A stretch of DNA of 64,000 nucleotides from Phlebopus portentosus (lineage: Eukaryota > Basidiomycota > Agaricomycetes > Boletales > Boletinellaceae). The stretch covers positions 806,001-870,000 of the forward strand of contig JAYXKI010000018.1 of assembly GCA_037892935.1 (NCBI GenBank). Direction: 5' to 3'. The translations under genes and the position numbers were made by a program. The notes beneath the pieces are model-generated. The model saw only the letters and a list, made by a program, of their open reading frames with translations, was not told the origin of the DNA and made no database searches. Positions 1 to 64,000 of this stretch are shown here, in pieces (position 1 is the stretch's first letter; every line of letters starts with the position of its first letter).

Positions 1-1480
1 TCACAGATAGGATCTGAAGTGCTCTTGGATTTGACAACTATTCCCTTGACTAGCTCCTCAGTCATCAACCTGTTTACATCACCATGATTGAGATGTGCAA
101 AGTGTCTGTGCCAAAGTGTAGTGTCAAGTGGACAGGTGCTGGTGAATGCAGCATAAGCAATGGTAGAGACAATGTGGCTATTGAGAGTTGCTGCATTGTA
201 AGAGGTAATGTTTGTAGTGAAAAGAACTGGTCCGTAACGATAGAAAAGCATCTTGTTATGGTGAATGGTGATAACATATGATTTAAAACGAGTCAAATAC
301 AGGACTAAGAGAAGATTATTCTAAGATCAGGAACATAAAGTATATGCTCAAATTCAAGTAACTGTCCAGGTTTACCATCAACTACAGGCTGAAAGCGCAC
401 TGTGCTAATACCAACTGAGTAAATAACTTGGTTGTTGGCTAAACAAATAGGGGTGTGATTTGTTGAGTATTTGGTAAACCAATAATGATGTGGAGTCATG
501 TGGCAAGTGGCACCTGTGTCAGCAATCTAGTCAGTTCCTGCATCTAGGATAAGAGGTGAATGGAAATTGATGTAGTCAAGAGCACTTGCATTGCCAGCAA
601 ATTTAGCAGATTCAGCAGATTCATCTTATTGAGCAACATGGACTTTCTGGCCCTTCCTGCCCTTCCTCCTCTTCTCTTCCCTGTTCTTCTTGGCCCTAAC
701 ATGTGCATCCTTAGAAGCTGCCTGCTTCATATAGCAGTTCTCCTCTATGTGCTTAGGAATACCACAGAAGGTGCAAGTGACACCTTAAGAGGAGATAGGC
801 TTTATAGCACTACTAGTGGATGTAAATATAGTCTGGGGCTGAAGGTGAACATGGCCTGGGGCTGAAGCTGAATGCGCTCTTGACAGTTCTGCTGCTCTTG
901 GGCAAATGCCTCCTTAAGGTTATTCTACTTGAATTCCTTCATAAGGAGCACTGCAGAGCGAAAGGAAATATAGTCCTCAGGAAGAGCATGAATCAGACAT
1001 ACACATGCAAGCTCATTCTCAAACTCCTCAAGTTTGAGGGTGCTAGAATAAGTGCTTCTGATCTTGTGCAGTACTAGCTCAACCCTGCTCACTAGATTGG
1101 TGAGAGACTCATCTTCCTTCTTGATGATGTTGAAGAACTCATCATAGGTATTAAAGTATGCAGCTGGGTTGTCCTACTTATTGATCTTCTGGAGCTCAGT
1201 CCATATCTTGACTGGATCATCTATGTAGTCCTGTACCATAATCTGCATGCTATGCTTAATTCTCTGATAGATCAGGCCTACAGCTTGCTCAGCCTTCTCT
1301 TCCCAGAGCTGGACAGCCTCTGTTGGAGCACTAGACTTAGCTTTCTGACCAGAGGTCAGGCGTCACAACTTTTTGACTTGAAGTGCAGCATACATATCAT
1401 GCTTCCAGACAGAGTAATTGCTATCATTGAGCTTAGTGATAGTGTTTAGCGTCTTAGAGGTGACAGGATTAGATATGATA
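1..1480 (-). pseudogene. copia gag - protease - gag-pre-integrase remnant
   Basis: The minus strand translates to a copia Gag (N-terminal KLNDSNYSVWKHDMYAAL, typical of UBN2-type Gag), then a zinc knuckle of the form CTFCGIPKHIEENC (C-x2-C-x4-H-x4-C, near 765). This is followed by a protease core ADTGATCHMTP (near 495-525) with the catalytic D-T-G intact, and then by the frame at 305-499. Gag would coat element RNA and the protease would cut the polyprotein. Frames are interrupted by stop codons. The same protein order is seen in copy B. Confidence 0.75.
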
Positions 1481-2662
1481 GTTAAAATGAGGTGTGGATG
1501 AGAGTGGACAGATGATACTTAGAAGAACTAAGCAGTGAGGAAGCAATGAGAGAGAGAGTGCTAATAAATTTATGCCTGGAGGTGACAGATTAATGCCAAC
1601 TAGTGCAGTCTTCTATAGTCACTGAAGTATACACAGATTTGCCACAAGACAGTGCTGGTCTGTTGGTCTGCTAAGACCCCGCAGGCACCGCTAACTGAGA
1701 GAGGCTTTAGGCTTAAGTAGACACTCAAAGAGTGACTATAACCAGCGAACTAAGGCCGGGCAGGCAAGCTTCACAGTCTGTAGGCTAGGCTGATCCAACA
1801 ACAGTGATGGAGCCACACACCAATTAACACCAGAGCTGCCAGATACAAAATGCAGTGCAGAGAGGGAACGAATAGGCAGAACAGTGTGCAAATTGGCACA
1901 CAGATAGAGGACAATGAGCGAAATTGAACAGTTTAAAGAGCACGCAGATCGGATCAGCAGATCGGCAGCAATTGACAATTTCTATTAGCACAAGAACAGC
2001 TCACAGCACAGTTAAACCATGGCTGCTCAAACTGAAACTTGGTGGAAGTATGCATAGATATGGGAGCCGCATGCACACCAAAGGGCGTCCGGATCGAATT
2101 AGCAGTTGCCAAGAAAATCGAAAGTTACCAGAATAGAGTGCAAAACAAAGATCCTTCAATAAATTGGCAAGTTCTTAACTAATTTGGCTGAAACTTTGTG
2201 ACAGGGAACGAGGAAATGGGCCAAATAGACGTGCCAAATTTCGTGAGAAACGGATCAGCGGTTCACCCAGAATAGGCAATGCAACTTTAAAAATAGCCAA
2301 AAGTGATAGGGCTATAGCAGTGTCAAATCGCGATGGATCAGGTTGAAACTCGGCGGGACAGTAGGCCTATATGGGCCGAGTAAACTTGCCAAAGGGCGTC
2401 GAAAATGGCTGGACGGTTGTGGAGCAATCAACCGGCGGAGTTTTGGGGAGATTTGGCACTAATAAAGGCCAAAGAAGAAGGCAGAGGGCTCTGGGACTGT
2501 GGAAACTGCACAGAAGGGTGCAGAAGATAATGGGAACACTAGGAACACACCAAAAGGCCAGCCCAGAACACTAAAAGCTTCTCTGACAACAGCAGCAGCT
2601 CTCCAAACCCAAAAACTCAAAAATGTGACAGTGCAGACAGCTAGAGCTCAAGGCTCATAACC

Positions 2663-2914
2663 TATTAGATCACACAAATCCAGCAAGGGACCACTGAGTC
2701 TAGTGGTGAGTACACTTGATGTATATTAGCAGTCTAACTACATACCTAAGTTTAGTTGTGAGTATACTTGATGTAGAGTACTCACTAATGGACTGTGCCG
2801 CTTTTATAGAAGATTACATAAGCATCACATGATCAAGAAAGCGGACATAAGGAAGAATATAAACAGAATAATAAACTACAAAATACTAAGAGTGTCAGAA
2901 TCACACTTCTAATA
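2663..2914 (-). repeat. copia LTR (5' LTR of copy A)
   Basis: This 252-bp LTR matches the complete LTR at 28947-29198, which has the same length, in inverse orientation. Its terminal TG and CA have decayed to TA at both ends. The adjacent internal sequence (2652-2662) is the complement of the GGTTATGAGCC primer-binding site seen next to the copy C LTR. Confidence 0.8.
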
Positions 2915-4383
2915 AAGTGACCAGAGAATACATACATCTTGTTTTGTTATGAGTGCTGCTTGTAAAAGAATAAGACAGAGACAGCAACAGCATGGAAGGA
3001 AGACCTGGTAATACAACAATAGTACTAAGCAGATCTTTCAAAGATGATCTCGCAACAATAGTGTTTATTGTTTATAGAAGAGCACAAATACTGGGATGAC
3101 TTGGCAAAGCAAAAAAAGAAAGAACAAGCATGAGGAGATGTACCTATGGTACTTCTATCAACTCAGCTGCTCTAATAAGAAGAAAAAAAGAATAAGTTGA
3201 TAGTAGGTGGGAAGGCAAAAAAGAAGAGGGAGAGCACAGAAAGCAAGATCATATAAAGTTAATAAGTTATATCTATAGTACTAGTGCATGAGTACAGAAC
3301 AGCTCTATATATTAGATAGGTAGCACAGTTAGCATAACAAGCATGTCTTTATCTGTATTGACTGTAAACTCAAAAAACTTCAATGAGCTCAATTCAATGT
3401 CCAGTGATAAATCACTTTACAACACCTATAAGTATGTGAATGGGACTTGCAGAAGTGTGCCCAAAGTGAAGGTTGCAGATCTTATGAACTTCAATATGAG
3501 CAAATCCAAAGGACCTCAGTTGCAAGGTCAGGTGCAGCCACTCTCACTTCTGCTAAGCTTTTCAATGTTTAAATCAGGTAAAAATCTTACAATTAACATC
3601 TGAAATGTGCTTGTGAGCTTCTTGTTAGAACCAGATACTATCTTTTCATCCTATTTGCACAATGGAGAATATAGATATAGATATAGTCATTTACTGTCTA
3701 TGTACAGACTGTGTAGAGTATTGTTCTAGGACCTCTTAGCTCTCTCAGAGCTATCACTCAATAAGCACTTTGAGAGCTCTAGCTTAGCAAATAGCTCTCT
3801 ACTCACCAGCATCTCCTACAATCAAGCTTACAACTTCTGGAGATAAATGCAGGCTTGAATGACAACTTTTTCTTAAGATCACCTATGAATGAGAAAGTTA
3901 ATGTAGTTGGTAAACAATAGGTGCAAGTGAATGGACAGCTTTCAGTGTAGCAAAGAGAAGGTGAATACAATGTGATAAATATATTTCAGTTCTAGAGTTT
4001 ACATGTACAACCACAGCAACTGATGGCCTTTGGTATGTAAGAATTTCTTAACTGCTGGTGATAAGATGCAAATGTATAAATTTTGCATCCAAACTTCTAC
4101 TTTTTGTCATCACTAACTCTTTAATTCTAGTAGAATTCTATATTCCATGTCTATGAAGAGCTGTCGACTGTGTATCTATGATCTTATACTCTTACGCAAC
4201 TCTCATTCTCTTAGGATGACTTTTCCTCTAGATCAATAATCTACCTAATACAGATCTCAGATAGTATTAATATTATTCTTATTTTGTCTATATACAATAA
4301 ATGCAATATTTATTTGCAATCCTGGCAGACCTTGAATTCTCTTCTTATATATATTTCAGGCCTTGAATTATTTTATATAAGCT
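2915..4383. other. AT-rich stretch without recognised genes
   Basis: No recognisable coding or repeat structure. An 86-codon ORF at 3343-3603 (+) has no domain I know. The region lies between the copia copy A LTR and a rearranged Gypsy-2 LTR and is probably decayed transposon sequence. Confidence 0.5.
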
Positions 4384-5923
4384 TGAGTAAAAGGATCTGC
4401 TCAAAAACTTACATTAAGATTGACATGATCAGCATTCCAAATATAACTAGTAATAGGTCAGCAATCACTAGAGCCAAACTACTGTTTACATGATCAAGGT
4501 AATAATCCTGGTTAGGAATGCTTTTAGAGATAAGAGCAGATTGGGATTTTCAAGAGACGTAGTAGTACAAAGCACACAATGGATAGTATATTTAGATACT
4601 GTCATTATATATTAAAAGGATCAAAAGATGGGAGAAAGAGGGTCTACTTCTAACATTATTTATACTTTCTAGATAATCTATTTTCTGTCCTATCTCCTCT
4701 CTACTTTACTTCACTTTGCTCTACCTTTCTTCACTTCTCTCCACTATTACATCACTTTCTTCATCATTCTGTTCCACTGAGTGCCACTTTGCTCCAATAT
4801 ATCTCTACTATGACAGAATTCTATAAAGGTGCTGACTGAGATAATAGAGGTGCTGCTCCAGTATAGAAAGCTCTACTATCAGTGCTCTATTATGATATTA
4901 ATTTCATCATCAGGTAGAATTGTAGCTCTTAGTGCAATATAGACAGCTTAATATATGACTCTTTACTGTTTGTCTTATGGTCTAAAGAGTGTAAGTATAA
5001 CTTATACATTGATATTGAGATATCAGGTTAGTATAGAGTATGGTCCAATGTATATTACAAACTGTATGAGTTCTGCTAGGGGATACAGTTATATTTAAAT
5101 GACTAGCTATGCTTTGCCTGAAAGTCGAATATCATGAATATAATGCTATATCTTTCGTTGGAGTACCAGTTACAGTTGCTTGGTGTCCTGGTTTACATTC
5201 CTTGATAAATAAAGATTTGCTTGTACTGTAGAAGCTGGACATAGATTGTACAGCTCTGGTTTGTACCATCCTAGTATTCTCTAAGTTATTAGATCTGCAG
5301 CTTAAGAGGTTCAAGTTATAACAATAAGTTCCTCATGCTGCTTGAGTACTGTAGAACTTAGTGAATTGGTATGTAACGCTTCTTGCATGTGATATTGGAC
5401 TTTGATCTGGCAGTCATACATCTTGCTTGTAGTATGGCATACTATAAAGTATATTTTGTAAAGGACTATATACACCTGAGCATAAGTCTGACAGTGCTAA
5501 AATGCCAGTGATGTCTTTATTGGGCTCAGATTAGTCTTTAGACTTTAGTCATTAGGTATTAGACTTTGGTAGTTATATTTTAGGCTTCTTGGGCTTCTAG
5601 TAGTTTGATCGCTTCTCAACTTCTTTTGATTGGGTCAGATCAGGTGCTTAGTCAGTAGTATTAAGGTGATAGTCAGTGATAGTAACTCAGTAGTGATAAT
5701 TATTAGTCGGCAGTGTTAAGTAGTCTGTAGGGTTATGTACTTGTAGTATACTTCTTAGACACCCATATATTGTTGTTAATACCTATGACTCTTGCCTTAG
5801 TCATGTGAACAGTAGTTTAGCTCTAGTGATTACTAGTCTATTACTAGTCACATTTAGAATGCTGATCCTGTTGATCTGCTGATCATATCAATCTTGATGC
5901 GAGTTTTTAAGTGGATTCTTTCA
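4384..5923 (-). repeat. Decayed, rearranged Gypsy-2 LTR
   Basis: Positions 4384-4497 match the first ~110 bp of the Gypsy-2 LTR (31591 onward) in plus orientation. From about 4500 to 5923 the sequence matches the rest of the same LTR in minus orientation (compare 27230-28656). The copy is rich in C-to-T and G-to-A changes. The 213-codon ORF present in the two better copies is destroyed here. The two pieces join near a short shared sequence around 4495-4505. Confidence 0.75.
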
Positions 5924-6093
5924 ATTTTGTAGTTTATTGTTCTGTTTATATTCTTTGTTATATTCACTTTCTTGATCATGTGATGCTTATATAATCTTTT
6001 GTAAAAGTAGCACAGTCCATTAGTGAGTACTCTACATTAAGTATACTCACCACTGGACTTAGTAGTTCCTTACTAGATTTGTATATTCTAACA
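5924..6093 (-). repeat. Truncated copia LTR
   Basis: Matches the copia LTR at 28947-29198 from about its 31st base, beginning ATTTTGTAGTTTATT and ending in CTAACA at 6093. Its first ~30 bp are missing and replaced by the Gypsy-2 LTR. It also lacks one internal duplicated segment present in the 252-bp version. It abuts reverse-transcriptase sequence of copia copy B at 6094. Confidence 0.7.
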
Positions 6094-6677
6094 TTTATCT
6101 GCCTTACGCTTGAGCTTGAATACCTATCTGTATCCAATAGGCTTTCTGCTAGGAGAAAGTCTGACTGGCTCAAAAGTGCCATTCTCAATCAGACTGACAA
6201 ATTCCTCTATAACTGCCTTTTCTTAAAGGTCTGTATCAGGACGTTCTTTAATATCCTTCTACTGATAGGGTTCAGGACTAATGTGTTACACACCTTGTAT
6301 AGAGAACACATACTTAAAGCAATTGGATAACTGAAATGCATATTCCAGAGTATCTTTATAAAACAGATAGATATCCTCTAGTCCTACATTAGCATTAAAA
6401 TTTATTAAGCTAGCAAACATTAGTGCTTCAGCTTGTAACTCCTCTTTTAACATGATGTCTAGTTTATCAGGTGAGTCACTATCTATCTCAACATTTCTAC
6501 TCTGGCTGCTCTACAATATCTGGCTGAGCTGCAGAGTCAGTATCAGAAGTAGTGTCAGGTGCAGTTAGCTCTACTAAGTTAAAGTTAAAGTACTATAGTG
6601 AAATAGAAGAGTCTGATATACGTTTAGAAAGATGCTGTTAACATTGTCCAACATAGTCCACATCCCACCAGCTAGTA
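6094..6677 (-). pseudogene. copia reverse transcriptase N-terminus remnant
   Basis: The minus-strand translation reads EEFVSLIENGTFEPV...RKPIGY...VFKLKRKADKC. This is the start of a copia reverse transcriptase (family pattern N-G-T-W-x-L-V ... RK-x-IG-x-KWVFK-x-K). Stops interrupt it and the catalytic YVDD part is absent, because the sequence breaks at a copia LTR (6093). An acidic linker precedes it, near 6420-6560. Confidence 0.65.
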
Positions 6678-8090
6678 CAGGTGGTTCCAAAAAGTGTTCG
6701 GCACCCCTGTTTTTAGTAAGTGATTTTCATGCCTTCTTTGGTAAGTAACACGTCGATCGAACCTTCGTGTCGCGACGCGTCCTACCTGTGCTCGTAGCAG
6801 TAGTCCCCCCCTTTGTCATTCCTCCTCTGTATGGCCCGATGCCAGCTTGATTCACCCAAAAAAAATCGAATTATTGGTGCTATACGTGCTGGTGCATCCA
6901 TTTCTCATGCTGCTAAGCTTGAAAGTGTCCCAAGGCAAACTGCTCAGAGTATATGGAAAAAATGGCTTGTCCATAGCTCAACATCAAACCGACCACGAAA
7001 AGGACGTCCAAAGCGGCTTGACGCAATGATGCATGAGATCCTTGTGCACCTGGCCACCACCCACCGCTTTATGCCACTCAGACACTTTGCAAAATGAATG
7101 GGAATCAGTCGAAACACAGTCAAAGCAGAGCTGGCAATGGAGGGCATGTTTCGTCGAAAAGTTCGAAGGGTAATACGTCGAACACCAATTCAGGAGGCAC
7201 AGAGGCATATATGGGCAGGAAATCATCAGCACTGGGGTATGGCGGAATGGCAGAATATTTTATTCTCGGATGAATCTTATATTTGTATTGATGGAAACAT
7301 TGGAAATGTTTGGGTCACTCGGAAACCAAATGAAGAGTATGAAAAGTCCTGCGTAATCGAAAAGCCATCCCAGTCACCAGTCAGAATCATGGTATGGGCA
7401 TGTATTGCTCATAATTTCAAAGGCCCACTCGTTATTCTCGACTATCCAGGGGGGAGGGGGGGAGGAATGACTGCTGCGAGGTACCAGGAGCAAGTTCTGC
7501 TACCTGTTCTGATCCCGACCTTCAATCAACTCCATTCCAAGCGTCCTGAGCTTCTCTTCCAACAAGATAATGCCCGCTGCCATACAGCTAAGGCAACAGT
7601 CCAGTGCCTTCGTCGAAATGGCATTCCCCAGTTCCCCCATCTACCAACATCACCAGATGTCAATCCAATTGAACCAGTCTGGTTTGATTGGAAAAACATC
7701 ATCCGTGCTTGAGATACCCCTATAAAGACGAAGGAGGAACTTAGGAGGGTTGCACAGGAGGCCTGGGATGCCCTCACAATTGAGCAAATTAATCAACAGA
7801 TCGAATCCATGCCAAAGAGGGTGGAGGCAGTAGTACTTGCAGAGGGAGGTGTTACTGGGTACTGATTTTCTTTATTTTCATAATTTTTCTGCATAATCTG
7901 CAAGGTATATACTAGAGCTATAAATTCATATATATAATTTAGTGGTACATAGTCATGATGAATTAATGTGCAGTCATTTTGCGGTCGAAATGAAGTTGGG
8001 ATGCACCAAGTGCCGCGAGACGAAGGTTTTGATCGACACGAAAATCACTTACCAAAAACAGGGGTGCCGAACACTTTTTGGAACCACCTG
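6678..8090 (+). mobile_element. Tc1/mariner-like DNA transposon (1413 bp)
   Basis: The terminal inverted repeats begin CAGGTGGTTCCAAAAAGTGT and extend about 50 bp. They are bounded by a TA duplication at 6676-6677 and 8091-8092, the Tc1/mariner hallmark. One transposase reading frame fills the middle and reads left to right. The element interrupts copia copy B between integrase and reverse transcriptase. Confidence 0.93.
6831..7864 (+). pseudogene. Tc1-type transposase, two nonsense codons
   Basis: A DD34E transposase would cut the element out and insert it at TA sites. The start is taken at ATG 6831 (MARCQLDSPKK). An N-terminal helix-turn-helix is followed by a basic GRPKRL motif. The catalytic region shows FSDES (first Asp), FQQDNARCH (second Asp) and SPDVNPIEPVW (Glu), with 34 residues between the second Asp and the Glu. 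Two TGA codons at 7095-7097 and 7710-7712 break the frame; both fit CGA-to-TGA (Arg to stop). Without them the frame is open for about 343 residues, a normal Tc1 length. The copy is probably immobile unless transposase is supplied in trans. Confidence 0.9.
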
Positions 8091-8731
8091 TAGTATGACA
8101 TCTAATAGGTCTCTATATTAAATCTGGCCACTAGAGAGAAGCAGACCTTTGTTTCTTTAAGGTCTGCTCAGATAGTAGTGATGAAGCCACTAGAAAGAGA
8201 CAGGCCTTTGTTTCTTTAAGGTCTGCTCAGATAGCAGTAGTGAAGTAATATATTCATGCTTTAGTGGATAAGTGGCTAATGAAGGAGGATGATGTAGAGG
8301 ACTGTGTAGAGGAGGACTAAGTAATAGATTAGGTGGAGAACTAGGTGTAGGTGTAAGTGTAGGCATAGGAGGATCTGCTGGATGCACAGGAGCAGGTGGA
8401 GAAGGAGCTGGCAAAATGTTAATAGCATCCTCTACTCCCTCCTATTCTAGCAGGTCTTCTGTTTGTGTAGGCACATTCACCCTCAAGTCAACTGGGTTTC
8501 TAGATGTATCAGGAAAGACTCTCTCATCAAATTAAGCAGAGTCACTAATAACTTTCTTCCTGATAAGTGGATTTCAGAACAACCAGCCTTTATAGTTAGA
8601 GGGGTAGCCTAGGAACACACATTTCTGTGTGTGAGACTGCAGCTGCTTATATTGATCTTTTTTCACAAGCACATAAAAGGTGTATTTATATACATGCAAG
8701 TAAGAGACATCTAGCTTTGACTAGAACCAGA
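8091..8731 (-). pseudogene. copia integrase C-terminus and proline-rich linker remnant
   Basis: On the minus strand the region from 8731 reads SKLDVSYLHVY...KCVFLGYPSNYKGW, the end of a copia integrase core (family pattern DVSHLRVFG...KCVFLGY). A frame at 8190-8414 then gives a proline- and serine-rich linker. Stops are present. It continues the 17019-21710 segment after removal of Gypsy-1. Confidence 0.8.
8128..8250. repeat. Two ~60-bp tandem repeats with internal hairpins
   Basis: A unit containing GCAGACCTTTGTTTCTTTAA followed by GGTCTGC occurs twice, near 8130-8188 and 8190-8248. In each, GCAGACCTT pairs with AAGGTCTGC. It lies in the copia linker region next to the Tc1 element. Confidence 0.6.
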
Positions 8732-9189
8732 TGTAAGGACTCGAACATTTTCCTTCTCTTTTCTGATGTCATCATTTATTTTAATATTCTTTTTCTTTTC
8801 TTTTATTTTTCTTATGCGCTTATTCATCCTTTTGCCGGAACATTCCACAATGTTCTATCACGCTCACTAATCATCCCATTCCTTGTCATGTGACTTCCCA
8901 TTAGGGTAGACCTTTCCCGCACCCAAAGTCTATATAAGTAGATAGTTTGACTCTTTCGTTCCTTGTCTTTCTATTCTACTTACCTTCACTGCGACCTAGG
9001 TATCTACTCTTGTATTATTAGTTTGCTGAATTCTACTTACCTTCACTGTAACCTAGCGTTTGACGGTCTGGACTTAAGCCTCGTCTTAGCTGTCTTGACC
9101 TGAGCGACGTGTTTGGGATTATCTCATTCACGCTTGTTTGTTGTTGTGTTGGCCTGCCTCGACTCAGTCCTTGAGCCGTCCGCCTAACA
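8732..9189 (+). repeat. Gypsy-1 5' LTR
   Basis: 458 bp, TGTAAGGACT...GCCTAACA. A TATA-like TATATAAG at 8931-8938 probably sets the transcription start. Two AC-rich near-repeats (CTACTTACCTTCACTG) lie downstream in the U5 part. Confidence 0.92.
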
Positions 9190-9605
9190 TAATAGAAAGA
9201 CCTACCTCTGGCTCATGCCCGATTCCGTTGTCGTCGAGCGCTCGCCTGTGACGTGTCCCCTGAAGTATATCCTCGAAGGACGACATCGAACGAAACCCGG
9301 TTCCTACCGTGCAGACAACAAACCCCTATCTTGCCCGTCGAAGTCCGATTGACTCCGACATGACCCGATAGTACCCGAAGTATCAACCAATCACATCACC
9401 GTGGTGCTCCGAATCACCCTTCTCTGGAACTCCCATCAAACCTTCTCGTGGGTAACGCATAGAGTCCAGTCGTCGACAAGTATCTCCTTCATTATCTACC
9501 TCGGAGCCTTTCGTTTAGTCGTCAATTTCAAAGACGAGCCGGTTATCCGAAGTCGGTCCCGCCCGAACAGCATCCTGATCCCCGTTCCACCCCCAGCCTA
9601 TCAAG

Positions 9606-11060
9606 GTGGAGCTAACTGACGAGCAACGAGCGGCCCTCCCTGCGAACTCTAGGTGGAGCGCCTCGCGGGGACATTATATCGTCAAAGCAGGAAATCAAGT
9701 CTTTGGCGCCTGGTGGGACGAGACTGCCAAGAGGTGGTACTCCCAGAGGGAAGGAAGGTCCATCCACTGGAGAGTGAAACAAGAAGGCGACGTAGACGAG
9801 CCCTCACCTCCTACTCCGACGCAACCAACGGCCCCCTTACCAGAACCATCGGGTTTGACCACTTAAGCGTTGGCCCCCACTGTCGAGCCTTCTCCGGCGT
9901 TTGGAAAGTTCCGAGAACCAGCGCCGCTTATACCGAGTGAAGAAGACAAAGAAGAAGAAGAAGAACACGAGATGTCATTATCGAAGGAAGCGATGACTGA
10001 TCTCGCGACGGCGGTTGCACTAGCACTCCAAACTGCAGGAGAAGGTGCGAACCAAGGATCAAAGGTGTCGAAGAAGGTCCACGTCGCCAAACCAAGAGAC
10101 TTCGATGGTGAACACGATTACATGGACTTCAAGCGAGAGCTGCGCCTCTACATCTACGCATCTGAGTCAGAGTTCCGGACGAACAAGAGTAAGATTATGT
10201 TTGCCCTGTCGTACATGAAGAGTGGTGCTGCGGCTCGCTGGGCAGAGAGTTACACCAGTGGAGCAGTCGATGCAGACGGCAACCTGACGTTCACGGACGC
10301 CTGGGACACCTTCTTAAAGAAGCTGGACACTTCGTTCGATGACCCTGCCAGATCCCAAAAGGCCTTCGAACGACTAGATGCGATGTACCAAGGAGACCTC
10401 AACGCCGATGAGTTTTTCAACAAGTTTGACATTTGTCAAGTGGATGCTGGCCTAGCAACAGAGGCACACGACGAATGGTTGATGAGTCGCCTGAAGAGGG
10501 CGCTAAACCCAAAGGTTGTGGAAGGGATCATGAGATTGCCCAATGAACCGACGTCATACGAAGAGTTCAAGAAGGTCGCCGTCAAGGTCGACAGGGTCGA
10601 GCGCCAAATCAGGGACCTGATGGCTGAACGTCGGAGAAAGACAATTAGTTCGACAGTGATGAAACCAGCTCCGACACCACCAATGAGACGTTTTATGCTG
10701 CCTCAACAAGCAGCCCGTCCTTTCATACCCCTCGCTCAAGATCGTCGTGATGCTACAGGGGTAACGTATGGAGGCTTAGGACAACCCATGGATGTGATGA
10801 TGAACCAGGCGCATCGTACACGTGCTTGTTACAAGTGTGGTCAGGTGGGCCACTACATCAGGGAATGCCCACGAGGTCGTGAAGCAATACGTGCCATCAT
10901 TGCAGCCTTCGTCCCAGCAGACAGAAAGGCACTCTTCGAGGAACTCGGCCAAGCAAAGGAATCCTCCTTCGAAGAGGACGACGACGTCGATGTACGAGCG
11001 GTACCCGCTGAGCTGGAAGAACTCATAGAAGGTGAGGGTTTTCCAGAAGACCAGGCGTAG
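9606..11060 (+). pseudogene. gag: Gypsy-1 Gag (one nonsense codon)
   Basis: Capsid/nucleocapsid protein. The frame runs from about 9606 (GTG; no clear ATG) to TAG at 11058, with a TAA at 9864-9866. It has an acidic segment (EEDKEEEEEHE), a Gag core around 10090-10620, and a zinc knuckle CYKCGQVGHYIREC (C-x2-C-x4-H-x4-C) near 10827. The end reads EGEGFPEDQA, and its GGT-TTT codons form a -1 slippery heptamer at 11036. Pol follows in the -1 frame. Length is about 484 residues. Confidence 0.85.
11036..11042 (+). promoter_or_regulatory. Candidate -1 ribosomal frameshift site (GGGTTTT)
   Basis: G-GGT-TTT is in gag phase, 16 bases before the TAG stop. After a -1 slip, decoding continues from TCC at 11042 through open codons into the pol frame at 11102 and on to the protease. 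It follows the X-XXY-YYZ rule exactly. Confidence 0.7.
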
Positions 11061-11665
11061 ACGTCGGAACGACTGGTCGGTCTCCTAAAGGACTCTTTTC
11101 GTTGGACTCGTTAAAATATAATCGTCCTGTTGTACAATATCAAGATGCAAATACCAGTGACGGTTTCATCCTTCGAAAGATCCTTACCGACGTGCTGCCA
11201 GATGAATCTGAAGATGACAACGATGACTTCAAAGTCTATGAAGATTTATTTGTCAGAAGAACAGATGTGCAAGCAGGCGAATTGAGAGAGGAAGAGCGGA
11301 ATCAAACCGCTATAAAAAATGAGGTTGTGGTGGAAGCACCTTACCGCGAGAACGTTGTTGCTCAGGCGAACGTCACTGAAGCAGTGTGGGATGTAGTAGG
11401 CAGACGCGCAGCTGAGGTATGGCGCGAGGGCATTGTGGACGCAGATCAGTTTGTGCGACGGGCAGGAGGAAAGGAGTTGGACGCCTTCGTTAGCATCGTA
11501 CACCCAAAGGTAGCAGGTGATGACGAAGTAGACTTGTCAAACCTCCTACTCGAAGAGGAAAACCTCATTGATGCTCATGCACTGATCGACTCAGGGTGCA
11601 CGGGCTCATGCATCGACGAAGGTTTTGTCAAACGGTATAGTTTCCCCACCCAAAGGTACATTCGG
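11042..11665 (+). pseudogene. pol: Gypsy-1 pol, protease part (interrupted by solo LTR)
   Basis: The start of the pol frame, open from the frameshift site. It is an acidic, low-complexity region followed by an aspartic protease core ALIDSGCTGSCIDEGFV near 11578, with the catalytic D-S-G. The coding sequence stops at 11666, where a solo LTR is inserted. It resumes at 13296 with PRPVFNADG, the expected next protease motif. Removing 1630 bp plus one 4-bp duplication restores the same reading frame, so this part was intact before that insertion. Confidence 0.85.
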
Positions 11666-13295
11666 TGAAACTCCTGTGGACGTTCTGATGCCGGACAGGG
11701 AGTGTATAGTTCGAGGGGCTGCCCTAGAATACCTTCAAGCAGTTAGCAGAGAGTTACACCCGAGCTAAGGGCACGAAGGAGTGGAGGGAAATAGGGATAG
11801 ACAATGGAAGGGCTTGGTGAGAACCGGGGATATGAGGGAAGCGCTCGAGGAGGAATTCCGAGGGTAGGCTTCTCCCGAGATCGACGGTGGTGGTGCAAAG
11901 GCTAAATCGACTCTCCGGCTCAACTGCGAGCTCTGGACTAAAGCCGACTAACCCAAGGCACAAGAACTAAACTAACTAAGCTACGCTAGTCGAACCACCA
12001 ACCCGAACGTGACTAATCGACTGTGCTAACACACTGGTAAGCGACTGCAGTCGATCTCACTCGTAGTCTTAAGTGTCGGAACGCGGCGTAACGGTTTGAA
12101 ACGCGATACGATAGACGAAGGACAATAGCTGAGTGTGTCGTAATGTGATGCGAGGGATGGAGGTGCACAACGATGACGGAAGGGGACTGAGAGAATCTAA
12201 GGATATGTGTGGGACGATGAAACCGACCGTTTCCGATCGAAACGATGCAGAATAGCACCGGGCTGGTCTTGAGGAAGCGGGGAGTGGAAAGTCAAGAGGA
12301 AAGGGGTGATATGGTGTCCTTTCCCGACAACAATGGAGAGGAGAAGGTGTTGCGAGACCAAATGCGAGCGGCACGCAGAGTAACTGGGTTACGAGCGAAA
12401 CTGGGCGAAACGGTTCGGAACACGTAAGGAGGTTTCGGTTCGGGTGAGAGAAGTAAGAGGAGCCTTTGTACGATCACAGTGAACTATACGAACGTACGAA
12501 CGGCTCTGCTGCGAAGAGAGATCACCGATCGACTGTACAGAACACGAAATATCGTATATTAGACTTTTAGAGACGAGAGAGTCCACTACGAACAAGTAGA
12601 CTGGAGGTCGAGGGACTTTTGGGACGATGTGAGAACTGTAAGCTAAGCTCCCACTCAGCTCCGACTAAGCTGTCCTTCTACTACGAGAGTCGTGCTATAT
12701 TTATACTAAACGTCCAAGGCTGAGCCTCCCAGCGGTCAGAGAACCTACGTCATAAAGAAAAGGGAACACATATCGCTATCTACAAAGGAGAGGAGCGCAT
12801 AGGAATGGTTTAAGGGACACATAGGTCAAAAGAAACAATACTAAGCATGTCTGGAACGAGAGCATAATGGATTAAAGGGGACACATATAGAAAGGTCAGA
12901 ATATATGCGGAACCTTCGGAACCGGGTCTCTTTGAGCGGAACGAAGCGGAACTCGGGGAAACGACTCGGAAGGGCTCTGGCTAGCCTGACAAGGTAAGTC
13001 TGCGATGTTTAACAAAGGAGAGGGACTGAGGACGAGGTTGCAGGGTCAAATCTCTTTGTCTGGAATGCGGATCCGAGGTCCGGAGACTTGTGATCGACGC
13101 GTGCAAACTCGATGCCGTGATTCTCCCGTCTTGATGGCCGATCAAAGAACGGTGCATGTGCCATCTGGACTATGGCGTTCTTGCTAAGTTCACTCGTTCG
13201 AGTGAAACCAGTCGAAACCGAGCGAAACCAGTCGGAACACCGCAGAACTGGTCGTAACGACTCCGTACGTTCCCAAGCTTCAGACTTACTCTTCA
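11666..13295 (-). repeat. Solo LTR of the Gypsy-4 family inside Gypsy-1
   Basis: 1630 bp, nearly identical over its full length to the Gypsy-4 LTR (52163-53790) in inverse orientation, bounded TGAAACTCC...CTCTTCA. Flanking TCGG (11662-11665) and TCAG (13296-13299) fit a 4-bp target duplication with one mutation. No internal element sequence is present, so it arose by LTR-LTR recombination. Confidence 0.9.
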
Positions 13296-16200
13296 TCAGC
13301 CTAGACCAGTCTTCAATGCTGACGGAACAAGCAATGAGGCTGGATTGATCAAGGAATACGTAGTCATACGAATGTTCTTTGGGAAACACGAGGAAGAGAT
13401 TCGACTGGCAGTGACATCCTTAGCGTCAAGCAACATCTTCCTCGGACATGACTGGTTGACGAAGCATAATCCTGAGATTGATTGGAGGTTAGGAACAGTT
13501 AAGTTCACCTATTGCCCTGACGAATGTGAGTCGCCACTGTCGAGCGAGGAGATAGATGAAGAGTTTGTGAGGAATGTGCGGATGAAGGAAGCGGCAAAAT
13601 GGCCACCTTACCTGGAGGAATACGCCGACGTTTTTAGTGAGGAATCGTTCGAACGCTTACCAAACCACCGAACGTGGGACCACGCTATTGACCTGAAACC
13701 GGATTTCAAACCCAGCGACTGCAAGGTTTACCCGTTATCACCAAAAGAACAAGAAGCGATGAGGGAGTTCATTGAGGAAAACCTAGCGTCAGGACGTATC
13801 CGACAGTCGAAGTCTCCAATGGCGTCACCATTCTTCTTTATCAAGAAAGAGGATGGGAGCTTACGAGCAATCCAAGACTATCGAAAGCTCAATGAAGGGA
13901 CGGTCAAGAAATAATACCCGTTGCCACTGATAAATGAGCTTATCGACAAGGTTAAGGATGCAAGATACATCACGAAGCTCGACGTTCGTTGGGGATACTA
14001 CAACATCCGGATTCGCGAGGGAGACGAGTGGAAGGCAGTGTTCTGGATAAATCTAGGCTTATTCGAACCCACAGTCATGTTCTTCGGTTTGTGTAATGCG
14101 CCAGCAACGTTCCAAGGCTTTATGAATGACATCTTTCAGGAGCTAATTCATGAGGGTGTCATCATCATTTACCTTGATGACATTCTCATCTTCTCGAATG
14201 ATCTAGAAGAACATCGCAGATGCACCAAACAAGTCTTTGAGATCCTTCGCCAAAACGGACTTTTCCTAAAGCCGCAGAAGTGCGAGTTCGAAGTTGACAC
14301 AGTCAAGTACCTCGGACACATTATTGGCAATGGCAAAGTTCGAATGGATCCCAAGAAGACGGCGGCAGTACAGGACTGGCCAGTTCCAAGGAACGTCCAC
14401 AAACTGCAACAATTCCTGGGATTAGGAAATTGGTTGCGACGTTTTGTTAAGGATTACAGTTCGGTCATCAAACCCTTGACTACCCTAACAGGTAAGGTGG
14501 AATGGAAATGGGGCGAAGATGAGCAGGCAGCGTTTGAGGAATTGAAGCGTCGTTTGAGTAGTCCTCCCGTGTTAGCGATACCCAACAACGAGGACCCTTT
14601 CCGTGTAGAAGCAGATGCGTCGGACTTTGCGACTGGTGGAGTCCTTCTCCAGAAACAAGATGGCAAATGGAAGGTGATTGCTTATCGGTCGTCAACATTC
14701 CTAGAGGCAGAGCGAAACTATGAGATTTACGACAAGGAAATGCTCGCCATCATTCAAGCCCTAAAGGAATGGCGACAATATCTCCAGGGAGCTAACCAAC
14801 CGTTTGAGGTATGGACAGACCATGCAAATCTAACATACTTCTGATCGCCGCAGAAGTTAAATTGTCGACAAGCTCGTTGGCGACTCGATTTAGCTGAGTT
14901 CGATTTCACGCTAGTCCATAAACCCAGAAAGACGTTGGGAAAAGCTGATCTGTTGTCATGCCGGGCGGATTATGACAAGGGCGAGCGCGATAATGAGAAC
15001 GTGACTTTCATCAAGAAGGAATAGCTGGTTAGAGGAACGGTTCAGATGTCAAGAGAAGTACTCGTTGAAAAGGTCGTAGAAGCGCAGAGACAAGAGGACG
15101 AGGGAGTGAGGCCGAAGGACGTCGAGAAGAGAGGGGACATGTGGAGAAAGGGCCGCCGGCTATATGTACCAGCGAGCATCAGAGAGGACGTCATGAAGGA
15201 ACACCATGACTCAACCCTGGCAGGACATCCAGGAGCAACAAAGACGATCCAGCTGATAGCACGCAGGTACTGGTGGCCGAGGATGAGTGCAGATGTGTGG
15301 GTGTATGTGCGGGGGTGTGATCATTGTCAGCGGACGAAGGCTCTAAGGACAACGAGAGCAAAGGTTTTGCACCCTAACGAGGTGCCGGAGGCGCCATGGC
15401 AGATTGTCACGGTCGACCTAATTGGAGAGTTGCCAGAATCGAATGGGTTCAATGCGATTTGCATAGTGGTCGATCGCTTTAGCAAACAAATCCATGCGAT
15501 TCCAACAACGACAAAGTTAATGGCGGAAGGCATGGCTAGGATCTACAGAGACCATGTCTTCCGATTACACGGACTACCATGGAAGATCATTCATGACCGA
15601 GAGGTGCAATTCGACGCAAAGATGATGAAGGAGTTGTACAAGCTCCTCCACATTGAAGGCAACCCATCGACAGCGTATCACCCACAAACTGACGGACAGA
15701 CAGAGCGAGTTAATCAGGAACTAGAACAATACCTGCGGCTATACGTCAACCATCAGCAGTCGGACTGGGTGGACTGGCTGGCTCTCGCAGAATTCGCATA
15801 CAACAACCGTGAACATTCAGCGATGAAGCTATCTCCCTTCTTCGTCAATACGGGAATGCACCCCTTAGACTTTACGGGGGTTGGAACAGCATCATCGAAC
15901 CTGTCAGCAGAAGAATTTGCCAAGCATGTCAAGGAGGTGCACGAACTCGCTCAAGGTAACCTAACCCAAGCAAACGAAGACATGAAGCATTTCTATGACC
16001 GCCATGCTGGGAAGTCCATTACCTATGAAGCAGGGCAGAAAGTCTTCTTAGATGGACGAAATATCAAGATGATCCAACTGACGAAGAAGATGGATGATAA
16101 ATGGTTCAGTCCCTTCGAGGTAGTAGAAAAGGTTGGCGCAAGTGCATACAGACTCAAACTACCGAAGACCTGGAAGAAGGTCCATCCAGTTTTCAATAAG

Positions 16201-16560
16201 ATCTTGCTCAAACCAGCCATCCAACCGTCCTTTGAATCGCAGAAGAAACCACCTCCACCACCGCCAGTGATCATTGATGAGCAGGAAGAGTACGAGGTTG
16301 AAGAAATACTCAACTCGCATCTGCATCGAGGCAAGCTCCAATTCTTGGTCAAGTGGGTTGGATATGAGGAAGCGACTTGGCAGCCAGAATCCGACGTCAA
16401 GGATAATGCGCAGGAGTCAATTCAAGAATTCTACCGCAAACATCCTGGAGCTCCAAGGAAGTTAACAATACCTCGACAAAGCCTGCGAGCGCTGTACAAG
16501 TTCACGTCCTCAGAAGGCTTATGTGGTTGGTCAGGACGCCCAACCTTGAAGAGGGGGTGA
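13296..16560 (+). pseudogene. pol: Gypsy-1 pol: protease end, RT, RNase H, integrase, chromodomain
   Basis: Continues the protease ([16 protein letters not shown]). Reverse transcriptase has YLDDILIFSND (about 14170), RNase H has VEADASDFATGG, and integrase has an HHCC zinc finger (HHDSTLAGHPG...CDHCQRTK, about 15203-15345), then catalytic Asp in TVDLIGEL, Asp in IHDREVQF and Glu in QTERVNQELE. The C-terminus at about 16285-16450 is a chromodomain (YEVEEILNSH...FLVKWVGYEEATWQPE), which in chromoviruses directs insertion to heterochromatin. Stops: TAA 13912, TGA 14842, TAG 15022. The final TGA touches the 3' LTR, so the polypurine tract (GAAGAGGGGGTGA) is coding. Confidence 0.92.
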
Positions 16561-17018
16561 TGTAAGGACTCGAACATTTTCCTTTTCTTTTCTGACGTCA
16601 TCATTTATTTTAATATTCTTTTTCTTTTCTTTTATTTTTCTTATGCGCTTATTCATCCTTTTGCCGGAACATTCCACAATGTTCTATCACGCTCACTAAT
16701 CATCCCATTCCTTGTCATGTGACTTCCCATTAGGGTAGACCTTTCCCGCACCCAAAGTCTATATAAGTAGATAGTTTGACTCTTTCGTTCCTTGTCTTTC
16801 TATTCTACTTACCTTCACTGCGACCTAGGTATCTACTCTTGTATTATTAGTTTGCTGAATTCTACTTACCTTCACTGCGACCTAGTGTTCGACGGTCTGG
16901 ACTTAAGCCTCGTCTTAGCTGTCTTGACCTGAGCGACGTGTTTGGGATTATCTCATTCACGCTTGTTTGTTGTTGTGTTGGCCTGCCTCGACTCAGTCCT
17001 TGAGTCGTCCGCCTAACA
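16561..17018 (+). repeat. Gypsy-1 3' LTR
   Basis: 458 bp, matching 8732-9189 apart from a few transitions (for example GATGTCA/GACGTCA and CTAGCG/CTAGTG). It ends in CTAACA, followed by the CTAGA copy of the target duplication. Confidence 0.92.
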
Positions 17019-17617
17019 CTAGAGCTCATAGGGTGTACTAGCAGATACAGTAGAGGTGGGAGAGAAGTTGTGCACATGCACAAATGCTGCCACTACATCC
17101 TATCAAAAGCTAGAGGGCAGATGTGCTTTATTAAGCATAGTAGTGATACTCTTTATAAGTGTCCTGTTAGCATGCTCTATAACACTATTCTGATAAGATT
17201 CATCTCTAATAGTATACTGTCTATAGATGTCTGCAGTAATACAGAACTGGTCACATTCTTTAGACACATACTCTCCATCTTTATCATCATAAGTAGCTTT
17301 GATTTTCACTCCTAACTGGTTCTTTACATAGCCTTAAATTGCTTAAAAGCAGCAAATGTATCACTCTTCTTCTTTAATAGAAGAACAGCCCAGTAGCAGC
17401 TGTAATCATCAATGAAGGTAATCCAGTATTTGAAACTATATCTGGACTGGACAGATAATAGACTATGAACATCAGAGTGAACTAATTGGAGAAGACTAGA
17501 AGCTCTGTAAGATACAAGTTTAGAGATATTAGACCTGTGCTGCTTGCTAGAAATACAAGGTTCATAGGATCTGAAGTACTCTTAGACTTGACAACCATTC
17601 TGTTGACTAACTCCTTA
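17019..17617 (-). pseudogene. copia integrase core remnant (copy B)
   Basis: Minus-strand frame 17103-17309 includes VKIKATYDDKDGEYVSKECDQFC...NSVIEHANRTLIKS, matching the copia integrase pattern around the third catalytic residue (GVAERANRTL in relatives). Upstream coding continues to 17617, where a MITE interrupts it. Several stops are present. Confidence 0.78.
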
Positions 17618-18070
17618 GGGCCTGATTGGTACAAAAAATAACGGCAGATAGCTTATCTAAAGATTAAGGTCGTGAGACCCGGAGTCTTCCTGTTATGAGG
17701 TAATGTAGTCGGTAGCGCTCGGCATCTGCTAAACACTGGATTACAAATGTGATCGATGCATTTGCTACATTTAGAAGTTACGTGTGCCAGCAGCTGATGG
17801 TGACTTGGAATTACTTGGTATTTATAAGTGTAACCTTACTCTGCCAGCATGCAAGTCAAACTCAACATATTTCTCCTCTATGATTTATTGTTAAGGTATG
17901 ATTGAGGCAAATCCCTGCCATTTTGGTACCGGAATGTTACGGATGTGATGCTTACCTCAACTGAACAAATAGAAACAAATAACGAGGGGAAATGCCGGAT
18001 CTCACGTCGTTAACTCGTTATCCAGCTATCCGCCCTTATCCACCTGTTATTTTTTGTACCGATCAGGGCC
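17618..18070. mobile_element. PIF/Harbinger (Tourist-like) MITE, 453 bp
   Basis: Terminal inverted repeats start GGGCCTGATTGGTACAAAAA on the left and GGCCCTGATCGGTACAAAAA on the right complement, about 25 bp, and are flanked by TTA on both sides (17615-17617, 18071-18073). The empty site is visible in copia copy A (near 50-70, CTCCTCAGTCAT). A TTA/TWA target and GGGCC ends are typical of Tourist MITEs. It has no coding capacity and would need a Harbinger transposase in trans. Confidence 0.88.
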
Positions 18071-19500
18071 TTAGTCATTAATCTATTCACATCACCATAA
18101 TTGAAGTTTGCAAAGCACCTATGCCAAAGTATAGTATCAAGTAGATAAGTGCTAGTGAATGCAGCATAAGTAATAGTAGAGACAATATAGCTATTGAGAG
18201 TTGCTGCATTATTAGGAGTAATGTTTGCAGTAAAGAGGACTGTTCTATAATGATGAAAAAGCATCTTGTTATAATAAATGGTAATAATATACGATTTGGA
18301 ATGAGTCAAATACAGGACTGGGAGGAAAGTGTTTTAAGATCAGAAATATAAAGTACATACTCAAATTCAAGTAACTGTCCAGATTTGCCACTAAGTACAG
18401 GCTGAAAGCACACTGTGCTAATACCAACTGAATAAATAATTTAGTTGTTGGCTAAACAAATAGGGGTGTGATTTGTTAAGTATTTAGTAAACCAATGATA
18501 ATGTGGAGTCATGTGGCAAGTAATACCTGTATCAGCAATTCAGTCAGTTCCTGTATCTGAGATAAGAGGTGAATAGAGATTAGTGTAGTCAAGAGCACTT
18601 GCATTGCTAGCAAATTTAGCAGATTCATCTTGTTGAGCAACATGGGCCTTCTGGCCCTTTCTGCTCTTCCTGCTCTTCTTTTTCCTATTTCTCTTAGCTC
18701 TAACATGTGTATCCTTAGAGGCTGCCTGTTTCATATAGCAGTTCTCCTCTATATGCTTAGGAATGTCACAGAAGGTGCAAGTGACATCTTGAGAGGAGAT
18801 AGGCTTTACAGCACTACTAGTGGATATGAACATAGTTTGGGACTGAAGCTGAATGTGCTCTTGATGGTTCTGCTGCTTTTGAGCAAATGCCTCCTTGAAG
18901 TTATTTTACTTAAATTTCTTTATAAGGAGCATTACAGAGCAAAAGGAGGTATAGTCCTCAGGAAGAGCACAAATTAAATATGTACATGTAAGCTTATTCT
19001 CAAACTTCTCAAGTTTGAGGGTGCTAGAATGAGTGCTTCTGATCTTATGCAATGCCAGCTCAACTCTGCTCATTAGATTGGTGAGAGACTCATCTTCCTT
19101 TTTGGTGATATTAAAGAACTCATCATAAGTATTAAAGTGTACAGCTGGGTTGTTCTACTCATTGATCTTCTAAAGCTCAGTTTACATCTTGATTAGATCA
19201 TCTATATAGTCTTGCACTATAACCTGCATACTATGCTTAAGTCTCTGATAGATCAGACCTGCAGCTTGCTTAACCTTCTCTTTCCAGAGCTGGACAGCCT
19301 CTGCTGAAGCACTAGGCTTAGCTTTCTAACTAGAGGTCAGGTGCTACAACTTCTTAACTTGAAGTGCAGCATGCATATCATACTTCCAGACAGAGTAATT
19401 ACTGACATTGAGCTTAATGATAGTAGATAGTATCTTAGAGGTTGCAGGTTCAGATATAATAGTGAGAATAAGGTGTGAATGAAAGTAGACAGATGATGTG
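18071..19500 (-). pseudogene. copia gag - protease - gag-pre-integrase remnant (copy B)
   Basis: Minus-strand frame 18010-18309 carries LWHRCFANFNYGDVNRLM, a gag-pre-integrase motif. Frame 18540-18833 carries the zinc knuckle CTFCDIPKHIEENC and a basic stretch. Between them is ADTGITCHMTP, with the protease D-T-G kept but the following Ala changed to Ile. Gag sequence runs to about 19480. It is more decayed than copy A. Confidence 0.75.
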
Positions 19501-21710
19501 CTCAGAAGAAAATAAGCAATAAGGGAGTCGTAAGAGAGAGAGCACTAACAAATTTATGTCTGGAGGTGACAGATTAATGCCAACTAGTGTAGTCTTCTAC
19601 AATCACTAAAGTATATACAGATTTGTTATAAGATAGTGCTGATCTGTTGATCTGCTAAGACCCTACAGGCACCGCTGACTGAGAGAAGCTCTAAGCTTAA
19701 GTAAACACTTAAAGAATAACTACAACCAGCAAACTAAGGCTGGGCAGGCAAGCTTTATAGTCTATAGACTAAGCTGATCTAATATCAGTAATAAAGCCAC
19801 ACACTAATTAACACTAGAGCTACCAGACACAAAATGCAGTGCAGAGAGAGAACAGATGGGCAGAACAGTGTGCAAATTAGTATACAGATAGAGGAAAATA
19901 AGCCAAATTGAACAGTGTAAAAAGTATGGAGATCGGATCAGCAGATTAGCAGCAATTAACAATTTTTGTTAGCATAAGAATAGCTCGTAGTACAGTTAAA
20001 CTATGACTGATGAAGCTAAAACTTAGTGGAATATGCACAGGTATGAGAGTCATATGCATACCAAAGGGCATCCAGATCAGATCAGCAGTTGTTGAGAAAA
20101 TTGAAAGTTGCTAAAATAGAGTGTAAAATAAAGATCCTTCAATATGTCAGCAAGTTCTTAGCCGATTTGGCTGAAACTTTGCTACAGAGGACATAGAAAT
20201 AGGCCAAATAAATGTGCCAAATTTTGTGAGAAACAGATCAGCAGTTCAACGAGAATAGGCAATGCAACTTTGAAAATAGTTACAGCTAGTTGCAAAATTG
20301 TTGGCAATCATGTAATTTCACCACTTTTCCTGTCACAAGTGCCTTAAAATATAGATAAAATTGTATCTCACCCAAAACTCAATGGTTTCACATTATCTAA
20401 GTTGCTAAATTTATATTTTCAAAAGGACTTTCATTTAGAAACAAAGATTGAGAAAATAGAGCAAAAAATGACCCTAAAATAGCAAAAATATTGTTTTTTC
20501 CCTCTTCTTTACATATACATTTTTTTCTGTGATCCCTGCTGGTCCAGCACCTCCCCAAAGCTGTCCAAAATGATAACATAATTATACTATGAATTTAAAG
20601 TCTGAATTTGAGTTGAATTGTAGACCAGAATGTACTGCTTTGAGGCATGCCTGAATCACTCAAAACTCATCATTCCCCCCAGCCTTCCAAGCTCCAGAAA
20701 AAATTCTTACAGGTCAGATTCATACATGTAAATTTAGTATAGATTAAATACATGAGCTTTAAGCACCACCTGTTGCTGTAGGATCTACTGGGGAGCTGTG
20801 CTGAACAAGTGATTCTGGTTATATGCACCATTCTAGACAGCATCTTCTCAGCTCACCAGTGCAAGCTGAGGCCCTAGCTAATATATAAAACTAGTCTATT
20901 ACATCTGAAATAAATTTACATGTATGAATCTGACCTGTAAGAATTTTTTCTGGAGCTTGGGAGGCTAGGAGGAAATGATGAGTTTTGAGTGATTCAGGCA
21001 TGCCTCAAAGCAGTACATTCTGGTCTATAACTCAACTCAAATTCAGACTTTAAATTTGTAGTATAATCATGTTATTATTTTGGACAGCTTTGGGGAGGTG
21101 CTGGACCAGCAGAAAGTATAGAAAAAAATGCATATGCAAAGAAGAGGCAAAAAACAATATTTTTGCTATTTTGGGGTCATTTTTTGCTCTATTTTCTCAA
21201 TTTTTATTTCTAAATGAAAGTCCTTTTGAAAGTATGAATTTAGCAACTTAGATGATGTGAAACCATTGAGTTTTGGGTGAGATATGATTTTATCTGTGTT
21301 TTGAGGCACTTGTGATATAAAAAGTGGTGAAATCACATGATTGCTAACAATTTTGCAACTAGCTGTAAAAGTAATAGGGCTATAGTAGCGTCAAATCGTA
21401 ACAATTAGGCTGAAACTCAGCAGGACAGTAGGTCTATATGGGCCAAGTAAACATACCAAAGGGCATCAAAAATGACTAGATGGTTGTGGAGCAATTAAGT
21501 AGTGGAGCTTTAAGAAGATTTAACACTAATAGAGGCCAAAGAAGAAAGCAGAGGGCTCTGAGACTGTGGAAACTGCACAGAAGGGTGCAGAAGGTGATGA
21601 GAACACTAGAAACACACTAAAAGGCCAGTTTAGAATACTAAAAACTTCTCTGACAATAGCAGCAACTGTTTAAACTCAAAAACTCAAAAATACAATAGTG
21701 TAGACAACTA
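19500..21710 (-). other. copia 5' leader (copy B), interrupted by a foldback element
   Basis: Aligns to the untranslated leader of copy A (1480-2660) and of copy C (29199-29737). It is noncoding. It stops at 21709-21710 (TA), where sequence starting CAGCTGTTTGTAAAAG begins, whereas copy A continues to the primer-binding site and LTR. Confidence 0.7.
20283..21365. mobile_element. 1083-bp foldback element, copy 1
   Basis: Two inverted arms of about 450 bp (about 20283-20742 and 20920-21365) flank a ~180-bp centre. Ends are CAGCTAGTTGCAAAATTG with a TA duplication (20281-20282, 21366-21367); the intact site is visible in copia copy A near 2296. The 60-codon ORFs in each arm are mirror images and not evidence of a gene. 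TA targeting suggests mobilisation by a Tc1/mariner transposase. Confidence 0.88.
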
Positions 21711-23015
21711 CAGCTGTTTGTAAAAGTAATGAGAAAAGCTAAAATTATATAATTTTTCACTTGCATCATGCTCTTGAAAAGCAAAAATAAACAAAATAGC
21801 TAATTGCTCACTCAATATTTCACATTAAGACATACTATTATAATGTAAAAAAAGCACTCGAAAATGCACTTCTACAGGTGTAAAATTTTCCAAACAATGT
21901 TGTGTATAAGTGGCAATACAAGAAAGACAACCTCATCAAGTCAGTACCTCAACCAACTTCCTCAGACAGTAAAAAAATTGTAGCTCATGATATACTACTT
22001 ATAAAAATATGATTCAAGCAGATAAATTCATACAAGGATGGGTGGTATCTATATATGAGTTTTGTGGCTAAATGAGATGTCCTTCATAGAGAAAGGCAGT
22101 CCTCCAGCATATCTACATGCAGATTTCTCTCCCTCTTGCCCTCTTACCTATCATAACTCACATACTTCAATAAAAAAACCTGACCATTTCTGCTACAATC
22201 ATTTTTTGATGGGAATATTAGAGTCTGTGCAAGTTTTGATTATTAACAGGTCAGTACCTGCCCTTCACTACCTATCTCATCTAGTCGACACTGAAGAGAA
22301 TATATAGCAGTCTTTGGAACCAAGTCTATCAACATCTTCAAATTCATCTTCATATCTCGAGTCAGAGCAGACCAAGAAGCCTCAGCAACAGATCAGTTAG
22401 CTATATTTCATTGTGTCCATTATCACTCAGTACACAGCTCGCACGGACAAGTTCACTATCTATAAAAAAACAATTCTGACTTACAGCAAACCCTTGATCA
22501 AATGAAAGCAGGCAAAACTTGAACTATCACTACTATACATTATCACTACCAAAGAATACAATCTGATCTATACATATGCCAACATACAGGAAAAATACAG
22601 AGGCAGATATTATATGGAAGAACAGAATACTTATGATAGGAGATGAGAGGAGCATGACACAGCAACTCCTACTGTACATATATTACAAGGCAAGGAAAAT
22701 GGAGCTATTATGTAGTGACCTAACACAGCAAGCTCTTTATATACAAATAGCTACAAATAGAGTCAATGTACCTGCATAAGAAGACCGAGTTAAATATAAA
22801 TATAGGAGAAGATTCTTTCGAATAACAGCCTCCAAACAAAACAAAGGAGAGGTGAAGAGGACATAATTCCACTCATGAAGAGTAAGTGATCATCCATTCT
22901 ATAGTACTTTTGGCCTCCAACTGTAAAGCAAGGCTGGATGGTCCCTGGTCCAACTCATGCCACCTCTGCCTTTGAACTCATTATTTTTAGCTCCTAATTC
23001 ATCTGAACAGGCTTA
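21711..23015. other. Unassigned AT-rich insertion next to copia copy B
   Basis: Begins CAGCTGTTTGTAAAAGTAAT right after a TA in the copia leader, which looks like the end of a DNA transposon. I could not find a matching right end. ORFs at 22062-22307 and 22576-22779 (+) show no recognised domain. Confidence 0.4.
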
Positions 23016-24098
23016 CAGCTAGTTGCAAAATTGTTGGCAATCATGTGATTTCACCACTTTTCCTGTCATAAGTGCCTCAAAACACAGATAAAATCATATC
23101 TCACCCAAAACTTAATGGTTTCACATTATCTAAGTTGCTAAATTCATATTTTCAAAAGGGCTTTCATTAAGAAACAAAGATTGAGAAAATAGAGCAAAAA
23201 ATGACCCCAAAATAGCGAAAATATTATTTTTTGCCTCTTCTTTGCATGTGCATTTTTTTCTGTGATCCCTGCTGGTCCAGCACCTCCCCAAAGCTGTTCA
23301 AAATGATAACATGATTATACTATGAATTTACAGTCTGAATTTGAGTTGAATTGTGTACCAGAATGTACTGCTTTGAGGCATGCCTGAATCATTCAAAACT
23401 CATCATTCCCCCCTAGCCTCCCAAGCTCCAGAAAAAATTCTTACAGGTCAGATTCATGCATGTAAATTTACTATAGATTAAATATATGAGCTTTGAGCAC
23501 TACCTGTTGCTGTAGGATCCACTGGGGAGCTGTGCTGAACAAGTGGTTCTGGTTATATGCACCATTCTAGACAGCATCTTCTCAGCTCACCAGTGCAAGC
23601 TGAGGCCCTAGCTAATATATAAAACTAGTCTATTACATCTAAAATGAATTTACATGTATGAATCTGACCTGTAAGAATTTTTTCTGGAGCTTGGGAGGCT
23701 AGGAGGAAATGATAAGTTTTGAGTGATTCAGACATGCCTCAAAGCAGCACATTCTGGTACACAATTCAACTCAAATTCAGACTTTAAATTCATAGTATAA
23801 TTATGTTATCATTTTGGACAGCTTTGGGGAGGTGCTGGACCAGCAGGGATCACAGAAAAAAATGCACATGCAAAGAAGAGGCAAAAAAAATATTTTCGCT
23901 ATTTTAAGATCATTTTTTGCTCTATTTTCTCAATCTTTGTTTCTTAATGAAAGCCCTTTTGAAAATATGAATTTAGCAACTTAGATGATGTGAAACCATT
24001 GAGTTTTGGGTGAGATATGATTTTATCTGTATTTTGAGGCACTTGTGACATGAAAAGTGGTGAAATCACATGATTGCCAACAATTTTGCAACTAGCTG
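23016..24098. mobile_element. 1083-bp foldback element, copy 2
   Basis: Same length and structure as 20283-21365, with ends CAGCTAGTTGCAAAATTG and a TA duplication at 23014-23015 and 24099-24100. The two copies differ by scattered transitions, yet both are exactly 1083 bp. Confidence 0.88.
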
Positions 24099-24153
24099 TA
24101 ACTGAATTCAACCATTTCAACAGAATAATACTATCTGTATATATTGTTCCTTT

Positions 24154-24435
24154 TTAACCCTCCAACTCTGCTTCGATGAACAAATCAATTGCTTTCTCTA
24201 ATGACATGCCATCCTTATCTAAGTAATTGTCCTCCATAAGAAGTATATGTGCCTCTTGAAGTTTCTCAGTACATTGGGTTTCTTTTTCATCTTCCAGTAA
24301 GTTGGAGAATCCCTTTGATAGCAAAGTATTAACAATGAGGCCCTGCTGAGCTGTTTTAAACAACTGCATGATGTCTTGTAAGCTCTTCTCATAATCCTTA
24401 TCATATGAGCACCTGGCATGTACTAGATAGTTCAA
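24154..24435 (-). CDS. Hypothetical 94-codon ORF, possible exon
   Basis: An uninterrupted frame with a soluble, helical-looking composition (KSLQDIMQLFKTAQQG ... EKLQEAHILLMED ... EKAIDLFIEAELEG). I do not recognise the family. There is no ATG at the beginning; the track start is a TTG and a TTTTAG acceptor-like sequence lies just upstream, so it could be a last exon. It sits next to foldback copy 2 in AT-rich repeat debris. It may be a captured host fragment or part of an unidentified element. Confidence 0.3.
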   Translation of the reverse strand: MNYLVHARCSYDKDYEKSLQDIMQLFKTAQQGLIVNTLLSKGFSNLLEDEKETQCTEKLQEAHILLMEDNYLDKDGMSLEKAIDLFIEAELEG

Positions 24436-24761
24436 TATGCTAAAACTCCTATGAACTGTCTAATAGCTGAGGAGTGTCACAGTTCTTGGGGGCTGTTTAG
24501 TAAGATCAAGATGAGTGAAAAGAAGAAGAGTAACTTTGGGAGAATACTAGAGTGAGACTGATGTGTCGATCTAGGTTCTAGAGCAGTTCTAGAAGGGATA
24601 GAGAAAAAAATAGGATTGAAGGCTGCTGGATGTATACAAGAGGGGGGGAATTGGATCAAAGGAGATAAGCAAAGAAGCAAAGTGGGAGAAGTTGAAGCTA
24701 GGGTGATTGGCAGTGTAGTGTAAAGATAAATGATATCCTTACAGGTAATCCCTTGATGGAT
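24436..24761. other. Unassigned spacer
   Basis: AT-rich sequence with no ORF or repeat I can name. Confidence 0.4.
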
Positions 24762-25541
24762 TCAAACTCTGGAGGCAGAAGATAATAAGACGAAGCTTAG
24801 AGAAGAACTTCCTCTGAGCATTAACAATATAAAGGTGATCATTTTGAGGATCCAATATGATATAACAAGTTATGACAAGTTATGATGGGTTACAATAGAT
24901 TATGAAATGGAATGAAGTGATACGATGCAGAGCGAAGTAATACACAAAGGGACTCAAGTCAGACCTTGTGTGGGGGCATAGGGGAGAGAGATGAGGGTCT
25001 CAAACTTCAACATGAGTTAAACTGATCACACTGGGCTTGAGTACAACTGCAAAGCAGAAGATACAAGGTGTATGGGATAGAACTTTCATGTATTTTAGAG
25101 AGACAAGGAGTTGAGGTGAGTACAGAAAGAGTCAAATTGATCTCGACTATAGCAAGAGTAGGTTTCTAGTCCAAACTGAACTCTGAACTAAGCTTTCCTG
25201 AGCTAAAACTGAGCTCCTACTATGAGTAGCATATCTATTTATAACATTGTCCAAACCTGAGCCTTCAGAGTATTAGGGAGTATAATAAAAGAAAATTGAA
25301 AGTGATAAACATAAGAGAATACATGGGAAATAAAAGATGAGGTGAGTATATCTAGAAGGTGGCGAGCATAATGACCATAGAGCACAATACGAAATGTAAG
25401 CGTATGCAAAATGATGAGCATAAGGATCATAGAGGGACAAAACAAAATATGAACACATATAGAACTCAAAAGAGAAAAGCTGGAGCATATTGTGTCAGGT
25501 CAAAGCTTAGGAGGCATTAGGGGCCGATTACAGATCCTTCA
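24762..25541 (-). repeat. Degenerate LTR related to the Gypsy-4 family
   Basis: Three anchors match the Gypsy-4-type LTR in minus orientation: the start (TTCAAACTCTGGAGGCAG), the promoter region (CTATTTATAACATTGTCCAA then CCTGAGCCT, against CTATATTTATAC...GCTGAGCCT at 12696) and the end (ACAGATCCTTCA against CAGACTTACTCTTCA). It is about half the length of the intact LTR and has no open frames. Boundaries are approximate. Confidence 0.45.
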
Positions 25542-26891
25542 ATTTATCTCTCATGTTTGGATTTTAGTAAGACAAGCTAGCTAAGCCAGCCTTTATGAGT
25601 TTTGACTAGGTGGCTCAAACATCTAATTGGCTGCTCTCGGTGGATTCCAAATATTGTAAGTTCTCCCCATACAGTGGTCGAATGTAAGAGGTTGTAGTAG
25701 TTTGTTCCACTTTAAATTGTATTAATCTACACTAAGTTTCACTGTTACGATGCAGATTACTATAGAACATGTGTCACATGTGCGATCTTAGACCTAGCAT
25801 ATTAATGCTTCTTACATCTCTTGGTTTCTTGAAATTGTGACTGTTTACAGTCACACTCCTAATAAGGTTAGACTTGGCATCTTAAAATTCTTGATGTGTA
25901 AAACATGGTTTGCAATATGTTCCATTCATCTATCCTCTCTTCTCTCCATCATATTCTAACAACAGCAATAAATTGCATAGAGTTCTGAGGAGTGGTTTGT
26001 GCAGCTAAAGAAGTCAGTGCAAGATCTAGAGGAGCTAAATGGGGGAGACAACAGAACAGCAGTAGCAGTAGTAGCAGCAATAGCAGCAGCAGCAGCAGCT
26101 CATCTGTTGATAGGCTGGTCAAACATGAAGAGGGGTGCAAGAGGTGCATAAAGGCAGGCTAGATCTGTTAGGAGTACCCTAGACAAGCCTGTAAGTACTA
26201 CCACATGGTAGCCAGATGGTGATATGAGCTGGCTACACATGAGAGGGCTGTATATTATCTGCAGAATAAGCAGGTAGAACACAAGGTGCATAAAGCTTGT
26301 CAGTACACAATGGTGCAGGTGCTAAGGATGCCAGTTGTGCCTGTCCTTGAGGTGAGTGACATCGAGGAGTTGGTTACCAGGATGAATGAGAGTGCCATTT
26401 ATTTCCAGATGGTGGCCTTGGAGAGGTACATGCACATGTTGTTCCATGCTGTAGATCAACTACATAACCTGATGTAGGAGATGCTGACTAAGACCCATGT
26501 GCTAGAAAGGGTGATAAGAGGTGAGGAGAAAAAGTAAGAAGTAAGAGAAGTGAGGAGAGGGGGTAAAGTGCATCAAAACAATGCTTTTCATCTAGTGTCC
26601 CCTCATGGGATGAATAAAAACAAAGAAAAAGAAAAAAAAGAAAAAAAAAAAGGACTTTTGTATATATATAGTTTTTGTGTTTTTTTTTTAATGTTATGAA
26701 TTTTTGTTTGCAGTTTTGACATTTTGGAGTGAAGGTAAAATGAGGCAAGGTCGAAGAATAATGGAAGAATGAGGAGAGAGAGATATGAAAAAATGAGAGA
26801 TTAGAAAAAAATAAGTGATGATTATTGAGTGAAAGAACTGGGAAAAGAAATAAGCTGGTTGCACTATTTTGTGCAATGTTATACTAGGTTG
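25542..26891. other. Unassigned region with CAG/TAG microsatellite
   Basis: No domain found. A CAG/TAG-type repeat occupies about 26052-26099. A 63-codon ORF at 26286-26477 (+) reads as a plausible helical peptide but is too short to assign. A poly-purine stretch lies at 26620-26655. Confidence 0.4.
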
Positions 26892-26972
26892 TATTAAGAG
26901 TTGAAAACAGGTGACCGGCCAGACTAGGTTCAATCTCTAGTCTGGCCAGTCACCTGTTTTCAACTCTTAATA
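26892..26972. repeat. 81-bp near-perfect palindrome followed by a copia-type primer-binding site
   Basis: The arms 26893-26927 and 26937-26971 are 35 bp with one mismatch, around a 9-base loop. The next bases, GATTATGAGCCTTG (26973-26986), match the copia primer-binding site GGTTATGAGCCTTG at 29199 with one change. Confidence 0.75.
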
Positions 26973-27089
26973 GATTATGAGCCTTGCTGTGCAAGTACCA
27001 CTATAGTTGAGAAAGCTGACTAAGCCTTAGATTATAGAAGGGTGTTAGAATTATGTAATCCTCAGCTTACTCAGACTATGAGTTATTCC

Positions 27090-28656
27090 TGTTAGAGGTG
27101 TAGGTCTGGGGTTACACCGGTTTTGATCCTTTTGCCTAAGCAGCGGTATGTTGTACAGAGGTGATCTATCTACCCACGTTTAGCTGTACCACGCGGTCCC
27201 CTTACTATCCTTCCTAGTTGCAGTCCAGGTAAGGGATGCTTTCAGAGACAAGGTAGAGTAAGAGCAGATTGGGATTTCCAAGAGGCGTAGTAGTACAAAG
27301 CACACAATGGATAGTGTAGTAAGACACTGTCGCTGTGTGTTAAGAGGATCGAAAGATGGGGGAAAGAGGGCCTACTTCTAACGCTATTTATGCTTTCTAG
27401 ATAATCCATTTTCCGTCCTATTTCTTACTCATCTTCTCTCCACTTTACTCCACCATGCTCCACCTTGCTCCACTTCTCTCCACCATTACATCACTTCCTT
27501 CGTCATTCTGCTCCACTGAGCGCCACTTTGCTCCAATGTATTTCCACTATGACAGAATTCTGTGGGGTTGCTGACTGAGACAATAGAGGTGCTGCTCCAG
27601 TATGGAAATCTCCACTGTCAGTGCTCCACTATGACGTCAATTCCATCACCAGGTGGGATTGTAGCTCTTGGTGCAATGTAGGCAGCTCGATATGTGACTC
27701 TTCGCTGTTCATCTTGTGGTCCAAAGGGTGTAAGCACAACTCGCACATCGGTATTGAGATGTCGGGTTGGTGTAGAGTATGGTCCAATGCATACCATGAA
27801 CTGTATGAGTTCAGCTGGGGGATGCAGTTGTGTTCGAGTGACTAGCCATGCTTTGCCTGGGAGTCTAACATCGCGAATGTATTGCCATATCCTTCGTTGG
27901 AGTACCAGTTGTAGTTGCTTGGTGTCCAGGTTCGCATTCCTTGGTAAATAAAGGTTTGCTTGCACCGTAGAGGCTGGACATGAGTTGTGCAGCTCTGGCT
28001 TGTACCATCCTAGTATCCTCCAAATTATTGGGTCTGCAGCTCGAGGGGTTCGAGTTGTAACAATGAGTTCCTCATGTCGCTTGGGTATTATAGGATTTGG
28101 TGGATTGGCATGTAACGCTTCTTGCGTATGACGTTGGACTTCGATTTGGCAGTCGCGTGTTTCGCTTGTAGCATGACATACTGTGAAGTATATCTCATAA
28201 AGGACCATGTACACTCGGGCACAAGTCTGACAGTGCTGGAATGCCAGTGATGTCTCCATTGGGCTCGGATTAGCCTTTAGACTTTAGGTGTTAGGCTTTA
28301 GTAGTCGTGTTCTAGACTTCTCGGGCTTCTAGTAGTTTTGATCGCTTCTTGACTTCTTTTGATCAGGTCGGATCGGGAGTTTGGTCGGCGGTGTTAAGAT
28401 GATGGTCGGCGGTAGTAAATCGGCGGTGGTAATTACCGGTCGGCGGTGCTAAGTAGTCCGCGGGGTTACGTACTTGTGGCGTGCTTCTCAGGCGCCCATA
28501 TATTGCCGTTGATGCCCGTGACCATTACCTTGGTCGTGTTAACAGTAGTTTGGCTCTAGTGACTGCTAGACTGTTACTAGTCGCATTTGGAATGCTGATC
28601 CTGTTGATCTGCCAATCGTGTCGATCTTGATGCGAGTTTTTGAGCGGATCCTTTCA
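27090..28656 (-). repeat. Solo LTR of Gypsy-2 (1567 bp)
   Basis: Same length and ends as the Gypsy-2 5' LTR (31591-33157) in inverse orientation. It is flanked by a perfect 5-bp duplication ATTCC (27085-27089, 28657-28661). It contains an intact copy of the 213-codon LTR ORF. Confidence 0.93.
27618..28259 (-). CDS. LTR-encoded 213-aa protein of Gypsy-2 family, unknown function (solo-LTR copy)
   Basis: An ATG-to-stop frame (METSLAFQHCQTC...GIDVIVEH) within the solo LTR, in the LTR's sense direction. I recognise no domain. There are several N-terminal Cys/His residues (HCQTC, CHATSETRDC) and aromatic residues (RRIWQYIRDV, WLVTRTQLHP). About nine residues differ from the copy at 31988-32629 and neither copy has a stop or frameshift. 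A third copy at about 5040-5530 is destroyed. Function is unknown; it could be a U3-encoded accessory protein or a captured gene. Confidence 0.55.
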   Translation of the reverse strand: METSLAFQHCQTCARVYMVLYEIYFTVCHATSETRDCQIEVQRHTQEALHANPPNPIIPKRHEELIVTTRTPRAADPIIWRILGWYKPELHNSCPASTVQANLYLPRNANLDTKQLQLVLQRRIWQYIRDVRLPGKAWLVTRTQLHPPAELIQFMVCIGPYSTPTRHLNTDVRVVLTPFGPQDEQRRVTYRAAYIAPRATIPPGDGIDVIVEH

Positions 28657-28728
28657 ATTCCCTACTTAGTAGCAATATGGACCCTGAACTTATAGTCTGA
28701 GTAAGCTGAGGATTATATAATTCTAACA

Positions 28729-28946
28729 GGTTGTGATTCACAACTAAGCATATGAAGGTAAAAACACAGTTGAACACATATCTCAGTTGGCATGAACACT
28801 TTTTGAGGGGCTAAATACAGTTGGGCACAAATAATTTGAAGGAAGGAGAAATTGAGAGGAAAATCAGGAGAGAGAAGAAAGAAAATGAATAAATCAAAAG
28901 AGATCTAATAGAAGAGGAATGTTAGTAGTTTGTATAGAGAGTATTA
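28729..28946. other. Spacer after palindromic element
   Basis: Starts GGTTGTGATTCACAACTAAG, a weak match to the copia primer-binding site at its first eight bases. The rest is A-rich with no feature. Confidence 0.35.
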
Positions 28947-29198
28947 TGTTAGAAGTGTGATTCTGACACTTTTAGTATTTTGTAGTTTATTATTCTGTTT
29001 ATATTCTTCCTTATGTCCGCTTTCTTGATCATGTGATGCTTATGTAATCTTCTGTAAAAGCGGCACAGTCCATTGGTGAGTACTCTACATTAAGTATACT
29101 CACCACTGGACTCAAGTATGTAGTTAGACTGCTAATACACATCAAGTGTACTCACCACTGGACTCAGTAGTCCCTTGCTGGATTTGTGTAATCTAACA
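28947..29198 (+). repeat. copia LTR (5' LTR of copy C), complete
   Basis: 252 bp with intact ends TGTTAG...CTAACA. An internal near-tandem duplication (TACTCACCACTGGACTCA twice) lies in its second half. It serves as reference for the other copia LTRs. Confidence 0.9.
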
Positions 29199-29214
29199 GG
29201 TTATGAGCCTTGAG
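29199..29214 (+). promoter_or_regulatory. copia primer-binding site (initiator-tRNA half type)
   Basis: GGTTATGAGCCTTGAG begins directly after the LTR. GGTTATGAGCC is the complement of GGCTCATAACC, which contains the CAT anticodon loop of eukaryotic initiator tRNA-Met. This fits the half-tRNA priming known for Drosophila copia. Confidence 0.7.
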
Positions 29215-29737
29215 CTCTAGCTGTCTGCACTGCTGCATTTTTGAGTTTTTAGATTTGGAGAGCTGCTATTGTTGTCAGAGAAGCTTTTAGTGTTCTGGGC
29301 TGGCCTTTTGGTGTGTTTCTAGTGTTCCCATTATCTTCTGCACCCTTCTGTGTAGTTTCCACAGTCCCAGAGCCCTCTGCCTTCTTCTTTGGCTTTTATT
29401 AGTGCCAAATCTTCCCAAAACTCCGCCAGTTGATTGCTCCACAACCATCTAGCCATTTTTGACGCCCTTTGGCAAGTTTACTCGGCCCATATAGGCCTAC
29501 TGTCCTGCCGAGTTTCAACCTGATTCATCGCGATTTGACACTGCTATAGCCCTATCACTTTTGGCTATTTTTGAAGTTGCATTGCCTATTCTGAGTGAAC
29601 TGCTGATCCATTTCTCACGAAATTTGGCACGTCTATTTGGCCTATTTCCTCGTTCCCTGTCGCAAAGTTTCAGCTAAATCAGTCAAGAACTCGCTGACTT
29701 ATTGAAGAATCTTTATTTTATACCTCATTTTGGCAAT
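29199..29737 (+). mobile_element. copia copy C, 5' leader only
   Basis: Aligns in plus orientation to the leaders of copies A and B and then breaks off at 29737, where a different LTR begins. No coding part of copy C is in the window. Confidence 0.75.
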
Positions 29738-30203
29738 GTTAAGCGACAGCCTAACGCCCGCATCGCCGATGCCTACTAACCAAGAGACAACCTTAATAAG
29801 CAAGAGAACCCAGTCCCTCAGATAATCTGAGGGGTGAGCATCAACGTAGAGACAAAGCAAGTATATAGCCAGAGATCTAACGAATGTCAAGGCAAGGGGC
29901 CTCTACAGGAAGACTAGCTATCTATATACCTTACGAGCCTGAGAAAAGACTACCGACTAAGGAAACAAGTGTGATGTCATAAGGTTCAGAGTTAGATCAT
30001 GTGGTTGGACAGATCGGAGGAAGCATAGAGGAACGTCAGAGTAGAGTAATAGAGAATGACTAATGAACTAACTAAGAGACCATGTGACATCGGAGTGAAC
30101 GGAGAAGGTTAAAGAATGTTCGGACAGGTATAGATGACGACAATAAAAGAAAGGAAAAGGAAAAAGAAAAGAAAATCAAATATACATGCACATAACCCTT
30201 ACA
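29738..30203 (-). repeat. LTR of a minus-strand gypsy element (3' LTR)
   Basis: 466 bp, TGTTAAGCGAC...CCCTTACA; the complement starts TGTAAGGGTT and ends GCTTAACA. It resembles the Gypsy-1 LTR in length, ends and layout (T/C-rich start, ATGTGAC motif). The adjacent 30204-30245 complements to a Gypsy-1-like pol end with a GAGGGGAAGATAATG purine tract. Confidence 0.6.
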
Positions 30204-31590
30204 TTATCTTCCCCTCAAGGCTCATTGTCCTAATGAGCCAAGGCAGTTTCACACTAATATGCGTTAGATCGTCATCGAGGGTGTCGGTGTTGGCGTTATG
30301 CCGAAAATTTGAGAATGTTGGTTTAGTCGAGTGTTTGCAGGTTTGTTTCTTCATTGTCAGTTTTGTCGGCATTATGCTGAAAAGCCTTATCGCTTCCTAG
30401 GTTAGCCTTCAGAGGGTCATCAGGACTTATCTCTTAGCTAACTGTTGAAAATGATGGTTCCTTCCATCACAACACCTTCAGTTCCTTTAATGTGTATACA
30501 AATCCACAAGAGATGTTCTCTAGGGCATCGGAAAAGACATAAGGGTATGAAATTGGGGATTTGCCTCACTTGTTTCATCACTTTCTGGTTTTGTCAGTAT
30601 CAAAAGAAAGATATTACTATCCTTGGCATCAACTTCGGGATGCTCGCAGGACTTATAACCCAGTTGACAGTGAGAACAGTCATCTCTCTCCTCAAGACAC
30701 TTTCAATTCCTTCAGCAAGTACGTAGGTTTCAGCAAGTGGACGTCTTTGAGGGTGTCGGGAAAAAGATGTCGCCTGCAATTTGTCAGGCGCCAGGGAAAA
30801 ATGTAGGAGTGAAAAATTGGCGCTCCATGAGACACGCTCCAGGGCTGGCTCACTTTTGCTTGGCAGCCCCTTCATGCATCCATACAGGGTCAGGGAACGA
30901 GACTCGCTTTCGCTTGCCTCGACCATCAGGCAGCCTGTGCCACCCTTGGCCCTCCCCTATACTATCTTCCTCTCAAGAATTGGTGTCCTGACGATTCACA
31001 GGTAGATGGCGAGTGCATGTGTCTGCATCACATATGAAGACATCTATCCTACAGAAAAAAAAAGTGGGTAGATGGGGTAGGAAAAAAATAATGATCCTCA
31101 GGGTTGAAGGCATGTTCCTGAAGCCTACATGGGGGTTGATAGGTACGCCCCCCCAAAACCTATATCGTGGTCCTTCTCCAGGTTGGATGTCGTCGTGAGC
31201 AAAAAAATAGTAGTAAATTGCACCAACGAGTAACTACAATACGCACGTTGGGGGTTGCCAATTTCGATTTTTGAGTTTTACCTCTATTAGGACTAGGGAA
31301 CGTCACACATGCCCTGACCTTACATGCCACCGATGGGGATTACTGCCTACCTAGCAAATGCTAGAAGGACTTATGATCCAAGATGAACTCAGGGGCCCCT
31401 GCAGCATGCAGGTCATCGGGGGGTGCTGCTCCTTCATCTTTCAGGAAGCGCCTATCTACAGTTTGGTGAGCTACTACGGCATCATTGGACACCTCACCTA
31501 GATGGTCACGAATTTGAGACATCGCCAGTGGGGGACTAGTGCCACCAGCAATCAGAGACATGCACTCCATTGCAGATACACTGCCCCCAC
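30204..31590. other. Decayed gypsy-like and unassigned sequence
   Basis: Position 30204 onward (TATCTTCCCCTCAAGG...) is the pol tail of the minus-strand element. A similar segment occurs again at 30959 (TATCTTCCTCTCAAGA), suggesting a second truncated relative. ORFs at 30445-30726 and 31361-31603 show no recognised domain. The rest shows nothing I can name. Confidence 0.4.
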
Positions 31591-33157
31591 TGAAAGGATC
31601 CACTCAAAAACTCGCATCAAGATCGACACAATCGGCAGATCAACAGGATCAGCATTCCAAACGCGACTAGTAACAGTCCAGCAGTCACTAGAGCCAAACT
31701 ACTGTTAACGCGACCAAGGCAACGGTCACGGGCATCAACGGCAATAAATGGGCACCTAAGAAGCACGCCACAAGTATGTAACCCCGCGGACTACTTAGCA
31801 CCGCCGACCAGTAATTACCACTGCCGATTTACTACCGCCAACCGTCACCTTAACACCGCCGACCAAACTCCCAATCCGACCTGATCAAAAGAAGTCAAGA
31901 AGCGATCAAAACTACTAGAAGCCCGAGAAGTCTAGAACGCGACTACTAAAGCCTAACACCTAAAGTCTAAAGGCTAATCCGATCCCAATGGAGACATCAC
32001 TGGCATTCCAGCACTGTCAGACTTGTGCCCGAGTGTACATAGTCCTTTATGAGATATACTTCACAGTATGTCATGCTACAAGTGAAATGCGTGACTGCCA
32101 AATCGAAGTCCAACGTCACACACAAGAAGCGTTACATGCCAATCCACCAAATCCTATAATACCCAAGCAACATGAGGAACTCATTATTACAACTCGAACC
32201 CCTCGAGCTGCAGACCCGATAACTTGGAGGATACTAGGATGGTACAAGCCAGAGCTGCATAACTCATGTCCAGCCTCTACAGTACAAGCAAACCTTTATT
32301 TACCAAGGAATGCGAACCTGGACACCAAGCAACTACAACTGGTACTCCAAAGAAGGATATGGCAATACATTCGCGATGTTAGACTCCCAGGCAAAGCATG
32401 GCTAGTCACTCGAACACAACTGCATCCCCCAGCAGAACTCATACAGTTCATGGTATGCATTGGACCATACTCTACACCAACCCGACATCTCAATACCGAT
32501 GTGCGAGTTGTGCTTACACCCTTCGGACTACAAGACAAACAGCGAAGAGTCACATATCGAGCTGCCTACATTTCACCAAGAGCTACAATACTACCTGGTG
32601 ATGGAATCGACGTCATAGTGGAGCACTGACAGTGGAGCTTTCCATACTGGAGCAGCACCTCTATTGTCTCAGTCAGCAACCCCACAGAATTCCGTCATAG
32701 TGGGAATACATTGGAGCAAAGTGGCGCTCAGTGGAGCAGAATGACGAAGGAAGTGATGTAATGGTGGAGAGAAGTGGAGCAAGGTGGAGCATGGTGGAGT
32801 AAAGTGGAGAGAAGATGAGTAAGAAATAGGACGGAAAATGGATTATCTAGAAAGCATAAATAGCGTTAGAAGTAGGCCCTCTTTCCCCCATCTTTCGATC
32901 CTCTTAACACACAGCGACAGTGTCTTACTACACTATCCATTGTGTGCTTTGTACTACTACGCCTCTTGGAAATCCCAATCTGCTCTTACTTTACCTTGTC
33001 TCTGAAAGCATTCCTTACCAGGACTGCAACTAGGAAGGACAGTAAGGGGACCGCGTGGTACAGCTAAACGTGGGTAGATAGATCACCTCTGCACAACATA
33101 CCGCTGCTTAGGCAAAAGGATCGAAACCGGTGTAACCCCGGACCTACACCTCTAACA
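31591..33157 (+). repeat. Gypsy-2 5' LTR (1567 bp)
   Basis: Ends TGAAAGGATCC...CTCTAACA, identical in extent to the solo LTR at 27090-28656. A TATA-like CATAAATAG lies near 32855; the decayed copy near 4660 has TATAAATA there. The 213-codon ORF is upstream of this box, so it lies in U3. A TTGGATCGAAAG sequence follows the LTR and may be the primer-binding site. Confidence 0.9.
31988..32629 (+). CDS. U3-encoded 213-aa protein of Gypsy-2, unknown function
   Basis: ATG-to-TGA frame in the sense direction of the element, inside U3 and upstream of the likely promoter. It would be transcribed from the 3' LTR copy as the tail of genomic RNA, or from an upstream promoter. Its place recalls U3 accessory genes of some retroviruses, but no sequence relation is claimed. 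Intact here, while Gypsy-2 gag and pol carry many stops. Differences from the 27618-28259 copy include conservative changes (V/I, M/I) and Arg/Gln. No known domain. Confidence 0.6.
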   Translation: METSLAFQHCQTCARVYIVLYEIYFTVCHATSEMRDCQIEVQRHTQEALHANPPNPIIPKQHEELIITTRTPRAADPITWRILGWYKPELHNSCPASTVQANLYLPRNANLDTKQLQLVLQRRIWQYIRDVRLPGKAWLVTRTQLHPPAELIQFMVCIGPYSTPTRHLNTDVRVVLTPFGLQDKQRRVTYRAAYISPRATILPGDGIDVIVEH

Positions 33158-33549
33158 TTGGATCGAAAGATCACTCGCTAGTTTTAACACCACCTCTCAC
33201 AGGCAAGGTTCTTGGCTAGTGTTTTATCGAGGCGAGGACCGTCGACCTCAAGCCCCTATTGACGCTGCTAGTTTCGAGATTAGCAAACCTATTCCCTAGG
33301 ACAAGTGCACATCCTGGAGAACAAACCCGATTCACTCAAATCAAACATCTATTATCATAATTCTTTTATCGACGAAGTGTACCTAATAGCAAAGGCATCT
33401 GGTAGCCCTGCAGTTGGGAGCACACAAACAACAACAACCAAGATAGCAACAGTACCAGCTACTATTGCTAAATTCGACGAGAAAGGAACGGCTTGGTCTA
33501 CCGTACCTTATAACGATTCACCTGAAGTTATAGGCGAGAAACGTGGTTA

Positions 33550-34554
33550 ATGAACCATCCAGAGAACTCAAGTGGAAGAAGTAACAACCAAAGGACGAGT
33601 AACCGAACAAGTAACCAAACAAGATCAGGATCGCACCGAGATAGTGAACTGAATCATATCCAAGGAAGGATATCAAGATTGGAACTGGATAGAGACATTC
33701 TTTGGGGAACTGCCACCCGCACAGACAACGAATATCCACCCATAATACTATCTCTATGAGAGAGAATAGTACGACTCGAAGGACTACAGACTAGTCAAGC
33801 AAGAGCTCAAACAAATAACAATCTACCGAGTGGAGTATACGCAACTACAGTTGGACAGCAACTCAAAGCACTCGAGATTAACACCAATGGACTAGGAGCA
33901 CAAGTAGCAACACTACATCGAAACGACGATTTACTAGATCGATCAGTCATACTCCTAAGCCAACAAGTCACCACAGAGATATCAGTAGTTCAAGACGAGA
34001 TAGGACGTTTACGCAATACACTTAACACCCACGAACAACGAATCCAAGCAGTTGAAATAGCAACTACAGAACTTACAAGGATCGCTCAATCGACACCAAA
34101 CGTTGCAGAAGACATTAGCAACTTACGCGAAGCACTCCTGACATTAGGATGAACAGTCGAATCAAGTCAACAAGCCTACTTAACATTGATTGCATCAGTA
34201 CAGACAACAGAAAGTACTGCAAGGAATATACTTGAGCACGCAGAGTATCTCAGACAGGAAGCTCAATGAATTCGAGAGCTACATCATCAAGCAGAGCATA
34301 CTTCCGACGGAACAGTATCATCCGACGAGGAGTTATCACGAGCACTAAACCCGTACTCATTGCAAGGGTTTAACAGTCAAAGCGCTACACTCCAAGTACC
34401 AACCAGTGGTTCAATAGCAACCCAAACACCAGAACATCCAGCCACATATTCACTACCAGCAGTGCCGATAATCACATACGATCATGTCGACCACCGACCA
34501 GAAAGTTCAGATCCTGGAGATGCAACTACAAACTCTTCAGATACAACTCTCTAA
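33550..34554 (+). pseudogene. Gypsy-2 extra ORF upstream of gag, coiled-coil protein
   Basis: One frame of about 334 codons runs from ATG 33550 to TAA 34552, broken only by TGA at 33757, 34150 and 34267. The N-terminus is Ser/Asn/Arg-rich (SGRSNNQRTSNRTSNQTR). The middle is a heptad-like coiled coil (GQQLKALEINTNGLGAQVATL; VVQDEIGRLRNTLNTHEQRI) and the C-terminus is Ser/Pro/Thr-rich. It overlaps the gag start (34484) in another frame. It may be a Gag N-terminal extension or a separate assembly protein; I know no named family. Confidence 0.6.
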
Positions 34555-35578
34555 ACACAGCATCAAACTGCCAAAGTACTATGGCAAGCGAAGCGAAGAT
34601 ATTGATCTGTGGGTCAGCCGATGTATTTCAAAGTTGGCACAGCATGGAGTCAAGAGCGAGGATGAGATTGCAAAGAGTCTATTTGCAGCACTCGAAGGTG
34701 ACAGCTACAATTGGTTTGCAGAGAAGCAGACCTTGACATCATTTGATGATAAAGGAAAGCTGAAACCAGTACCAGCCATAATCGATCCAAATGGAGGAGG
34801 AATGTTCACATCGTTGAAGCAGATGTTGGATTGGATGAGAGTCCGAGCAGGACATCCAATAGTTGAAGAACAGGAAGCGCTATTCCATCTTCTATGCATC
34901 CAGCAAAAAGGATCAAGTATCAGGGCATACAATGATGAATTTTGACGACTCAGAGCTAGAGCACCACCATCAATCGATGCTACTATGCTCAAGTACATCT
35001 ATGTCAAAGGACTAGATAATTGGGTCAAACGACGAGTCGAATCTGTACAACCTGACGCTTTCGAAAAGTACAAGCTGGAAGAATGGATGACATGGACGAG
35101 CAACTTAGCAGATGTGGATGCAAGACAGAAGCTGATTGGAAGTCAGACATACACCCCGAGATTCAAGACAAATGGGCAATCATCATTTCGACCACCAATT
35201 CAACAATTGAAACATGATCCAGATGCCATGGATGTAGATGCACTCCAAGGCTTGCTGAAGAAGAGAGCGAAATGCTACAACTGTGGAAAGATTGGACACT
35301 ACTCGAAGAATTGCAAGGCACCAAGGAAGCAAAAGGGTTCTTCCTTAGGACAGCCGAAGAAGAGAACAAATGGTCAGAAACAAAAGCCGATGACAGCACA
35401 AGCTGTGAATTTCAAGGAAACATGTCCCGACCCTTATTGTCGAAGGCCAGTCCACTATGATCACATAGCATGGGCTAGAGGAGACGAATCAGCAGGCTAC
35501 ACCTGCAAGCATGATGAAGAATACCGAAACAACTTCCAGAAATCCCTAGCAAGTAAAGAGCTACAGGGAAAAGACTAG
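34484..35578 (+). pseudogene. gag: Gypsy-2 Gag (one TGA)
   Basis: ATG 34484 (MSTTDQKVQILEMQLQ) to TAG 35576, with TGA at 34943 in a CGA position. A retrotransposon Gag core (LPKYYGKRSEDIDLWVSR) leads to a zinc knuckle CYNCGKIGHYSKNC (about 35272). A second cysteine/histidine cluster follows (CPDPYCRRPVHYDHIAW). The last codons before the stop contain the slippery heptamer GGGAAAA. Length is 364 codons. Confidence 0.85.
35566..35572 (+). promoter_or_regulatory. Candidate -1 frameshift site (GGGAAAA)
   Basis: G-GGA-AAA is in gag phase, one codon (GAC) before the TAG stop. A -1 slip leads into the pol frame (AGA at 35572). Confidence 0.6.
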
Positions 35579-38500
35579 AACCTCCATCGAACGAGACTGC
35601 GTGATGCGAGAGTACAAAGGGTAGCAAGAATGGTTTCAACAACTAGTGTTTCATACCTCCTGGGTTCAACCCCAGTGAAGCGATGTATAATAAGCGATTG
35701 CCAATACATGCATTGCATCCTCGATTACCTATTCGAGTGAAGGTTGGAACAAAGACCCTAGCAGTCCAAGCGTTAATCGATTCTGGAGCAACATGTAGTA
35801 CAATTCACCCTAACTTGGTATGACACCATAACCTATTCAAGAAGAGACTTGATCACCCTCGACCCCTGAATAACGCCGATGGAAGCCCTAACCAAGGAGG
35901 AGCAATCACACACGAGGTCTACTCATTAATCTTTGATGGACCTAAGCTGCAGCCACAAATGTTGGCAGTAGCAACTACAGGACAGGATCAAGTGATCCTA
36001 GGCATTGACTATTTGGCCAAAGTCAATCCAGAAATTGATTGGAAGAATCAAATATGGAATCGGAATGGTAATGCGATACCATTTGAGCTCAACATTATAC
36101 GAGCTATCAAGAAGCGAAAGTGCAGAAAGCGCAAGCGAAAGCGGCAAAGGAAAGACAAATCCGACAAGACAAGACCTAGGCATAACACGAAGCAACAGGC
36201 TCAGAACAGAGACAACTATCGACACTCTGGAGCACCAGGAATACTATTCGCACCATGGAGGGAAAGTAACAATGGAAACCCTCAAGAGACAAAGCCGCAA
36301 GCGAAACTGGAAAGCTGACCAGTAACACCGAAACCAGAACAGCCAAAGAAGGCAGACGAAGCAAAGAGTCCGAGCATGGAAAATATACCAGACTCTACAT
36401 CGAGACAATCATCAGAAGGAATGATTACAGTGCAATGATGAACAAGGCACATACCGAGAAGGATGATCCCAGCACGGCAATTGTACCAGACATCCGAAAA
36501 TGAAGTTACCGAAGTAACAGGCAAGCATAGCCGAGACGAACAGGAGGAAATAAATGACTATCCCAAGCGATGGAAGAAACAGCCACTACAAAGAAGGCAA
36601 CTACTACCACTGGTACAGAAGAAACCAGATGGTGAAGAAATCCAGCCAGTACCAAAGGAAAACCCTGGGATGACAACTAGTACACATCCACCAGAGGAAC
36701 GATATCATGACAGACGAATGGCAGGAACGAAACGAAATTGGACACCACGACCAATACCACTCAGAGAAGCAACTCCCACACCAAAGCGTACAAGATGGGC
36801 AGATGAGAATAGCGATATCGATATGCAAGATGAACAGGAGACAACAGAAGACACTCCTATGCATGATATAGAGCCACTAGACATTGAAAGGCTCAGAATG
36901 ACCGATCAACCAATTACCCTCACCAGAAAGGAAGAGCTCGCTGAAAAGCTAGAGCTAGACCTTAAATGAAATTGGTTACCAAGGAACCAAGTCTCACAAC
37001 CACTGAACAAAGCGAGTTCAGTATCACAGCAGTATTTGCAGCAGAAGGCAGCTGCAGAAGGATTACTCAGCACAGAGAAACGAGATTGGCGAAAACTCCT
37101 ACCAAAGCAAATTGCAGACTATGTAGACGTATTTGATCCAGACAGATCAAGGAGGTTACCCAAGCATACGAAATGGGATATGGCGATAAACCTCAAGGAA
37201 GGAGTACCATTACCAAAACCAAGGCCTATTATCAAGCTCACACGAGAAGAGCAGGCAACACTCAATGCCTATGTCCAGGAATTATTGGACAAAGGATGGA
37301 TCGAGAAGGTTCACCCACATGAACCATGTCCGGTAGCAGCACCAGTCTTCTTTGTTGGAAAGAAAGATGGAGGAGCACAAGCAGTAACTGATTACCGAGA
37401 CATTAACGACGCGACAGTATCAGATCCATACCCAATACCGATTATGAGCGTTCTACCAGAGAAACTGGAGAAAGGAAAATTCTTCTTTACCCTCGACATG
37501 CGATCAGGATACAACAACCTGAGAATTCGAGAAGGAGATGAATGGAAGGCAGCATTCCGAGTTGGCAATGCAGTCTACAAGCCGAAGGTCATGATGTTTG
37601 GAATGAAGAACTCACCTGCAGTATTCCAATGATTCATGAATGACAACTTCGAATATTGGCTCAGAACAGAGGAGGCACTAAACTACCTAGATGACCTCAT
37701 TGGCCAAGTGCAAACTGAAAAGGAGCACTGGACACTCCTCAGGGCAATTCTACAGAAATGCCGAGAACTCGACATCTATCTCAAAATCGAGAAATGTCAT
37801 TTCCTCCAAACCCAACTCGACTATCTGGGATTTGTAGTAGGAACGAAAGGCATCCAGATAGATCCTTACAAACTCAAAGCGATACAAGAATGGCCAATAC
37901 CAAAGACGAAACGACAGATCCGAAAGTTCCAAGGCTTTTGCAACTTCTACCGAAGATTTATCAGGAACTATGCCGATTTATACACACCTATTGGCAAACT
38001 TATCAAGAAGGATCACAAGTTCATTTGGACAGAAGCACAGGACAAAGCTTTTGAAAGTATTAAGAAAGCATTCAAAACCGAAGTGGCATTGGCAATGCCA
38101 AAACCAGACAGACCATATACATTGGAAACTGATGCATCCGATGTAGCGATTGGTGCAGTCTTACAACAAGAAGATGACCAAGGAGAACTGAGACCTTTAG
38201 GTTTCATGTCGAAGACACTATCAAGTGCTCAACGAAATTATCCGACGCATGACAAAGAGACGCTAGCAATCATGGAAGCACTCGGACATTGGAGACACTT
38301 ATTGGAAGGAACAAAGGAACCAATAACCATCCAAAGTGATCATGCAAACCTCCGATACTTCATGACAGCACAGAACCTAACTAGACATCAAGCAAGATGG
38401 GCACTAGAGTTATCACGATATAACTTCAAGATTCTCCATTGGCCAGGCAAGAAGAATCAGGCAGATGCACTATCACGACGAGCCGATTATATGCCAGAGG

Positions 38501-38919
38501 ACAAGGATAACTTAGGTGTTACCTTGCTACCACCCGATATGATCGAGCAACAGACATTGCGATGAACCGAGATCAATGGTCTATACAGGCTAGAAACAGA
38601 AATGGTCACCATCTCTAATCCAATCATCAGAACGATCAAGAGACACTACAATACTGAGGAGGCCAAGAAGGAAATATTGGCGATCAAGAAGAGCAACAGC
38701 TATAGTTACAGGAATGGCTTGCACTATGTAACCAATGCATTATATGTCCCGCCGTCTGCCAACCTAAAAGCATTGCTAATCTGAAGGCGCCATGACCACA
38801 AGCTCGCAGGCCACCCAGGAGCAGAAAAGACCATAGAACTTGTAAAGCGATCATACTATTGGCCGAAGATGGAAGAGATGATCCGAGAATATATCTCATC
38901 CTGTGACATATGTCAACAT
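35572..38919 (+). pseudogene. pol: Gypsy-2 pol: protease, RT, RNase H, integrase N-terminus
   Basis: A single frame, -1 to gag. Protease core ALIDSGATCSTIHPNLV is at about 35773. A long charged linker precedes RT (MDNDFEYW...YLDDLIGQV, near 37684), RNase H (ETDASDVAIGAVL) and the integrase HHCC finger (HDHKLAGHPGAEKTIEL...CDICQH). Stops: TGA at 35602, 35821, 36316, 36436, 36439, 36967, 37630, 38563 and 38782; TAG at 35644. Nearly all fit CGA-to-TGA. Gypsy-3 interrupts right after the zinc finger. Confidence 0.9.
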
Positions 38920-41900
38920 TGTAGTGCGCTGCACTAACCTGTACCGGTCCAGCGGCACAGGTCTGTAAGGGCTGTACTCCCCTATGCCATACCCAGGACA
39001 CCTCGTGTACTATTGTCAGCAAACCAGCCTTCACCGCCGTTACCCATAATACAGCCTGCTCAGCGGCCGCCAGACCTTCGGCGGCCTAGGAACAGCACCC
39101 ACGCTGCTGCCACCACCGACCATACGAACCGGCGGCGACGCCTCCACTCCTATCTTATGATCACCTTGTCCCCCCTTCGACCAAATCCTAGTTCCCCTTC
39201 TCCAGCCTCTCTCAAGAACGGTTCCGCCGAATCCAGTGACTCCGGGCTTCGGAAATGCTCGCACGGCGGCCGGACACGCTGCGGTGGATGTATATCGTGC
39301 CATCGCGGAGGTGTATGCCCGCCGCTGTAGTGCGCCGCACTAACCTGTACCGGTCCAGCGGCACAGGCCTGTAAGGGCGGTACTCCCCTATGCCATACCC
39401 AGGACACCCCGCGTACTATTGTCAGCAAACCAGCCTTCGCCGCCGTTACCCATAATACAGCCTGCTCAGCGGCCGCCGGACCTTCGGCGGCCTAGGAACA
39501 GCACCCACGCCGCCGCCGCCGCCGACCATACGAACCGGCGGCGACGCTTCCACTCCTATCTTATGATCACCTTGTCCTCCCTTCGACCAAATCCTAGTTC
39601 CCCTTCTCCAGCCTCTCTCAAGAACGGTTCCGCCAAATCCGGTGACTCCGGGCTTCGGAAGTGCTTGCACGGCGGCCGAACACGCTGCGGCAGATGTATA
39701 TCGCGCCATCGCGGAGGTGTATGCCCGCCGCCGCGCCGGCTGCGTGAACGATAGCCAATCTCAGGTCCATTTCGTTGATTGTTTCATATTCTTATCATCC
39801 CACATTGTACGCCGAGCGCGGTAGCGCGCCCGGCGGCCGTCCGTATATTCCCCCTTTTAGTTTTATTCAACCCCTTGGCGTTTCAGATCCATATAGAGCG
39901 CGCCCTGACCGATCCGAACGGCCCCGACATTCGACACGACGTACCAGCACTCCGCCGTTCCGATTGGGGCGCCCCTAGGTCTTGGTGGCTTGGCAGCGCA
40001 TCTCGGCGGCGGCCCCCGCCGTCGCGGCGCGCCTGTCATGCCTCGCCGCCCGCGGCTTTAAGTGATATTTCTTATCAAGGACTCATAGTATATATAGAGA
40101 GGATGTATCTATCCTAAAAAGTAGCAGATATACACTCTAGAACGCAGCTACCAGAGACCAACCACAAGTAAAGAAGCCTCCTTCAAGAAACCAGTATATA
40201 CAGAGAACCAGACAGCCAGATCGGGCGAACTCCCGGTCACGTGCCCTCGCCGATCCCGTCCTGACGGCGTGGCCCCAGATCTCACAGGATAGAAGCCGCC
40301 GAGCTCATTCGCCGCCCTGGTCGTCTCCCCTCTGCGCAGCTGTCACTCGTCTAGTAACCGCTCCGGGGACTTCCCACTCATATCTGCATCGCCGTCCCTC
40401 TCTCTCTAGCCTCCGCCGCCGCTCGGCCCCTGAACATTTGTGATTCTTCCTCAACGCCTCGACGCAGCCGTCACTCTTCTAGGCATCTGTTATACTTCGT
40501 CGACGCCTCGACGCAGCTGTCACTCTTCTTGTGTTCACCGCTACCGTCGGCGCCGGCGCCCCTTCTCGACTGAGTCCAGTCTCCCACTTCTCGCCGCCTC
40601 CGCGTCGTTCCACCGCCAACACTACTCCCCTTTTAAGTGGTGTCGACTCTCTCTCTCCCGCATCTCCTCTGTGTCGTTCCGACGTCATCTCCCCGACTAC
40701 CAGGCGGAATTGCACTGGTGCGAACCTCCGCCGGCCCCGCACCCAGTCCGCCGCTGCGACCCCTTCGCCGGTTCAGTCGGACTCGGCGATCCCTATACAG
40801 TCGCCGAGGCCCGGATCGCCGCGGCGAGTTATTCGAAGGCGCGGCGGATCTGCCCTAACGGCCAGACCCTTGTACATCTGAGCTGAGTGTCGCTTCTGAA
40901 AGCCTGTAGGTAGTCTGTAGATCTGGTAGGACCTCCCCTTTTTCCTCTCGACACCTTTGACATCACCTCCCTGTGGTCGAACGCCGCCGCCGCCGCCTTT
41001 GTCCCTATCTAGGAGAGTCTGATAGTCTACACCGCCGCGCCGGCTGGGTGAACGATAGCCACTCTCAGGTCCATTTCGTTGATTGTTTCATATTCTTATC
41101 ATCCCACATTGTACGCCGAGCGCGGTAGCACGCCCGGCGGCCGTCCGTATATTCCCCCTTTAGTTTTATTCGACCCCTTGGCGTTTCAGATTCATATAGA
41201 GCATGCCCTGACCGATCCGAACGGCCCCGACGTTCAACACGACGTACCAGCACTCCGCCGTTCCGATTGGGGCGCCCCTAGGTCTTGGTGGCTTGGCGGC
41301 GCATCTCGGCGGTGGCCCCCACCGTCGCGGCGCGCCTGTCACGCCTCGCTGCCCGCCGCTTTAAGTGATATTTCTTATCAAGGACTCATAGTATATATAG
41401 AGAGCATGTATCTATCCTAAAAAGCAGCAGATATACACTCTAGAACGCAGCTACCAGAGACCAACCACAAGTAAAGAAGCCTCCTTCAAGAAACCAGTAT
41501 ATACAGAGAACCAGACAGCCGGATCGGGGGAACTCCCGGTCACATGCCCTCACCGATCCCGTCCTGACGGCGTGGCCCCCGATCTCACAGGATAGAAGCC
41601 GCTGTCACTCATCTAGCAATCGCTCCGGGGACTTCCCACTTATATCTGCATTGCCATCCCTCTCTCTCTAGCCTCCGCCGCCGCTTGGTCCTGAGCATTT
41701 GGGATTCCTCCTCCACGTCCCGACGCAGCCGTCACTCCTCTAGTAATCAATCCCGCGGTCTTCGATTTCTCCCTGCGCCTGAGGCCCCTTTTGTGTTTCG
41801 TCGCCGCCGCTCGGTTCAGATCGTTTGTGATTCTTCCTCAACGCCTCGACGCAGCCGTCACTCTTCTAGGCATCTGTTATACTTCCTCGACGTCTCGACG

Positions 41901-42417
41901 CAGCTGTCACTCTTCTTGTGTTCGCCGCTACCGTCGGCGCCGGCGCCCCTTTTCGACTGAATCCAGTCTCCCACTTCTCGCCGCCTCCGCGTTGTTCCAC
42001 CGCCGACACTACTACCCTTTCAAGTGGTGTCGACGCTCTCTCTCCCGCATCTTCTCTGTGTTGTTCCGACGTCATCTTCCCGACTACCAGGTGGAATTGC
42101 ACTGGTGCGAACCTCTGCCGGCACTGCATCCAGTCCGCCGCTGCGACCCCTTCGCCAGTTCAGTTGGACTCGGCGATCCCTATACAGCCGTCGAGGCCCG
42201 GATCGCCGCGGCGAGTTATTCGAAGGCGCGGTGGATCTGCCTAACGGCCAGATCCTTGTGCATCTGAGCTGAGTGTCGCTTCTGAAAGCCTGTAGGTAGT
42301 CTGTAGATCTGGTAGGACCTCTCCTTTTTCCTCTTGACACCTTTGACATTGCCTCCCTGTGGTCGAACGCCGCCGCCGCCGCCTTTGCCCCTATCTAGGA
42401 GAGTCTGATAGTCTATA
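38920..42417 (+). repeat. Gypsy-3 5' LTR with nested tandem duplications (~3.5 kb)
   Basis: Starts TGTAGTGCGC and ends TCTATA (a decayed TCTACA, as seen at 41031) just before the primer-binding site. A 406-bp unit occurs twice (38920-39325, 39326-39731), then a ~1.3-kb unit twice (39728-41031, 41032-42417). Each large unit has a TATATATAG box (about 40088 and 41392). Repeated proline-rich ORFs here are side effects of the duplication. Confidence 0.7.
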
Positions 42418-42420
42418 TTT

Positions 42421-42437
42421 TGGAGCCCACTGCGAGG
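42421..42437 (+). promoter_or_regulatory. Gypsy-3 primer-binding site
   Basis: TGGAGCCCACTGCGAGG lies 3 bases after the LTR end. Gypsy-4 has TGGAGCCCACGGCGAGG at the same place (53793), so the two elements likely use the same tRNA. I cannot name the tRNA. Confidence 0.75.
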
Positions 42438-42439
42438 GA

Positions 42440-43162
42440 GGTAAAAAGGTGTCGTTCCAACCGATCTCAGGCCCTTCCAAGGGCACGCGATACTCACTAA
42501 GGCTGCAAAGAAGGGCGGAAAACAGTCAAACAGCCTCAGCCACAACCGCCGGCCAACCATACCATTATTCCACACTCTTTACAAGAGGCCGAACAGAAGA
42601 ACCCCGTCCCACCGCACCCAGATCTCCATCCGCGCCGAACCGTCGACGCGCGTCCATCGCCGCAGATGACCCACCCACCCGGCATCCCAGAAGAGCATCT
42701 ATCACCCCTTTTACACGCAACCCACCACCTGGCAAAAGCGCAAGCACCGCCGCTGCACGCCCTATATCGCCTATAATTCCCCCTCGCTTCATCCATATTC
42801 CTAAAGACCTCCGCGAATCCGAAATTCACCCCAGTACTCACATTCGTGTCCCCGGCGGCATTGAGGACCTGTCAATATCCCTCCAGGAACCTCCAGCCAC
42901 CGGTCTCATCGAAACAGACCTCTTCTTCAACATAGACAACCCCCCAGATATCCACCGCCGCACCGGCCTACAGTTATACTCCGCCACAGAAGAACAGGAG
43001 GACGACGACCTTTACATCCCCGACTCCCTCGTACACGGCCACACAATCACCCCCGACTCTCCACTATCCCCCGTCGAAGAAGAGCAATCGGCGAGGCTCT
43101 CCCCACCCCCCCCCTCTTACGCCGCCGACCTCAGCTCAGAGGCCGCGGCTCTCCCCAATTGA
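42440..43162 (+). CDS. Gypsy-3 ORF upstream of gag, disordered basic/proline-rich protein
   Basis: An open frame from the primer-binding site to TGA at 43160, in a frame different from gag (ATG 43218). It contains basic and Ser/Pro-rich stretches (SKGTRYSLRLQRRAE, PNRRRASIA) and an acidic C-terminal half (EEQEDDDLYIPD, SPVEEEQSA). No ATG is evident at the beginning. High G+C makes long open frames easier by chance, so it may be noncoding leader or a Gag-like N-terminal extension. Gypsy-2 has an upstream ORF at the same place. Confidence 0.4.
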   Translation, partial: GKKVSFQPISGPSKGTRYSLRLQRRAENSQTASATTAGQPYHYSTLFTRGRTEEPRPTAPRSPSAPNRRRASIAADDPPTRHPRRASITPFTRNPPPGKSASTAAARPISPIIPPRFIHIPKDLRESEIHPSTHIRVPGGIEDLSISLQEPPATGLIETDLFFNIDNPPDIHRRTGLQLYSATEEQEDDDLYIPDSLVHGHTITPDSPLSPVEEEQSARLSPPPPSYAADLSSEAAALPN

Positions 43163-43217
43163 CAACGCCCAACCACCCACCCCCAGTACACCTCCTAAGT
43201 CGGCCTCGATACTAACA

Positions 43218-45674
43218 ATGACCAGCACCCATACTGGCATTCCCGCCGCGCCCCCCGCAGCCTCAGGATCGACCCCGCCGCCCCCCCAACAGCCGTCCCC
43301 CGCCACACCAGCCTATGCCGCACCAGCACCACCCCCCGCGGGCACCTTTCCCCCTCTTCCAGACCTCAGTGACCCAGATACCCATCCATTAAGTGGTCCC
43401 GACCCACCAGTGCTGGGAGCTACAATGCCCTACCCGGGAGACCGCCGCGCGCTGAAGTTCAATGCCTCCGGCGACCCCGCGGAAATCCCCATCTTCTTTA
43501 ACAGAGTCCGGCTATTTGGACGAAGCGCCGGCCTAACAGATGCACAAATGATCACTTGGGCAAGATGCTATGCCGACACTAAAGACGATCAGCTATCGTG
43601 CAAAAGGCCCAAAACAAGAGGAAACGACTTTATGGCATTCAAAGACGCTATCCTAAAGTACTACCCAAACGCTACGACCCAGTACACACTCGGCGACCTC
43701 CACAACCTTATTAACATAAGCCGCAACCAAATTATGCTGAACACCGCCGCCCTCAGCGAATACCATAGGAACTTTATCACCGTCTCCTCATATCTGATCG
43801 ACGCCGGCATGCTATCAGAGTTCGAACAGAAGCACATGTTCAGAGAAGGCCTCCACCCGACGCTAAACAGAGAGCTGGATCTTAATTTGCAGTTTGTCAA
43901 GCACGACCACCCTACCGGCGTGCTCTGGGACATCGACACGGTTGTAAGAGAACTAGAACACATCCTAACCGGCGGCCGCCTCACAACCGCTGACCAACCC
44001 CTGATGTATGCGGCGACAGCGGCCATGCCCACCTATACACAAGTTACGATGTACACGCCGCTGCCGCAACCCGGTGCGCCGGCCTACGGAGTCATCAACC
44101 AACCCCAGGTCAAGCAAGAAGAACCGTGGGTGTCCCTCCTAATCCAGGAAATGCGCGCCCTCCGTGAAGCCACCGAGAAGTCAAACCGCCGCGCTCCGCC
44201 GCCAACTGCAGGAGCCCCGCTGCAGCCCCGACAAGCCAGATTTAACGGAAAATGCGCCGTATGCGCCAGTGTAACGCACTCTACCCGCGACTGTCCCACC
44301 AAGATCTCCCTGATCCAGAGGGGAATCATGCTCGCCGACGCCAAAGGGTACTTATACCCCTCCAATGGCCGACTTCCTCAGGGAGAACCGGGGATGTCAG
44401 TACTGGACAGGATTAATAAGCTCTTCATGGAGAATCCAAACTACGCACCAGTCGGCGTCCAGCTCCCCATTCAGCCCGTATCCGACACGCCGCCAAGAAT
44501 TACTCCGCCGAGGCAGGATCCTACATATCAGGGACAACCACCGACTCAACAATCCATGTATCAGTCACACCCTCCATCACAGGAATCTATGTACCAGGGC
44601 CTCAACCGGGCACCGCCTCCCTTAGCCTACAATACCAATCCACCGAACGGCCTGCCGCCGCGAATCCAGGAATCGAACTACTTCGAGGCTATCACCCCAG
44701 AAGACCCCCCAGACAACGATGCCTGCAATGGAGTCGCACTCCTTTTTGAACAAGAAGAATCCACCGAACAACCGCAGAATGCCTTTGCCGCCGCCGGAAG
44801 ACGGCCAGGCCCCAGAGAAGTTTTCGACGGAATCGAAATCCCCACCAGAAAGCCGCCTCGAGACCCCAACCCGAAATGGGGAGATAACAGCAAGAAAGGG
44901 AAACCACCCGGACAACGCCCGGCCCCGCCGCCGACGCCCTCAGCACCGCACAGGGACGACGCAGCGGATCCGAAGCCACAATACCGAACCACCATACCAG
45001 CATACGATGATGCTGCGGTATCAAACGTTTTCGACAAGATTCTGGACTCGGAAGTCACCCTGCCGATCCGAAGCCTGCTTGCCGCCTCTCCCGAAATCAG
45101 AAAGAAGTGTAAAGAATTTGTCACGGGGCGCCGAGAACTAATTAGGGAAAATCCTGATCACGAGATGGCAATGTACACCTCAATCCCGAGGCCCACCTCG
45201 CCGGTCAACTTCGGTGATGAAGATCCATCCGTCGCCCCGCCAAACATCCCCCTCCACGAAATCGAGGTCTGGCTCGATGATAAATTCGAAGTAAAGGCCT
45301 TGCTCGACTCGGGGTCGACATTTATCGCTGTGCCAAAAGAGGTATGGAAGGACCTCGGCTCCCCGACGATAATGAGCTAAGCAATCACAGTAGAAACCGC
45401 CGACAGACAAACCTCACGCTCGGCGGGACTCATCCCTCACGTCAGACTCACCATAGGCGCCTTCTCTATTGTTGTCCAAGTCCAGGTCGTCGAAAAGGCC
45501 CCCTTTCAGTTACTATTAGGCCGGCCGTTTTTCGTACACACTAGGGCGCAGGTCATAGACGAGGCCGACGGTGAACAGACGCTATACCTTACTCATCCCG
45601 ATACGAATGAAACCATGTCAATCCCGACGATTCAGCGCGGCGCCGGGACAGAAAAACAGCGCCCCCCTAGATAA
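43218..45674 (+). pseudogene. gag: Gypsy-3 Gag-protease (one TAA)
   Basis: ATG 43218; frame to TAA 45672, with one internal TAA at 45378. Proline-rich N-terminus, Gag core from about 43430 (YPGDRRALKFNASGDPAEIP), zinc knuckle CAVCASVTHSTRDC (about 44263), a long disordered region, then an aspartic protease (VKALLDSGSTFIAV, D-S-G at about 45305; LLGRPFF further on). The protease is in the gag frame, unlike Gypsy-1 and -2. The final stop overlaps the pol ATG in TAATG. Confidence 0.85.
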
Positions 45675-45676
45675 TG
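45672..45676 (+). promoter_or_regulatory. TAATG stop-start overlap between gag and pol
   Basis: The gag-frame TAA (45672-45674) shares its last A with an ATG (45674-45676) that opens pol in the -1 frame. This is the arrangement used for coupled termination-reinitiation in some retroelements and viruses. A TAG at 45668 in the pol frame argues against a frameshift just upstream. Confidence 0.6.
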
Positions 45677-48600
45677 ACGTCCCAGCGGCGTCCGCCGGAA
45701 CATATGCGGCGTATACCCCCAACCATACCCGACACATATGTGCTCCATCACGGCCCGGCGACTGTAAATATCGCCTTCAATCCCTGCACCATAGATATCT
45801 CCACCTCATTTTCTGATCGATCCGCCGAAAAGGGTTTCACAGCCCAGAACAAAGCCCAAAAACATCCAGCCTTCTTCATTAACTCTATTTTCGACGATGA
45901 ATCACTTCCCGTACACAACCGAATACCCCGCTCCAATAGCACTCTTAATACCAAGGCCGCTCAACCGGCCGGGCACGCCTACAAGTACAAAAAGGTCGCC
46001 CAACGAACCAAACCTATATCGGCGACCCTTCCAGAGGACTACCGCATCATACGCAAATCACACCCGCAGCCGCTCACAGATCTACCGAAGCTCCCTATTG
46101 ATCCACCGGAGTTCATTCCAGGATGCCACTTTACACAAGAACGCTTCGACGTCCTAGACATCGACCCAACAGGCTTCCTCAGTGAGGAAGAAAAGAACCT
46201 TGCCTACTGGACCCTTCTACAACACGAAGACGGCCTAGCTTGGGACGAAACAGAAAAGGGCTCCCTCGACTATCAATACTTCGCACCGGTTCTAATTCCT
46301 ACTGTCGACCATACGCCGTGGGTAATGAAAAACATCCCTATTCCGCCGGGCATCTTCAACGAAGTGGTCCGCATAATCAAAGACAAAATTAACTCCGGCG
46401 TCTACGAGCCGTCCAATTCCTCTTACCGCTCCCGATGGTTCTGCGTCGTTAAAAAGGATGGAAAATCCCTTCGGCTTGTACACGATCTCCAGCCACTCAA
46501 CAAAGTCTCCATACGCGACCCCTCCATCCCTTACCCCACAGAACACATTGCCGAGACCTTCGGCGGCCATGCCTGCTACACCACACTCGATCTATTCGTC
46601 GCCTTCGACCAGAGAAAGCTCGACGTACGATCCCGCGACCTCACAACATTCTAAACACCTCTCGGCGTGTTTCGCCTCACCTCGATTCCTATGGGATACA
46701 CCAACTCGCAACAAATTATGCACGCCGACGTCACGTTCGTCCTCAAAGATGAGATACCCCACATCTGTATCCCATACATCGACGATATTCCTGTAAAAGG
46801 CCCTAAATCCCGATACGAGCTCGCCGCCGGAAAATATGAAAGCATTCCGGGGAACCCGAACATCCGCCGCTTCATCTGGGAACACCTCAACGATGTCAAC
46901 CGCGTCCTCCAACGTCTTAAAGTAGTCGGCGCCACTGTCTCGGGTAAGAAACTCATCATCGCCGCACCAGAAGCAGTCATTGTAGGACACACCTGTAATT
47001 ACACCGGCCAAGTCCCAGACGCATCCAGGGTCAAGGCGATAATGGATTGGCCGCCGCCGCAGGATGTCCACAATGTTCGGGCATTCTTAGGTACGGCCGG
47101 CGTCCTTAGACACTTCGTGAAGAACTACGCCAGACTATCCGCCGGTCTCAACAAACTACTCTGCAAAGACCAGCCCTTCCTATTTGACGAAGACGCCCGC
47201 CGATCTATGGATCTACTAAAACACGCCATAGCATCCTCTGGCGCCATTCGTTCTATTGACTACGAGTCAGGACAACCTGTCCATTTCTGTGTAGACTCCT
47301 CCGTTCATGGCTACGGCACCATCTTGTTACAGCTCGGCGAAAACGGCGAAAGGGTCCCATCTCATTTCATGTCCGGAACCTGGAACAACAGAGAACGAAA
47401 CTACTCCCAGGCGAAGCTAGAACTCTTCGGCCTCTTCAGAGCTCTATATGAGGCGCGCATATACCTCATCGGCATCGATCACTTTTTCGTCGAAGTCGAC
47501 GCCAGCTATATTAAAGGCATGATTAACAACCCAGACCTCCAACCCAATGCCACTATCAATAGATGGATTGCCGGCATCTTACTTTTCAATTTCACGATCA
47601 TTTATACGCCGGCGCCCAAACACCTCAGCCCAGACGGCCTATCACGCCGCTGCGCCGCACAAACCGATCCGCCGTGAGACAAAGGCTTCAAAGAATGGAT
47701 CGACCATCAATACTCCTTCCTAAACCAAGACCTTTCCGACACAGCCTATATCCCAAACAGCGAACCTGTACAACTCCCTGATCACAAAGCCTCCCAAAAA
47801 GGATTCAAAGACCTCGATTGTATCAAGAAATTTCTCGCCGCCCCATCCCGCCCCGCCGATCTTTCAGACGCCCAATTCAAACAGTTCGTATGCCGAGCCA
47901 CTCGTTTCTTCCTACAGCACGGCGAACTCTACAGAAAGAACGACAAAGGTCACGCCGCACTCGCTATTCCGCCGGAACGCCGAATTTCCATTATCAGAAC
48001 TGCCCACGACGAACTCGGCCACAAAGGCTTCTTCTCTGTCAGAACAACGATCCAAGACCGATTCTGGTGGCCAGGAATGCATCAGGACATCAAATGGTAT
48101 ATCAGAACCTGCCACCGATGCCAAACGAGGCAGTTTACGAAAATATATACCACGCCGCAAAGCCCGACGCCTGCGCCGCTATTCTCCAGGGTGCATATAG
48201 ACGTGATGTTAATGCCGCCCTCCGGCGGATTCAAGTATATCGTTCAGGCTCGAGACTCGCTCACCGGATACCCCGAATTCCGAATGCTGTGCAAAGATAA
48301 TGCCGCCTCGATAGCACGCTTCGTTTTCGAAGATATTTTGTCAAGATGGGGACGAGTCGAGGAGATCGTAACCGACAACGGCGCCTCATTCTCTAAGGAC
48401 TTACCCTGCCTGCTCGCCAAATACAATGTCCAGCACATCCGAATCTCGCCGTACAACTCAAGAGCCAACGGAATCATTGAACGGCGACACCGGGACCTTA
48501 GAGAAACCCTAATGAAGCTCGCCGACGCAAGCCCAGACAAGTGGTCCCAGCATATATACCACGCCATTTGGGCTGAACGAATCACGATCCAACGCCGCAC

Positions 48601-49159
48601 AGGCTATAGCCCATACTTTATGGCCCACGGCGTCAAACCAGTACTCCCCTTCGACCTCGCCGAACAGACGTACATCTCGCCGGCGGTCACCTCCAAGATG
48701 TCCGACACACAACTCATCGCGGTGAGAGCAAGGGCACTCCAGAAACGACCCGAGGACCTCCAATGAGTCAAGGAATCTGTCATCCAGGGACGCTTCAAAT
48801 CCATACAGGACTTCGAGAAAACCCACGCCGCAACAATTAAGGATTACAATTTCGCCCCCGGCTCACTTGTGCTGGTCAGGAACTCCCAGATAGAAAACGA
48901 GCTGAACAGGAAGACAAAGCCGAAATACCTAGGGCCCATGATTGTCGTGCGGCAAACCAAAGGAGGATCCTACGTTCTCGCCGAAGCAAACGGCGCCATT
49001 TCAGCACTTCGTTATGCAGCATTCAGAGTTATCCCTTACCATGCACGCACTCGAATCATCGACTCAGTTGAAGACCTCACTCAGAAATCCACGCCGGAAC
49101 TCGACAACCTAGCACAAGAGACTGCGGCGGATGACCTAGACGCCGAATCCAACTTATGA
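45674..49159 (+). pseudogene. pol: Gypsy-3 pol: RT, RNase H, integrase (three nonsense codons)
   Basis: One frame from ATG 45674 to TGA 49157, broken by TAA 46652, TGA 47675 and TGA 48764. RT has LVHDLQPLN, TLDLFVAFDQRKLD and the catalytic YIDDIPVKGP (about 46776). RNase H has CVDSSVHGYG. The integrase HHCC finger is HDELGHKGFFSV...CHRCQTRQ (about 48007-48130), followed by the core (HIDVMLMP, VTDNGASF, NGIIERRHRD) and a C-terminal GPF/Y-like region (KPKYLGPMIVV). No chromodomain. It is clearly a relative of Gypsy-4 pol. Confidence 0.9.
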
Positions 49160-49597
49160 AGATCCGCCGAAGCCTCATAATCACCCTCTCCCTTATATAC
49201 ACATTCCCTAAGTCACCTATTTGGACCCGCTGCTATCTTCACACTCTCCAATCATCACCCAAACGACTGCGGCGAGACGCCGAGTCACCCCCTCCCACAT
49301 TTTCACCTTACTCAAGTCATTCTTTCGGCCCCGGCGCTATTTTTAGGGCACCTATCCTCCCTATTTCACTCCAGCCCATCTCAATCTTACATTCCCTGAT
49401 CTCACAAAGAACCATCCTCACAAGAAAAACATTCGGCTTGTTATTACAAGCTACTATAGTACACAAGAAAAAGAAAAATACAATATTTTTGTACTTTTAT
49501 ATTTTTTCTATTTTTTTAATATTTTTTTCGGCCCAAGGGCGCTTCATGGTCGCCGAAGACCGCGAGCCGATGCCGTTTGCATTGTTTGGCTCGCCGC
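49160..49597. other. Convergent spacer between pol and the antisense gene
   Basis: 438 bp, with an A-rich then T-rich stretch near 49463-49528 (ATACAATATTTTTGTAC and TATTTTTTCTATTTTTTTAA). It lies tail-to-tail between the two transcription units and may hold both polyadenylation signals. Confidence 0.5.
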
Positions 49598-51262
49598 CTA
49601 TCCACGGCGTTCACCCTGGGCCTTTTCCTCCACCCCCCTACCCGCACTCTCTCCCGCCAACGTCGACTCCATCCCCTCCAGCTGCCGGCGGAGAGCGAGG
49701 ACCTCCTGCTGCACCAGGAAGGTCACGTCCGACTCCAAGATATCGCACTGGTGGTGCGATACCCGGCACGCCTGGCACAGGAGCGCCGGCGGGCGCCTCG
49801 TGCACATCTCCCCACGCCCGATGCACCGCTCGCACCCCGGCGACACGAACTCGAGGAGGCGGCGGCTCTGACCCCTGGGGAGCTGCCCCACCCTCTCGAA
49901 CTCCCAACCCCCCTCCTCCCTCTGAATATTATAGTCAGAGAGTGTCGAGAACAAAATTCAAGACAGCACTCACCGCCCCGTCCCTTCTTCCTGTCGCCTC
50001 CTCTTTCGCCCTTCCCCCACCCGAGGCCGCCGCTCCCGGCACTCTTGCTCGTTTCGCCGGGGGCTCGACCACCAGCTCACGTATGCGCTTCGGAAGGGGA
50101 GGCACCTAGAAACGAAACATGTCAGTGAAGAATAAGATCCAGGACATAAAACACACATCGACATATACCTCCTTTCCACTCGACCTTTTCGCTTGCGTTG
50201 ACCCCTCATCAGACTCAACCTCAAGAGTAATGGTCTTTCCCGTGACCGTCCCCGAGCGTCCCCCTCGCGTCACTCGACCACTCTCCCCCTTGAGCGTCTC
50301 GCTGGACGAACCCGCCACCTCAAGACCAGGGATCGATGACCCAGGAAGAGTAATCGTCTTTCCCGTCGCCGGCCTGGCCGCGGGACGCGCCTGCACCTTC
50401 GCTTTGGTGCTCGTTTTAGGCGCCGCGACCTAAGAAGATATTATCAGAGACAGTAAAAAAAAAAAAAAAAAAAAAAACAAAATTCAAGACAACGACTTAC
50501 CAGGTTCCCCGCCTCATCGTGCCCTGAGGACCTACAGAAGGCCTCGATGACCTCCAGGCCCCCAACTCACAGGGTGGCGAGCGTCTTGAGGAAGAAGGCT
50601 TTCGCCTCCTCGGCCACCTTCGCTGCGCTCCGCTTCGCCTCCTCACGAGCCTCCTCCTCCCGGCGCTCGGCCAGCCTCTCCGCGACGCATCGGAGGCGAT
50701 TCACCTCCGACTGGGCGGCCTTGTCCAACGCCTCGGCGGCGTCCTTAGCCTCCCTGGCAGCCATCCGCACCACCGTCGCCCGGTTCACCAACCACCTACC
50801 CGCGCAATAATATTCGGGCTTTTCAGCCCTCGCGTCATCGGATAGCGCGGGGAAGCGCTCCCCAAGCCCCTTCTGAAAAAGTAAACCAGATCGTCAGCTC
50901 ACACGGTTATTATCAAGGGAACGCAAATTTACCAAGAGCCCATCGAGCTCATCAGCAGCGGGCCCCTCATCGTTTCGGGCCCGCTCGATCCACCCCCTCA
51001 CCGCCGTAATGGCCACCCACACGGCTGCATCCAGTTCTTCCCCCCCCTCCCCCCCCTCCCCACCCTCCTCCTCCGTCTCCCCCTGCGACTCCGGCAGGAC
51101 CTCTTGCCCGCTGGGGGCCCACGACATCCCGCCTGCAGCAGGAGCCCCCGTCGCTGCCTCGGCGTCCACCTCTATTTGGTCAGAGGGAGCCTCCGACCCC
51201 TCCCTGCTGTTGTTGCTGCTGCTGTCGCTGCTGCTGCTGACGCTGAGAATCGTTGGCGCCAT
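49598..51262 (-). CDS. Antisense spliced gene of Gypsy-3: Zn2Cys6-like nuclear protein
   Basis: A six-exon model, all junctions GT...AG and in phase: 51262-50933, 50872-50571, 50531-50501, 50429-50169, 50105-49974, 49921-49598; 459 residues, no stop. N-terminus: Ser/Glu-rich, acidic. Exon 2: charged coiled coil (RCVAERLAERREEEAREEAK). Exon 5: two basic clusters (PKRIREL, PAKRARV), likely nuclear localisation signals. Exon 6: cysteine cluster at about residues 382-411 (CERCIGRGEMC...CQACRVSHHQC, spacing C2C6C8C2C6C), fitting the fungal Zn2Cys6 DNA-binding pattern, then a short coiled coil. Introns are 39-71 bp; the 39-bp one is unusually short. It lies opposite to and downstream of pol. Likely DNA-binding or regulatory; function inferred. 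Confidence 0.7.
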
Positions 51263-51864
51263 GGTGGAAAGAGAAAAAGAGAAACGGGGAACTCAGACAT
51301 GAGTCCCCGTCGTCTATATCCTTGCCGCACCCAATTCAAACTCCGATTTCAGCCCTCCATACATGCGACCTCCCCGCCCCCTTTTTACCAATCAATTATC
51401 AAATCCTCCCCACTGCTCCGCTGCAATCTCCACTCAAATTCCACAAACCCCTCGGCGACTCTCCCCCCTCCAAAACTCGCCGGAACAATCCGCCGATCCC
51501 CGCCACAACACAGCCCCAACCTTCCAGACCCCTGCCAAGCCGGCCGATACAACATTCTACGCCGATCCCCCTCGCCGATCATCAAATATCGCCGCACACC
51601 CTACCCTAGCCGTACCTACACCCATTAACGAATCCTCAACCTATATGTCACGACCTACACCACCCTAGTTAACTACCAGGCATCCCCGACTGGTTCCTGG
51701 ACCGCCAAAAGCCCGCCGAATTGTATTTCCGATGTACCACTACCCCTGACTACAAGGCCATTGTATCCATATCTGGTACCAGATCAAGATCATGATATGA
51801 CGACACCTTCCATGATTAACCATTTAAACTTTACTTCCGAACTCCCTTCTAAATCGAAGCTCGT
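51263..51864. other. Region upstream of the Gypsy-3 antisense gene
   Basis: Probable promoter region of the minus-strand gene. It is C-rich and has no clear TATA box. Plus-strand ORFs here (for example 51363-51668) are proline-rich and show no domain. Confidence 0.4.
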
Positions 51865-52162
51865 CCCTCCGACGCCCCGCCTATACGAAACTCCTTCGCC
51901 CAGGCCCCCTTCTATTTGAAGATCGCTTCGCCCCACGCCGCTACAGGCCACCATACCTGAACTACCGGCAAACCAGCCTCGCCGCGAGCCTCCCATCCCA
52001 CTCACTTGTCCCGCCGACGACCCGCCTATACGAAACTCCTTCGCCCAGGCCCCCTCCCACTCGAAGATCGCTTCGCCCCACGCCGCTACAGGCCACCATA
52101 CCTGAACTACCGGCAAACCAGCCTCGCCGCGAGCCTCCCATCCCACTCACTCGTCCCGCCGA
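51865..52162. repeat. Two tandem copies of a 145-bp unit
   Basis: The unit containing CTATACGAAACTCCTTCGCC starts again exactly 145 bases later (51881 and 52026), and the copies are nearly identical. The array ends where the Gypsy-4 LTR begins. No spacers or short palindromic repeats, so not a CRISPR. Confidence 0.85.
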
Positions 52163-53790
52163 TGAAGAGTAAGTCTGAAGCTTGGGAACGTACGGAGTCG
52201 TTACGACCAGTTCCGTGGTGTTCCGACTGGTTTCGCTCGGTTTCGACTGGTTTCGCTCGAACGAGTGAACTTAGCAAGAACGCCATAGTCCAGATGGCAC
52301 GTGCACCGTTCTTTGATCGGCCATCAAGACGGGAGAATCACGGCATCGAGTTTGCACGCGTCGATCACAAGTCTCCGGACCTCGGATCCGCATTCCAGAC
52401 AAAGAGATTTGACCCTGCAACCTCGTCCTCAGTCCCTCTCCTTTGTTAAACATCGCAGACTTACTTTGTCAGGCTAGCCAGAGCCCTTCCGAGTCGTTTC
52501 CCCGAGTTCCGCTTCGTTCCGCTCAAAGAGACCCGGTTCCGAAGGTTCCGCACATTTTCTGACCTTTCTATATGCGTCCCCTTTAATCCATTATGCTCTC
52601 GTTCCAGACATGCTTAGTATTGTTTCTTTTGACCTATGTGTCCCTTAAACCATTCCTATGCGCTCCTCTCCTTTGTAGATAGCGATATGCGTTCCCTTTT
52701 CCTTATGACGTAGGTTCTCTGACCGCTGGGAGGCTCAGTCTTGGACGTTTAGTATAAATATAGCACGACTCTCGTAGTAGAGGGAGAGCTTAGTCGGAGC
52801 TGAGTGGGAGCTTAGCTTGCAGTTCTCACATCGTCTCAAAGCCTCTCGACCTCTAGTCTACTTGTTCGTAGTGGACTCTCTCGTCTCTATAGTCTAATAT
52901 ACGACATTTCGTGTTCTGTACAGTCGATCGGTGATCTCTCTTCGCAGTAGAGCCGTTCGCGCGTTCGTATAGTTCGCCGTCATCGTATAAAGGCTTCTCT
53001 ATCTTCTCTCACCCGAAAGAAGACCCCCTCACGTGTTTCGATCCGTTTCGCCCGGTTTCGCTCGTAACCCAGTTACTCTGCGTGCCACTCGCATTCGGTC
53101 TCGCAACACCTTCCCCTCTCCATTGTCGTCGGGAAAGGACACCATATCATCCCTTTCCTCTTGACTTTCCACTCTCCGCTTCCTCAAGACCAGCCCGGTG
53201 CTATTCCGCATCGTTTCGATCGGAAACGGTCGGTTTCATCGTCCCACACATATCCTTCGATTCTCTCAGTCCCCTTCCGTCATCGTTGTGCACCTCCATC
53301 CTTCGCATCACATTACGACACACTCAGCTATTGTCCTTCGTCCATCGTATCGCGTTTCGAACCGTTACGCCGCGTTCCGACACTTAAGACTACGAGTGAG
53401 ATCGACTGCAGTCGCTTACCAGTGTGTTAGCACAGTCGATTAGTCACGTTCGGGTTGGTGGTTCGACTAGCGTAGCTTAGTTAGTTTAGTTCTTGTGCCT
53501 TGGGTTAGTCGGCTTTAGTCCAGAGCTCGCAGCTGAGCCGGAGAGTCGATTTAGCCTTCGCACCGCCACCGTCGATCTCGGAAGAAGTTCACCCTCGGAA
53601 TTCTTCCTCGAGCGCTTCCCTCATATCCCCGGTTCTCACCAAGCCCTTCCATTGTATATCCCTATTTCCCTCCATTCCTTCGTGCCCTTAGCTCGGGTGT
53701 AATTCTCTGCTGACCGTTTGAAGGTATTCTAGGGCAGCCCCTCGAACTATACACTCCCTGTCCGGCATCAGAACGTCCACAGGAGTTTCA
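52163..53790 (+). repeat. Gypsy-4 5' LTR (1628 bp)
   Basis: TGAAGAGTAAG...GGAGTTTCA. A clear TATA box TATAAATA lies at 52753-52760, giving a U3 of about 600 bp and a long R-U5 of about 1 kb. It is rich in GTTTCG and GTTCCG repeats. A 95-codon frame (about 52162-52449) is open in all three long copies in the window. Confidence 0.95.
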
Positions 53791-53792
53791 AG

Positions 53793-53809
53793 TGGAGCCC
53801 ACGGCGAGG
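53793..53809 (+). promoter_or_regulatory. Gypsy-4 primer-binding site
   Basis: TGGAGCCCACGGCGAGG, two bases after the LTR, matching the Gypsy-3 site except for one base. Confidence 0.8.
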
Positions 53810-53909
53810 GGGATTTCACTGTCCAACCATTACGAATACCCCGCCAAATTCGTCTAGCAGACGAGTTACACGTAGCCAATCCGCTCGAGTCCCTATAGAA
53901 CATCAGGTT

Positions 53910-56303
53910 TTGCCGCCGACTCGAAGGCCTAGGATTGTCAATCGCAACATACGTTCCGCTGCGGAAAACGCGGAACACAGCGAAACACCCTTGCGACAAT
54001 CCGTTAGCGCCATTCCTTCCAACACCGATTCCCTAGATCATTCCCCATCTACCATCGCCGATTCAGAACTCCCCAACCTCTCATCCGTGCCAGCTTCCAC
54101 CCCAGGCTCACCGAACAGACCAGCTAGCCCGCCTACCAATTACCAACTACCTACCGGAACTCAACAGATCTTAGCCAGCAACGCAGCGATAATAGCTCGT
54201 CTGTCTGCTAACGCTAACGTATTACAACAACTTACAAATCGACAAACCGCAATGGCGTACCAACCGCCCTCGCGTGGGGACAAACGTGCCCCAACGTTTG
54301 ACGGCTCAGAACCAAAGGAACTCCCTAGGTTCTTCGAAGACGTTGCAGAAATAGCAAGACAGGCCGCGTGGAACGATAGAGATCACGTCCGAAAGTTCTT
54401 GTACTATGCGAAGACCGACGTCGCGGAACTTTGGGAGACTACCGACGAGATTAACGACCCGAACCCTGATGTGGAGACGGTGAAGAGAGAGATTATAGCT
54501 CTATACCCGAGTCTCACGGCAGGGAAACGCTACTCCAAAGGAGAACTGGAGCATTTGGTCGTAGAACGGGCGAAGAAAGGGATCAAGAACCGAGAAGACC
54601 TAGGCGAATATCATCGAGAATTCGTCAGGCGCTCTAAGTATCTTATAACGAACGGAAAGATCTTGGAGTCCCAAGCTGACGAGATGTTCCTGATGGGAAT
54701 TACAGGAGACCTTAGAGAGGCGCTAATTCGTCGTATCGAGATCAAGCTACCAGATCACGATTCGTCTACGCCTTACAAGATTAAGGACGTGCTCGAACAT
54801 TCGAATTTCGTGCTGGGAGGAAAGATTGTGGGCAGTTTCGGCAGTAACTTTCCACCCCCAGCTACCGGAGAAGCTTCGACAAGTATCGTGAAGAAGGAAG
54901 AAGTGGATTTGGCCAAGGTAATGGATACGTTGAAGAGTTTTCAGGTTACGCTCGACGCCCTGAGCAAGGGGAACGTTCCGCATCGACCAGGGGCGGAACG
55001 TAGCGAAACTCCGCGAAACCCAGTTTGCAACTTCTGCGGCGAAGCAGGACACTATATTCGATCGTGTACGAAGGTTCTCGAGTACATCCAAGCCGGAAAG
55101 TGCGTTAGGAGCCAGGATGGAAGGATTGTGTTGCCGAACGGCGGTCTCATTACGAGGTCGCTACCGGGGAACAATCTCAAAGAACGAATCGATAGCTTTC
55201 ATGCTAAAGCCCCGGCGACACACACAGTAGGGATGGTCGAGTCGGTCACGCCCGCATATAGCCATCAAGCTGGTCCAGCGTACGCATATAGTCACGACGA
55301 AGAAGATCAGGACGAGCAGGAAAACTACGACATCGAACGTTTGGAGATTTTGATTAACGAGGCGAAGAAGAAGGCAGCTGGTGGACGAAGAACGAAGCCC
55401 GATGGCGTAGAGATCCCTAGAGTTCAGCCTCATAAGAAGGCGCAGGCGAAACCGCAGCCCGCGCCACCGAGTGGCGCGCGGCCCTCGACAAGGTCACTCC
55501 AGTCACCGCAGCAGGACGACATTACCAGGAAATCACAACCCCAGTATAAATACGTCGTACCAATAGAAGACTCGAGCGCAGTCTCCAACGTTCTGACTCG
55601 TACCCTCGATACCCCTATCACCATCAGCCAACGTGAACTCCTCTCAATCGCCCCGGACGTTAGGAAACAGATGAAGGAGTTGACGACGGCGAAGAGATAC
55701 AACGCGGCTGAAGTCAAATATGGTGAGGTCGTGGATGATTCACTTACGTTACAAGTTGGGCGTTTCGCGTCGGAACAAGTCGAAACAGGCGAAACGCTTT
55801 CGACGGAAGAAATACTGGCGCTCAGTGGACAAGGCGTTGCCGCAGAGGCATCCATGCCCCTCAGGACCGTTAGCGCGTTGATTGAAGACACTCTGGAAGT
55901 CGAATGCGTGCTCGACCAGGGAGCCGTAGTGTGTCTGCTCCGCGAAGACGTGTGGGAGAAGCTTCAGATACCCCTATCCCCTGACAAAGGAATGATCCTC
56001 GAGACAGCAGACGCAGCTAGGTCATCTACCATTGGCATGATCTCTAATGCGAAGTTCACGATAGCCGGGATCGACGTTTCGCTCCAAGTGCAAGTCGTTC
56101 CGAACGCTCCCTTCCAGGCTTTGTTGGGGAGACCGTTTTTCGCTATTACGGAGTGCGAAACGAAGGATTACACGTCAGGTGACCAACATATCACCTTAAC
56201 GGACCCGAACGATCGCAGAAAGCAAAGCAAAGTGGCCACCGGAATTCGAACGATCGCGCGAGGACCACTTCCAAAGGGTTTTCCGCAAGCGTCGAGGAAC
56301 TGA
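53910..56303 (+). CDS. gag: Gypsy-4 Gag-protease polyprotein, intact
   Basis: Open to TGA at 56301. 53910 is a TTG; the frame is open further upstream to the primer-binding site but no ATG is found there, so the true start is uncertain. From 53910 it has 797 residues: a disordered N-terminus, Gag core (RGDKRAPTFDGSEPKELPRF, from about residue 120), zinc knuckle CNFCGEAGHYIRSC at about residue 373, an acidic/Gln-rich linker, then an aspartic-protease-like domain with LDQGAVVCLL (Asp about 669) and LLGRPFF. The usual D-T/S-G is D-Q-G here. The C-terminus reads PKGFPQASRN, over the slippery site. Confidence 0.9.
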   Translation: MPPTRRPRIVNRNIRSAAENAEHSETPLRQSVSAIPSNTDSLDHSPSTIADSELPNLSSVPASTPGSPNRPASPPTNYQLPTGTQQILASNAAIIARLSANANVLQQLTNRQTAMAYQPPSRGDKRAPTFDGSEPKELPRFFEDVAEIARQAAWNDRDHVRKFLYYAKTDVAELWETTDEINDPNPDVETVKREIIALYPSLTAGKRYSKGELEHLVVERAKKGIKNREDLGEYHREFVRRSKYLITNGKILESQADEMFLMGITGDLREALIRRIEIKLPDHDSSTPYKIKDVLEHSNFVLGGKIVGSFGSNFPPPATGEASTSIVKKEEVDLAKVMDTLKSFQVTLDALSKGNVPHRPGAERSETPRNPVCNFCGEAGHYIRSCTKVLEYIQAGKCVRSQDGRIVLPNGGLITRSLPGNNLKERIDSFHAKAPATHTVGMVESVTPAYSHQAGPAYAYSHDEEDQDEQENYDIERLEILINEAKKKAAGGRRTKPDGVEIPRVQPHKKAQAKPQPAPPSGARPSTRSLQSPQQDDITRKSQPQYKYVVPIEDSSAVSNVLTRTLDTPITISQRELLSIAPDVRKQMKELTTAKRYNAAEVKYGEVVDDSLTLQVGRFASEQVETGETLSTEEILALSGQGVAAEASMPLRTVSALIEDTLEVECVLDQGAVVCLLREDVWEKLQIPLSPDKGMILETADAARSSTIGMISNAKFTIAGIDVSLQVQVVPNAPFQALLGRPFFAITECETKDYTSGDQHITLTDPNDRRKQSKVATGIRTIARGPLPKGFPQASRN
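56276..56282 (+). promoter_or_regulatory. Candidate -1 frameshift site (GGGTTTT)
   Basis: G-GGT-TTT is in gag phase, 18 bases before the TGA stop. The -1 frame is open from 56183 and runs into the 1127-codon pol frame. The same heptamer sits at the same place in the distantly related Gypsy-1. Confidence 0.75.
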
Positions 56304-59300
56304 TTGAGAGAAATCGGCGAGACGAGAATGGTAGTAACCAATTGCCGGTTCAGGTATTTTCTTATGATTTCGAATTTATCTCACACATGATCCCATCTCT
56401 TTTCAACCAACGATTGCCTTATTTATTAAACAAAAATTGCTATACTACTGACAAAGAAGAACGGTCATATCGTTCATGTGTTTTAGAAACCCCAGAAGAA
56501 GAAGATGCGGCAGTAATGGCTTACAAACGAGTAGCGCAGAAAGTCAGGCCGATCCCGGGAGTCCTTCCAGAAGAATACAGGATCGTGCGAAGGCAGCATC
56601 CGGATCCGTTGAGAGGGATGCCCGAGATGCCAATTGTACCAAAGCCGTTCGAACCCACGGGTCGTGTAACCGCCGAAAGGATGGAAGCACTGAAGATCGA
56701 CGAGAATACCTTTCTGTGGCCGGCGGAGAGGTTATTAGTGAAGAATCTGATTATGTTGCAGGGAGGAGCGTTAGCATGGACCGAATCCGAACGCGGAACA
56801 CTCGATCCGACGTATTTCAACCCGATACGCATTCCCACGATACCGCATATACCGTGGCAGCACAAGAGCATTCCAATTCCCCCGGGAATTCATGACAAGG
56901 CCCTCGAGCTTATTCGAGAGAAGATTCGCAACGGGGTTATTGAACCGTCGAATTCGTCGTATCGATCTAGATGGTTTTGCTTGGTAAAGAAAGACAAGGA
57001 AACGTTACGATCCATTATCGACTTGCAGGATCTTAATGCGGTTACGGTCAAGGACTCGGCAGTACCACCGAACGTCGAAACGATCGCAGAGAGCAGTGGT
57101 GGACGAGCTTGTTACACGGAGTTGGATTTATTCGTTGCATTCGACCAAAGAAAGCTTGACGAACACTCACGAGATCTTACTACGTTCCAGACACCCTTGG
57201 GAACATTTCGAATGACGGTTCTACCAATGGGATACACCAATTCCTTGCAGATTATGCATAACGACGTGGCCTTTATCCTTCAGGACGAGATTCCGCACGT
57301 TACGAACCCTTTCGCAGACGATGCGCCCGGTTTAGGTCCGAAATCGCGATACGAGTTACCAGACGGTTCGTACGAGACCATACCGGGAAACTCCGAGATT
57401 CGTCGTTTCGTGTATGAGCATATATGCGATGTGAACAGGATTTTGCAGCGAATGAAGGCGGTAGGTGGAACGTTTTCAGGAAAGAAGTTGGTGCCGTGTG
57501 TGGAGTCAGCGGTATTCGTTGGACACAAGTTAACGTACCAGGGACGCGAGCCAGACGATTCGAAAGTGCAGAAGATACGAGATTGGCCGCCATGTAGAAC
57601 GCTGACGGAAGTCAGAGGATTTCTGGGAACGGTAGGAGTCCTTCGAATTTTCGTCAAGGATTATTCGAAACTCGCTCGCCCGTTGTACCGCATGACAAGG
57701 AAGAACCAGATTTTCGCGTGGACAGACGAAGAACAGAACGCAATGGACGAACTAAAGCAAGCCGTTATTATTTGCCCGGCGCTGTGCGCAATCGACTACG
57801 CGTCAGACAACGAAGTAATATTGGCGGTAGACTCGTCTATTATTGGAGTTGGTTGGTATTTAGGACAAGAGCACTCGGATGGAAGGCGAAGGATCAATCG
57901 TTTCGGCTCTATTAACTGGAATCAGACCCAGGCATCGTATTCACAGCCGAAAATCGAGTTATACGGCTTATTTCGAGCATTGCACGCGATGCGACTGTAT
58001 CTCATCGGAGTCCAGAATCTAGTAGTCGAAATGGACGCAGCATACATCAAGGGGATGATCAACAATCCCGACCTGCAGCCCAATGCGACCATTAACAGAT
58101 GGATCGCAGGTATCCTTCTCTTCAGTTTCAAGCTCAGACACATCCCAGCAGCCGATTTCCGATGTACCGATGGATTATCCAGACGAAGAGCAGCTGAAGA
58201 AGACCCCCCTCCGGATGAAACGTACGAAGACTGGGTAGACGAAACGTACGGTTTTGCGATAGAAGAGCCGGTTTCGACATACCAAGTAGCGCAACAGGGC
58301 GGAACACCTAGCGAAACAGCGACAGAGAACCTATTTCCTTCTACGGAATCCGCGAGAAGGAAGGATAGCCGCTTAGATGACGTCACGAAGCTAATCACGC
58401 ATCTCACACGCCCAGACAATCTTAGCGATAGTGGCTATGTGAAGCTAATCAGGTACGCAGCTGACTTCTTCGTGAAGGGAGGCCGTCTGTGGAGAAAGGC
58501 GCGAAACGGCCGGCACCAAGTCGTAATAGAAGCGAAACGCAGGTGGGACCTAGTCAAGCAAGCTCACGACGATCTAGGACACAAAGGAATTTTCTGCACT
58601 CGAATGCGACTGCTGGAGAGATTTTGGTGGCCGTCATTAGGACAGGACGTAAAGTATTTCGTGCGCACCTGTCATGAGTGCCAGATACGCCAGACGAAGA
58701 ATATTCTTATCCCGCCAAACGTACCGGAGGTAGCCCCTCTTTTTCAACGCATCCATATTGACTCGAAGGTTATGCCGAAATCGAGTGGATTCCGGTATAT
58801 CGTGCATGCGCGTTGTTCGTTAACCGCGTATCCCGAATTTAAACTTCTTCGAGAAGAAACTGGTAAGACCGTAGGCCAGTTTATCTTTCAGAACCTTTTG
58901 TGTCGATATGGAGCATGCCCCGAAATCGTTACAGATAACGGAACACCATTCGTCGCCGCACTAGATTACTTGAAGACGCGGTATCACATCAACCACATTC
59001 GGATTTCGTCATACAACTCACGCGCAAATGGATTAGTCGAACGCAGACATTTCGACGTACAGGAAGCCTTGATTAAAGCTGCAGACGGTAATGACAAGCG
59101 TTGGAGTGATCACGCTGACTCGGTATTTTGGGCAGAAAGAATCACGATCAACAGAGCAACAGGAATGTCCCCGTATTACATGGCCCATGGAGTCGAAGCG
59201 GTTTTGCCCTTCGACCTCGCAGAAGCAACATACCTAGCACCGCCGCTCGATTCGCCAGTTACGACGTCGGAACTCATCGTAATACGTGCGAAACAACTCC

Positions 59301-59725
59301 AGAAACGTCCAGAAGAGTTGGATCGCGTTGCGAAACTCGTCATGAGTGCAAGGCATGCATACGCGAAGCAGTTTGCCGAGGTGGAGAAGCATAGAATCAA
59401 GGACTACGACTTTCAGCCAGGAAGCCTCGTACTCTTGCGAAACACGCGTATCAAGATGGAACTCAATCGTAAAACGAAGCCCCGCTATTTAGGCCCCTAC
59501 GTGGTAGTTCGACGCACCCAAGGCGGTTCGTATATCGTCGCCGAACTCGATGGAGCGGTTTCGAAACTCCGAATAGCAGCGTTTCGCCTGGTTCCGTACT
59601 TCCCGCGTTCGCATTTGACTGTTCCGGTGACCAAGCTCATTGGATCGGACGAAGATGATGACATACCCGAAATAGAAGATTCGCCAGAGAAATTCCCTGA
59701 CGATGAGTCCCAAAATTCCGATTAA
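56282..59725 (+). CDS. pol: Gypsy-4 Pol: RT, RNase H, integrase, intact
   Basis: The frame is -1 to gag and open from 56183; no ATG at its beginning, so it is probably made by frameshift. From 56342 there are 1127 residues. RT has SIIDLQDLN, ELDLFVAFDQRKLD and a catalytic FADDAPGLGP (about residues 324-327; Tyr replaced by Phe). RNase H has AVDSSIIGVGW. The integrase HHCC finger is HDDLGHKGIF...CHECQIRQ; its core has Asp 807 (HIDSKVM), Asp 865 (VTDNG) and Glu 900 (GLVERRH). The C-terminal GPF/Y-type motif is KPRYLGPYVVVRR. No protease in this frame and no chromodomain. Confidence 0.93.
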   Translation, partial: SASVEELIERNRRDENGSNQLPVQVFSYDFEFISHMIPSLFNQRLPYLLNKNCYTTDKEERSYRSCVLETPEEEDAAVMAYKRVAQKVRPIPGVLPEEYRIVRRQHPDPLRGMPEMPIVPKPFEPTGRVTAERMEALKIDENTFLWPAERLLVKNLIMLQGGALAWTESERGTLDPTYFNPIRIPTIPHIPWQHKSIPIPPGIHDKALELIREKIRNGVIEPSNSSYRSRWFCLVKKDKETLRSIIDLQDLNAVTVKDSAVPPNVETIAESSGGRACYTELDLFVAFDQRKLDEHSRDLTTFQTPLGTFRMTVLPMGYTNSLQIMHNDVAFILQDEIPHVTNPFADDAPGLGPKSRYELPDGSYETIPGNSEIRRFVYEHICDVNRILQRMKAVGGTFSGKKLVPCVESAVFVGHKLTYQGREPDDSKVQKIRDWPPCRTLTEVRGFLGTVGVLRIFVKDYSKLARPLYRMTRKNQIFAWTDEEQNAMDELKQAVIICPALCAIDYASDNEVILAVDSSIIGVGWYLGQEHSDGRRRINRFGSINWNQTQASYSQPKIELYGLFRALHAMRLYLIGVQNLVVEMDAAYIKGMINNPDLQPNATINRWIAGILLFSFKLRHIPAADFRCTDGLSRRRAAEEDPPPDETYEDWVDETYGFAIEEPVSTYQVAQQGGTPSETATENLFPSTESARRKDSRLDDVTKLITHLTRPDNLSDSGYVKLIRYAADFFVKGGRLWRKARNGRHQVVIEAKRRWDLVKQAHDDLGHKGIFCTRMRLLERFWWPSLGQDVKYFVRTCHECQIRQTKNILIPPNVPEVAPLFQRIHIDSKVMPKSSGFRYIVHARCSLTAYPEFKLLREETGKTVGQFIFQNLLCRYGACPEIVTDNGTPFVAALDYLKTRYHINHIRISSYNSRANGLVERRHFDVQEALIKAADGNDKRWSDHADSVFWAERITINRATGMSPYYMAHGVEAVLPFDLAEATYLAPPLDSPVTTSELIVIRAKQLQKRPEELDRVAKLVMSARHAYAKQFAEVEKHRIKDYDFQPGSLVLLRNTRIKMELNRKTKPRYLGPYVVVRRTQGGSYIVAELDGAVSKLRIAAFRLVPYFPRSHLTVPVTKLIGSDEDDDIPEIEDSPEKFPDDESQNSD

Positions 59726-60171
59726 ATCATTCATTTCCCTTCATATATGCTCCTTACTTATTTCCGATTCTCTCTCTCTCCTCTGATCAATTCTAATCTT
59801 CCAATTCTCCTTCTATAGTTTCGTCTCTGCTAGCGTGATCCACAATAGGATCTAACGCGTGTACTTTTACTTAATACGCAGTTCCGCACGGTTTCGCCGT
59901 TCAAAACAGCGGAACGACGGCGAAACGCCTCATTTCACTTCGTATCAGTTTCCTTTCATCCTATTCCTTGAATTCCTTGATCTATTCTTCTAGCCTTCAC
60001 TCAGTCTCGCTCGATCGCGCGAAAATTCACAAAAACCGAAACAAAATCGTATAAATTAACTATAAAAACAACTATGTACAGTACAAGTTATTTTTCTTTT
60101 TCTTTTGTCCTTTTCTTTTTCTATTTTACAAAAGTCCGACCAGGACATAGAGCATACGCGATGATTATACT
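59726..60171. other. Convergent spacer of Gypsy-4
   Basis: 446 bp between the end of pol and the end of the antisense gene. A T/C-rich run (TTTTTCTTTTTCTTTTG near 60090) parallels the T-rich run in the Gypsy-3 spacer. GGAAC and CGAAAC motifs cluster at 59881-59930. Confidence 0.5.
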
Positions 60172-60691
60172 CTATTCCCGAGCCCTACCTTTCCCCTTCG
60201 ACTGACGAACCCTCTCCACTTCCCCTCTATCTTCCTCTTCCTCGTCTTCACCTTCCCCCGTCTTCACCCCAGCCAACTCGAGCAGCAGACGACGATCCGC
60301 GTGCGCCTGCGCTACGAGGACGCTGAATTCGTTCAGCATCCGGGACAGAACCTTGTCCCGGTGATCCATCCGCGCCAGCACGAACTGCAGCTCGGATTCC
60401 CCGACCTCCCGCTGCAGAGCCTCATGCTCGACGCGACCACCCACAGATCTGGCCGCCAGAGCCGTGACTTTCCGGCGTTTTGCCTCCCGATCGCGCGCCT
60501 CCCGAGCTGCCTTACGCTTTGCGGCTACAGCCCTGCCCTTCGTGGCTAGACTACAGCCCTTCGCCTGCTTCAAGCACGGAGCGCAGGTCCTCTGCGGAAG
60601 ACCCACGCAATCACGGCCACGCTTCTGGCACTGGTCGCACGGAACCCGATGACGAACGCGCCCATCGCCCAATCGTTCGTCACCATCGTCG

Positions 60692-60733
<42 letters not shown>

Positions 60734-62532
60734 TTATCGTTGTCGTCACCTCCAGAACCACCACCATTAGCCGGAATCCTAGAAGGACCAGCCTCAGGTT
60801 GAGAAGACGCTCGTCGTGCCGGAGAAACGCGTCTCGCTTGCGTTTCGACAGTTTCGCGCGGAACAGCAGCAGTACCGCTATTGTTGTTGTTGTTGTTGCT
60901 GTTGTTGTTGCTCGCGGTATTGAGAGCCTGAATCTCTTCAAGGCTTGCGTCCGCCTCAAACGGCTCATTCGCCTCCATTCCCACATCACCGATATCCATT
61001 CCGCCGTCGCCTGGACTCATGATAACGGAGTCTTCTCCCCGATGACCAGGAGGAGGACTCTCAGGACTTTCCTGAATCGCAGGAGTCTCCTCGTCCGAGT
61101 CCACCACTTGCCGAACACCACGAACGCGGCGAGTCCCTGCATCCAGTCGTCGTCGCATGTTGGCCTCGATTTCGGCAGCCATCCGGGAGATTTCGGCGCG
61201 TTGAGCAGCGCGTTCCTCTTCTTCACGTCTTTCACTCTCGCGAAGCTCAATCTCGAGCATTGTGGGTTCGAGTGAGGTTAAGGGTGTAGAACGGCTTGCC
61301 CCTTCCAAACGTTCCGCTCCGGTTTCGAGCGTTTCGACCGGTTCCGCGACTTCTCCGTCCTCGATCGTTTCGCCAGTCTCGACCTGAAGAGGAGCGGAAT
61401 CAACCTCCATTGGACTATCGACGTCCTGAGGCAGCATTTGATGTTGCTGCTGTTGTTGTTGTTGCGGAGGAAATGGTTCAGGCAGCAGTGGTTGTTGCTG
61501 TTGTTGCTGTTGCGGCTGAGAGAAAGGTTCAGGCAGCAGTGGTTGTTGCTGTTGTTGCTGTTGCGGCTGAGAGAAAGGTTCAGACAGCACTTGTTGGGAT
61601 CGTTGTTGTTACTGTTGTTGTTGTTGCGTTTCGGATTCCTGAGCACGGACGAGTTGATAGAGCCGACGACGAAGAATGGAATAGCCGTAGTATTCCCAGA
61701 GGAGCCGGACCGTTCTCAATTTCACCCTGTCGATGCGAAGGATGTGCCCTGCACGAAGGTGTCGTTGCTCGATATCCTCCCAATATTCGAACGCTTGCTG
61801 TAGGAAGGATTAGATGGAGATGATAGACAAGAAGAAGTACCTACGTGACTCCGGACAGCTTCGTCTCGCGTGTAGTCCGTGTTGCCGGTGAACCTCGCCG
61901 TTTGTTGGAACTTGGAGCTCTCCATTCTCACGTTCTCGAGAGCCTTTTCGATGTCAGGGCGCGGTTTCGGGAACATTGGAGGGAACGATTCGCCCAAGAA
62001 GAACCCACGAATCGAATCGAACGAGGCAGGATGGAATGGAACCCTGCGTCTGCGGAAGAAAGCTCGTCGTTTGGTCTCCATCCTGGCGTAAAATTCCCGT
62101 CGATCGTAGTACAGCGTCCGTAGGAGAGCGTCCGTGTCGCAGTAGTTGGAGTACGCCGTCTCCGACCAGACTTCTTTCGTTCCTTTGGGACGGACTTGCT
62201 CCAACGCTTCCTTCCGTGCCTGTCGAATTTCGTTAACAAAAATTCTTGATTAGAGTGCGCGGTTTACGCACCGTGGTTGCCTTCCACCCATCCATCAAAG
62301 ATTCCATCACCGGATTCGTCAACCACCGAACCGTCATCGAACCTGTAGGCGCGATCCATTCGACCGGTTTTGTCTTATCCGGCAGAATTACCGTCGTGAC
62401 GCCATGGTCTAGTTCATCCATTGCCGACCTGGCCAAGGCGACGTCTGCCTCGAATTTCGCGACCGCTGCCTTCCAGTCGTCATCGGAGTTGATGGGTCCC
62501 AAGAGCGCGACGATTTCTTCGGAAGTGAACAT
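60172..62532 (-). CDS. Antisense spliced gene of Gypsy-4: polyQ/Asp-rich Zn2Cys6-like protein (one in-frame TAA)
   Basis: Three-exon model: 62532-62272, 62219-61845, 61797-60172; introns of 52 and 47 bp with GT...AG, both in phase 0. ATG at 62532 (MFTSEEIVALLGP). Exon 2 is basic and aromatic (RAFFRRRRVPFHP). Exon 3 carries 17-residue Gln-rich repeats, acidic and Asn-rich parts, a run of about fifteen Asp, then CDQCQKRGRDC...CAPCLKQAKGC (about residues 598-626, spacing C2C6C7C2C6C), a basic nuclear-signal-like stretch (AAKRKAAREARDREAKRRKV) and a helical C-terminus. A TAA at 61609-61611 inside the Gln tract stops the frame at residue 275; it fits CAA-to-TAA, or the product may be short. About 753 codons without it. 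Confidence 0.62.
60676..60740. repeat. GTC/GAC microsatellite (Asp tract)
   Basis: Trinucleotide run encoding the poly-Asp segment of the antisense protein on the minus strand. Confidence 0.85.
61440..61625. repeat. Gln-coding tandem repeats, 51-bp period
   Basis: GCGGCTGAGAGAAAGGTTCA recurs 51 bases apart (61512, 61563), with CAA/CAG runs between. It encodes PLLPEPFSQP plus seven Gln on the minus strand. The premature TAA lies in this array. Confidence 0.8.
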
Positions 62533-62660
62533 GTTGGAGAATGAAGAAGAGATGACAGCGGAAGAAAATTTGGACGCGACGCATTATGCTTCGAAACTCC
62601 CACGCGTCGGATTGAGATGGGAGTGACCGCGGACGGTCACTATTTCATGAACCCGGGAGA
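62533..62660. promoter_or_regulatory. Antisense-gene promoter region and Gypsy-4 polypurine tract
   Basis: 128 bp between the antisense ATG and the 3' LTR. A purine-rich ACCCGGGAGA touches the LTR and probably primes plus-strand synthesis. The antisense promoter must be here or in the LTR. Confidence 0.5.
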
Positions 62661-64000
62661 TGAAGAGTAAGTCTGAAGCTTGGGAACGTACGGAGTCGTT
62701 ACGACCAGTTCCGTGGTGTTCCGACTGGTTTCGCTCGGTTTCGACTGGTTTCGCTCGAACGAGTGAACTTAGCAAGAACGCCATAGTCCAGATGGCACGT
62801 GCACCGTTCTTTGATCGGCCATCAAGACGGGAGAATCACGGCATCGAGTTTGCACGCGTCGATCACAAGTCTCCGGACCTCGGATCCGCATTCCAGACAA
62901 AGAGATTTGACCCTGCAACCTCGTCCTCAGTCCCTCTCCTTTGTTAAACATCGCAGACTTACTTTGTCAGGCTAGCCAGAGCCCTTCCGAGTCGTTTCCC
63001 CGAGTTCCGCTTCGTTCCGCTCAAAGAGACCCGGTTCCGAAGGTTCCGCACATTTTCTGACCTTTCTATATGCGTCCCCTTTAATCCATTATGCTCTCGT
63101 TCCAGACATGCTTAGTATTGTTTCTTTTGACCTATGTGTCCCTTAAACCATTCCTATGCGCTCCTCTCCTTTGTAGATAGCGATATGCGTTCCCTTTTCC
63201 TTATGACGTAGGTTCTCTGACCGCTGGGAGGCTCAGTCTTGGACGTTTAGTATAAATATAGCACGACTCTCGTAGTAGAGGGAGAGCTTAGTCGGAGCTG
63301 AGTGGGAGCTTAGCTTGCAGTTCTCACATCGTCTCAAAGCCTCTCGACCTCTAGTCTACTTGTTCGTAGTGGACTCTCTCGTCTCTATAGTCTAATATAC
63401 GACATTTCGTGTTCTGTACAGTCGATCGGTGATCTCTCTTCGCAGTAGAGCCGTTCGCGCGTTCGTATAGTTCGCCGTCATCGTATAAAGGCTTCTCTAT
63501 CTTCTCTCACCCGAAAGAAGACCCCCTCACGTGTTTCGATCCGTTTCGCCCGGTTTCGCTCGTAACCCAGTTACTCTGCGTGCCACTCGCATTCGGTCTC
63601 GCAACACCTTCCCCTCTCCATTGTCGTCGGGAAAGGACACCATATCATCCCTTTCCTCTTGACTTTCCACTCTCCGCTTCCTCAAGACCAGCCCGGTGCT
63701 ATTCCGCATCGTTTCGATCGGAAACGGTCGGTTTCATCGTCCCACACATATCCTTCGATTCTCTCAGTCCCCTTCCGTCATCGTTGTGCACCTCCATCCT
63801 TCGCATCACATTACGACACACTCAGCTATTGTCCTTCGTCCATCGTATCGCGTTTCGAACCGTTACGCCGCGTTCCGACACTTAAGACTACGAGTGAGAT
63901 CGACTGCAGTCGCTTACCAGTGTGTTAGCACAGTCGATTAGTCACGTTCGGGTTGGTGGTTCGACTAGCGTAGCTTAGTTAGTTTAGTTCTTGTGCCTTG
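62661..64000 (+). repeat. Gypsy-4 3' LTR (first 1340 bp)
   Basis: Reads the same as 52163-53502 wherever I compared them, including the TATA box and all small ORFs. About 288 bp remain outside the window. Confidence 0.95.

Follow-up and report, generated by a model that had tools for sequence, protein, structure and literature searches.

The window, by which we mean the whole 64,000-nucleotide stretch of DNA that was analysed, contains a Ty3/Gypsy element, Gypsy-3, into which a second element, Gypsy-4, has been inserted, and each of the two carries an additional gene on the strand opposite to gag-pol (Table 1). As the first-pass annotation of the sequence had stated, the pol of Gypsy-3 is interrupted by three in-frame stops; the open frames end at positions 46654, 47677, and 48766, and in many other copies of the element the pol frame is open over 1162 amino acids. 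The 5′ LTR region of Gypsy-3 (38920–42415) contains internal direct duplications of approximately 0.4 kb, plus copies spaced approximately 1.3 to 1.4 kb apart, unlike copy L014, which has one LTR unit of approximately 1.7 kb. Judged from copy L014, approximately 2.2 kb separates the antisense gene from the 3′ LTR; this stretch includes 145-bp tandem repeats, the number of which varies among Gypsy-3 copies, with two in the window and more in copies L025 and L026.

Table 1. Features of Gypsy-3 and Gypsy-4 in the window (positions are those of the window)
Feature	Position	Strand	Remarks
Gypsy-3 pol frame	45671–49159	+	Three in-frame stops
Gypsy-3 antisense gene	49598–51262	−	Five exons and four introns; CDS of 1419 nt in the window copy
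Gypsy-3 antisense exons, five-exon model	51262–50933, 50872–50501, 50429–50169, 50105–49974, 49921–49598	−	Phase correct
Gypsy-3 antisense gene, true introns	50932–50873, 50500–50430, 50168–50106, 49973–49922	−	GT-AG in 18/18 copies
In-frame stop, window copy of Gypsy-3 antisense gene	50567–50569	−	Inside false intron 2, 50570–50532
KR-x-R basic motif (NLS-like), Gypsy-3 protein	50043–50054	−	
Cys6 motif, Gypsy-3 protein	49745–49834	−	C-x2-C-x6-C-x8-C-x2-C-x6-C
Two 145-bp tandem repeats	51860–52149	+	Between antisense gene and 3′ LTR of Gypsy-3
Gypsy-4, inserted into Gypsy-3	52161–64000	+	3′ LTR passes window end, then Gypsy-3 sequence resumes
Gypsy-4 gag-protease and pol	53733–59725 (gag-protease 53733–56303, pol 56183–59725)	+	Both open
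Gypsy-4 antisense gene	60172–62532; exons 62532–62272, 62219–61845, 61797–60172	−	Three exons
Cys6 motif, Gypsy-4 protein	60553–60639	−	C-x2-C-x6-C-x7-C-x2-C-x6-C
KRRK basic motif (NLS-like), Gypsy-4 protein	60469–60480	−	Position derived from frame

The Gypsy-3 antisense gene lies between the integrase and the 3′ LTR and opposite to gag-pol, the position originally assigned to it, and its end is approximately 440 nt from that of the pol frame (gene 49598, pol 49159) in a convergent arrangement. Its limits, with the ATG at 51262 on the minus strand and a stop codon ending at 49598, were also as had been claimed. Six exons had been joined in the first-pass annotation into a gene without a stop; these six exons do join in phase to give 459 residues, but the second of the introns is false, whereas the other four were kept in 18 of 18 copies. 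This 39-nt “intron 2” (50570–50532) is coding in the relatives, and the six-exon model was rejected for that reason; two public proteins of S. sanghuang (P0001 and P0002) include the residues that its removal would excise. Since the segment is coding and hides an in-frame stop, the gene is correctly modelled with five exons and four introns, and the copy in the window is a broken one. Thus, the claim that the gene lacks stops did not survive: once intron 2 is read as coding, the window copy stops at 50569–50567. In the alignment this stop was private to the window copy, and a sense codon was present there in the other 17 of the 18 full-length copies. We concluded that the Gypsy-3 antisense gene is real and that one of its proposed junctions was wrong.

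When the window's genome (38.4 Mb in 23 contigs) was searched with the last exon of the Gypsy-3 gene, 33 matches of 81 to 100% identity were found. Twenty-four of the 33 copies were retrieved, 18 of them full length and six partial or interrupted (L029 to L032 were partial); as the 18 came from the 20 best-matching of the 33, they make a favourable sample. All eight splice-site dinucleotides and the stop codon were kept in each of these 18 copies and the ATG in 17, and no intron-free copy was seen among them. An uninterrupted frame with both ATG and stop was present in six copies, and one more had the open frame without the ATG; the remaining 11, the window's included, carried stops or frameshifts. 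Seven copies had a length not divisible by three, and in six of these the first stop came after a poly-G tract of varying length. Conservation of the frame in other copies, which had been suggested as a check on the gene, held for the last exon, stop-free in 31 of the 33 matches, but the whole gene was open with an ATG in only 6 of 18.

The Gypsy-4 insertion looks very recent, because its LTRs were 100% identical in both of the overlapping pieces that were compared (1342 and 389 nt) and both gag and pol are open. Pfam domains found in the two frames were DUF4100, aspartyl protease, and zinc knuckle in gag-protease and RVT_1, RNase H, and Integrase_H2C2 in pol, and no chromodomain match was obtained in pol at E 0.5. 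The DUF4100 match lies in the gag-protease frame at 53733–56303; no paper treating DUF4100 together with a retrotransposon was found in the literature searched. The Gypsy-4 antisense gene begins approximately 127 nt from the 3′ LTR, and its frame was open in copies L037 and L038 over 730 and 724 amino acids, respectively. The window copy carries a stop at 61611–61609, within a poly-Q tract, despite the identical LTRs (in the pieces compared) and the open gag and pol. Intron 1 was bounded by GT-AG in six of eight copies, the remaining two of which do not align there; intron 2 had its AG in all eight and its GT in seven, one copy being without the standard donor site. The same two junctions were present in a protein of S. 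weigelae (P0007, 731 amino acids). A search with the last exon gave 68 close matches in the window's genome (47 without a stop) plus 27 distant ones, 22 of which adjoin a third type of integrase, 57 to 80% identical to that of Gypsy-4; we named this family Gypsy-5. Its antisense gene has three exons and encodes 600 residues; the introns were checked in three of the five copies retrieved (L034 and L045 were partial), and both were GT-AG in all three, with the frame open in two. The integrase of Gypsy-3 was about 45 to 52% identical to those of Gypsy-4 and Gypsy-5, which were approximately 76% identical to each other.

To place these genes relative to the integrases of the three families, we used 119 clade integrase matches from searches that scored 113 of 503 and 96 of 504 candidates. 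Among the matches listed, 112 of 128 genes had a clade integrase no more than 5 kb away and lay on its downstream side in antisense orientation (31/33 for Gypsy-3, 58/68 for the close Gypsy-4 set, and 23/27 for the distant set), and 112 of 119 clade integrases had a downstream antisense gene. Of the other 16 genes among these matches, 14 had no clade integrase in the 5 kb around them and 2 were close to one but arranged differently. The best 150 of 482 matches to the Pfam integrase zinc-binding domain served as the control; all of them lay clear of the clade integrases, and when they were treated in the same way two had a downstream antisense gene and six had any such gene within 5 kb. We concluded from these results that the antisense gene is a regular part of one Gypsy clade and not of Gypsy elements generally. 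It agrees with the aORF-3R type in its place between pol and the 3′ LTR, in being antisense to gag-pol, and in its occurrence in most copies of the family (112/119 clade integrases among the matches listed). One locus (C3:2959398–2960129; L035:2276–3630), the exon structure of which was read by eye only, encodes a protein of the same Cys6 type without a clade integrase within 5 kb, among the matches listed; its best other matches in the genome were element genes (best E 2e-5, approximately 30% identity). This gene is a possible host source or a domesticated copy.

The cysteine cluster reported for the product of the last exon was borne out as C-x2-C-x6-C-x8-C-x2-C-x6-C. The fungal Zn2Cys6 pattern is C-x2-C-x6-C-x5-12-C-x2-C-x6-8-C, and the Gypsy-3, Gypsy-4, and Gypsy-5 proteins each matched it exactly once; for a 119-amino-acid peptide with exactly six randomly placed cysteines, the chance of spacing of this type is approximately 6e-7. 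The six cysteines were invariant across the aligned sequences of the three families, from which P0002, P0003, and P0008 were excluded; these are the three of the nine public relatives that, as annotated, are without an intact Cys6 motif. Motifs of the form K-[KR]-x-[KR] occur in the proteins of all three families alike. The initial description of an intron-containing, element-borne antisense gene with a zinc-cluster-like cysteine motif can therefore be extended to three families, with the correction that the window copy has a stop. A match to the Pfam Zn_clus family (PF00172), proposed as a further check on the product of exon 6, reached 12 of the 21 bits needed (E 0.24) and so fell below the cut-off; Zn_clus gave no match in the Gypsy-4 pieces or in the six public relatives scanned with Pfam, and none of the 27 Zn_clus matches in the genome was within 3 kb of an element gene. 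The bZIP family was absent from the Pfam matches of the antisense proteins scanned. A TFIIA match on P0005 (E 3.2e-7, 31.1 of 36.2 bits) was set aside, as it was below the cut-off and covered poly-Q and acidic stretches.

Structure models of the proteins were of low confidence (pLDDT 49.5 and 67.5). In the model of Gypsy-3 exon 6 the C-x2-C pairs coincided with helices, after which came a long helix, and all four of the model's PDB matches, among them HAP1 and Pho7, were to Zn2Cys6 DNA-binding domains, with every Foldseek E-value greater than 1. For the Gypsy-4 model nothing relevant was matched by Foldseek or VIA, and a PDB sequence search with the last exon of Gypsy-4 gave 14 matches to E 10, the best at 0.043, with no zinc-cluster protein named. 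DNA binding by the Gypsy-3 protein is only suggested, by its cysteine spacing and by low-confidence structure matches; the gene product is probably a nuclear zinc-cluster-like protein.

Protein relatives, all annotated as “hypothetical protein,” came from four Sanghuangporus species: the Gypsy-3 gene has them in S. sanghuang and S. vaninii, the Gypsy-4 gene in S. sanghuang, S. baumii, and S. weigelae, and the Gypsy-5 gene in S. sanghuang. Judging from these protein matches, the host of the elements is very probably a Sanghuangporus. No relatives outside Sanghuangporus were found among proteins by a search that required shared five-residue words and says little about other fungi; likewise, two scans of viral contigs with the integrase queries found no relatives, the collection being viral and saying little about other fungi.

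We compared synonymous and nonsynonymous changes across copies with counts that allow for base change and CpG context; a 40-column poly-G stretch of Gypsy-3 was excluded, as were Gypsy-4 copies L036 and L042, which have no start region, so that six of the eight Gypsy-4 copies were used. At sites variable in at least two copies, the omega-like ratio in the true frame was 0.70 for Gypsy-3 (p 0.07) and 0.56 for Gypsy-4 (p 0.005), a combined synonymous excess of z 3.1, whereas reading that strand in its other two frames gave 1.03 to 1.75. Sites variable in one copy only, which are expected to be mostly neutral, gave 0.80 for Gypsy-3 (p 0.11) and 0.74 for Gypsy-4 (p 0.01), and one sense-strand frame of Gypsy-3, the family for which sense frames were computed, gave 0.79. 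Because these single-copy sites and this sense frame also show an excess, part of the synonymous signal may be base-composition bias. The dN/dS check recommended at the outset thus returned a synonymous excess in the true frame, but Gypsy-3 taken alone was weak. Retention of introns and cysteines across three diverged families is the stronger argument.

Our best explanation, on which our own judgement is evenly divided, is that the clade is ambisense and that the antisense gene encodes a trans-acting nuclear regulator of the element's own LTRs, the role being one that we propose for the protein. Gag-pol occupies one strand and the convergent second gene, between the integrase and the 3′ LTR, the other; the second gene would be transcribed from the 3′ side and then spliced. 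The short distance between the Gypsy-4 antisense start and the 3′ LTR suggests that the promoter is probably in or next to the LTR. The product would be nuclear, and its zinc-cluster-like domain, together with the helix that follows, may bind DNA as a dimer. The protein would act in trans, most likely on its own LTRs, and would control how strongly the sense strand is transcribed, in the manner of HBZ of HTLV-1 on its own 5′ LTR; a nuclear DNA-binding product of this kind could tune the transcription of all copies in trans. As the gene is antisense to the genomic RNA, its introns would not be spliced from the reverse-transcribed template, and this would explain why they persist. Both antisense genes in the window are broken, including that of Gypsy-4 with its identical LTRs. 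This counts against the explanation in that insertion can do without an intact copy in cis, but it fits a trans-acting product. We counted CGG and CCG pairs in the LTRs. The Gypsy-3 LTR unit (L014:6878–8592, on the reverse strand of that locus) had 26 direct CGG pairs versus 7.7 in shuffles (sd 3.1) and 29 CCG-CGG pairs versus 13.8 (sd 3.8); in the Gypsy-4 LTR the CGG-pair counts, CCG-CCG pairs excepted, were within approximately 1.5 sd of the shuffles. The shuffles preserve dinucleotides only and the Gypsy-3 LTR has CCG runs; the enrichment is at most a lead and possibly reflects those runs only.

The same element-borne protein might instead act after transcription or at integration, as a DNA-binding tether that guides or permits integration or as a nuclear-import or chaperone factor, and not as a regulator of the LTRs. 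The anatomy, the Cys6 motif, the basic motif, and the long helices would all be the same, and a Gypsy-4 pol without a Pfam chromodomain match leaves a place for some other targeting part. We nevertheless consider this unlikely: no feature that was tested points to integrase or gag, and a zinc-cluster-like motif followed by a helix is what dimeric DNA-binding domains such as those of HAP1 and PPR1 contain. A host zinc-cluster gene captured by the ancestor of the clade and now of little function, or an outside relative that is a domesticated element gene, would account for the Cys6-type gene at C3:2959398–2960129, which among the matches listed has no clade integrase within 5 kb; but retention at 112 of 119 integrases (among the matches listed) in three diverged families is hard to understand without a function for the element, and an origin by capture does not exclude function. 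As a full account of the gene, we regard capture or domestication as quite improbable.

It is also conceivable that the antisense RNA matters and not the protein, convergent transcription restraining the element through double-stranded RNA or interference. The convergent ends of pol and the antisense gene (49159 and 49598) agree with this, and control by antisense RNA has been discussed for other elements (in the part of PMC7264820 available); such an explanation, however, does not predict that six cysteines persist between families with little other sequence in common, nor that splice sites are conserved or that the true frame shows a synonymous excess, and it seems to us improbable. Least credible of all is that chance open frames in GC-rich DNA were simply joined by the reader of the sequence. 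In favour of this, one of the five introns first proposed proved false, and the DNA here is GC-rich and contains low-complexity runs; the copies nevertheless refute it, since the introns and the Cys6 motif are found again in all three families and in proteins annotated for related species. A fuller form of the ambisense explanation, in which a whole clade of Ty3/Gypsy elements of basidiomycetes is made up of units with two genes on two strands that encode their own spliced antisense zinc-cluster transcription factor, a counterpart of HBZ, and in which antisense placement lets the introns stay, is a possibility that we hold tentatively, a little short of evenly balanced. If the protein regulates its own LTRs, these LTR retrotransposons would have a self-encoded transcriptional switch; should the proposal hold, it would further show by what means introns can stay in a retroelement, and it would offer zinc-cluster-like genes a possible route between elements and hosts. 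It also provides a concrete protein family to seek when mushroom genomes are annotated.

The predicted proteins resemble fungal Zn2Cys6 domains (HAP1, PPR1, Pho7) in the spacing of the cysteines and, in the exon-6 model, in the layout of the helices. In the Zn2Cys6 family the zinc cluster is usually N-terminal; unlike those proteins, the Gypsy proteins miss the Pfam Zn_clus cut-off and have the motif near the C-terminus. Among fungal elements, Boty-like elements of Botrytis cinerea reportedly carry an antisense gene, brtn (Zhao et al. 2011). The available parts of PMC7264820 and PMC8365987 place brtn of Boty between pol and the 3′ LTR, so the suggestion that such genes were not known in fungi has to be narrowed, although no spliced zinc-cluster version was found in the literature searched. 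The likeness of our elements to the Boty-like ones, fungal Gypsy elements with an antisense gene between pol and the 3′ LTR, is one of position (PMC7264820); a Boty-like gag-pol, unlike the Gypsy-4 pol with no chromodomain match at E 0.5, has a CHROMO domain, according to the portion of PMC4227169 available, and its host is an ascomycete. In “LTR Retrotransposons in Fungi” (PMC3248453), neither “antisense” nor “zinc” is used in the main text, and a spliced, zinc-cluster-type antisense gene marking a fungal Gypsy clade was not found in the literature searched, which was mostly outside subscription papers. Antisense genes between pol and the 3′ LTR are thus already known; the spliced, zinc-cluster-like, clade-wide form was not found in print.

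The aORF-3R genes of plants, exemplified in the available parts of PMC7264820 and PMC11963269 by gene23 of maize Grande, rice RIRE2, and Silene Retand with TRP28, are likewise additional antisense genes between pol and the 3′ LTR that occur in most copies of a family, and for some of their products a nuclear location or DNA binding has been shown or predicted. Approximately half of the Retand clusters, like Gypsy-3, have tandem repeats in the corresponding region (same sources). The plant genes belong to plant lineages, and a Cys6 zinc-cluster motif such as that found here is absent from the descriptions compared in those sources; neither “intron” nor “zinc” occurs in the main text of either paper. 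The nearest functional parallel would be HBZ of HTLV-1, a comparison that presumes the regulation proposed here and implies no homology. According to the part of PMC10186651 available, HBZ is an antisense gene expressed from the 3′ LTR in spliced and unspliced forms, and its product is a nuclear factor that down-regulates the 5′ LTR. HTLV-1 is a retrovirus of people and HBZ has a bZIP domain, whereas the Gypsy proteins described here have the Cys6 motif.
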